Positions 1 to 34,968 of a stretch of DNA of 34,968 nucleotides are shown one piece after another. A program made the position numbers and the translations under genes. The DNA is taken from the IMG/VR virus record IMGVR_UViG_3300046009_011680, positions 1 through 34,968 of that record; one strand, 5' to 3'. Each line of letters opens with the position of its first letter. The stretch's first letter is position 1. The notes under the pieces are model-generated. The model did no database searches. It had not been told where the DNA came from and saw only the letters and a program-made list of their open reading frames with translations. Source of the stretch: a virus.

Positions 1-1
1 T

Positions 2-958
2 GAATATGAAGGTAATTTGAACACATTGTTTAAAAATGATATTAATTCCTTTATTGACTATAACTTACGAGACGTTGAAATTATTGAAGCGTTAGAAGGT
101 AAATTAAAGTTCATTGACTTAACAATTATGATTTCTCATATTTGTAATATCCCATATGAATCAATTTATTGGAATACAGTTATGAATGAAGGAGCTATTC
201 TTAAATACTTAAAACGTGAAGGTATAGTATCACCAAATAAACCAACCACTCATAACCCAGCGTTAAAATCATTTAAAGATACTTATGCTGGTGGTTATTT
301 ATTAGAACCAATACCTGGTTTGTACTTTGATGTTATTGACTTAGACTTTACCTCACTATATCCTTCAATTATCAAATCACTTAATTTAGGTATTGAAACA
401 TTAGTTGGTAGAATTAAAGTAGATAATAGACCAACTTATGAACAAAACCATAGTTTAGAAAAACTAAAAGAACGTGACCCTAAAGAAGTTATTACTATTG
501 AAAAAGTAAATAAAAAGGATTATACTACAACTCAAACTAAAGTTACTATTGGACAATTAATAGGAATTATTGAAGAAAGTAACCTAACAATAGCAGCATC
601 AGGTGCTATGTTTAGAACAGATAAAAGAAGTGTTTGTAGTACAATTCTTGAAGGATGGTTTAATAAACGAGAACATTATAGAGGTTTAAAAAAGAAAGCA
701 GGTAAAGAAGAAGATTGGACTAATTATAAGTTATATGATCTGTTTCAACATGCATTTAAGATCTTACAAAACGCTATGTATGGTACTTACGCCAAATCAG
801 GATGGAGATACACTGATGGTCAATTAATTTGTAGTGCCGCTATTACTAACAGCGGACAGTCCCTTACACAAAATACAATTCGTTTTACAAATGATAAAAT
901 TAATAATGAATATTTACATTTAAGTAAAGATGAATTAATTACTAAATTTGGTTTGTAA
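2..958 (+). CDS. DNA polymerase family B, N-terminal part (5' partial, split gene)
   Basis: Frame 2 is open to the left window edge, so the true start and most of the exonuclease domain lie outside; the first internal start codon is TTG at 17. Numbering from that codon, the end of the 3'-5' exonuclease domain is visible as YNLRD (15-19, Exo III type). It is followed by YAGG (90-93), palm motif A DFTSLYPS with catalytic Asp110, and motif B K248-x3-N-x2-YG. These resemble phage T4 gp43 closely. The ORF stops at 958, after motif B and before motif C. Motif C (DTD) begins the separate ORF at 2144, so the active site must be assembled from two polypeptides. The last ~14 residues look like a short tail added at the break. 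Role: replicative DNA synthesis with the clamp at 3049 and the loader at 6391/7743. Identification is very secure; whether the split enzyme is functional is inference. Confidence 0.95.
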   Translation, partial: EYEGNLNTLFKNDINSFIDYNLRDVEIIEALEGKLKFIDLTIMISHICNIPYESIYWNTVMNEGAILKYLKREGIVSPNKPTTHNPALKSFKDTYAGGYLLEPIPGLYFDVIDLDFTSLYPSIIKSLNLGIETLVGRIKVDNRPTYEQNHSLEKLKERDPKEVITIEKVNKKDYTTTQTKVTIGQLIGIIEESNLTIAASGAMFRTDKRSVCSTILEGWFNKREHYRGLKKKAGKEEDWTNYKLYDLFQHAFKILQNAMYGTYAKSGWRYTDGQLICSAAITNSGQSLTQNTIRFTNDKINNEYLHLSKDELITKFGL

Positions 959-980
959 TATTTATTATTAAAATACAATT

Positions 981-1550
981 ATGATAAAATTAATAGACTT
1001 ATTAAATGAAAATATGGATCCTTTAAAACCTCAAAATAGTGAGGAAAAATTATTATCTCCTCCTAAAAAAATAAAAGATAATAAAGGAAATATTATAACA
1101 TTAATAGGTCAAGAATCTAAAAATATATATTGGGACACTAATGGAAACAGATGGAACTCAGATGGTGAAAATAATTATGGTAAATTTAAAATGAACAGAT
1201 ATGATTCAATAGAATTTAAAAAACAACCTAAAATAGAACCAGAAGTTATAGATAAAGCTTGGGAAAAAGCCTACGATGAACATACAGATTCATTAAAAAT
1301 ATTTGTTAATGATATATTAGAAGTTCCGTATGATGTTAATTTAGGATGGAGAGATGGTGTTGATGAAAATATTATTTTTATTACATCTAAAATATATGGT
1401 GATAATCCAACTACTTTTACTACTTACCATAAAGAAATAAATGGAGATCAAATAGACTACAGATATGAATCCTATAAACCAATAAATGTTACTGCAGATG
1501 AAATTGAAGATGCTCTAACTAAAAGAAAACTAAAAAAATTAGGTTTATAA
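981..1550 (+). CDS. Hypothetical protein inserted between polymerase halves; possible capsid-targeted cargo
   Basis: Protein of 189 residues of unrecognised family. It starts with a short amphipathic segment, MIKLIDLLNE, followed by a polar linker and a mixed alpha/beta body rich in Asp, Lys and Tyr. The N-terminus resembles the phage T4 capsid-targeting sequence (MKTYQEFIAE), which is cut after Glu in an L/I-x-E context; here L8-N-E10 fits. That would make it an internal head protein, but this is inference from ten residues. It lies 22 bases after the N-terminal polymerase half and is closed by the terminator at 1554-1580. No convincing promoter was found in the 22-base gap, so it is probably read from upstream. 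No transposase or endonuclease motif is visible. Confidence 0.75.
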   Translation: MIKLIDLLNENMDPLKPQNSEEKLLSPPKKIKDNKGNIITLIGQESKNIYWDTNGNRWNSDGENNYGKFKMNRYDSIEFKKQPKIEPEVIDKAWEKAYDEHTDSLKIFVNDILEVPYDVNLGWRDGVDENIIFITSKIYGDNPTTFTTYHKEINGDQIDYRYESYKPINVTADEIEDALTKRKLKKLGL

Positions 1551-1553
1551 AAG

Positions 1554-1580
1554 AGCTTGGATAACCAAGCTTCTTTTTTA
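1554..1580 (+). terminator. Rho-independent terminator after the 189-aa gene
   Basis: Perfect 7-bp stem AGCTTGG / CCAAGCT (1554-1560 and 1565-1571) with loop ATAA, followed by a T-rich run to 1579. The stem sequence is nearly the same as that at 2094-2115, on the other side of the next two genes. Confidence 0.85.
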
Positions 1581-1586
1581 TTTTTA
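1557..1586 (+). promoter_or_regulatory. Bacteroidota-type promoter overlapping the terminator
   Basis: TTG at 1557-1559, a 19-base spacer, then TATTTTTA at 1579-1586. The geometry matches the TTG / TAnnTTTG pattern known for Bacteroidota and the other sites in this window. The terminator hairpin lies within the -33 element and the spacer. It would drive the genes at 1600 and 1854. Confidence 0.55.
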
Positions 1587-1599
1587 ATAAAAATAGGTT

Positions 1600-1818
1600 A
1601 TGTCAAATAAAGAATATATTAACTTAATGCAAAAACGTTTAGATTGGTGTGTTCAAACTGAACACTATGAAATGGCTGCTCGTTTAAGAGATTTGATTGT
1701 TTATGAAACAACAGATGACGAGCAGTTTAAACATCAATACTATTTAGATCTACTTAGAAAATATGCTCCTGAAACTCCTGAGTTTTATGAAAAAATGAAA
1801 ACAAAATATAATTTATAA
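1600..1818 (+). CDS. Small UVR-motif protein
   Basis: Protein of 72 residues. Residues 8-35 match the UVR helical hairpin found in UvrB, UvrC, ClpC and McsA: a Leu/Met start, an acidic turn (TEHYE), then AARLRDLI. In those families the motif mediates protein-protein contacts (UvrB-UvrC, or adaptor binding). The rest is helical and charged. It starts just after the promoter at 1557-1586 with the leader AGGTT before ATG, and is probably co-transcribed with the gene at 1854. It is one of three small genes between the two polymerase halves. The motif match is good; a role in repair or as an adaptor cannot be decided from sequence. Confidence 0.8.
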   Translation: MSNKEYINLMQKRLDWCVQTEHYEMAARLRDLIVYETTDDEQFKHQYYLDLLRKYAPETPEFYEKMKTKYNL

Positions 1819-1853
1819 AAAAAATACATATTTATAATAAAATACTTAATAAA

Positions 1854-2087
1854 ATGGCAAAACAAATTATATCTGAAGAATTTAAAAAAATGCAAAAATT
1901 AGCAGGAATTGTTAATGAAGCAGTTGATACTCCACAATGGCCTGATGCTATTCGTAATTTTATTACAACTAATTTATCTAATGATGAGAAAGAATTATAT
2001 TTAGTAGTTAAAGCATTAGAAAAAACATTAGAATCATTTAAAAATGAAATGGGAGAATACGACCCCGATTTTCATTATGATATTTAA
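1854..2087 (+). CDS. Small hypothetical protein with amphipathic N-terminus; possible capsid-targeted cargo
   Basis: Protein of 77 residues, family not recognised. The N-terminal ~22 residues form an amphipathic helix, EEFKKMQKLAGIVNEA, followed by a short helical acidic body. The helix ends in Val-Asn-Glu, close to but not exactly the L/I-x-E site used by T4-type prohead proteases. I have an unverified recollection of similar N-termini on several proteins of uncultured aquatic phages. It lies 35 bases after the UVR gene and is closed by the terminator at 2094-2122. The start ATG is the only one that includes the helix. Confidence 0.75.
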   Translation: MAKQIISEEFKKMQKLAGIVNEAVDTPQWPDAIRNFITTNLSNDEKELYLVVKALEKTLESFKNEMGEYDPDFHYDI

Positions 2088-2093
2088 TTAACA

Positions 2094-2122
2094 AAAGCTT
2101 GGTTATCCAAGCTTTCTTTTTT
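2094..2122 (+). terminator. Rho-independent terminator before the polymerase C-terminal half
   Basis: Perfect 9-bp stem AAAGCTTGG / CCAAGCTTT (2094-2102 and 2107-2115) with loop TTAT, followed by a T run (2117-2122, after one C at 2116). It shares its stem core with the terminators at 1554 and 30541. Confidence 0.88.
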
Positions 2123-2129
2123 ATATTTA
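2099..2129 (+). promoter_or_regulatory. Promoter for the polymerase C-terminal half
   Basis: TTG 2099-2101, 20-base spacer, TATATTTA 2122-2129; the start codon is at 2144. The -33 TTG is inside the left arm of the terminator hairpin. It gives the C-terminal half of the polymerase its own transcription start, which is needed because two terminators separate it from the N-terminal half. Confidence 0.65.
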
Positions 2130-2143
2130 CCTAAATAAAAGTT

Positions 2144-3025
2144 ATGCAAAACATCATCATAAGTGATACAGATAGTTTATATATAGGTTTAAACCCTATA
2201 CTAGAACATATGCGTTCTCAAGGTATAGATATCAATGACTCAAATAAAAATGATATCATATTAAAGATAGCTACTCAAATTCAAGACGAAGCAAATAATA
2301 ATCTTAACACAATGTGTAAAGATCTATTTAACATTGACCCATCCAAACATTACTTCCAGTTAAAACAAGAAGTAATTGCTACTGGTATTTTAGTTACTGG
2401 TAAGAGAAGATACGCTATGTATGTTACTAATAAGGAAGGTGTCGCTGTTGAAGAGCTAGATATGAAAGGTCTAGAGTTGATGAAGTCTAATATGAATAAA
2501 CGATTCAAAGGATTTGGTGAACAATTTATTAAAGACATTTTATTTGGTAAACCAAAATCTGAATTAGATGCTTCAATTATTAACTTCTATAAATTAATTA
2601 AAACATTAGATCCTAAAGAATTAGGCAAACCAACAGGAGTAAAACAAATCAACTCATATAAAGTACCAGCCCGAGCAGGTGAGATGTTTAGTTCATTTAA
2701 ATTAAAAGCACCAGCCAATACTAAAGCAGCAGTTCGATATAATGACTTACTTAAATTTAAGAGATTAGATAAACAATATGAATCAATTATTGAAGGTGAT
2801 AAAATCTTTATTATTAACTTAAAAGCCAATCCTTATAAATTAGAAACAGTTGGATTACCAAACGCTAAAGTTCCTGATGAAATAGAAAAATTTGTTAAAG
2901 ATTATATTGATATAGATGAAATTTTCGAATCACTATTACTAAACAAATTAAAGGAACTTTATAGTGATTTAAAATGGGAGTTCCCACCTTTGAATGCAAA
3001 TGTTACAAAATTCTTTGCTTTCTAA
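2144..3025 (+). CDS. DNA polymerase family B, C-terminal part (split gene)
   Basis: Protein of 293 residues. It begins almost directly with palm motif C: SDTDSLY, with catalytic Asp8 and Asp10. It continues with the KRRYA segment and a thumb domain comparable to the C-terminal third of T4 gp43, including the GDKIFIINLKANPY stretch near the end. The last residues, KFFAF, resemble the C-terminal clamp-binding peptide of T4 gp43, and the clamp gene follows directly. It lacks motifs A and B, which are in the ORF ending at 958. It has its own promoter (2099-2129) and the leader AAGTT before ATG. Identification is secure; that the two products associate in trans is inference. Confidence 0.95.
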   Translation: MQNIIISDTDSLYIGLNPILEHMRSQGIDINDSNKNDIILKIATQIQDEANNNLNTMCKDLFNIDPSKHYFQLKQEVIATGILVTGKRRYAMYVTNKEGVAVEELDMKGLELMKSNMNKRFKGFGEQFIKDILFGKPKSELDASIINFYKLIKTLDPKELGKPTGVKQINSYKVPARAGEMFSSFKLKAPANTKAAVRYNDLLKFKRLDKQYESIIEGDKIFIINLKANPYKLETVGLPNAKVPDEIEKFVKDYIDIDEIFESLLLNKLKELYSDLKWEFPPLNANVTKFFAF

Positions 3026-3044
3026 AAAATATTTATTATATTAC
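3015..3044 (+). promoter_or_regulatory. Promoter for the sliding clamp
   Basis: TTG 3015-3017, 19-base spacer, TATATTAC 3037-3044. The clamp start codon is only 4 bases after the box, so the transcript may begin at or next to the ATG. The site overlaps the last codons of the polymerase ORF. Confidence 0.5.
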
Positions 3045-3048
3045 AAAT

Positions 3049-3774
3049 ATGATATCAAAAATAGAATTACAATCGGTTATTGAAAAATACCATTTAAATG
3101 GTTTAATTGAGAGTGTTAAATGGTCAATTGATGATAAAAAACAATTAACTATTAACTTTACATCTCCTACTCGTGAAATGATAGGAACGCTAATCCATAC
3201 TGACTTCCCATTACCAAAATCAGAGGTAGGTATTAATGACACAACACAATTAGATAAGTTATTATCTATCACTAGTGGAGATTTAATGTTGAATTTCTCT
3301 AAAGAAAAAAACATACTCACTAAATTATTAATCTCTGACAACCAGTATAATCTAGACTATACACTAGCAGATTTATTTATCATACCTAAATCAGGTACAT
3401 ATAATGGTCCTGAAGAATATGATATTGAAACAACATTAACTGATGAGGTAGTGACAGCATTAATTAAAGCTAAAAACGCATTATCAAATAGTGAAAATGT
3501 TGTTATAAAACCGGGTTTACTTGGTTTAGAATTTACTTTTGGAGGAGATGTCGAACATGCAAATAAAGTTACTTATGCTGTTCAAAATCTAGAAATTAAC
3601 ACTGGGAATACATTTACTTTAATCTATAACTCATCTTTATTAAAAGAAATATTAGTAGCTAATAGAGATATGGAAAGTGGTAGAATTCATATTAATTCAA
3701 ATGGTTTAATGAAACTTACATTTGATCACAAAACATTCACAAGTCTTTACTATATTGTTGCGAAAGAACAATAA
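3049..3774 (+). CDS. DNA polymerase sliding clamp, T4 gp45-like
   Basis: Protein of 241 residues, near the 228 of T4 gp45. An upstream in-frame ATG at 2974 would overlap the polymerase ORF and add 25 residues unlike a clamp, so 3049 is preferred. It shows the alternating beta-strand pattern of a clamp and a C-terminal section ending in SLYYIVAKE, comparable to the end of gp45. Expected role: a ring around DNA tethering the polymerase, and in T4 also a mobile activator of late transcription. Position straight after the polymerase, whose C-terminus looks clamp-binding, supports the call. No motif alone is diagnostic, so the assignment rests on overall similarity plus context. Confidence 0.85.
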   Translation: MISKIELQSVIEKYHLNGLIESVKWSIDDKKQLTINFTSPTREMIGTLIHTDFPLPKSEVGINDTTQLDKLLSITSGDLMLNFSKEKNILTKLLISDNQYNLDYTLADLFIIPKSGTYNGPEEYDIETTLTDEVVTALIKAKNALSNSENVVIKPGLLGLEFTFGGDVEHANKVTYAVQNLEINTGNTFTLIYNSSLLKEILVANRDMESGRIHINSNGLMKLTFDHKTFTSLYYIVAKEQ

Positions 3775-3798
3775 TCTGTGATATTTATCATAAACAAT

Positions 3799-3829
3799 TT
3801 GGCTTTTTAGTAAAAAATTGTTATATTAA
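3799..3829 (+). promoter_or_regulatory. Promoter of the chaperonin operon
   Basis: TTG 3799-3801 (in TTGGC), 20-base spacer, TATATTAA 3822-3829. There is no hairpin in the spacer. The first gene starts at 3849, leaving a leader of roughly 15 bases. It would drive the 105-aa gene, GroES, GroEL and the 85-aa gene up to the terminator at 6355. Confidence 0.6.
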
Positions 3830-3848
3830 GTTATAAATTAAATAAGTT

Positions 3849-4166
3849 ATGAGTGAAAATCAATTACCGTCTTCAATGACGATGATCAAAGATCCATCTA
3901 TCGAACCGTATTTTATCGGTAGAGACGCAAACAGTTACACAGTCTATGAAACTGTTTACCCAGGTACAAACACTAAGGGAAGAGGTCGTAAAACACGATC
4001 TAAAGAAGCAATCAAAACACTTTCATTCCATTCTACTTTAGGATCAGCATTAGGTTCTATTGCTAAATTAAAAGTTGAAAAACGCCCTGTTTATAATACT
4101 ATTAAAGAGTATATTACAGAATGGACTAGAGTTAAAGAAGAAATCAATCAAATAGTTAATTTTTAA
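3849..4166 (+). CDS. Conserved-looking small protein, first gene of the chaperonin operon
   Basis: Protein of 105 residues, not assigned to a family. It has an N-terminal segment DPSIEPYFIGRD followed by TVYETVYPG, a basic stretch GRGRKTRSKEA (about 44-54), then two helices ending in a charged C-terminal helix. The basic middle suggests nucleic-acid or protein binding, but no catalytic motif is seen. It ends one base before groES, so it is surely co-transcribed with it. The start has the leader AAGTT directly before ATG, which recurs in this window. Confidence 0.8.
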   Translation: MSENQLPSSMTMIKDPSIEPYFIGRDANSYTVYETVYPGTNTKGRGRKTRSKEAIKTLSFHSTLGSALGSIAKLKVEKRPVYNTIKEYITEWTRVKEEINQIVNF

Positions 4167-4167
4167 T

Positions 4168-4467
4168 ATGAAACAGTTACAAGCAACGTTTAACGCAGTT
4201 ATTGTGAAGCCTCGAGAAGAGGAAGAATCAATGTATGGTGGAATCATTGTACCTGATTTGGGTAAGGAGAAAGCGCTTATTGGTACTATCGTATCTGTAG
4301 GCCCTGGCCAGCACTCATATTCAGGAGAGTTTATTCCCACTATGTTACAAGTAGGTCAAGAAGTTATGCTACCCGCTTTGGGACCTAATAAAGTCGAATT
4401 AGAAGGACAAGAATATTGGGTATGCCCAGAAAATCAAGTGTTAGCAATTATAACAGAACAAGAGTAA
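4168..4467 (+). CDS. groES: GroES-like co-chaperonin
   Basis: Protein of 99 residues, normal for GroES (about 97). The start contains the NAVIVKPREEE strand typical of GroES. A mobile-loop equivalent GGIIVPD follows, whose hydrophobic IIV matches the GroEL-binding IVL tripeptide. Next are a conserved GTIVSVGPG turn and a C-terminal strand ending QVLAIITE. It should form the heptameric lid of the GroEL chamber; T4 gp31 is the known phage analogue. It lies 4 bases before groEL and one base after the preceding gene. Because a cognate GroEL is encoded next to it, it may act with the phage chaperonin, the host one, or both. Confidence 0.93.
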   Translation: MKQLQATFNAVIVKPREEEESMYGGIIVPDLGKEKALIGTIVSVGPGQHSYSGEFIPTMLQVGQEVMLPALGPNKVELEGQEYWVCPENQVLAIITEQE

Positions 4468-4471
4468 AATT

Positions 4472-6088
4472 ATGAGTAAGATTATTGAATTCGGACCCGA
4501 AGCAAGAAAAAAACTCGTAACAGGTATTGATAAATTAGCTAATGCCGTTACGTCAACATTAGGACCAAATGGTCGAAATGTTGTTATAGCAAATCAAAAT
4601 GGTTACCCACAATCAACAAAAGATGGTGTAACTGTAGCCAAAAACATTTCACTTGAAGATCCAATTGAAGAATTAGGTGTACAACTTGTAAAACAAGCAG
4701 CTATTAAGACAGCTGAGGGAGCAGGTGATGGTACAACCACATCTACATTATTGGCTCAAGAAATGGTTAAAGCTGGTTTAACCCACTTAAACAATGGAGT
4801 AAACGCAGTAACTATCAAACGTGATATTGATGCCGCAGTTAAGGATGTAGTTGCGGAATTACGTAGAGGTATATCACAAGATATCAGCTCTGAAGACCAA
4901 TTAAAACAAGTCGCTACTATCTCTGGTAATAATGATCCTGAAGTAGGAGAATTAATCGCAACCGCAATGAATAAAGTAGGTCGTGAAGGTGTAGTTTACA
5001 TTGAAGAATCTAAATCAGGTGAAACATATCTTGAAACAGTTGAAGGTATGCAATTTGATCGTGGTTACAAATCACATTATTTTGTAACTGACAATAACAC
5101 AATGAGTTGTACACTTGAAAATGCTTATATCTTAATTGCTGATAAGCGTTTTTCATCTGTAAAAGAATTATTACCAATCTTAGAAAATGTAGGTAGTCAA
5201 GGTAAATCATTACTTATCATTGCAGAAGACATTGATGGTGAAGCATTAGCAACACTTATTGTTAATAAAATGAGAGGTACACTTAAAGTAGCAGCAGTTA
5301 AAGCTCCTGATTTTGGTGATCGTAGAAAACTTATTTTAGATGATATTGCAATTTTAACAGGAGGTGAGGTATTTAGTTCCGATAAGGGTATGAAACTAGA
5401 TCGTTTTGATCCAAAATGGTTTGGTCAAGCCCGATTAGTTACAATTACAAAAGATGAAACAACAATCGTTGATGGACGAGGAGAATCTGAACGAATACAA
5501 GCACGTATTGAAGAGTTACAGCTCCAAATCGAAAAAGCAAAAACACCTTTCGAACAAGAAAAACTACAAGAAAGACTCGCGAAATTTGTCGGAGGAGTAG
5601 CTATTGTTCATGTAGGTGGAAATACTGAAACTGAGGTCAAAGAAAAGAAAGACCGAGTTGATGATGCACTTCAAGCAACTAAAGCCGCAATTGAAGAAGG
5701 TATTGTTCCTGGAGGTGGTGCTGCTTTATTATATGCTCGTGAAGCAATCAAGAATCGCAAATCAGTAGGTGGCCAAATTGTTTACACAGCATGTGGTGCA
5801 CCATTTATGAAAATTCTTACTAACGCTGGTTCTACAGAACAAGAGGCTTATTATTTAATTAATAAGTTAGGTGGTAATGATAACTGGAAAGGATATAATT
5901 TAGTGACTGAAAAATTCGTTAACATGAAGGATGCAGGTATTATTGATCCAACTAAAGTTACTCGTACCGCAATTGAGAACGCGGCATCAGTAGCTGGAAC
6001 AATTCTATTAACAGAATGTACTGTCGTAGATAAACCTGAAGATAAAAAACAGGATGATATGATGGGCGGAATGGGAGGTATGTTCTAA
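4472..6088 (+). CDS. groEL: GroEL chaperonin (60-kDa), phage-encoded
   Basis: Protein of 538 residues, full length compared with 548 for E. coli GroEL. ATP-binding signatures are intact: TLGPNGRNV (29-37), DGVTVAK (51-57), GDGTTT (85-90), and later VPGGG plus the RVDDALQATKAA segment that holds the catalytic Asp in GroEL. It keeps the Gly-Met-rich C-terminal tail (MMGGMGGMF), which lines the cavity floor in bacterial GroEL. The protein should form ATP-driven folding rings in the host cytoplasm, probably for virion or replication proteins. It sits in an operon behind groES and shares one base with the next gene. Its AT-rich composition and short spacing match the phage neighbours, so it is integrated in the genome and not recent host DNA. 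Nothing suggests inactivation. Confidence 0.97.
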   Translation: MSKIIEFGPEARKKLVTGIDKLANAVTSTLGPNGRNVVIANQNGYPQSTKDGVTVAKNISLEDPIEELGVQLVKQAAIKTAEGAGDGTTTSTLLAQEMVKAGLTHLNNGVNAVTIKRDIDAAVKDVVAELRRGISQDISSEDQLKQVATISGNNDPEVGELIATAMNKVGREGVVYIEESKSGETYLETVEGMQFDRGYKSHYFVTDNNTMSCTLENAYILIADKRFSSVKELLPILENVGSQGKSLLIIAEDIDGEALATLIVNKMRGTLKVAAVKAPDFGDRRKLILDDIAILTGGEVFSSDKGMKLDRFDPKWFGQARLVTITKDETTIVDGRGESERIQARIEELQLQIEKAKTPFEQEKLQERLAKFVGGVAIVHVGGNTETEVKEKKDRVDDALQATKAAIEEGIVPGGGAALLYAREAIKNRKSVGGQIVYTACGAPFMKILTNAGSTEQEAYYLINKLGGNDNWKGYNLVTEKFVNMKDAGIIDPTKVTRTAIENAASVAGTILLTECTVVDKPEDKKQDDMMGGMGGMF

Positions 6089-6345
6089 TGGCTACTGAGG
6101 TCAAAGAAGAATTAGTACTAATCGCTAAGCGCGTCCCACCTTCAGATAGGTGGGCGTTGCTAAGCGATCCTAATCATGTGTACCCTTCATTAACTGAGGC
6201 ATTAGAAGGTTACTTTCAAGAAACTCAACAACCATGTGACTTCAGATTATCACCTATAAAAGGTGAATTGTATGCTATTGTATCAATTGTAGCAGAAATA
6301 AAACCAATTCCTCCAAAGAAGTTTAACATGTATGGTGATTATTAA
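6088..6345 (+). CDS. Small hypothetical protein, last gene of the chaperonin operon
   Basis: Protein of 85 residues with no recognised family. The sequence is a mix of short strands and one helix, with a Pro-rich C-terminal end (KPIPPKKFNMYGDY). Its ATG shares one base with the groEL stop codon (TAATG), implying translational coupling. Codons 12-27 form a long imperfect hairpin at the nucleotide level (6121-6168), described separately. The gene is followed by a UUCG-type terminator. Confidence 0.75.
   Translation: MATEVKEELVLIAKRVPPSDRWALLSDPNHVYPSLTEALEGYFQETQQPCDFRLSPIKGELYAIVSIVAEIKPIPPKKFNMYGDY
6121..6168 (+). other. Long imperfect hairpin inside the 85-aa gene
   Basis: The outer arms ATCGCTAAGC (6121-6130) and GCTAAGCGAT (6159-6168) pair over ten positions with one A-A mismatch. 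The inner arms CCCACCT (6135-6141) and AGGTGGG (6148-6154) pair perfectly around loop TCAGAT, with a small internal loop between. It is GC-richer than its surroundings and begins 33 bases after the start codon. It might fold in the mRNA and affect translation or processing after groEL. Confidence 0.6.
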
Positions 6346-6353
6346 AATAAAAT

Positions 6354-6384
6354 TTGGCCTTCGGGCCATTTTTTATTATCTTTA
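6354..6384 (+). promoter_or_regulatory. Promoter of the clamp-loader operon
   Basis: TTG 6354-6356, 20-base spacer, TATCTTTA 6377-6384. The terminator hairpin fills the spacer. The start codon at 6391 is 6 bases after the box, so the mRNA should be leaderless or nearly so. Confidence 0.6.
6355..6376 (+). terminator. Terminator of the chaperonin operon
   Basis: Stem TGGCC / GGCCA (6355-6359, 6364-6368) closing a TTCG loop, the very stable C(UUCG)G tetraloop in RNA, followed by a run of T (6369-6374). The same hairpin is found at 28350 and 33446. Confidence 0.85.
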
Positions 6385-6390
6385 TATTAT

Positions 6391-7311
6391 ATGAAGGAAA
6401 ATAGTTTATTTGTAGAAAAATATCGCTCTAAAACATTAGATGAATATGTTGGTAATGAGCAACTAAAACAAATTGTTGAAAAATATATCAACAGCAATGA
6501 TTTACAAAATTTATTATTGTATGGTACACCAGGAACAGGTAAAACTACATTAGCTAAATTAATTGTAAATAATTTTAATTGTGATTATCTTTACATAAAC
6601 ACAAGTGATGAAAGGGGGATCGATACTATTAGAGATAAAGTTCAAGGTTTCGCATCTAGTGCTTCATTCAAACCTATCAAAATCATTATTTTAGATGAAG
6701 CAGATTTTTTAACTATTCAAGCCCAAGCATCGCTTAGGAATATTATTGAAACTTATTCTCGTACCACACGTTTTATTTTAACATGTAATTACCTTGAACG
6801 AATTATCGATCCCCTTCAATCACGTTGTCAAGTATTAAAGATTACACCTCCATCTAAAAAAGAAGTAGCACAACATGTATCTACTATTTTAGATCAAGAG
6901 AATGTTAACTATGAATTAGAGGATCTAGCATTAGTAGTTAATAAACATTATCCTGACATTAGAAAAATATTAAACACTTGTCAAGTGAATAATGTTGAAG
7001 GTACTCTTAAAATAGATAAAACAGTACTAGCATCAAACAGTTACAAAGATGGAGTATTAAAAGAACTTAAATCACCATCTAAATCTAGTTTTAAAAACAT
7101 TAGACAAATACTTGCTGATAGTAATTTGGATGATTTTGAAGAGATTTATAGATTCCTATATGATAATTTAGATGAATATGGTAATAATGATCTAGTAAAA
7201 GCAATGATTGTTATTGAAATAGAAAGTTATATGTACCATGCTAACTTTAGAATTGACAAAGAAATTAACACAATGGCATTAATATGCGCAATATTAAAAA
7301 TCATCCAGTAA
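6391..7311 (+). CDS. Clamp loader large subunit, T4 gp44 / RFC small subunit type (AAA+ ATPase)
   Basis: Protein of 306 residues, close to T4 gp44 (319). Opens with VEKYRSKTLDEYVG, the usual RFC/gp44 start. Walker A is GTPGTGKTT (45-53), Walker B IIILDEAD (98-105), sensor 1 includes Asn133, and the SRC motif is at 144-146, which in clamp loaders supplies the arginine finger in trans. The C-terminal third is the helical collar domain. It should load the clamp encoded at 3049, together with the small subunit at 7743. A near-leaderless start follows the promoter at 6354-6384. The 3' end overlaps the next small membrane gene by 28 bases. Confidence 0.95.
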   Translation: MKENSLFVEKYRSKTLDEYVGNEQLKQIVEKYINSNDLQNLLLYGTPGTGKTTLAKLIVNNFNCDYLYINTSDERGIDTIRDKVQGFASSASFKPIKIIILDEADFLTIQAQASLRNIIETYSRTTRFILTCNYLERIIDPLQSRCQVLKITPPSKKEVAQHVSTILDQENVNYELEDLALVVNKHYPDIRKILNTCQVNNVEGTLKIDKTVLASNSYKDGVLKELKSPSKSSFKNIRQILADSNLDDFEEIYRFLYDNLDEYGNNDLVKAMIVIEIESYMYHANFRIDKEINTMALICAILKIIQ

Positions 7312-7505
7312 TTCACTTCACAACATACTTGTTATTATGGATATCAAGTAACTTATCAGTACCATTTTGGATGATAGGACATGTTCATTTAACAATGAAT
7401 GTATATGAAGATATAATTGAAATATTATCATCATTTGGGATGAATATTTTAGTAGCTATTGGATTTTATATAGATTGGAAAAATTATAAAAAACAAATAA
7501 AATGA
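7284..7505 (+). CDS. Small membrane protein (two predicted TM segments)
   Basis: Protein of 73 residues with two hydrophobic stretches (about 12-31 and 46-63) and a basic C-terminal tail (DWKNYKKQIK), giving a hairpin topology with the tail probably cytoplasmic. No family recognised. It overlaps the clamp-loader gene by 28 bases and the next gene by 4 (ATGA). Because of the overlap with gp44 the start is uncertain; later methionines would remove the first membrane segment. A holin-like role is possible for such a protein but nothing specific supports it. Confidence 0.6.
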   Translation: MRNIKNHPVIHFTTYLLLWISSNLSVPFWMIGHVHLTMNVYEDIIEILSSFGMNILVAIGFYIDWKNYKKQIK

Positions 7506-7756
7506 GCAATCAACAACAAAATCTCAACATTAAAGTTGATCCAAGTCAAACAACACCTATTGTTTCTCCTGAAGGAAAACAAGTATTCACTGAGGGTGTT
7601 TTGTTACGTAAGGTGTCTAAATTTTTAGCTGGTACAGCAGAGGATGCAATTATGCCTGTTCCTTGTTTCTATGATCCTACTTCAGGTAAGATCTTAATTG
7701 AAATGTTACCAACTGAATTTAGAGAAGAATATCAGAAGTACAATGACTCTCTTTGA
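7502..7756 (+). CDS. Small hypothetical protein between clamp-loader genes
   Basis: Protein of 84 residues, no recognised family. It has a polar Gln/Asn-rich start, then a compact section LLRKVSKFLAG followed by short strands (MPVPCFYDPTSGKILIEML) and a helix. It starts in an ATGA overlap with the membrane gene and its end overlaps the gp62-like gene by 14 bases, so all are in one operon. Its position between the two clamp-loader subunits suggests a replication-linked role, but this is only context. Confidence 0.75.
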   Translation: MSNQQQNLNIKVDPSQTTPIVSPEGKQVFTEGVLLRKVSKFLAGTAEDAIMPVPCFYDPTSGKILIEMLPTEFREEYQKYNDSL

Positions 7757-8159
7757 TTGGCTTAACCAGATCACTTATGAGAAAAAATCTTGGAATTCAT
7801 TTACTGAGGAAGAGAAAGAATCATTTAACTGTTATATGGTTCATCGATTCCTTAGTATGAATCCTGAGTACATTGAGTTTGTAAATTTAGTTCAGACTTT
7901 TCCATATACTGATAAGGAAAAAACATATAATATATATTTATATATGATACCCAAAAACAAAATGTTCCTTAAATATATTAAGTCCTCTAAATCAAAACCT
8001 AAAGAAGCTCTATTAAAACATATTGCTTCTTATTATGAATGTTCGCTTGGCGAAGCAGAAGAGTATACTTATATTTTAAGAGAAACAGGTGTTAAATCTA
8101 TTCTCACTAAATTAGGTGTTGAAGAAAAAGAACAAAAAAAGTTATTAAAAAATGGATAG
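7743..8159 (+). CDS. Clamp loader small subunit, T4 gp62-like
   Basis: Protein of 138 residues starting MTLFDWLNQIT. An earlier in-frame ATG (7698) would overlap the preceding gene much more, so 7743 is chosen. From about residue 30 it can be aligned by eye with T4 gp62 (187 aa). Matching landmarks are FxxYMVxRxLS.xP, a PKxKxxLKYIKSSK section, then LLKHIASYYECSLGEAEEY, equivalent to LLAKRYQVNTNDAINY in gp62. gp62 has no ATPase motif and forms one arm of the gp44/62 loader. The location close behind gp44 supports the call. It is shorter than T4 gp62, mainly in the N-terminal section. Confidence 0.75.
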   Translation: MTLFDWLNQITYEKKSWNSFTEEEKESFNCYMVHRFLSMNPEYIEFVNLVQTFPYTDKEKTYNIYLYMIPKNKMFLKYIKSSKSKPKEALLKHIASYYECSLGEAEEYTYILRETGVKSILTKLGVEEKEQKKLLKNG

Positions 8160-8349
8160 TATAGTTTTGTCAATAATCAAACAGTTCGAAGATCGAAGTG
8201 TTAAAGGAAAAGAAAAATATGGTACTGATTTAGATAGAACTGATCTGTCTTTATTAGATTGGATTGAACATGCTAAACAAGAGCATATGGATGCTATCTT
8301 GTATTTAGAAAAATTAAAACAGCAGTTCATTCAAGAAACCACAAAGTGA
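8152..8349 (+). CDS. Small helical protein, MazG/NTP-pyrophosphatase-like fragment
   Basis: Protein of 65 residues. The sequence KGKEKYGTDLDRTDLSLLDWIEHAKQEHMDAILYLEKLK is of a type common in phages (written here in pieces: KEKYGTDLDR, DWIEHAKQE, MDAILYLEKL). The ExxMDA helix pair resembles the EExxD helices of all-alpha NTP pyrophosphatases (MazG/DUF550-like), but the protein is half the usual size, so enzyme activity is uncertain. It overlaps the gp62 gene by 8 bases (ATGGATAG) and the nuclease gene by 4. Confidence 0.7.
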   Translation: MDSIVLSIIKQFEDRSVKGKEKYGTDLDRTDLSLLDWIEHAKQEHMDAILYLEKLKQQFIQETTK

Positions 8350-9281
8350 GTAAGAAAACACCATTCGTAGTAAGGGCTATTAAAAATCATACCCCACAAG
8401 ATATTAACTATTCTTTCCAGAAAACAATATCTTATAGTCAATTTTCTACTTATAATGACTGTCCTTTAAAATGGAAGTTACAATATAAGGATGGTCTTCA
8501 AGAGTATACACCTACAATTCATACTGTATTTGGAACAGCAATGCATGAAGTCATTCAACATTATTTAACTATAATGTATGAAGAAAGTGGAGCAGCTGCT
8601 GATAGGGTAGATATAGAGCAAGAATTTGAAAACAAATTCAGAGAAGTATACCTAGAAGAATATAAACGAAATAAAAATATTCATTTTAGTTCATCTCCAG
8701 AAATGAGAGAGTTTTATGATGATGGATTAGCTATTTTAAATTTTCTAAAAAGAAAACGAGGCCAATACTTCAGTATTAAAGGATGGCATTTAGTAGGTTG
8801 TGAAATACCTATTGTGATTAATCCAAATGAGAGATTTAAAAATTTGTTATATAAAGGTTATCTTGACTTAGTTTTATATAATGAAAACACAGATAAACAC
8901 AAAATCATTGATTTTAAAACATCTACTCGGGGTTGGAATAATGATGCTAAAAAAGATGAAGGTAAGCAGTTTCAACTAATGTTTTACAAAAATTATTATA
9001 GTAAACAATTTAAAGTACCTGAAGAAAACATTGATATTGAGTTTGTTATTCTAAAGAGAAAAATATGGGAAGAAAGTGATTTTCCACAAAGTCGAATCCA
9101 AGAATTTGCTCCTCCAAGTGGTAAAATTAAAATGAAAAAAGCAATTACTACTTTAGATAATTTTCTTGAACAATGTTTTAATACTGATGGAACATTTAAA
9201 GATACTGACCATCAACCAGTAGTAAATAAGAACTGCCAGTATTGCCCATTCTATAATAGAAAAGATTTATGCTCAGTGTAA
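8346..9281 (+). CDS. RecB/Cas4-like PD-(D/E)XK nuclease with Fe-S cluster cysteines
   Basis: Protein of 311 residues starting at GTG in a GTGA overlap. Features of the RecB-like nuclease fold are in order: GTAMHEVIQHY (63-73, motif with His67), acidic motifs around GYLDLVLY (Asp174) and IIDFKTS (Asp189, Lys191), then QFQLMFYKNYY (QxxxY motif). Cys39 in DCPLKWKLQY plus Cys297, Cys300 and Cys309 at the C-terminus match the four-cysteine 4Fe-4S arrangement of AddB, Cas4 and related nucleases. Expected role: Mg-dependent DNA end processing in recombination or replication. It is encoded in the clamp-loader operon. Exact substrate and polarity cannot be read from sequence. Confidence 0.9.
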   Translation: MSKKTPFVVRAIKNHTPQDINYSFQKTISYSQFSTYNDCPLKWKLQYKDGLQEYTPTIHTVFGTAMHEVIQHYLTIMYEESGAAADRVDIEQEFENKFREVYLEEYKRNKNIHFSSSPEMREFYDDGLAILNFLKRKRGQYFSIKGWHLVGCEIPIVINPNERFKNLLYKGYLDLVLYNENTDKHKIIDFKTSTRGWNNDAKKDEGKQFQLMFYKNYYSKQFKVPEENIDIEFVILKRKIWEESDFPQSRIQEFAPPSGKIKMKKAITTLDNFLEQCFNTDGTFKDTDHQPVVNKNCQYCPFYNRKDLCSV

Positions 9282-9320
9282 TCTATATATCTTTATATAT
9301 TTTTGTATATTTATATATAA

Positions 9321-9758
9321 ATGGATATGAGAATACCTAATACATATGTTTACGAGTTAATAAAAGATAATGAAGTATTCTACATTGGAAAAACTATAAA
9401 CCCTGAAGGAAGATTATTAGATCATTATCAAAAATATGGTACTAGTATAATAATGAAAATAATTAATATATTCACTGATCCTGAACATGAAATTATTCTT
9501 GAGTATAAAGCAAAAGGAATTAATTTAAAAAATAAAGAATTTTATGTTGATAAAGATAAAACATATTCTGTAGGGGATATTATTGAATATAAGAAAAAAC
9601 AAAACTCAAACCGAATATGGGATAATAAAACTCAAACTGAGTTCCCAAGCGTATATGCTTTTGCTAAACATTTTAACTACTCAGATTATTTAGTTTCCGC
9701 CCATTTAAAAGGAAAAAATACAAAAATAAGTAAATTTTTAGATATTAAAAGCATATGA
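9321..9758 (+). CDS. GIY-YIG homing endonuclease (free-standing)
   Basis: Protein of 145 residues. The GIY-YIG module is present with YVYEL (9-13, in place of GIY), YIG at 21-23, Arg31, His35 and a probable catalytic Glu73 (KNKEFYV). The C-terminal part (NRIWDNKTQTEFPSVYAFAKHF) looks like a NUMOD1-type DNA-binding module, common in phage homing enzymes such as I-TevI relatives. It stands alone between the nuclease and an RHH gene, next to the glycan island, and follows a 39-base AT-only-like spacer. It may mobilise its own locus into related phages. Residues look intact. Confidence 0.88.
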   Translation: MDMRIPNTYVYELIKDNEVFYIGKTINPEGRLLDHYQKYGTSIIMKIINIFTDPEHEIILEYKAKGINLKNKEFYVDKDKTYSVGDIIEYKKKQNSNRIWDNKTQTEFPSVYAFAKHFNYSDYLVSAHLKGKNTKISKFLDIKSI

Positions 9759-9943
9759 GTAAAACAAACATGACACTAACAAGTGTTAAAGTACAGAGCG
9801 AGTTATTTGAAGATTTTAAAATGAGTTGTGTTAAACATAAGTTTTCTTTACAGAAGCTTGTAGATCGTACAATCCATTTATATCTTACAGATGATGAGTT
9901 TAGAAAGTCAATTCACAATCACAATAATTTAGAAAGAAAATAA
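9755..9943 (+). CDS. Ribbon-helix-helix-like small protein
   Basis: Protein of 62 residues. The segment LTSVKVQSELFEDFKMSCVKHKFSLQKLVDRTIHLYL has the strand-helix-helix pattern of the Arc/CopG fold (strand at about 8-14, helices at about 17-28 and 31-45). Such proteins bind DNA as dimers and often repress nearby genes. It begins in an ATGA overlap with the endonuclease gene and ends 5 bases before the glycan island, so it could regulate either. Function is inferred from fold only. Confidence 0.78.
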   Translation: MSKTNMTLTSVKVQSELFEDFKMSCVKHKFSLQKLVDRTIHLYLTDDEFRKSIHNHNNLERK

Positions 9944-9948
9944 GTTTT

Positions 9949-11382
9949 ATGAATTCAAGTTTTGCTTACCTTCCTCAAAATGAGAGGAAGAAAATTTTGC
10001 TAATCTGCGATGATATTAGAGTTCATTCAGGTGTAGCAACAGTTGCTCGAGAAATGGTATTAAATACAGCTCAGCATTTTAATTGGGTCAATGTAGGTGG
10101 AGCAATTAATCACCCAGAACAAGGTAAACGTTTAGATTTAAGCGCTGATACTAATAGTAATACTGGGTTAACTGATAGCTCAGTTATATTATACCCAACT
10201 AACGGATATGGAGATGCTGGTTTAATTAGACAACTAATAACAATAGAAAAACCAGATGCTATTTTCTTAATCACAGACCCAAGATATTTTATTTGGTTAT
10301 TTCAGATTGAAAATGAAATTAGAAAGAAAACACCTATTATATACTTAAACATTTGGGATGACTACCCAGCACCAATGTATAATAAAGCTTATTATGAATC
10401 ATGTGATGCTTTATTAGCTATTTCAAAACAAACTAAAAATATTAATGAGTTAGTATTAGGTGATAAAACAAAAGGTAAAATTATTGAGTATGTACCTCAT
10501 GGTTTAAACCATGATGTTTTTAAACCACTTGATAAGAATGATAAAGAGTTAGTTGAGTTTAAGAAAAATTTATTTAAAGGAAAAGAATATGATTTTGTTA
10601 TGTTCTTTAACTCTAGAAACATTCGTCGGAAACAAATTCCTGATACAATGTTAGCATTTAGATTATTTCTAGATAAATTAACACCTGAACAAGCTAAAAA
10701 ATGTGCTTTTGTACTACATACTCAAGTAGTTGATGAAAATGGTACTGATTTAGAAGCTGTAAGAGAATTATTATTAAATGAAGATCATCATAATGTTATT
10801 TTTTCTAATCAAGTGTTAGACCCTAAAGGAATGAATATGTTATATAATTGTTCTGATGTTCAAATTTTATTAACTAACAATGAAGGATGGGGGTTAAGTT
10901 TAACTGAAGCTATTTTAGCAGGTAATCCAATTATTGCTAATGTAACAGGTGGAATGCAAGATCAAATGCGGTTTAGTAAAAAAGGTAAATGGATTAATTT
11001 TAGCGCTGATTTTCCTTCTAACCATAATGGAACAATTAAAGAACATGGTGAATGGGCATTCCCAGTATATCCAACTAATAGATCAATTCAAGGTTCTCCA
11101 TTAACACCTTACATTTGGGATGATAGATGTAATGCTGAAGATGCAGCTAAACAAATAATGAATGTTTATGAACTATCTAGAGAAGAAAGACAATCACGAG
11201 GATTAAAAGGACGTGAATGGGCTTTATCAGATGAAGCAGGCCTTACAGGTGAAAAAATGGGTCAAAAAATAATTAGTATTTTAGACACATTATTTAAAAC
11301 TTGGAAACCAAGAGAAAAATATGAATTTATAAACACAGATGAAGTTAAAGACAAAGTAGTACCTCACAAATTAGTATATTAA
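9949..11382 (+). CDS. Glycosyltransferase, GT-B fold, family 4 type
   Basis: Protein of 477 residues. The N-terminal Rossmann domain begins KKILLICDDIRVHSGVATVA, with the Gly-rich acceptor loop typical of GT4 enzymes. The C-terminal domain holds NNEGWGLSLTEAILAGNPII, the E-x7-E motif that binds the nucleotide-sugar donor. It is a retaining-type transferase by family; donor and acceptor are unknown. It is the first gene of the island and lies 6 bases before the second transferase. It has no signal peptide or membrane segment and should be cytoplasmic. Confidence 0.9.
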   Translation: MNSSFAYLPQNERKKILLICDDIRVHSGVATVAREMVLNTAQHFNWVNVGGAINHPEQGKRLDLSADTNSNTGLTDSSVILYPTNGYGDAGLIRQLITIEKPDAIFLITDPRYFIWLFQIENEIRKKTPIIYLNIWDDYPAPMYNKAYYESCDALLAISKQTKNINELVLGDKTKGKIIEYVPHGLNHDVFKPLDKNDKELVEFKKNLFKGKEYDFVMFFNSRNIRRKQIPDTMLAFRLFLDKLTPEQAKKCAFVLHTQVVDENGTDLEAVRELLLNEDHHNVIFSNQVLDPKGMNMLYNCSDVQILLTNNEGWGLSLTEAILAGNPIIANVTGGMQDQMRFSKKGKWINFSADFPSNHNGTIKEHGEWAFPVYPTNRSIQGSPLTPYIWDDRCNAEDAAKQIMNVYELSREERQSRGLKGREWALSDEAGLTGEKMGQKIISILDTLFKTWKPREKYEFINTDEVKDKVVPHKLVY

Positions 11383-11388
11383 AAAGTT

Positions 11389-12696
11389 ATGAGTAAACCG
11401 TTATTTTTTATATCCTGCCCTATTGATACTTATAGTGGTTATGGAGCACGCTCTCGAGATTTAGTTAGAGCAATCATTCAATTAGATAAATATGATGTTA
11501 GAATCTTACCACAAATGTGGGGTAATACACCTTGGGGATTCATTAATGATAATCCTGAATGGGAATTTTTAAACAGACATATTCATACTCAACCTCAATT
11601 ACCTAAGCAGCCTGAGATTTGGATGCAAATCACTATCCCAAGTGAGTTTCAACCAATTGGAAAGTACAATATTGGAGTAACAGCAGGAATTGAAACTACA
11701 GTATCACCTGGAGATTGGATTGAAGGATGTAATAGAATGAATTTAGTATTAACTTCTTCTGAGCATTCTAAAAATACATTTGTTAAGACAGTAATGCAAA
11801 AGGTAGATCAACGTACTAATCAAATTATAGGTGAGTTAAAAATTGAAAAACCAATTGAAGTATTATTTGAAGGAGCTGATATAGAAATCTATAAGCCACT
11901 TGATAAAGTATCTTTATTCCCTGAATTAGATGAAATTAAAGAAAAATTTGCGTTTTTATTTGTTGGTCATTGGATTAATGGAGATTTAAGTGAAGATAGA
12001 AAAAATGTTGGTTTATTAATTAAAATGTTTTTTGAAGTATTCAAGAACAAAAAAGACAAACCAGCGCTTATCTTAAAAACATCTCAAATGGGTTCATCAT
12101 ATATTGATCGAGATGAAATTTTAAAGAAAATTAAATTGATTAAAAAATCAATTAATAGTAAAGATTTACCAAATATTTATTTAATTCATGGTGAATTTAC
12201 AGATGTTGAGATGAATGAGTTATATAACCATCCTAAAATAAAAACGATGGTTAATTTAACTAAAGGTGAAGGATTTGGTAGACCATTACTTGAATTTAGT
12301 TTAACTAAAAAACCAATTATAACAACAGGTTGGAGTGGCCATATAGATTTCCTAAACCCAGAGTTTACAACATTATTACCAGGTCACTTAACAAATGTCC
12401 ATCCAAGTGCTGCTAATAATTGGTTATTAAAAGAATCACAATGGTTCTCAGTAGATTTAGGTCATGCCGCTACCACTATTAAAGATATATTTGAAGATTA
12501 TAAAAAATATATTGATGGTGCTAAACGTCAAGCACATAAGAGTAAAACTGAGTTTAGTTGGGATAAAATGAAGGATAAAGTAGATGAATTATTTACTAAA
12601 TATATTCCTGAGTTTCCTAAAGAAGTTAAATTACAATTACCTAAATTAAAGAAAATTGAATTACCTAAATTACAAAAAGTAGAAGATAATGGATAA
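11389..12696 (+). CDS. Glycosyltransferase, GT-B fold, family 4 type
   Basis: Protein of 435 residues. The N-terminus (FFISCPIDTYSGYGARSRDL) has the GT4 acceptor-site loop. The C-terminal domain has NLTKGEGFGRPLLEFSLTKK, an E-x7-E donor motif, then a GHIDFL segment. The last ~30 residues form a Lys/Pro/Leu repeat-like tail (LPKLKKIELPKLQK), which is not part of the fold. It overlaps the next gene by 8 bases (ATGGATAA). The leader AAGTT precedes the ATG. Substrates are unknown. Confidence 0.88.
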   Translation: MSKPLFFISCPIDTYSGYGARSRDLVRAIIQLDKYDVRILPQMWGNTPWGFINDNPEWEFLNRHIHTQPQLPKQPEIWMQITIPSEFQPIGKYNIGVTAGIETTVSPGDWIEGCNRMNLVLTSSEHSKNTFVKTVMQKVDQRTNQIIGELKIEKPIEVLFEGADIEIYKPLDKVSLFPELDEIKEKFAFLFVGHWINGDLSEDRKNVGLLIKMFFEVFKNKKDKPALILKTSQMGSSYIDRDEILKKIKLIKKSINSKDLPNIYLIHGEFTDVEMNELYNHPKIKTMVNLTKGEGFGRPLLEFSLTKKPIITTGWSGHIDFLNPEFTTLLPGHLTNVHPSAANNWLLKESQWFSVDLGHAATTIKDIFEDYKKYIDGAKRQAHKSKTEFSWDKMKDKVDELFTKYIPEFPKEVKLQLPKLKKIELPKLQKVEDNG

Positions 12697-13147
12697 AATT
12701 ATAAATTGCCCTAAATCAGGAGGTGATTTGTGTTATGAAACACAAGTTACACCTGAGATAACCAACTGGATGTCTTTATCATGTGGATATTGGACTAACA
12801 GCTTAATGACAGAAGGAAGTGAATTCTATACTCAACAAATGGAAATGTTACCTGAATTATATAAAGCATTGGCTTGGGAGGATAAGAGTACAGGTTTAAT
12901 ATGGTTACCACAAACTATCAATGAACCTAAACAAGGTATGATATTTGCTAATGGGAATGAAGCCTCAAATTGGAAATGGGCAGCTGTTAAAGCAGTCCCA
13001 GTAACTGAAGAAGAAAAACATAAATACCCAATCCCAAAACAACCAGGTAAGTTTTATGAATATAGAATGGATATGACTACTCTTCAACATTTTGATGAAA
13101 GAGACTTTATAGATGCTTTAAGTTATATTGGCTTACTACCAGAATAA
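12689..13147 (+). CDS. Conserved-looking phage protein with degenerate zinc-ribbon start
   Basis: Protein of 152 residues, not an evident sugar enzyme. It opens with CPKSGGDLCY (Cys7, Cys15), followed by SLSCGYWTNS with a further Cys. This looks like a zinc ribbon CPxCGG...C..CG in which some ligands are lost. The body is rich in Trp and acidic residues with no motif I recognise (MEMLPELYKAL, GMIFANGNEASNWKWAAVKA, MDMTTLQHFDERDF). It lies within the glycan operon, overlapping the preceding transferase gene by 8 bases. A promoter for the downstream genes lies in its last codons. Confidence 0.75.
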   Translation: MDKIINCPKSGGDLCYETQVTPEITNWMSLSCGYWTNSLMTEGSEFYTQQMEMLPELYKALAWEDKSTGLIWLPQTINEPKQGMIFANGNEASNWKWAAVKAVPVTEEEKHKYPIPKQPGKFYEYRMDMTTLQHFDERDFIDALSYIGLLPE

Positions 13148-13158
13148 TATTATATTAA
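13128..13158 (+). promoter_or_regulatory. Internal promoter within the glycan island
   Basis: TTG 13128-13130 (in TTGGC), 20-base spacer, TATATTAA 13151-13158, with the next start codon at 13166. It overlaps the end of the 152-aa gene. The same TTGGC and spacing occur at 3799 and 25824. It would give the rest of the island a second start. Confidence 0.5.
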
Positions 13159-13165
13159 TGGTTAT

Positions 13166-13783
13166 ATGAAAATTAGTTATGCGATCACAGTATGTAATGA
13201 GTTAGAAGAAGTAAGTCGTTTACTTAACTTTCTTCATCAACATAAACGACCTGAAGATGAAATTTGTGTTTTATTAGATAAACCAAAAGCATCTCAACAA
13301 TTATTAGATGAACTTTATTATTGGTCATCTAAAGATATAATCATATTAAAAGAAAGTGAATTTAAAGGACACTTTGCTGATTGGAAAAATGAATTAACTA
13401 GAATGTGTTCTGGTAATTATATTTTTCAAATTGATGCTGATGAAATACCTAATGATAATTTAATTGAATCACTTCCATCTATATTAGAAAATAATGTAGA
13501 TGTTGTTTTAGTTCCTAGAGTGAATTTAGTTGAAGGTATAACACCTCAACATATTCAAATGTGGGGTTGGAAACAAAATGAAAAAGGATGGATTCAATGG
13601 CCTGATCCTCAATGGAGAATATTTAAAAATGACCCTGATATTAAATGGAAAAATAAATTACATGAGGTGTTAGACGGTTATAAAACATATTCTAATCTAC
13701 CAGAAATGGAAGAGTATGCTTTATATCATTTTAAAACAATAGAACGTCAAGAAAAACAAAATAATTTTTATAGTAAATTATAA
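13166..13783 (+). CDS. Glycosyltransferase family 2-like (GT-A fold)
   Basis: Protein of 205 residues. The N-terminal SYAITVCNELEEVSRLL is the classical GT2 start. A DxD-type metal/donor site is at 90-92 (QIDADE). The later WPDPQWRIFKND and KLHEVL segments are similar to those of LPS/glycan GT2 enzymes in which a His-Glu pair closes the domain. At 205 residues it contains little beyond the catalytic domain. One base separates it from the methyltransferase gene. Donor unknown. Confidence 0.88.
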   Translation: MKISYAITVCNELEEVSRLLNFLHQHKRPEDEICVLLDKPKASQQLLDELYYWSSKDIIILKESEFKGHFADWKNELTRMCSGNYIFQIDADEIPNDNLIESLPSILENNVDVVLVPRVNLVEGITPQHIQMWGWKQNEKGWIQWPDPQWRIFKNDPDIKWKNKLHEVLDGYKTYSNLPEMEEYALYHFKTIERQEKQNNFYSKL

Positions 13784-13784
13784 G

Positions 13785-14291
13785 ATGGATATACCTAATA
13801 AACCAATGATGAGTGATATAGATATTAACTTATTATCTTCATACTTGTCTCCAAATGATATAATGTTAGAATGGGGATCAGGAGCTAGTACATTATTTTT
13901 CTCTAAATTTGTTAGTAAATATTACTCTATAGAACATGATGCTAGTTGGGCTAACACACTTCATTTTCATCTCCCAGATAATGTTGTATATAATTTAGTG
14001 AAACCTGATTTGTATTTAACTGAGCCTTGGACAAAGTATGATGAAATTAAAAGTTATGTTAACTATATAGATAATTTAAATGTTAAACTTTTTAATAAAG
14101 TTTTTATAGATGGGAGAGGAAGAGGATTTTGTGCTTTAAAAGTATTAAATTATATAAATGAAGATTCTTTAGTTTTTATACATGATTTTTGGACTAGAGA
14201 ATGTAGAGGATATTTTGAGGTATTTAAATATTATGATATAATAGATTATACCACATCTAAAGAAGGATTAATTATCTTAAAAAAGAAATAA
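13785..14291 (+). CDS. Class I SAM-dependent methyltransferase-like protein
   Basis: Protein of 168 residues. The SAM-binding motif I is IMLEWGSGAST (26-36), followed by YYSIEHDASW with an acidic residue after strand 2. KVFIDGRGRGFCAL and LVFIHDFW mark the later strands. The motif layout is like small methyltransferases found in polysaccharide clusters. It probably methylates a sugar or glycan, but the acceptor is unknown, and the short length leaves little acceptor domain. It sits 1 base after a GT2 gene and 2 bases before the next GT. Confidence 0.75.
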   Translation: MDIPNKPMMSDIDINLLSSYLSPNDIMLEWGSGASTLFFSKFVSKYYSIEHDASWANTLHFHLPDNVVYNLVKPDLYLTEPWTKYDEIKSYVNYIDNLNVKLFNKVFIDGRGRGFCALKVLNYINEDSLVFIHDFWTRECRGYFEVFKYYDIIDYTTSKEGLIILKKK

Positions 14292-14293
14292 TT

Positions 14294-15274
14294 ATGACTA
14301 TAGGATACATAGGTTCTTTTCATAGAATTCATGATGAAGAAGGAATAGCTTGTTCTTTAGAAAAACTAAATATTAATGTTGTTAGATTTCAAATTGATGA
14401 TTTTTACTTAAACTATGAAGATAATATAAATAAAATATTTTCTTCTAATTTAGATTTCTTAATGTCCCCAACATGGGAAATACCAAATTCCCAGTATATC
14501 ATAGAAAAATGTAAAAAACATAATATTAAAACAATTACATGGCACCCAGATGGTTATTATAATTATACTATTAGCCATGAACAATATATGGTTATGGGGA
14601 ACCCAAATTGGATAGGTACAAGACATGACTCTGTGATAGCCCCAAAAGAATCTAGAAATTTAGCTTATTGTACTGATTATGTATGTACTCCTGAAGGGTA
14701 TGCTAATGAAATATATAGAGAATTAGGCATTAATCATTTTGTTTTAAGACAAGGTATATATAATGAGTGTTGTTATAAAGGAATACCTAATTACCAACCA
14801 TATGATATTCTGTTTGTAGGAAGTACTTCAAATGCATATCATACTTATAGAAAATCTTTAATTAATTATTTAAAAAATACATATGAAGATAGATTTTTAC
14901 ATATTGGTGAAAATGAAAATGATGTTAGAGGAGATGAGTTAAATAATTTAATAGCATCATGTAAAGTAATTATTGGTGAAAGTATTTTCCATCCTCAATA
15001 TTGGTCTAATAGAATATATGAAACTATAGGAAGAGGTGGGTTTTGTTTACACGCCTATCATGAAGGTATTGAAAATGAATATAAAATAAAAGAACATTTT
15101 GATGTTTTTTATAGGGATGAATCTTTTGAAGTGATAAAAGAAAAAATTGACTATTGGATAAATAATAATGAAGAAAGAGAAAAAATAGCTATTAATGGTA
15201 TGATACATACTCAAAAATATCATACTTTAGCTAATAGAGCAAATCAATTAATTGACATATTAACAAATAATTAA
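14294..15274 (+). CDS. Glycosyltransferase, CgeB-like GT-B type
   Basis: Protein of 326 residues. The N-terminal domain (TIGYIGSFHRIHDEEGI) precedes a C-terminal domain with YDILFVGSTS and YWSNRIYETIGRGGFCLHAY. The latter, with FDVFYRDESFEVIKEKIDYW and a final AxNGMxxTQKYHTLANRANQL, is the pattern of the Glyco_trans_1_2/CgeB-type C-terminal domain. No membrane segments. It is the fourth transferase of the island; specificity is unknown. Confidence 0.82.
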   Translation: MTIGYIGSFHRIHDEEGIACSLEKLNINVVRFQIDDFYLNYEDNINKIFSSNLDFLMSPTWEIPNSQYIIEKCKKHNIKTITWHPDGYYNYTISHEQYMVMGNPNWIGTRHDSVIAPKESRNLAYCTDYVCTPEGYANEIYRELGINHFVLRQGIYNECCYKGIPNYQPYDILFVGSTSNAYHTYRKSLINYLKNTYEDRFLHIGENENDVRGDELNNLIASCKVIIGESIFHPQYWSNRIYETIGRGGFCLHAYHEGIENEYKIKEHFDVFYRDESFEVIKEKIDYWINNNEEREKIAINGMIHTQKYHTLANRANQLIDILTNN

Positions 15275-15279
15275 ATTTT

Positions 15280-16233
15280 ATGAGAAACATTAAAAACACC
15301 AATGTTTGTGTTATAGGAGGAGCTGGATTTTTAGGTTCCCATTTAGTAGACCATCTTATAAATGACCGTAAATGCACAGTACTAATACTGGATAATTTGA
15401 TTACAGGAAAAAAAGAGCATCTTCATCCTGAATCTAAATTTATATGGTTTGATATTAGAGATGATGAACATGAGTTAGCTAAAATATTTACCCAAAATAA
15501 TATTGAATATGTTTTTAATTACGCTGCTGAGCCATATATTCCTGAATGTTTTGAAAGACCAATGCATTTTTTTGATATCAATGCTACTTCTGTTTTAAAA
15601 GTATTGAATGCATGCCAAATAGCTAAAATTAAAGGTTTATTACAAGTTAGTTCAGCAGAAATATATGGTGATATGGTTGGAAAAATTAAAGAATCAGATC
15701 CTGTCACACCCCATTCTACTTATGGGGTTTCAAAAGCAGCAGCTGATGGTTTAGTACAAGTTAGATGGAAAGAAGCTAAAGTCCCAGCTATAGCTATGAG
15801 ACAATTTAACTGTGTTGGTGAAAGAGAAACTCATGAATATGTAATCCCAGAAATTATTTCTCAATTAGCTAAATCCAATGAAATTAAATTAGGTAATAAT
15901 TCATTTAGAGATTTTCAATACGCTGGTGATGCTGTTAAAATGGCTGTTGAGTTACTTGAAAATGGAAAATTTGGTGAAGTATATAATATGGGAAGTGAAG
16001 ATGGTGTAAAAATATATGATTTGGCTAACATAATTGGAAAACTTATGGGTCATGATTCTATTAAGATTGAAGTTGACCAAACAAGAGTTAGACCCTGGGA
16101 AATATGGCATTTACAATCTGATAACACAAAACTATACTCAGTTATAGGTACTAAAACTCCAACTTCATTAGAGGTAGCTTTACAAAAAACAATAGAATAT
16201 TATTATAACAATAATCAAAAATGGGCATTTTAA
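15280..16233 (+). CDS. SDR-family NAD-dependent nucleotide-sugar epimerase/dehydratase
   Basis: Protein of 317 residues, normal for extended SDR enzymes. The dinucleotide-binding motif GGAGFLG is at 13-19 and Asp38 follows strand 2. The Ser of SSAEIYG (124-130) and the Y148-x3-K152 pair form the catalytic triad. It acts on a nucleotide sugar (UDP-, dTDP- or GDP-linked) as a 4-epimerase, 4,6-dehydratase or decarboxylase. Sequence features alone do not distinguish these. It would supply donors to the surrounding transferases. The second SDR gene of the island is at 24824. Confidence 0.92.
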   Translation: MRNIKNTNVCVIGGAGFLGSHLVDHLINDRKCTVLILDNLITGKKEHLHPESKFIWFDIRDDEHELAKIFTQNNIEYVFNYAAEPYIPECFERPMHFFDINATSVLKVLNACQIAKIKGLLQVSSAEIYGDMVGKIKESDPVTPHSTYGVSKAAADGLVQVRWKEAKVPAIAMRQFNCVGERETHEYVIPEIISQLAKSNEIKLGNNSFRDFQYAGDAVKMAVELLENGKFGEVYNMGSEDGVKIYDLANIIGKLMGHDSIKIEVDQTRVRPWEIWHLQSDNTKLYSVIGTKTPTSLEVALQKTIEYYYNNNQKWAF

Positions 16234-16234
16234 T

Positions 16235-16738
16235 ATGAAAGAACCAGTAATGGACCCAAATTTTTGGGCAACTAGATTAAAAAATTCTTCTCAACTAAGA
16301 CATTCAGTATTTTTGTGTAGTGATAATGATTGGGAAGAGATAAATATACATCATTATCATATGTTAACTAAATATATAGATGTGAAAAAAGATAAGGTTT
16401 TAGAAGCAGGATGTGGATATGGTAGATGGTCTCCCTTATTTAAAAATTATACTGGGGTGGACATATCACCAGATTTTATTAATTTAGCTAAGGATAAATT
16501 TCCTATGCATAAAAATAATTTTATATGTGAAGATTTAAAAAAACTACCTTTTAATGATAAAGTTTTTGATTGGTGTTTTACTGTGTCAACAAAAGCTATG
16601 ATAATTAGAGAGGTAGATTTAAACACTTGGATTGAAATGGAAAATGAATTAAAACGAGTAGCTAAAAAAGTATTAATTTTAGAATATTCATATAGTTTAC
16701 CTTCTAATACTAATAGAGACAATGTTGAAATTATATGA
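16235..16738 (+). CDS. Class I SAM-dependent methyltransferase (Methyltransf_11 type)
   Basis: Protein of 167 residues. Motif I is VLEAGCGYGR (55-64), Asp76 in TGVDIS ends strand 2, CEDLKKLPFNDKVFDWCFTV carries motifs II-III, and LKRVAKKVLILEYS is the later strand. It is shorter than usual (about 200-250) and ends soon after strand 5, so it may be a compact or trimmed form. Probable sugar or glycan methylation. One base after the SDR gene, overlapping the next gene by 4. Confidence 0.82.
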   Translation: MKEPVMDPNFWATRLKNSSQLRHSVFLCSDNDWEEINIHHYHMLTKYIDVKKDKVLEAGCGYGRWSPLFKNYTGVDISPDFINLAKDKFPMHKNNFICEDLKKLPFNDKVFDWCFTVSTKAMIIREVDLNTWIEMENELKRVAKKVLILEYSYSLPSNTNRDNVEII

Positions 16739-17601
16739 AAATAGCTTTTTTTACAATTGGGGGACAAATTTTAGGTCCTATAGAAAATGAATTAAAAAAA
16801 CAAAATATAGAATTATTAATAAATACTTGTGATGATAGTTGTGATTTAATTTATTTATCAACACTTAGTGCTACTTCTGAAGCATACTCAGCGGCTCAAT
16901 CATATCCTGATATCCCGGTAATAGTATACAATTGGGATCAATATAAATGGTATAAATCACAAACTGGATATAAATGGGATATGTTTAATGAATTACAAAA
17001 ACAAAGTATAGAAATTTGGACTCCAAGTAAGGCTGTTAATTTAAGAGTAGAAGAATTTTTAGGATTAGGTCATAAATGTTATATTATAAAATCATTTGCT
17101 CGATTATTTGATTATAATAAAGAAGAAATTAAAGATAATAGATATGTGTTTCAAGTTGTTAGAAACTATAACTCTGACCCAAATTTTTATTGGGCTAAGC
17201 AAGCATGTGAAGAATTAAATATTCCTCTTTATACAAATGATAATCATCATAGATCAGAAGAAGAATTCCAAAAATTTATAGCTGAGTCTACTCTACTACT
17301 ATGCCATTATGATGAAGCATCTACAGGTGGTTTAACATTAATAGAAGGACATAAGTTAGGAAAACCAGTATTAGTGTGTGATTCTCCATATATGGGGGCT
17401 AAAGATTATTTTGGAGATAGAGCTATATATTTTGAAAGAAATAACTATGAAGATTTTAAAAACAAATTAAAAGATACTTTTGATAACCCACCTAAATATG
17501 ATATATTAGAATGTGAAGAATTTACTAATCAATATGTTATTGATAATATGGTAAAAAATATGGTTGATAGATTTAATTATTTAAAAGACAATAATGGATA
17601 A
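16735..17601 (+). CDS. Glycosyltransferase, GT-B type
   Basis: Protein of 288 residues. The N-terminal half begins MKIAFFTIGGQILGPIENEL and the C-terminal half contains CHYDEASTGGLTLIEGHKLGKPVLV, close to the E-x7-E donor motif of GT4 enzymes. GDRAIYFERNNYEDFKNKL follows, as is normal for the last part of the domain. It is shorter than most GT4 enzymes (about 350-400), mainly in the N-terminal domain. ATGA overlap with the methyltransferase and an 8-base overlap (ATGGATAA) with the next gene. Confidence 0.82.
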   Translation: MKIAFFTIGGQILGPIENELKKQNIELLINTCDDSCDLIYLSTLSATSEAYSAAQSYPDIPVIVYNWDQYKWYKSQTGYKWDMFNELQKQSIEIWTPSKAVNLRVEEFLGLGHKCYIIKSFARLFDYNKEEIKDNRYVFQVVRNYNSDPNFYWAKQACEELNIPLYTNDNHHRSEEEFQKFIAESTLLLCHYDEASTGGLTLIEGHKLGKPVLVCDSPYMGAKDYFGDRAIYFERNNYEDFKNKLKDTFDNPPKYDILECEEFTNQYVIDNMVKNMVDRFNYLKDNNG

Positions 17602-18043
17602 ATTAAGTAATATATTAAATTATCAAACTATAGCAGATTGTAAATTTGGTAAAGATGTTAAACTCATGCAACCATATAACATATATGGTTGTGAATTTGG
17701 AGATGGATGTTTTGTAGGACCATTTGTAGAAATACAAAAAAATGTAAAAATAGGAACTAAAACTAGAATAAGTTCACATACTTTTATTTGTGAGTATGTA
17801 ACTATTGGAGATAATTGTTTTATAGGACATGGAGTGGTATTCACAAATGATAAATTTACAGATGAAAACTCTACATTATATCCCACAAAAATAGGAAATA
17901 ATGTAAAAATAGGGTCTAACTCTACTATTTTACCTGTGTCTATTGGAGATAATACTATTATAGGAGCAGGAACTGTAGTAACTAAAGATATTCCTCCTAA
18001 TAGTATAGCATATGGTAACCCAATTAAAATAAAATCAATATGA
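17594..18043 (+). CDS. Hexapeptide-repeat (left-handed beta-helix) acyltransferase
   Basis: Protein of 149 residues with repeated [I/V]G-x4 rungs (VKIGTKTRIS, VTIGDNCFIGHG, TKIGNNVKIGS, VSIGDNTIIGAG), ending GTVVTKDIPPNSIAYGNP, the standard end of trimeric LbH O- or N-acetyltransferases. The size fits sugar N-acetyltransferases of the WbpD/FdtC kind, which act on amino sugars made by DegT aminotransferases. Two DegT genes follow at 19372 and 20565, so N-acetylation of an amino-deoxy sugar is a reasonable inference, but the exact sugar is unknown. The protein is soluble and should be cytoplasmic. Confidence 0.9.
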   Translation: MDKLSNILNYQTIADCKFGKDVKLMQPYNIYGCEFGDGCFVGPFVEIQKNVKIGTKTRISSHTFICEYVTIGDNCFIGHGVVFTNDKFTDENSTLYPTKIGNNVKIGSNSTILPVSIGDNTIIGAGTVVTKDIPPNSIAYGNPIKIKSI

Positions 18044-19038
18044 AAATAGGAACTATAAATTATGCTACTCACTCTGGATTAGGGATATTAGTTAAAGAAT
18101 TTTATGATAATAAGATAATAACTGATATATTGGTGGTAGAACATTTTAAGTATACTAATCACCATAATGAATGGTACCCAAATTCAAAATCAATTAAATA
18201 CAGTAATATTGACATTAATATTATTATAGAATTTATTAAATCAATAGATATATTATTCTTATTTGAAACCCCATTCTCAGATCAAGTTATACCATTAGCT
18301 AAAACTTATAATAAACCTATAGTTATGATGCCAATGTATGAATGGAGTTCATTCCCATTAGATGTGGATTTATTTATAGTGCCTAGTCAGTTAGATTATG
18401 ATTATTATAAACAAATGTATCCTGATCATAGAATAGTTTTATTACCTGTTCCTTCAAACTCTAATATAAAATGGAAGTTAAAAGAAAAGGCTTTAACTTT
18501 TATGCATAATGGAGGAAATGGGAGTCATTATGATAGAAATGGTACTTTATCTTTAATTGAAGCTTTACCTTATATAAAAAGTAATTGTAAAATTAAAATT
18601 AAAGCTCAAAAATTAAATTTACCATATATAAATGATTCTAGAGTAGAAGTAATAAATGAAAATTTACCATTTGATAAACTTTGGGAAGATGTAGATGTTT
18701 TTATATTTCCTGAAAGATTTAATGGGTTATCATTACCATTACAAGAAGCTCATGCTGCTGGATGTTTAGTTATAGCTGGGAACAGAGATCCCATCAATAC
18801 ATGGTTGCCTAATAAACCACTAATTAATCCTATTGGCTATAATGAATACTCATTTGTTCCAAATGTACCCTTTAAATCAGCTATATATGACCCAAAAGAT
18901 ATAGCGGCTAAAATAGATGAATTTTATGGTACTGATATAACCCATTACTCATTAATGGGTAAATATTGGGGTGAAGGGAATAGTTGGGAAATTCTAAAAT
19001 TTAGATACTTAGATTTAATATATTCATTAAAAAAATAA
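18040..19038 (+). CDS. Glycosyltransferase, GT-B family 4-like
   Basis: Protein of 332 residues. Starts MKIGTINYATHSGLGILVKEF with the acceptor loop. The C-terminal domain has VDVFIFPERFNGLSLPLQEAHAAGCLV, which is the donor-binding E-x7-E region, and GKYWGEGNSWEILKFRYLDLI at the end. ATGA overlap with the acetyltransferase gene. Substrate unknown. Confidence 0.82.
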   Translation: MKIGTINYATHSGLGILVKEFYDNKIITDILVVEHFKYTNHHNEWYPNSKSIKYSNIDINIIIEFIKSIDILFLFETPFSDQVIPLAKTYNKPIVMMPMYEWSSFPLDVDLFIVPSQLDYDYYKQMYPDHRIVLLPVPSNSNIKWKLKEKALTFMHNGGNGSHYDRNGTLSLIEALPYIKSNCKIKIKAQKLNLPYINDSRVEVINENLPFDKLWEDVDVFIFPERFNGLSLPLQEAHAAGCLVIAGNRDPINTWLPNKPLINPIGYNEYSFVPNVPFKSAIYDPKDIAAKIDEFYGTDITHYSLMGKYWGEGNSWEILKFRYLDLIYSLKK

Positions 19039-19043
19039 AACTT

Positions 19044-19370
19044 ATGGAAGACTATTTCTTTGTACCTAAAGTATTTGAAAATACATTAGATGTTAATTTA
19101 ATATATAGAGTAGGACCTAATTTAACATGCGAAATTATTGATATTGTTTCTAATAAACCATATGTGGGAAATGGTTCTATAGTTTATAAAGAATTTGAAG
19201 TATTTGCTAAAACACAATATGATGTAAAAAATATGTATGCTTTTACTCGTTTTTCAAACATAAAAGCTCTTAATTGGTATCTCAAAATGGGTTTTTCAGC
19301 TACATGGATACCTAATTTTTATTTTGATGAACCTGAATATAAGGCTATAGTATTAACTAAAAGTATTTAA
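19044..19370 (+). CDS. GNAT-like acetyltransferase, C-terminal part only
   Basis: Protein of 108 residues. The second half (EVFAKTQYDVKNMYAFTRFSN, then IKALNWYLKMGF) matches the GNAT signature of an asparagine followed by an Ala-Leu-x-x-Tyr helix and GF. The acetyl-CoA pyrophosphate loop (Q/RxxGxG/A) cannot be found, and a full GNAT domain is about 150 residues. It may be a reduced form, a remnant, or non-catalytic. The N-terminal 40 residues are of no recognised kind. It is one base before the first DegT gene. Confidence 0.6.
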   Translation: MEDYFFVPKVFENTLDVNLIYRVGPNLTCEIIDIVSNKPYVGNGSIVYKEFEVFAKTQYDVKNMYAFTRFSNIKALNWYLKMGFSATWIPNFYFDEPEYKAIVLTKSI

Positions 19371-19371
19371 A

Positions 19372-20343
19372 ATGAAATTTTTAGAATTAGAAAAAACATA
19401 CGCTGATTATTTAAATGTAGCTGGGGCAGTTACATGCAATACAGGAACAGCTGCTTTACATTTAGCTTTAGAAGCTCTTAAATTACCAAAAGATAGTGAA
19501 GTAATAGTCCCTGAGTTTACTATGGTAGCCACAGCTTGGGCTGTTTATTATTCTAGATTAACCCCAATATTTGTAGATTGTGATGATAATATGTTAATTG
19601 ATTTAGATTTAGTTGAAAAAGCAATTACTCCAAAAACAAAAGTTTTAATGGTGACTCATGTTTATGGAAGAGTAGTTAACATGACTAAAGTAATGGAATT
19701 AGCTAAAAAATATAATTTAAGAGTTATTGAAGACGCAGCTGAGGCTCATAATGCTACTTGGGAAAATAAATTAGTAGGTACTTTTGATATTGGATGTTTT
19801 AGTTTTTATAAAAATAAAATTATACACGGTGAAGAAGGTGGATTAGTAACTAGTAATGATCTAAATTTTTTATCAACAGTTAGAGACATGAAATCAATGT
19901 CATTTGGTAAAGAACATAATTATCAACATAATCAAATTGGATTTAATTATAGAATGACAGATAGTCAAGCTAAATTAATATTAAAGAGTTTTAATAAATT
20001 AGAAAAAAATATAAATCATAGAAAAAAAATTGAAAAAACATATGATAAATATTTAAATAAGTCTTTATTATTACCTAATAGAGAAGTAGTATGGGTTTAT
20101 GATATAAAAGTTCCTAAGGAAAAAAAGGACGGTTTAGTTAATTATTTAGTATCTCAAGGAATTGATGCTAGACATAGTTTTAAACCTATGTCAATTCAAT
20201 CTCCTTTTAATTATTCTTTAAAAGAAAATTTAAAAGCCTTTGGATTCTCAAAAAATATATGTTATCTTCCATCTGGTGAAAATATAACTATAAAGAAAGC
20301 TAAATATATATCTAAATTAGTAAACCAATTTTTATCTAAATAA
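19372..20343 (+). CDS. DegT/DnrJ/EryC1 sugar aminotransferase (N-terminally short)
   Basis: Protein of 323 residues. PLP-dependent fold type I features: NTGTAALHLAL (23-33, phosphate-binding section), EDAAEAH with Asp121 for the pyridine nitrogen, and SFYKNKI with Lys149 as the PLP Schiff-base lysine, followed by GEEGG. The SFYxNKII-GEEGG form is like perosamine-synthase-type 4-aminotransferases. Compared with the usual 365-390 residues it lacks about 30 N-terminal residues: the protein starts near the FExxFAxY segment. Expected substrate: a 4-keto- or 3-keto-6-deoxy nucleotide sugar. The N-terminal lack may affect activity. Operon position supports a role in donor supply. Confidence 0.88.
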   Translation: MKFLELEKTYADYLNVAGAVTCNTGTAALHLALEALKLPKDSEVIVPEFTMVATAWAVYYSRLTPIFVDCDDNMLIDLDLVEKAITPKTKVLMVTHVYGRVVNMTKVMELAKKYNLRVIEDAAEAHNATWENKLVGTFDIGCFSFYKNKIIHGEEGGLVTSNDLNFLSTVRDMKSMSFGKEHNYQHNQIGFNYRMTDSQAKLILKSFNKLEKNINHRKKIEKTYDKYLNKSLLLPNREVVWVYDIKVPKEKKDGLVNYLVSQGIDARHSFKPMSIQSPFNYSLKENLKAFGFSKNICYLPSGENITIKKAKYISKLVNQFLSK

Positions 20344-20556
20344 ATGAATCTAAACTCATCAGTAAATGAAATATGTGGTGATCTTGTAACACAAATTATC
20401 CATTTTGTAGGTGGAGAAAAACGCACATATAAAAATATAGAATCTAAAACAATTAGACAAGGTCAATTCACTAAATTTAAACAAAAAGATGGACCTTGGA
20501 TTATGATTAATGATAAAAATGTACTTTGTATAGAAGTTTTTGAACAAAATAAATAA
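20344..20556 (+). CDS. Small hypothetical protein between the two DegT genes
   Basis: Protein of 70 residues, directly abutting the first DegT stop codon. No family recognised. Predicted as short beta strands (TQIIHFVGGEKRTYKNI, PWIMINDKNVLCIEVFEQN). It could be a small beta-rich protein of the phage or a degraded part of something longer. Nothing ties it to sugar metabolism except position. Confidence 0.65.
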   Translation: MNLNSSVNEICGDLVTQIIHFVGGEKRTYKNIESKTIRQGQFTKFKQKDGPWIMINDKNVLCIEVFEQNK

Positions 20557-20564
20557 ATAAAAAT

Positions 20565-21695
20565 ATGAAAATTAGAGAAAAAATGTTACCTGTGCTTCAA
20601 CCTTATGGTGATCAGAGTGATATAGATGCTGTAACAGAAGTAATAAAATCAGGATGGTGGGGAAAAGGACCTAAAGTAGAACAATTTGAAAAGGAGTTTG
20701 CTGAGTTAGTAGGGGCAAAATATGCTATAGCTGTCACTAGTAATTCTCATGGTCAAGATTTGATAATGAAAGCATTAGATATTAAAGATGGTGACATTAT
20801 TAATCCAACTATATCATTTATGGCCACAGCTATGATACCAATTTGGAATAATTGTACTACTAATGTTGTAGATGTTGACCCAGTAACAATGTGTATTGAT
20901 CCAGAAGATGTTCGCAAACATATAACTCCTAATACTAAAGCTGTTATCGCTGTTAATCAAGCTGGGGTACCCGCTCCTATTAAAGAAATTAGAAAATTCT
21001 ATAACGGATTAATTATTGAGGACTGTGCTCATAGTTGTTACACCCCAGGCGCTGGCCAACAAGGAGATATAGCAGTATGGTCATTTCAAGCTGTAAAAAC
21101 AATGCCATCAGGTGATGGAGGAATGATAACTCTTAATGATGAGGAACTATATCATAAATTAAAAGAAATGACATGGTTTGGAGTATCATCTACCTTTTCT
21201 AGAGTAAATAAAAAAGATAATGTAACTGGTCGTCCTGGATATACTTGGGATTATGAAGTAGATAAAATAGGATATAAATGTTATATGATTGATCTAACAG
21301 CAGCGTTATGTTTATCTCAACTAAAAAAATTACCAGCTATGATGGATTGGAGAAGACATATTCAAGAAAGATACAACAATGAGTTATGTGAACAAGTTAC
21401 TCGCCCACCATACTCAGATACAGTTCAATATTATTGTGCTAAAGTTCCTCATGAGCATCGAGATACAATAATTGATTATTTAGCAAGTAAAAACATTCAC
21501 ACATCAGTCCATTTTAAACCACTTCATAAATATGAAATTATTAAAAAACATATGACCCATCCTAATAGAACATTTGAAGTAGCTGATCATGAATGGTTAG
21601 GGTTAGTATCTTTACCTGTACATTCAGCAATGAGTGAAGATGATATAGATTATGTTATTTATTGGGTTAATCAATATTTTAAAGAAAATAATTAA
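20565..21695 (+). CDS. DegT/DnrJ/EryC1 sugar aminotransferase (full length)
   Basis: Protein of 376 residues with the complete N-terminus (GKGPKVEQFEKEFAELVGAK, 33-52). PLP pocket: TSNSHGQDL replaces the more common SSGTAAL, Asp153 in IEDCAHS, and Lys178 in SFQAVKTMPSGDGGM. It would transfer an amino group to a keto nucleotide sugar. Differences from the gene at 19372 in the active-site segments suggest another substrate, not a recent duplication. A full-length enzyme close to a short one may compensate for it or act in a parallel pathway. Confidence 0.92.
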   Translation: MKIREKMLPVLQPYGDQSDIDAVTEVIKSGWWGKGPKVEQFEKEFAELVGAKYAIAVTSNSHGQDLIMKALDIKDGDIINPTISFMATAMIPIWNNCTTNVVDVDPVTMCIDPEDVRKHITPNTKAVIAVNQAGVPAPIKEIRKFYNGLIIEDCAHSCYTPGAGQQGDIAVWSFQAVKTMPSGDGGMITLNDEELYHKLKEMTWFGVSSTFSRVNKKDNVTGRPGYTWDYEVDKIGYKCYMIDLTAALCLSQLKKLPAMMDWRRHIQERYNNELCEQVTRPPYSDTVQYYCAKVPHEHRDTIIDYLASKNIHTSVHFKPLHKYEIIKKHMTHPNRTFEVADHEWLGLVSLPVHSAMSEDDIDYVIYWVNQYFKENN

Positions 21696-21699
21696 GAGT

Positions 21700-22440
21700 A
21701 TGGACAATCATGTAATATGTATGATATTTAATTTACAATATGAGGGAAAACCACTCCCTCATGAAGGTAACCCAAGTTGGTTAAGAAATAGATTAGATAT
21801 TTTTAAAAAATATTGTTTAAATGCTTTTGCTAATCAAACAGATAAAGAATTTCATTTACTATTATACTGCGACTCAGAAACTCCAGATCCATATAGAAGT
21901 GAATTATTAGAATTAGAACATAATTATGATTTTATTTCTATAGCTTGGGATTTATCTAAAACATATGGAGATGAATATAGTGAAGAAAAATTCAAACAAT
22001 CTATATTAGATAACTATAAACGTATAAGAAAAAATGATAATGAAGAGGTAATATGTAGCCGCTTTGAAAACGATGACATCCCAGATATTAGATATAATGA
22101 GTTTGTAAAATTAGCTCATCAACATTATAATATTATTTCCTTAGGTAAGGGATACTATTGGGATATAAATACTAACCAATTTTTAGACTCAATATTCCCA
22201 ACAGGTCCATTTATTAGTGTTAAGTCTACATTAGATAATTTTATATCACCTTTAGAAGATGAACATCATAATTATATAACTCAAAGAGGAGGAACACCCA
22301 TTATAACTGAGGATAATTTATGGATTCAATTAGTACATGGAGATAATTTATGGAATAGATTAGACAGAATGCCAGGTCAATTATTCCAACCAAATATTGA
22401 AGAATTAAAACAATGTTTTGCTTTAAATAATGTTTTATGA
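21700..22440 (+). CDS. Putative rhamnosyltransferase-type glycosyltransferase (GT-A)
   Basis: Protein of 246 residues, starting at ATG 21700, 5 bases after the DegT stop. An upstream in-frame ATG (21652) would overlap DegT and add 16 atypical residues. The pattern RLDIFKKYCLNAFANQTDKEFHLLLYCD, then ICSRFENDDIPD with Asp125-Asp126, is that of the putative rhamnosyl transferase family (PF11316), in which the metal/donor site is R-x-D-x-D-D. Donor specificity is inferred from the family name only. ATGA overlap with the next gene. Confidence 0.8.
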   Translation: MDNHVICMIFNLQYEGKPLPHEGNPSWLRNRLDIFKKYCLNAFANQTDKEFHLLLYCDSETPDPYRSELLELEHNYDFISIAWDLSKTYGDEYSEEKFKQSILDNYKRIRKNDNEEVICSRFENDDIPDIRYNEFVKLAHQHYNIISLGKGYYWDINTNQFLDSIFPTGPFISVKSTLDNFISPLEDEHHNYITQRGGTPIITEDNLWIQLVHGDNLWNRLDRMPGQLFQPNIEELKQCFALNNVL

Positions 22441-23333
22441 TTTATATAGGTACACACATAATGCCTTGGGAAATAGGTGAGTTTAGACATCAAGTAAGAC
22501 TTCATAGATTAACTATGATTAATTTATCTAAAGATGAATTATCTAATATTACATTAATTCCTACTTTAAATTTAAATGATGATATAATTGATTGGAGTAA
22601 TTCTAAATTATCTAAAGAATACTATATTGAACATTTCAAAATCAGTTGTAAAACATTAGAAGATATAATCAATATTAAACCTAGAATAGGAAATATAACA
22701 TCTACAACTGATGCTTTAAAAAAGAATATTGATGATATATTAACAGATGATGATTTTTATCTTTGGATAGACCCAGACATTAGTTATCCTTATACTTACT
22801 GGAATTCAATTATAGAAACTTTAAATATTGTAAAAGATAAATCTGAATATTTTATTATATCTCCTTCTACAACAAAATTGTGGGATAGTTCATGGGATGT
22901 ATTAGTTGATTCATCTCAAATTAATCTTCCATATGGAGATGAAGGATGGTACAATTCAGATTTTGAAAAATATTTTTATTTAGATAGTCCTAATATATCT
23001 TATACCCCATATATTAAATTTGGAGGCGGATTCGGAAATCTATTCTCAGCTAATATATTAAGGTTATTTGGAATACCTGAAGAATATGTTTTATATGGAG
23101 GAGTAGACACATATATAATGAAAGGAGCTGATGTTTTAAACAAACAAGGAAAATTAATACAATATAAATTAGAAAATTTAATTACAATACAAGATTTTAA
23201 ATTCTCAGATAAAGAAATGTATAAAAATTTTACACCAATTCTTTTAAATAAAGATAAACAAAGAGAATTAAATGAAAAAATTAATAATATATATCAAAAA
23301 TCAACTAAAGAATTATTAAATAAATTAAAATAA
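22437..23333 (+). CDS. Glycosyltransferase-like protein, GT-A fold
   Basis: Protein of 298 residues. It has the N-terminal start IYIGTHIMPW and a DPD metal-site candidate at 112-114 (YLWIDPDISYPYTYW). The segment FGGGFGNLFSANILRLFGIPEEYVLYGGVDTYIM is like the second half of GT2-related domains, where a Gly-rich section and a D/E pair close the active site. No close family named. Position among other transferases supports the assignment. Overlaps by one base with the next gene. Confidence 0.65.
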   Translation: MIYIGTHIMPWEIGEFRHQVRLHRLTMINLSKDELSNITLIPTLNLNDDIIDWSNSKLSKEYYIEHFKISCKTLEDIINIKPRIGNITSTTDALKKNIDDILTDDDFYLWIDPDISYPYTYWNSIIETLNIVKDKSEYFIISPSTTKLWDSSWDVLVDSSQINLPYGDEGWYNSDFEKYFYLDSPNISYTPYIKFGGGFGNLFSANILRLFGIPEEYVLYGGVDTYIMKGADVLNKQGKLIQYKLENLITIQDFKFSDKEMYKNFTPILLNKDKQRELNEKINNIYQKSTKELLNKLK

Positions 23334-24034
23334 TGAGTTTAAATATAAAAGTTTTTGTTCGACATTGTAATTTCTCATCTAATTCAGTAGGTAAAAATCG
23401 ACCTGATTGGTTTTCAAGAAAAAAATGTTGGGATAATCTTAAACAAACTGTAGACTTAAATACTGAGATTAATGTTGTGTTTGATGGTGACCCTAATGAA
23501 GATCATTTTTTATATAATGATAAAGAAGGATACAATTTAATATGTAAACAAGGAGGGAATGATGGTCAGTCATTTTTAAATTTATTAAATTATGTCTATG
23601 AACAAAATATTAATGATGAGACAATATTATACTTTTTAGAAGATGATTACTACCACAAACCAGGATGGACTAATATTTTAAGAGAAGGTTTTAAATATAT
23701 AGGAGTAGATTATATTACTTTATATGATCATAATGATAAATATTTTCTTCAAGCTTATGAAAATTTACAAAGTAAAATTATAGTTACTCCTTCTATCCAT
23801 TGGAGAACTACACCCTCAACTACTAACACATATGCTATGTTGGCTAAAACATTTAAAAAACATTTTAAAATTCATAAAGAGTATTGTGATTTACAAAAAG
23901 GATACACTAGAGACCATGATAAATTTATTAGACTTTGGAATGAAGGATCTAATTTAATATCTTGTATACCAGGTTATTCAACTCATTGTGAAACTGAGTA
24001 TTTATCACCTTGTGTAAAATGGAATGAAATATGA
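23333..24034 (+). CDS. Glycosyltransferase-like protein, GT-A fold
   Basis: Protein of 233 residues. The core motif ILYFLEDDYYHKPGW (98-112) is a DxD-type donor/metal site in a GT-A context. The C-terminal part has TTPSTTNTYAMLAKTF, RDHDKFIRLW and several Cys (THCETEYLSPC). No membrane or signal segment. It is probably a glycosyltransferase, but the match is to the fold type and not to a named family. Overlaps neighbours by 1 and 4 bases. Confidence 0.65.
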   Translation: MSLNIKVFVRHCNFSSNSVGKNRPDWFSRKKCWDNLKQTVDLNTEINVVFDGDPNEDHFLYNDKEGYNLICKQGGNDGQSFLNLLNYVYEQNINDETILYFLEDDYYHKPGWTNILREGFKYIGVDYITLYDHNDKYFLQAYENLQSKIIVTPSIHWRTTPSTTNTYAMLAKTFKKHFKIHKEYCDLQKGYTRDHDKFIRLWNEGSNLISCIPGYSTHCETEYLSPCVKWNEI

Positions 24035-24822
24035 TTAGTTTAATTATCCCGACATATAGAAATCCTGATTACTTAAACATATGTTTAAAATCAGCTATTG
24101 AAAACCAAACTTATAAAAATGAGATAATAGTAGTTATAGATGGTTATTATGAAGAAAGTAAAGAAGTACTTGAAAAATACCATAATGATATTATAGTATT
24201 AGATTTAGGTGAAAATCAAGGTATGCAAACTGCTCTTAATTTAGGAGTGATGAATGCTTCTAATGAAATAATTTGTATTATTAATGATGATAATGTTTTA
24301 TCTAAAAACTGGGACATAATCATTAAACAAGAGTACCACCCAAACTCAGTTTTAACTATTAATCAAATTGAACCTATAGGACCAGGTATATTTAATTTCC
24401 CAATTAAGGACTTAGGTAAACATCCTAATGAGTTTAAATATGAGGAATTTCTTCAATATGAGTTAACATTAAGGAAAGATTTAATAACATTAGATGGAGG
24501 TATATTTCCATTTGTTATTAGTAAAAAAAATTATATGATTGTGGGAGGGTTTGATACATTATATCAATCACCATTTATTTGCGATTGGGACTTTTTCTTA
24601 AAGTTAGATTTAAATAATATAGGTTTTTCTCGTACTCATAAACTTCATTTCTATCATTTTGGAAGTGCAGCTACTAAGAAAGGAAAAGAAGGAGATAAAT
24701 TCAAATCTACTGAACATCCCGCGGCTCAGATGTTTTATTATAAATGGGGAATAACACCTCAATTATTTGAAAATAATAGCCATAGACCAAAAGGAAATAC
24801 AATTAAAGGAATACAATTTTAA
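24031..24822 (+). CDS. Glycosyltransferase family 2 (GT-A fold)
   Basis: Protein of 263 residues. Classical GT2 start MISLIIPTYRNPDYLNICLKS, ENQTYKNEIIVVIDG, then the donor/metal motif NDDN at 85-88, and a later GGFDTLY plus DWDFFLKLDL section corresponding to the catalytic-base region. Inverting transferase by family; donor and acceptor are unknown. Starts in an ATGA overlap with the preceding gene. One base separates it from the epimerase. Confidence 0.92.
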   Translation: MISLIIPTYRNPDYLNICLKSAIENQTYKNEIIVVIDGYYEESKEVLEKYHNDIIVLDLGENQGMQTALNLGVMNASNEIICIINDDNVLSKNWDIIIKQEYHPNSVLTINQIEPIGPGIFNFPIKDLGKHPNEFKYEEFLQYELTLRKDLITLDGGIFPFVISKKNYMIVGGFDTLYQSPFICDWDFFLKLDLNNIGFSRTHKLHFYHFGSAATKKGKEGDKFKSTEHPAAQMFYYKWGITPQLFENNSHRPKGNTIKGIQF

Positions 24823-24823
24823 T

Positions 24824-25822
24824 ATGAAAAAAACAATTTTAATTACAGGTGTAGCTGGACTGTTAGGAAGCAGATTAGCAGACTGGCTTTTAGAAAATAA
24901 ACCTGAGTATCAAATTATAGGTATTGATGATTTAAGTGGTGGATATGAAGAAAATATTCACCCATCAGTTATATTTTATAAAACAGATTTAAATTTTTCT
25001 TCTTTACCTCTTATTTTTAAAATGCATAAACCAGAGTATGTTTATCATTTTGCTGCTTATGCTGCTGAGGGGTTATCACCATTTATACGAACTTATAACT
25101 ATGATAATAACTTAAGAGCAACAGCTGCTATTGTTAATGAGTGTATAAAACATGAAATCAAACGTTTAATATTTACCTCAACATTAGCAGTTTATGGTCA
25201 TGGTTATGGGGGAGTATTTGATGAGATTCATGTTCCAAAACCAATTGACCCATATGGAGTAGCTAAATACGCCTGTGAAATGGATATTCAAATAGCTGGG
25301 GAGCAACATGGTTTAGATTGGTGTATTATACGTCCCCATAATGTTTATGGTATTAAACAGAATATATGGGATAAATATAGAAATGTTTTAGGTATTTGGA
25401 TGTACCAACATTTAAATAATGAACCTATGACTATATTTGGTGATGGAGAACAAACACGAGCATTTAGTTACATCGATGATAATTTAGAACCATTTTGGAA
25501 TGCTGCTGTTTTACCTCAAGCTTCTAAAGAGATAATAAATGTTGGTGGGATTGAAGAAATAAGTATTAATCAAGCATGTGATACTTTAATTAAAATAATA
25601 GGTGGAGGAGAAAAACAATACTTAGAACAAAGACATGAAGTCAAACATTCTATACCCACTTACCAAAAATCAATTGACATTTTAAACTACCAGTATAAAA
25701 CTAAATTAAAAGATGGTTTAACATTAATGTGGGAATGGGCTAAACAACAACCTATGAGAAATCGTTTTGTTTGGCCATCATATGAATTAGATAAAGGAAT
25801 TTATTCTTATTGGAAAAAATAA
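24824..25822 (+). CDS. SDR-family nucleotide-sugar epimerase (GalE-like)
   Basis: Protein of 332 residues from ATG 24824. An earlier in-frame ATG at 24767 lies inside the GT2 gene, and the residues from MKKTILITG are the normal SDR start. NAD-binding TGVAGLLGS is at 8-16, Asp35-Asp36 follow strand 2, TSTLAVYG holds the catalytic Ser/Thr (about 119-120), and Y144-x3-K148 is the active pair. UDP-hexose 4-epimerase activity is likely by similarity, but other nucleotide-sugar epimerases look the same. It is the last gene of the glycan island. The next gene has its own promoter. Confidence 0.92.
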   Translation: MKKTILITGVAGLLGSRLADWLLENKPEYQIIGIDDLSGGYEENIHPSVIFYKTDLNFSSLPLIFKMHKPEYVYHFAAYAAEGLSPFIRTYNYDNNLRATAAIVNECIKHEIKRLIFTSTLAVYGHGYGGVFDEIHVPKPIDPYGVAKYACEMDIQIAGEQHGLDWCIIRPHNVYGIKQNIWDKYRNVLGIWMYQHLNNEPMTIFGDGEQTRAFSYIDDNLEPFWNAAVLPQASKEIINVGGIEEISINQACDTLIKIIGGGEKQYLEQRHEVKHSIPTYQKSIDILNYQYKTKLKDGLTLMWEWAKQQPMRNRFVWPSYELDKGIYSYWKK

Positions 25823-25823
25823 A

Positions 25824-25854
25824 TTGGCATTTTTATTTTCTTTTATTATATTTA
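25824..25854 (+). promoter_or_regulatory. Promoter after the glycan island
   Basis: TTG 25824-25826 (in TTGGC), 20-base spacer, TATATTTA 25847-25854; next start codon at 25870. There is no hairpin in this spacer, which shows the promoter geometry is independent of the terminators it overlaps elsewhere. Confidence 0.6.
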
Positions 25855-25869
25855 GTTAAAATTAAGGTT

Positions 25870-26052
25870 ATGGAATATGAATATAAAACTTATTGTTTTT
25901 ACTCACATATAGACCCAAATAGTGAACCATTAGGTACATGTGAAGCTGGAACAATAGGTATAGCTACAATTCATTTTGCTTCTACAAAACGAATGGATAT
26001 GAATGATTTCCTCAAAATATACTCAGTAAAGGAAAAAGATGAACATAAATAA
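25870..26052 (+). CDS. Small hypothetical protein
   Basis: Protein of 60 residues from ATG 25870 with leader AGGTT before the start. An in-frame ATG at 25810 would place the promoter inside the gene and is rejected. Sequence MEYEYKTYCFYSHID, a Gly-rich middle (GTCEAGTIGIATIHF) and a charged tail. No family recognised. Overlaps the next gene by 14 bases. Confidence 0.65.
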   Translation: MEYEYKTYCFYSHIDPNSEPLGTCEAGTIGIATIHFASTKRMDMNDFLKIYSVKEKDEHK

Positions 26053-26443
26053 TTTTGGAAATAAACTTAGGTTATCTAAAACAGCTAAGAGTAAAGAAAA
26101 TGAAGCTAAATTGATTTTTGTATCAATTGTGACTCAACTTGAAGCATGTTGGATAAGAACTAATTTTTTACATACTCAACTCAATGTTGATTTTTGGAAT
26201 TATGAGGAACATTTTTACCATATAATTGAAGATCTAATTTATTCTCAATATGAAAGTTGGAAAGCAGATCTTATTTTCTGGTACGTATATGATAGAAAAG
26301 ATGCTGAAGGTAACATTTTAGCTCTTGAAATCACTGAAGGTGAAAAACCACCTAAAAAGTACAAACTTAAGACACCAGAAGATCTTTGGAAATTAATTGA
26401 AAAAATAGATAAAATAGAAAATAAAGGAAAAAAAGATGAGTAG
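26039..26443 (+). CDS. Hypothetical helical protein
   Basis: Protein of 134 residues. Mostly helical, with aromatic-rich segments (FWNYEEHFYHIIEDL, YSQYESWKADLIFWYVYD), a short turn GEKPPKKYKLKTPEDLWKL and a Lys-rich tail. No family recognised and no catalytic motif seen. Overlaps the zinc-finger gene by 8 bases. Confidence 0.75.
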   Translation: MNINNFGNKLRLSKTAKSKENEAKLIFVSIVTQLEACWIRTNFLHTQLNVDFWNYEEHFYHIIEDLIYSQYESWKADLIFWYVYDRKDAEGNILALEITEGEKPPKKYKLKTPEDLWKLIEKIDKIENKGKKDE

Positions 26444-26756
26444 ACAATGTATTACATGTGGTATTGAAATTGATCCAAGACGTATCAAAATTTTACCTCA
26501 CACTCAAACCTGCACTCAACATTCAACAGCTGAAAAGAAAGTAGCTGTGACTGTTCAAATGGGTGAAGGTGATCATACCTGGATTGAAACATATGCTGTT
26601 GAAAGAGAGGATTATGATAAAATGATGGAGTTGGAGAAAAATTATAAAAAACAAGTAGACCCAAAAGATAAACCATCTATGAAATCAACTGATGAGGATG
26701 ATATTATTCCCACAATAGATGATTTTGATGTTGATTTAGAAGAAGAGGAAGAATAA
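26436..26756 (+). CDS. Small protein with DksA/TraR-like zinc finger
   Basis: Protein of 106 residues. The N-terminus CITCGIEIDPRRIKILPHT plus TCTQH resembles the DksA/TraR zinc finger, CxxCGxxIPxxRLxxxPxxxxCxxC. Here the ligands would be Cys5, Cys8, Cys26 and His29, a Cys-to-His change at the last one. The coiled-coil that carries the acidic tip in DksA is missing, so RNA-polymerase binding is doubtful. The C-terminal half is charged and ends in a strongly acidic tail (DVDLEEEEE). One-base overlap with the next gene. Confidence 0.78.
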   Translation: MSRQCITCGIEIDPRRIKILPHTQTCTQHSTAEKKVAVTVQMGEGDHTWIETYAVEREDYDKMMELEKNYKKQVDPKDKPSMKSTDEDDIIPTIDDFDVDLEEEEE

Positions 26757-27397
26757 TGGCCAAACCAAAACCATTAACAAAAGAAATGATCCTAAGTGCA
26801 ATGGATAAAACAAAATCTGTTCGTGCTGCCGCTCGTTACTTAAATTGTTCTTATGTACATCTAAAGATGTATATGAAGATGTATAAGGATGAGAATGGAG
26901 TATCTTTATTTGAGCTACATAAAAACCAGTCAGGTAAAGGTATTCCTAAATTCTTATCTGTATCACACCATAATAAAAAAGAACCAGCTATACTTGATGT
27001 TATTGAAGGTAGAGTAGATGCTTCTCATTTTAACCCACAGAAGTTGAAGTATAGAATGATAACAGAGGGTTATTTAAAAGAAGAATGTGCTAATTGTGGA
27101 TTCCATGAGCGACGAGTTTCTGATTATAAAATCCCACTTATAATGAACTTCAAAGATGGTAACAAACAGCATTATGGACTTAACAATGTTGAAATGTTAT
27201 GTTACAATTGTTATTATTTAATGGTAGGTGATGTATTTGAAAATAAACAACTTGAAGGTTTAGAAGACCATAAACCAACTTACAATAGTCAAGTTGATTG
27301 GGAATTAGATGATTATACTAAACAAAGATTATTAGAATTAGGATTAGATAAACCAGAGCCTAAAGATGATGGTTCAGAGTTTATTAGTAAACTTTAA
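26756..27397 (+). CDS. HTH plus degenerate HNH/zinc-finger DNA-binding protein
   Basis: Protein of 213 residues. A helix-turn-helix-like segment (about 18-42, SVRAAARYLNCSYVHLKMY) is followed by a zinc-binding pair of CxxC knuckles, Cys111/Cys114 and Cys149/Cys152. The sequence between them (LIMNFKDGNKQHYGLNNVEML) resembles the HNH core. At the catalytic histidine positions there are Asn and, in CYNCYYL, Tyr. So it looks like an HNH endonuclease that has lost its active site and kept DNA binding, possibly a regulator or packaging helper. The acidic C-terminus is of unknown role. Confidence 0.8.
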   Translation: MAKPKPLTKEMILSAMDKTKSVRAAARYLNCSYVHLKMYMKMYKDENGVSLFELHKNQSGKGIPKFLSVSHHNKKEPAILDVIEGRVDASHFNPQKLKYRMITEGYLKEECANCGFHERRVSDYKIPLIMNFKDGNKQHYGLNNVEMLCYNCYYLMVGDVFENKQLEGLEDHKPTYNSQVDWELDDYTKQRLLELGLDKPEPKDDGSEFISKL

Positions 27398-27415
27398 TTA
27401 ATATTTATCAGTGAG

Positions 27416-27571
27416 ATGAAAAGGAAGAAACATATGGAGATTGAAACTGATTATGAAACTATCAAGTCTAAACACCTTGAGAAATTAGCAGATCAGATTT
27501 TAAAGAATGATGAGAAGATGAATCAACTCAAAGGGAAGAATATTAATCCTGATTTTTTAAATTTATTTTAG
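27416..27571 (+). CDS. Small hypothetical helical protein
   Basis: Protein of 51 residues, MKRKKHMEIETDYETIKSKH then LEKLADQILKNDEKMNQL and ending PDFLNLF. Short ORF with a start 18 bases after the previous stop and 2 bases before the next start. Composition and tight spacing support it as a real gene. It is probably a single charged helix or coiled-coil. An internal ATG at codon 7 is an alternative start. Confidence 0.6.
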   Translation: MKRKKHMEIETDYETIKSKHLEKLADQILKNDEKMNQLKGKNINPDFLNLF

Positions 27572-27573
27572 TT

Positions 27574-27936
27574 ATGGCTACTGAGTTCACATTAAATAAT
27601 AGTGATGAGTTTCAAGCAATGGTTGATAGGAGAGATTTTTCAATAGCGCAGGTGGTTGTAGAAACTATATTAGCTAATCTAAACACTCGTAAACAACATG
27701 TTCATGTGTTAACAGTTAATTGTTTAGAAGAAGGTGAAGCTTATGACATAACATTAGAGAGAAAACATTTCGCTGACACACTACAGGAAAATCTTAAATA
27801 CTATGTTGAAAATGAAAAGTATGAAGATTGTACTAAAATAGTAGAAGCAATTAACCACCTAAAAGAAAAACAAAACACACCTAAGAAAAATGGCAAAAAC
27901 AAAACAGACATCAGCAACAAAGATGTACTCACCTAA
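27574..27936 (+). CDS. Small protein with UVR-like C-terminal helical hairpin
   Basis: Protein of 120 residues. The N-terminal half (SDEFQAMVDRRDFSIAQVVV, then HVHVLTVNCLEEGEAYDITL) is alpha/beta. Residues 72-98 (ENLKYYVENEKYEDCTKIVE, AINHLK) have the spacing of a UVR helical hairpin, as in the gene at 1600. The C-terminal tail is basic. It probably forms protein contacts; no enzyme motif. The 3' end overlaps the 48-aa basic gene, in another frame, by 47 bases. Confidence 0.75.
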   Translation: MATEFTLNNSDEFQAMVDRRDFSIAQVVVETILANLNTRKQHVHVLTVNCLEEGEAYDITLERKHFADTLQENLKYYVENEKYEDCTKIVEAINHLKEKQNTPKKNGKNKTDISNKDVLT

Positions 27937-28036
27937 ACCAAGAAGAAAAAGACCAGGAGTACACAGTAAGAAAAAAACATCAAAATCAAAAAGAAGTAAA
28001 AATTATAAAAAAGCCTATTGTGGGCAAGGAAAATAA
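27890..28036 (+). CDS. Very basic 48-aa protein
   Basis: Starts in another frame inside the 3' end of the previous gene. 48 residues, of which about 20 are Lys or Arg, with the core SPKPRRKRPGVHSKKKTSK and KRSKNYKKAYCGQG. It has no hydrophobic core and should be an extended nucleic-acid-binding peptide, perhaps for DNA condensation, packaging or ribosome/RNA contact. I recall, without verification, similar short basic proteins in Bacteroidota-phage contigs. Confidence 0.7.
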   Translation: MAKTKQTSATKMYSPKPRRKRPGVHSKKKTSKSKRSKNYKKAYCGQGK

Positions 28037-28052
28037 ATTAAATTAAAAAGTT

Positions 28053-28199
28053 ATGAGTAAAAACACTAGTCTACAACGTTATGAATGTTTAAAGTCGTAT
28101 ATTCAAGTTTTAGAAGGTAAACGTAAGAAAAAGGAAGTTACCAAATTAAGAAACGAGAAAACATATACAACCAAAAACGCTTATAAACGTGAGTATTAA
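28053..28199 (+). CDS. Small basic hypothetical protein
   Basis: Protein of 48 residues with leader AAGTT directly before ATG, 16 bases after the previous stop. It is helical and rich in Lys, Arg and Tyr (LQRYECLKSYIQVLEGKRKKK). No family recognised. The leader sequence and the overlapping next gene support it. Confidence 0.65.
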   Translation: MSKNTSLQRYECLKSYIQVLEGKRKKKEVTKLRNEKTYTTKNAYKREY

Positions 28200-28344
28200 A
28201 AATTATTTCAATGACATCCCCGACAAGGATTTAATTATGTTAGCAGAACATGATTGGGAGAGTCTAGAAGATTTCTGTATGTTATTAACTTTAGATTTAG
28301 AGTTAATTGAACAGGACATACCTCTCCATAACCTTCCTAATTAA
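28189..28344 (+). CDS. Small hypothetical acidic protein (GTG start)
   Basis: Protein of 51 residues read from GTG at 28189, overlapping the previous gene by 11 bases. The sequence is acidic and Leu-rich (DIPDKDLIMLAEHDWESLED, LTLDLELIEQDIPLHNL). The stop is followed directly by a strong terminator, which supports it as the last gene of the unit. An ATG at codon 17 is an alternative start. Confidence 0.5.
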   Translation: MSIKNYFNDIPDKDLIMLAEHDWESLEDFCMLLTLDLELIEQDIPLHNLPN

Positions 28345-28348
28345 AAGT

Positions 28349-28379
28349 TTGGCCTTCGGGCCATTCTTTATTATATTTA
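28349..28379 (+). promoter_or_regulatory. Promoter overlapping the terminator
   Basis: TTG 28349-28351, 20-base spacer filled by the hairpin, TATATTTA 28372-28379. The next start codon is at 28396 with leader AGGTT. Confidence 0.65.
28350..28371 (+). terminator. Rho-independent terminator, UUCG type
   Basis: Stem TGGCC / GGCCA (28350-28354, 28359-28363) with TTCG loop, followed by ATTCTTTATT. The T tract is interrupted by C, so termination may be partial. Confidence 0.78.
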
Positions 28380-28395
28380 GGCTACAATTAAGGTT

Positions 28396-28689
28396 ATGGA
28401 AAAACAAATGTATCATATTCAATCATCATTAAGACCAGCAATAGTTGAATTATCTAAAGGTACATTTGTAGTCCCGGCTTGGGTTGAAGTACCTAAAGGT
28501 ACTACATTAGATCAGATTATTTGGGAAAATGAACCCCAACCAAAACCTAACTCAAATATAATAAAAGTTGAAGGTTCATCAGGTAGTACTTATTTTATTC
28601 AAAAGATAGGTAATAAATACAAATGTAGTTGTCCTGGTTATTTTAGATCTAAAGATAGAGTTTGTAAACATATAAAACAATTAAAATAA
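28396..28689 (+). CDS. SWIM zinc-finger protein
   Basis: Protein of 97 residues. The C-terminus has KCSCPGYFRSKDRVCKH, that is C77-x-C79-x10-C90-x-H92, the SWIM zinc finger. SWIM domains bind DNA or protein in MuDR transposases, Swi2/Snf2 ATPases and MEKK1. The N-terminal part (TFVVPAWVEVPKGTTLDQII) is beta-rich and unassigned. Standing alone, it may be a small DNA-binding accessory protein. It begins a transcription unit after the promoter at 28349-28379. Confidence 0.85.
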   Translation: MEKQMYHIQSSLRPAIVELSKGTFVVPAWVEVPKGTTLDQIIWENEPQPKPNSNIIKVEGSSGSTYFIQKIGNKYKCSCPGYFRSKDRVCKHIKQLK

Positions 28690-28694
28690 AGGTT

Positions 28695-28943
28695 ATGAAG
28701 AAAGTAGGAAAGATTACCAACACATGGAAGAAAGCACTTCAATTTATCAAAGCTAAAGACACTGAGAACGCAGTTGAACAATTAGATACTTGTTTATTGA
28801 TTCTAGCTCAAGCAACTGAAGCTGGAGAAACAATAATTGATAATCTAAGAGTTGATTTGTGGAAAATGAGAGTGTGGGTTAAGATTGAAGATTTAGTAGG
28901 ATTACCTGAATATGACAATGCTTATGAAAGGCAGGAAATCTAA
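28695..28943 (+). CDS. Small helical hypothetical protein
   Basis: Protein of 82 residues, all helical in appearance (WKKALQFIKAKDTENAVEQL, LILAQATEAGETIIDNL). The helical-repeat character resembles TPR-like hairpins but is too short for assignment. Leader AGGTT before ATG. It overlaps the next gene by 20-32 bases depending on that gene's start. Confidence 0.72.
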   Translation: MKKVGKITNTWKKALQFIKAKDTENAVEQLDTCLLILAQATEAGETIIDNLRVDLWKMRVWVKIEDLVGLPEYDNAYERQEI

Positions 28944-29130
28944 ATTTAAAATTGAACAAGAACCTGAATTCATTGTACTAAATGAATTATGTCAGGCATT
29001 TGTAGGATTTAAACCTGGTGGAGTAGTATTTTCTGATGATTTAGATTTAGCTAAACCACTTTATAATGATAGGCAAGTTAGCACATTAAAAATGTATACT
29101 TACCATAAACTAGAAAAAATGTATTTATGA
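28912..29130 (+). CDS. Small hypothetical protein
   Basis: Up to 72 residues. Starts are possible at ATG 28912, 28918 or 28924; the last gives MKGRKSKFKIEQEPEFIVLN and the smallest overlap with the preceding gene. No family recognised. Contains FVGFKPGGVVFSDDLDLAKP. ATGA overlap with the membrane gene downstream. Confidence 0.65.
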   Translation: MTMLMKGRKSKFKIEQEPEFIVLNELCQAFVGFKPGGVVFSDDLDLAKPLYNDRQVSTLKMYTYHKLEKMYL

Positions 29131-29465
29131 ATTTATTATATGGTATTCTTATAGGGGTTGTAGCCCAAGTAGTAGCTTTCTATCAATTACAAGGTAGATT
29201 TAAATATGAGTGGTTAGCCCAACATCAGTGGTTTGCTGTGTTACTTGGGATACCCATTTCATATATGTTCATGATGTCAGTACAATTTATGGTTCAACAT
29301 TTTGATGGACAATTATGGCCTTCTCGATTAATAGGTTTTGCTATTGGGACAGCTATTTATACATTTATGTCAATACTTTGGTTTAATGAGCCAATAACAG
29401 CTAAAACAGCTATTTGTTTAGCACTAAGTTTTATTATATTAATGGTACAATTATTTTGGAAATAA
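29127..29465 (+). CDS. Small four-TM membrane protein
   Basis: Protein of 112 residues with four hydrophobic segments (about 2-20, 34-54, 66-84 and 91-111). The last two, TFMSILWFNEPIT and ICLALSFIILMVQLFW, recall the last helices of small drug/metabolite-transporter-type proteins, but the match is weak. Should lie in the host inner membrane. The function is unknown; transport or superinfection effects are only speculation. Confidence 0.75.
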   Translation: MNLLYGILIGVVAQVVAFYQLQGRFKYEWLAQHQWFAVLLGIPISYMFMMSVQFMVQHFDGQLWPSRLIGFAIGTAIYTFMSILWFNEPITAKTAICLALSFIILMVQLFWK

Positions 29466-29466
29466 T

Positions 29467-29766
29467 ATGGGGGAGAAAAAAGGTTTCACAATAAAATTAA
29501 TTTATGATTTTCCAACTCAAAAAGCAACTGAGGTATTTGAGGAAGGTATTGGTTGGATTAGAGTCACTTGTAATCGATTTAGAAGTTTCAATGGGCCAAG
29601 AAGAATATTAGATTGGGATAAAGACAATAACCCAGACCATAAAGAATATAATGGACCTGTTTTTATGTTTGAGACTAATCATATTTACAAAGGTAAAAAT
29701 AAAGGATATATTTATCCTCAAGATTATGTTAGAAAATCAAGACCAAGACCAGGTGAAAATTATTAA
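29467..29766 (+). CDS. Hypothetical protein
   Basis: Protein of 99 residues. Beta-rich, with many Arg/Lys/Tyr/Pro (RVTCNRFRSFNGPRRILDWD, HIYKGKNKGYIYPQDYVRK). No family recognised; soluble. One base after the membrane gene. Confidence 0.7.
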   Translation: MGEKKGFTIKLIYDFPTQKATEVFEEGIGWIRVTCNRFRSFNGPRRILDWDKDNNPDHKEYNGPVFMFETNHIYKGKNKGYIYPQDYVRKSRPRPGENY

Positions 29767-29813
29767 TTAAAGAATAAGAGAATGAGATATGTATTGATAT
29801 ACCTATATACAAA

Positions 29814-30029
29814 GTGGCAAAATCATACTCATTTCATGTTCGTAAAGTGATTGATACTCTTAGTTCAATTGAAACTGAAGATCAATTACATTCAGGAAAG
29901 AATATGATTGATAATTTTGTTAGGTATTGGAAGTTTAAGGGAGTAGGAGTAAAAGTTATTAGAAGTAGCTTGGCAATGTTTAATAGTATTTATAATTTTA
30001 AAAGAAGATTTTTCCAAAACAATGACTAA
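29814..30029 (+). CDS. Small hypothetical protein (GTG start)
   Basis: Protein of 71 residues starting at GTG 29814; no ATG gives the same N-terminus. Basic helical sequence (SFHVRKVIDTLSSIETEDQL, VKVIRSSLAMFNSIYNFKRR). Family unknown. Overlaps the next small gene by 8 bases. Confidence 0.6.
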   Translation: MAKSYSFHVRKVIDTLSSIETEDQLHSGKNMIDNFVRYWKFKGVGVKVIRSSLAMFNSIYNFKRRFFQNND

Positions 30030-30195
30030 CGAAGAACGTATTGAAGAAATAATGTACCAAGCACACGCAGCTGGTGATGTAGATAAATTACATACTATGG
30101 TTAAAGATCTACAAATGCGTAACACAGATAAGAGTAAACGATTAATTGATTTTTATGAATTAGCTCATTTCACTCTTAAAACAGATAGAATGTAA
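30022..30195 (+). CDS. Small helical hypothetical protein
   Basis: Protein of 57 residues (MTNEERIEEIMYQAHAAGDV, DKLHTMVKDLQMRNTDKSKR, ending LKTDRM), all helical and charged. It overlaps the previous gene by 8 bases. No family assigned, but it has the composition of a normal coding sequence. Followed by a 22-base A-rich spacer. Confidence 0.62.
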   Translation: MTNEERIEEIMYQAHAAGDVDKLHTMVKDLQMRNTDKSKRLIDFYELAHFTLKTDRM

Positions 30196-30217
30196 ATTAA
30201 AATAAAAACAAATAAAA

Positions 30218-30523
30218 ATGACAACAGTTATCTTATCAATTGTAATTACAGGTTTAGTAATTGCCTTAGGTTTTATGTATAGCAAAAACCAATTCCTTCA
30301 AGTCAACATTGACGCGTTAGAAACATCATTAGAAACTACCCGTAGAGAAAAAGAAATGGTAGACGCTACTCGTCAATTACTTCGAAATGAAGTAACAGTA
30401 TTGAAATCTCAAATTCGAGTAATGGAGAATAAATCAATGCATGCTATTGTATCTGATGATTCAAAACCTAAGAAAAAGAAATTCATTCCCAAGATGAAAT
30501 CAAAAAAGAATGAACAGAAGTAA
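30218..30523 (+). CDS. Single-TM, coiled-coil protein
   Basis: Protein of 101 residues. One N-terminal membrane helix (about 3-20, TVILSIVITGLVIALGFM) is followed by a coiled coil (about 25-72, with heptad Leu/Val positions: VNIDALETSLETTRREKEMV) and a Lys-rich tail. The architecture is that of an inner-membrane-anchored coiled-coil protein such as an i-spanin or a phage assembly factor. No family identified. A small lipoprotein is encoded at 30942, after a terminator. Confidence 0.75.
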   Translation: MTTVILSIVITGLVIALGFMYSKNQFLQVNIDALETSLETTRREKEMVDATRQLLRNEVTVLKSQIRVMENKSMHAIVSDDSKPKKKKFIPKMKSKKNEQK

Positions 30524-30540
30524 TTAACTTCTTTCAATTT

Positions 30541-30566
30541 AGGCTTGGGAAACCAAGCCTTTTTTA
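30541..30566 (+). terminator. Rho-independent terminator, GAAA loop
   Basis: 8-bp stem AGGCTTGG / CCAAGCCT (30541-30548, 30553-30560) with a GAAA tetraloop, then TTTTT (30561-30565). Stem core is shared with 1554 and 2094. Confidence 0.9.
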
Positions 30567-30575
30567 TTATATTTA
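30545..30575 (+). promoter_or_regulatory. Promoter overlapping the terminator
   Basis: TTG 30545-30547, 20-base spacer, TATATTTA 30568-30575; next start codon at 30594. Confidence 0.62.
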
Positions 30576-30593
30576 TGGTATAATTTAAATACC

Positions 30594-30737
30594 ATGGCTA
30601 AGAAAAAGAAACAGAATTTAATTGATGGATTAAATGAAAGACATGTAGCCCAAATTATTAGGCGAAAAATGATTCAAAAATTTAAACCATCAGCTAAAGT
30701 ATATGATAGAAAAAAACTCAAATTAGATGAAATATAA
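30594..30737 (+). CDS. Small basic hypothetical protein
   Basis: Protein of 47 residues (MAKKKKQNLIDGLNERHVAQ, IIRRKMIQKFKPSAK). Strongly basic helix; probable nucleic-acid or membrane-surface contact. First gene after the promoter at 30545-30575 and overlapping the next by 11 bases. Confidence 0.6.
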   Translation: MAKKKKQNLIDGLNERHVAQIIRRKMIQKFKPSAKVYDRKKLKLDEI

Positions 30738-30945
30738 TATCTTAAATTTTAATGGTACTCCGTATTTACTATTAAGAAAAGTATGGTTTGGTAAATTTAT
30801 AGATAATCTAAATGGAGGTCAAGTAAGACAAGATCTTCTTGAATTATGGAAAGAGTATACTGAGGCAGATCAAATTTATCAAGAAGGTGAAACACTATTC
30901 TTTTTACAAGAAATTAAAGAAATTGAATTTACAGAAATAACATGA
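30727..30945 (+). CDS. Small hypothetical protein
   Basis: Protein of 72 residues (KYNILNFNGTPYLLLRKVWF, LWKEYTEADQIYQEGETLFF). Alpha/beta in appearance with no known motif. Overlaps the previous gene by 11 bases and the lipoprotein gene by 4. Confidence 0.7.
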   Translation: MKYNILNFNGTPYLLLRKVWFGKFIDNLNGGQVRQDLLELWKEYTEADQIYQEGETLFFLQEIKEIEFTEIT

Positions 30946-31124
30946 AAAAACTAATTTTATTCTTAATGGCGAGTATTATTTTAATATCTTGTTCAACACA
31001 AAAAGGTTATAATTATTCTAAACATCGTAAAAGTGGAAACCAAATGAGTAGATCCACTCAACGAGTTAATAAACATAATTACAACCAGTTAAATCATAAA
31101 TGTTCTCCTAAAAAACGTAGATAA
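30942..31124 (+). CDS. Small lipoprotein (lipobox LISC)
   Basis: Protein of 60 residues. Signal sequence MKKLILFLMASIILIS with lipobox L14-I-S-C17 gives a diacylglyceryl-modified Cys17 after processing. The mature part of 44 residues is basic and rich in Asn, Ser and Lys with a second Cys (HKCSPKKRR) and lacks an obvious fold. It lacks the acidic residues after Cys that mark surface lipoproteins in Bacteroidota. Candidate phage outer-membrane lipoprotein; an o-spanin role is possible but not shown. Shares one base with the ClpP gene. Confidence 0.75.
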   Translation: MKKLILFLMASIILISCSTQKGYNYSKHRKSGNQMSRSTQRVNKHNYNQLNHKCSPKKRR

Positions 31125-31696
31125 TGACTAGTAGAAAAAATAGATATTTTGATAGAGAAGACCAATTTAGAAGTATTGTTTTAAGTAATGATATTGATAA
31201 TGAAAGTGTTGAAGAGGTAATTCAATTTATCTTAGATGCTAATGAATATGATGATGAACAAGAGTCAGCTATTAAAGATTTTGAACGTAAACCAATTAAA
31301 TTAATAGTTAATAGTTTTGGTGGAGTAATTTATGATGGATTTGCATTAATAGGTGTAATTGAAAATTCAACCACACCAATTCATACTTATTGTTATGGGT
31401 ATGCTATGTCAATGGGATTACCAATATTTACTTCTGGTCATAAACGAATAGCGAGTAAGTACGCTACATTCATGTATCATGAAGCTTTAAATAACTACCC
31501 TCAATTTGATAAATTATCTATTATTAAAGATGATTTAGATGAATGTAACCGTATAATGAAACAATATGATAATATTTTATTATCATTATCAAATTTAATT
31601 CAAAAACAATTAGATGATGTTAAAAAATCAAGACGTGATTGGTACTTTACAGCTGAAGAAGCATTAAAATATGGAATTGTTGATGAAATTATTTAA
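31124..31696 (+). CDS. ClpP-like serine protease with intact catalytic triad
   Basis: Protein of 190 residues (E. coli ClpP, 207). The ClpP fold is readable: IKLIVNSFGGVIYDGFALIG (oxyanion-loop region), YAMSMG with nucleophile Ser96, MYHE with His119, and RDWYFTAEEALKYGIVDEI with Asp172, which aligns with E. coli Asp185. The N-terminal axial loop is atypical and acidic. Possible roles: phage prohead maturation or host protein degradation, with or without a Clp ATPase. No ATPase partner is seen in the window. Shares its first base with the lipoprotein gene. Confidence 0.92.
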   Translation: MTSRKNRYFDREDQFRSIVLSNDIDNESVEEVIQFILDANEYDDEQESAIKDFERKPIKLIVNSFGGVIYDGFALIGVIENSTTPIHTYCYGYAMSMGLPIFTSGHKRIASKYATFMYHEALNNYPQFDKLSIIKDDLDECNRIMKQYDNILLSLSNLIQKQLDDVKKSRRDWYFTAEEALKYGIVDEII

Positions 31697-31766
31697 TTGG
31701 TGGAAACAGTTTGTTAAAAAGCATATTATTGCTGAATGTCCTAAAGAACTAGATGACTTATTTTAA
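31683..31766 (+). CDS. 27-residue micro-ORF
   Basis: MKLFNWWKQFVKKHIIAECP, then KELDDLF. It starts inside the last codons of clpP and its stop shares a base with the thioesterase ATG (TAATG), so it bridges the two genes exactly. The Trp/Lys-rich amphipathic N-terminus could associate with membranes or nucleic acid. Real expression is uncertain, but the perfect spacing argues for it. Confidence 0.5.
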   Translation: MKLFNWWKQFVKKHIIAECPKELDDLF

Positions 31767-32221
31767 TGGAACTGATAACAACATATATTTGTAAAAAAGG
31801 AGATATAGGTGTCCATGACAATATGTTTGGTGGTACTATTATGTCTTTAATTGATGATGCAGCTGCTTCATACACAGCTCAAGTTTGTGATACACAACGT
31901 ATTGTTACTTTAAAAATAGATGAACTAGTATTTAAGAAACCAGTTAAAGTAGGTAGTATACTTAAAATATATGGTGATGTAATCAAGTTTGGTAACACCT
32001 CAGTAACTGTGGAAATAGATGTTAGAAAACATAATGTTTATACAGGTGTCCAAGAAACAGTTACTTATACTAGAATTGTATTTGTTCGTATAGATGATGA
32101 AGGTAAACCATTACCTATACATCAATATGTGAAAGACAGGTACTGGGAACGAAAAGAACAATTTGGGAAGGGATTACTTAGTATTGAGGAAAAAAATAAT
32201 AATATTTATAATAAAAAATAA
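31766..32221 (+). CDS. Hotdog-fold thioesterase (acyl-CoA thioesterase-like)
   Basis: Protein of 151 residues. HDNMFGGTIMSLIDDAAA (17-34) is the catalytic helix region of 4HBT-type hotdog enzymes, with Asn19, the Gly22-Gly23 turn and Asp30. VTLKIDELVFKKPVKVGSIL and a strand TYTRIVFVRID complete the fold. Resembles YciA-type thioesterases, which hydrolyse acyl-CoA. A phage role might be changing host lipid or acyl-CoA pools; this is inference. Note that an ORF start within the 3' end of this gene (32163) is a shadow. Confidence 0.85.
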   Translation: MELITTYICKKGDIGVHDNMFGGTIMSLIDDAAASYTAQVCDTQRIVTLKIDELVFKKPVKVGSILKIYGDVIKFGNTSVTVEIDVRKHNVYTGVQETVTYTRIVFVRIDDEGKPLPIHQYVKDRYWERKEQFGKGLLSIEEKNNNIYNKK

Positions 32222-32222
32222 T

Positions 32223-32531
32223 ATGGCTGACTTTAATGTTTATAAATGGAGACGTGAACAAATAGCGTTATTAGAGAATGAGAACTCTAATGAAAAAGAT
32301 ATCAAAGATGAATTTAAAGATAAATTTAAAAAATTAACTATAAAGTCTAAAGATAAAGCTCATAATGGAAAACTAAGTGATATTGTAGTTAAATTTGATA
32401 ATGAGGAAGCTGATGAATATGAAACTGATGTTAAGAAATTTTTCAAAGACAAAGGTTATACTTTAGTAGAAGAGTGGGATTATAAAAGTGATAGACGTTA
32501 TCATTTAGAACTTTACTTTAAGAAAAAATAA
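32223..32531 (+). CDS. Hypothetical protein
   Basis: Protein of 102 residues from ATG 32223, one base after the thioesterase stop. An earlier in-frame ATG at 32163 would add 20 hydrophobic residues and overlap the thioesterase gene. Charged alpha/beta protein (MADFNVYKWRREQIALLENE, ADEYETDVKKFFKDKGYTLV). No family recognised. Followed by a terminator. Confidence 0.75.
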   Translation: MADFNVYKWRREQIALLENENSNEKDIKDEFKDKFKKLTIKSKDKAHNGKLSDIVVKFDNEEADEYETDVKKFFKDKGYTLVEEWDYKSDRRYHLELYFKKK

Positions 32532-32540
32532 AACAAAAAT

Positions 32541-32566
32541 AAATAGGCCTTCAGGCCTATTTTTAT
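32541..32566 (+). terminator. Rho-independent terminator
   Basis: 9-bp stem AAATAGGCC / GGCCTATTT (32541-32549, 32554-32562) with TTCA loop and T tract (32560-32564). Confidence 0.85.
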
Positions 32567-32574
32567 TATATTAC
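32544..32574 (+). promoter_or_regulatory. Weak promoter overlapping the terminator
   Basis: TAG (32544-32546) in place of TTG, 20-base spacer, TATATTAC 32567-32574. The start codon at 32579 is 4 bases after the box. The -33 element is imperfect. Confidence 0.42.
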
Positions 32575-32578
32575 AGTT

Positions 32579-32974
32579 ATGAAAAAAATAGCAACAACAC
32601 TTTTACTAGCGTTATCATTAATGATAGGATATGCTCAAGATGTAGCATACGCTAAAGGAACTACATTGAATGTAGGAGTCAAAAACGCTCACTCAAATGA
32701 ATTTGAATGGGCTGGGCCACGAGTGATCGCCCCTGTAATTATATCCATTGGAGAAAATGAAGTATCAATCACATCAGCTGTATACCAGTACTACACCATT
32801 TATTCAGAGTCTGATGAGGTTGAAGTAGAAGGATCAGCTGTATATTGGTACGCTTATGACTTAAATGGTCAACGTTGTAGAATTTATTTAATGGAAAATG
32901 AAGTAGGAGATGATTTTCTTGCTATTGAGTACAATGACTTTGCTTGGATTTATAATTTAATACCTATAAAATAA
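32579..32974 (+). CDS. Secreted protein with signal peptide
   Basis: Protein of 131 residues. N-terminal MKKIATTLLLALSLMIGYAQ is a clear Sec signal with probable cleavage near Ala19-Gln20. The mature protein is beta-rich and acidic (NVGVKNAHSNEFEWAG, VAIYSESDEVEVE-like alternation) with one Cys. No family recognised. Exported to the periplasm or beyond; it could be a host-envelope modifier or superinfection factor, but nothing decides this. One-base overlap with the next gene. Confidence 0.8.
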   Translation: MKKIATTLLLALSLMIGYAQDVAYAKGTTLNVGVKNAHSNEFEWAGPRVIAPVIISIGENEVSITSAVYQYYTIYSESDEVEVEGSAVYWYAYDLNGQRCRIYLMENEVGDDFLAIEYNDFAWIYNLIPIK

Positions 32975-33222
32975 TGGCTGAATTTAGCAAACAATGGGTC
33001 GAGTTAAATGACCCGGAAATGGGGTGGGATTTTGATATTGATCAAATCACATCAGAATTACCTAAAAGTACAATGATTCCTTATATCTGTGAAGGATTTG
33101 GATTTATAGCGATTGGTAAAGATGAAAATGAAAACATTCACTTAGCAATGCCTACAGGTAACTATAGTGATGAAGGAACTGAAGTAGAATGGAAAACAAT
33201 GGAGGAGGTGATCAATGGATAA
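32974..33222 (+). CDS. Small hypothetical acidic protein
   Basis: Protein of 82 residues (MAEFSKQWVELNDPEMGWDF, IDQITSELPKSTMIPYICEG). Acidic alpha/beta protein of unknown family, overlapping the next gene by 8 bases. No signal or membrane segment. Confidence 0.7.
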   Translation: MAEFSKQWVELNDPEMGWDFDIDQITSELPKSTMIPYICEGFGFIAIGKDENENIHLAMPTGNYSDEGTEVEWKTMEEVING

Positions 33223-33421
33223 TATGATGTCATTATATGAATTCTTAGGCAAACCAGCAGGTAATGATTTAGGTAAAAAAGTATATCTTGCAGCACGAGC
33301 TAAGGGTGCTAGTTACTCACAACGAGAAGTATCTAACCCCAAATATACAGGTATGGTAATGATATACCCTGAATCGTTTTTGAAAGAGTACTTTAATTCT
33401 GAAAAAGATTTACCGTTTTAA
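33215..33421 (+). CDS. Small hypothetical protein
   Basis: Protein of 68 residues (MDNMMSLYEFLGKPAGNDLG, KKVYLAARAKGASYSQREVS). Strands and helices alternate with no known motif. Followed by a short inverted repeat (ATGAAA CC TTTCAT at 33422-33435) and then a terminator-promoter module. Confidence 0.7.
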   Translation: MDNMMSLYEFLGKPAGNDLGKKVYLAARAKGASYSQREVSNPKYTGMVMIYPESFLKEYFNSEKDLPF

Positions 33422-33444
33422 ATGAAACCTTTCATGATAAATGT

Positions 33445-33475
33445 TTGGCCTTCGGGCCATTCTTTATTATATTTA
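33445..33475 (+). promoter_or_regulatory. Promoter overlapping the terminator
   Basis: TTG 33445-33447, 20-base spacer, TATATTTA 33468-33475; next start codon at 33502, leader AAGTT. Confidence 0.65.
33446..33467 (+). terminator. Rho-independent terminator, UUCG type
   Basis: Stem TGGCC / GGCCA (33446-33450, 33455-33459) with TTCG loop, then ATTCTTTATT. Confidence 0.78.
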
Positions 33476-33501
33476 GATATAATAAAAAAATAATAAAAGT
33501 T

Positions 33502-33828
33502 ATGAGCAAATCAGTCACATTATCAGGTAATCAAGAATTACAATTCGTTACAGACAATTGGGAAAAAACAATCACAGTTTATTTATTTGATACATTGAGT
33601 GATACTCGAGTAACATTAACTGAGTTCTCTAATGGTAGATGGAATTCAAAAACAATTTCTCATTTAGATAAATTCTTTGAATTAATTAAAATTAATCCAA
33701 AGATTAAAATAGCAATGAAGAAAGCATTAGGTGAGTTAAGAACTGAAACACCAGTAGATACATTCTCAACTACAATGAAATGTTTTAGACGTCGTTTTGT
33801 GATTCAAATTAAAAAATTAATAAAATGA
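33502..33828 (+). CDS. Hypothetical protein
   Basis: Protein of 108 residues from ATG 33502. An in-frame ATG at 33445 lies in the terminator-promoter module and is rejected. N-terminal beta-rich part (SVTLSGNQELQFVTDNWEKT), then a helical basic C-terminal part (FRRRFVIQIKKLIK). No family recognised. ATGA overlap with the next gene. Confidence 0.75.
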   Translation: MSKSVTLSGNQELQFVTDNWEKTITVYLFDTLSDTRVTLTEFSNGRWNSKTISHLDKFFELIKINPKIKIAMKKALGELRTETPVDTFSTTMKCFRRRFVIQIKKLIK

Positions 33829-34370
33829 AGACATTAATAATACACCCCTCAGACAATTCAACTGCTTTCTTAAAACCAATTTATGAAGGTATAGAAGATA
33901 AAACAGTTATCACTCATGGTAAAAGACGAGATGAAATAATTGAGTTAATTGAAAACCATGATAGAGTAATGATGATGGGACATGGTTCACCATCAGGTTT
34001 ATTTGGAATTGGTTTTGAAAGAATGTTTGTAATTGACAATGGGTTAGTTGAATATTTAAATAAAAAAGAAAACAATGTGTTTATCTGGTGTAACGCAGAT
34101 AGATTTGTTGAACGCTATAAATTAAAAGGATTCTATAGTGGAATGTTTATTAGTGAGGTAGGAGAGGCTTATTATTGTGGGTTACCAAAGACTCCTCAAT
34201 CAGTAGTAGATGAGTCAAATGATGAGTTTGCTAGAATGTTAGGTGAATGCTTTACTGATAAAAAACAATTAAATGAGTCTTATAATATTATTAAAAATAG
34301 TTATGGTGAATTAGCTAAAAATAATATTGTAGCAAAATATAATTATGAACGTTTATATTTAGCGTTATGA
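33825..34370 (+). CDS. Putative caspase-fold (CHAT/metacaspase-like) protein
   Basis: Protein of 181 residues. A hydrophobic strand followed by MGHGSPSG (His53) and, 36 residues on, another strand followed by WCNAD (Cys89) match the order of the His-Gly and Cys dyad in caspase-like clan CD proteins (strand-HG, strand-xCxx). N-terminal MKTLIIHPSDNSTAFLKP would be the first strand and loop. The C-terminal region FYSGMFISEVGEAYYCGLPK is of unknown type. If active it would be a cysteine protease-like enzyme. Other explanations are a Rossmann-like phage protein in which the dyad spacing is chance. Overlaps its neighbours by 4 bases on each side. Confidence 0.6.
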   Translation: MKTLIIHPSDNSTAFLKPIYEGIEDKTVITHGKRRDEIIELIENHDRVMMMGHGSPSGLFGIGFERMFVIDNGLVEYLNKKENNVFIWCNADRFVERYKLKGFYSGMFISEVGEAYYCGLPKTPQSVVDESNDEFARMLGECFTDKKQLNESYNIIKNSYGELAKNNIVAKYNYERLYLAL

Positions 34371-34968
34371 AAACAATAGTGATAGGAGATATTCATGGGC
34401 GTAGTATCTGGAAAGATATTGTCGCCCAAGAACAAGCGGATCAAGTTATCTTTATAGGTGATTACTTTGATAGTTTTAATATTGGAAGTACTGAACAGCA
34501 ATTTAATTTTAAAGAGATAATTGAGTTTAAAGAGAAAAGTGAGTGTGAAGTAATTATGTTGATTGGTAATCATGATTACCATTACTACCCAGGTGGTGAA
34601 ACATACTCTGGTTATCAACATGGTGCTGCACCTGCAATTCGACAGTTACTCCAAGAAAATAAACACCATCTACAAATGTGTTACCAATTAGATAATATCT
34701 TATTTACACATGCTGGTATTGGGTGGGATTGGCTATCATATCAAAACAGATATGAACCAGGAGTAGACTCAGATGCAATAGCTGATTTTATAAATGCTAT
34801 TTGGGAATATCAGCCTAATCGTTTTATGTTTTATGGAATTGATCCTTATGGTAATTCTAAAACACAAACACCAATTTGGATTCGCCCTCAAGCATTGATA
34901 GCTGGTAACCAAGATACATTTTTAAAAGAAGAGTATATTCAAGTAGTAGGTCATACTGCTGTTAATTC
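34367..34968 (+). CDS. Calcineurin-like metallophosphatase (3' partial)
   Basis: Open from ATG 34367 (ATGA overlap with the preceding gene) to the right window edge; 200 codons seen. Motifs of the Ser/Thr phosphatase / bis(5'-nucleosyl) phosphatase group are in order: GDIHG (7-11), GDYFD (31-35), GNHD (67-70), then FTHAG and VVGHT near the window end. These Asp, His and Asn residues bind the two metal ions. Similar to lambda-type and ApaH-like phosphatases; substrate unknown. The 3' end lies outside the window. Confidence 0.9.
   Translation, partial: MKTIVIGDIHGRSIWKDIVAQEQADQVIFIGDYFDSFNIGSTEQQFNFKEIIEFKEKSECEVIMLIGNHDYHYYPGGETYSGYQHGAAPAIRQLLQENKHHLQMCYQLDNILFTHAGIGWDWLSYQNRYEPGVDSDAIADFINAIWEYQPNRFMFYGIDPYGNSKTQTPIWIRPQALIAGNQDTFLKEEYIQVVGHTAVN

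Follow-up and report, generated by a model that had tools for sequence, protein, structure and literature searches.

Caspase-fold proteases are protein-cutting enzymes that are tied to cell death and serve as effectors of bacterial antiviral immunity. Is such an enzyme also encoded by a virus of bacteria, and at which step of the infection would it act? This question is raised by an open reading frame near the end of a virus record of 34,968 bases, analyzed at its full length (hereafter the window), for which a first-pass annotation had proposed a caspase fold with a His-Cys dyad and a function in counter-defense or lysis timing.

The window encodes GroEL, many glycosyltransferases and a protein matching family B DNA polymerases and, because of this gene content, probably derives from a large phage genome. 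The phage-encoded GroEL (Cpn60) gene is located at 4472-6088, near a DNA polymerase piece at 2144-3025, and a long run of glycosyltransferases together with a DegT-type aminotransferase (9949-24822) constitutes a glycan-making region. Furthermore, a gene for a ClpP-like protease matching PHROG head maturation proteases (31124-31696) is placed among small unknown genes and not among capsid genes.

The Caspase-Like Gene and Its Flanking Genes

The following features were recorded at the locus:

33446..33459, + strand: terminator-like hairpin, 5' of the three overlapping genes (consensus match only)
33502..33828, + strand: preceding ORF of 108 aa, no function assigned (4-nt overlap with the caspase-like ORF)
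33825..34370, + strand: predicted cysteine protease of caspase fold, CHAT/separase-like, 181 aa (ORF call, family, models and structure matches)
34367..34966, + strand: calcineurin-like metallophosphoesterase ORF, cut by the window end (4-nt overlap with the caspase-like ORF)

The caspase-like ORF starts with ATG, comprises 181 codons and, as judged from its sequence, is under purifying selection (dN/dS of 0.08-0.18 for the window protein versus four near relatives). Its stop and the start of the following ORF, which matched the Pfam family Metallophos (8e-12), share four nucleotides (ATGA). This arrangement fits a single operon of caspase-like gene and metallophosphatase, as had been proposed in the first-pass annotation. 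Considering all ten phosphatase-bearing loci, the phosphatase adjoins the caspase-like gene in only six and is found 8 genes upstream in three and 13 genes upstream in one. The window's clade includes 12 loci in which position -1 is occupied by the 108-aa ORF, which had no match in Pfam. One terminator-like hairpin was observed compared to 0.4 expected, and promoters near the gene gave no signal (15 versus 11.5 +/- 2.7 in shuffles).

Sequence Searches and Distribution of the Family

Searches of the window protein against Pfam, PHROG, NCBIfam and PADLOC returned zero families at E <= 1. The cut-off of Pfam CHAT (PF12770) was not reached by the window protein, and this family was absent among those matched by 31 members. 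Likewise, Pfam Peptidase_C14 (PF00656, caspase/metacaspase) matched neither the window protein nor the 31 members. Profile comparison of the family with CHAT and C14 yielded probabilities of <1%, versus 63% for CHAT against C14 itself, and the alignment profile searched against PDB sequences returned chance rows only (best E 0.88). Since no sequence-profile link to CHAT or C14 was obtained, the relation of the family to clan CD is based on the predicted fold and the dyad. Rows for the NCBIfam S12 ribosomal protein (8/31 members, best E 0.0018) and a PADLOC LmuA match (1/31 members, E 0.012) were taken as chance.

Relatives of the window protein were numerous in viral contigs. Scanning with the window protein itself identified 74 loci on contigs of up to 335 kb, and scanning with a wider alignment identified 278 relatives; the 80 best were retained, on contigs reaching 401 kb. 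A scan of genome contigs yielded 30 loci, mostly from Bacteroidota metagenome assemblies. Accordingly, the family is spread widely in large phages, and it is not restricted to them, as solitary copies exist in Bacteroidota genomes, too. One genome search was positive for 4/198 genomes, two being the starting genomes and two apparently contigs already included in the 30 genome-contig loci. No family match was found among 72,556 plasmid records. Within 50,697 named phage records, one was positive, an unverified 6-kb gut scaffold that was not counted as phage because its other genes do not look phage-like by eye. One CHAT and one C14 domain searched against named phages as single queries, which constitutes weak evidence, gave no match at 1e-5.

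Predicted Structure and Structural Matches

Modelled with AlphaFold (pLDDT 90.7, pTM 0.87), the window protein comprises six main strands, and a hairpin separates strand 3 from helix 3. Its elements are arranged in the order strand 3-6, helix, strand 26-29, helix, strand 47-52 and His53, followed by short strands 58-60 and 68-70, a helix, strand 85-88 and Cys89, and finally a helix, strand 102-105, helices and strand 177-180. A second model was computed for the chromosomal member L100 (pLDDT 94.6), the two modelled proteins being approximately 35% identical. The caspase/haemoglobinase fold was described as a core of strands 1-4 and helices 1-3 in which a small section of sheet is inserted after strand 3 and before helix 3, and in caspases the catalytic His ends strand 3 and the Cys ends strand 4 (PMC4357240, excerpts). 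The core layout given in these excerpts was found in the element order of both predicted models. Moreover, the ORF and the placements of His53 and Cys89 reported in the first-pass annotation were confirmed: in the window model, hydrophobic strands 47-52 and 85-88 end directly before H53 and C89, respectively, corresponding to the dyad placement of clan CD.

Structural alignment of the window model by means of VIA-align yielded SAVED-CHAT as best match (Z 12.2, 157 residues, 3.0 A), followed by gingipain RgpB (10.2), MALT1 (9.7) and caspases and legumain (about 9), with flavodoxin-like folds coming after clan CD, from Z ~8.5. For the L100 model, SAVED-CHAT (11.5), DdvA (10.6), separase (10.3), RgpB (9.8) and TPR-CHAT (9.2) were obtained. 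Foldseek rows 1-5 of the L100 model were all SAVED-CHAT (E 1.8e-5 to 1.7e-4, prob 1.0). The window model returned no Foldseek row at E <= 1e-3 against the PDB, RcsB, dehydrogenases and flavodoxins outranking legumain (rank 44); against viral models, its best match was an unnamed viral protein (E 3.9e-4).

The dyads published for TPR-CHAT and human separase are H585/C627 and H2003/C2029, respectively (PMC9729208, excerpts). The aligned spans of TPR-CHAT (chain 534-714) and the L100 model (1-180) are near-equal in length, and the dyad is located at offsets of 51/93 in TPR-CHAT versus 53/91 for H54/C92 of L100, counted from the span end-points and not from a residue alignment. In human separase (aligned span 1946-2115), the corresponding end-point offsets are 57 and 83.

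Judging from the models, the protein very probably adopts the caspase/haemoglobinase (clan CD) fold with a His53/Cys89 dyad and has its nearest counterparts in the CHAT and separase domains. The fold and dyad proposed in the first-pass annotation thus stand as a prediction, the models of two members ranking clan CD enzymes on top. Neither a missing caspase-type sheet nor a wide separation of the two residues, which had been named as refuting outcomes, was seen in the models at the level of strand order.

Conserved Residues and Predicted Catalysis

Three conserved positions of the predicted active site were located on the DNA as follows:

33852..33863, + strand: Asp10-Thr13 codons, in the loop that follows strand 1; D and T unchanged in 132/132 sequences (alignment; model for the loop position)
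33981..33983, + strand: codon for the predicted general base, His53, at the C-terminus of strand 3 (alignment and model)
34089..34091, + strand: codon for the predicted nucleophile, Cys89, at the C-terminus of strand 4 (alignment and model)

His53 is embedded in the motif MMGHGSPSG and Cys89 in FIWCNAD. Residues D10, T13, G52, H53, G54, C89 and G106 are invariant in 132/132 distinct sequences, composed of 68 tree-alignment rows and 64 new ones. His53 and Cys89 are constant in 68/68 rows, including very distant ones and four operon-type homologues having little else in common, as well as across 41 distinct phage sequences drawn from 44 of the 74 viral loci and the window. The search patterns of the 74-locus viral scan included neither His53 nor Cys89. 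Patterns of the genome-contig scan and the wider viral scan contained GH(G) and not Cys89, so that the His53 count was partly selected for and the Cys89 count was not.

The window protein is probably an active protease. Cys89, which ends strand 4, would attack the peptide bond with His53, which ends strand 3, acting as base, and Asp10 and Thr13 may shape the substrate pocket or orient the dyad; it is suggested that they represent third catalytic or substrate-pocket residues. The N-terminal HPxD motif recalls metal-binding motifs. A metal site was rejected, since His7 varies (Ile or Tyr in two operon-type members), whereas D10, H53 and C89 are retained.

Phylogeny and Operon-Type Homologues

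The phylogenetic tree leaves out 9/30 genome-contig loci, namely duplicates (L084, L099) and fragments or broken frames (L095, L096, L102-L106). Within the tree, operon-type members cluster together (support 99/98). Solitary copies of phage and chromosomal origin are interspersed with each other, and switches are few (4 and 5 changes versus 20.7 and 18.6 in shuffles). The deeper branching order is unsafe owing to long branches, and given the very large distance between operon-type and phage-type members, the two need not share a role.

The operon type was recognized by searching the family profile against 395 genomes of the phylum, of which three were positive. Two single-contig matches (E 1.6e-14 and 1.8e-10) are each encoded by the last gene after a C5 DNA methyltransferase, a HATPase_c_3 ATPase and a receiver-like protein. 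Comparison of the family with one of the operon-type proteins by hhalign gave 95% probability, aligning GHG on GHG and Cys on Cys. Further searches identified the same operon in two more genomes. In the reverse direction, the ATPase profile (E <= 1e-50) detected nine operons in 8/390 genomes of one class. A caspase-like last gene is present in four of these nine, one of them new, and the other five feature instead a receiver of about 300 aa with a C-terminal RNxxxH motif (read by eye). The fifth caspase-type operon, the G967 locus, is outside the count of four. In all five caspase-type operons, genes overlap or are separated by <=17 nt. The operons are listed below:

L182, 6043-11156: four-gene operon (C5 DNA methyltransferase, HATPase_c_3 ATPase, short receiver-like protein, caspase-like protein)
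L183, 1772-6854: same four genes
L191, 5694-10619: same four genes
L193, 1508-6684: same four genes
L207, 2870-8049: same four genes
L208, L209, L210, L211, L212: sister operons lacking the caspase-like gene, longer RNxxxH receiver

The four-gene Bacteroidota operon looks like an uncharacterized defense system, and homologues ending such C5-methyltransferase/GHKL/receiver operons link the family to defense-like systems. The alternative endings suggest that the output module was exchanged between operons, being caspase-like in some and HEPN-like in others. RNxxxH was described as a motif of HEPN RNases (PMC3710099, excerpts); a Pfam scan of four long receiver proteins gave no HEPN match. The ATPase gene is distributed over two frames at L182 7413-9913 and L212 4489-6703 and is possibly decayed or naturally split. 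Candidate G747 (E 3.3e-5) was dropped because no ORF with a GHG motif was seen in its region.

With these findings, the phage-encoded setting described in the first-pass annotation holds for large phages but does not cover the full range of the family, as homologues are also carried by Bacteroidota chromosomes and C5-methyltransferase/GHKL/receiver operons. Regarding viruses, no operon-type homologue was confirmed in viral contigs, and the partner ATPase was absent from five virus records (the window's and four with a relative), for which the search had no positive control.

Proposed Function and Alternative Explanations

Taken as a whole, the data are best explained, with somewhat better than even confidence, by a compact clan CD cysteine protease of phage-host conflict. 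The family is carried by large phages, occurs as solitary copies in Bacteroidota chromosomes and, in the form of divergent homologues, takes the last slot of C5-methyltransferase/GHKL-ATPase/receiver operons. In the sister operons, an RNxxxH (HEPN-like) domain that is joined to the receiver protein apparently takes this slot. The phage copy would most likely cut one or few host proteins during infection, in the course of host takeover or counter-defense, although the confidence placed in this host-directed role falls a little short of even.

Gene neighborhoods in phages vary by clade and name no substrate. In the window's clade, 13 loci have an endolysin-like gene (PG_binding_1 and glycoside hydrolase 19) located 2-4 genes downstream of the caspase-like gene. 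This neighborhood favors an alternative explanation, namely that the protease targets proteins of the phage itself or sets the time of lysis, by processing a virion or lysis protein late in infection. However, lysis-gene neighbors are restricted to this one phage clade; other phage clades instead have, in 27 loci, a DnaA-C-like gene within three genes, adjoining in most. Moreover, solitary copies reside in bacterial chromosomes, where no virion is made, and the window has its separate ClpP-like protease of head-maturation type. As a general account, processing of phage proteins is thus unlikely; lysis timing is possible for the window's clade, but not as the common role of the family. In other phage clades, a protein of about 350 aa without Pfam match is encoded near the caspase-like gene in 35 loci (L069 3060-4115 and 34 others); it precedes the caspase-like gene by 1-3 genes and is a possible partner or substrate.

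The homologues in C5-methyltransferase/GHKL/receiver operons also offer a plausible host target for a mimic. According to this explanation, the phage copy would be a protease-fold decoy or regulator that binds and blocks either the substrate or the receiver partner with which a caspase-like effector of the host works, catalysis being secondary. A pure decoy could lose its dyad, yet H53 and C89 never vary in the 132 rows. The long branch leading to the operon-type relatives makes surface mimicry doubtful, and many phages with the caspase-like gene may meet hosts devoid of such operons, given that the ATPase was detected in 8/390 genomes of one class. A decoy function is therefore improbable. 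An alpha/beta protein of flavodoxin- or Rossmann-like type with another function, in which His53 and Cys89 are structural or metal ligands, would agree with the HPxD motif and with the flavodoxins, dehydrogenases and RcsB leading the Foldseek rows of the window model, but is very improbable considering that clan CD enzymes give the best alignments of both models, spanning their full length, that CHAT protease occupies the top Foldseek rows of L100 and that two operon-type members have Ile or Tyr in place of the His of HPxD, while D10, H53 and C89 are retained.

Extending the protease of phage-host conflict one step further, the family may represent a new class of caspase-type effectors, which serves in Bacteroidota operons as an infection-triggered killer replacing the HEPN-like domain and is carried by large phages in a trimmed solitary version as weapon or countermeasure. 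This extension is speculative and, at present, rather doubtful.

Comparison with Known Systems

SAVED-CHAT (PDB 8tl0) represents the best structural match of both models, and the CHAT domain of TPR-CHAT (Craspase, PDB 7y85) shares with the family the His-then-Cys order and near-equal dyad offsets, as far as its dyad is described in the excerpts cited above. In contrast to CHAT proteins, family members contain no sensor or TPR domain, comprise only about 180 residues, display neither a Pfam CHAT match nor profile similarity and are also phage-encoded. Separase, gingipain R, caspases and legumain (families C50, C25, C14 and C13, respectively) correspond to the present family in strand order and dyad position (VIA Z ~8-10), with low identity where aligned (6-18% in the rows shown). 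Unlike in these enzymes, no activation cleavage site was identified in the family.

Pairs of receiver and ATPase genes beside C5 methyltransferases were described previously, Vsr or HNH nucleases being encoded close to the receiver (PMC8011034, excerpts). These paraMORC/RR-like/C5-methyltransferase loci consist of the same parts as the operons reported here, i.e., C5 methyltransferase, HATPase_c_3 ATPase and receiver-like protein. They differ in their Vsr/HNH neighbors, and the words 'caspase' and 'protease' are absent from the text of PMC8011034. The operon partners matched HATPase_c_3 and C5 methylase, whereas the operon proteins scanned against PF19191/PF19192 (HEF_HK, Response_reg_2) gave no match at E <= 0.1; for this reason, the operons were filed as paraMORC-like only. 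Two operon-type members searched against PADLOC matched 0 families. In the literature searched, in which subscription papers were mostly not included, no report of an operon with exchangeable protease or HEPN-like output was found. The operon link points to a concrete, uncharacterized candidate defense system in which these outputs would be exchangeable.

Giant viruses of eukaryotes such as medusavirus encode putative metacaspases as possible regulators of host cell death (PMC6450098, excerpts). These are virus-encoded caspase-fold proteins, as is predicted here, but belong to the metacaspase family of eukaryotic viruses, whereas the present family is separate and occurs in viruses of bacteria. 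Within the same literature, again mostly without subscription papers, no report of a phage-encoded family of this kind was found, and the main text of a jumbo-phage survey (PMC7824862) contains neither 'caspase' nor 'CHAT'. A phage family with an invariant dyad provides a testable case of bacterial viruses using a defense-type enzyme, as giant eukaryotic viruses appear to do.

Chromosomal Copies

Several genome-contig loci are chromosomal-looking by eye, with S-adenosylmethionine synthetase, RNA methyltransferase, NADAR and Fic neighbors, the latter two assigned by Pfam. One solitary chromosomal copy (L086 2517-6174) is flanked by NADAR, Fic and toxin-antitoxin-like genes. A copy is present in 4/4 genomes of the genus to which one Bacteroidaceae genome belongs, one of these copies being interrupted by a stop. 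Broken or partial copies were also observed in bacterial genome contigs (L095 5001-5444, L104 3046-3351, L106 3235-3378 and G576:C22), as if the caspase-like gene were frequently gained and lost.
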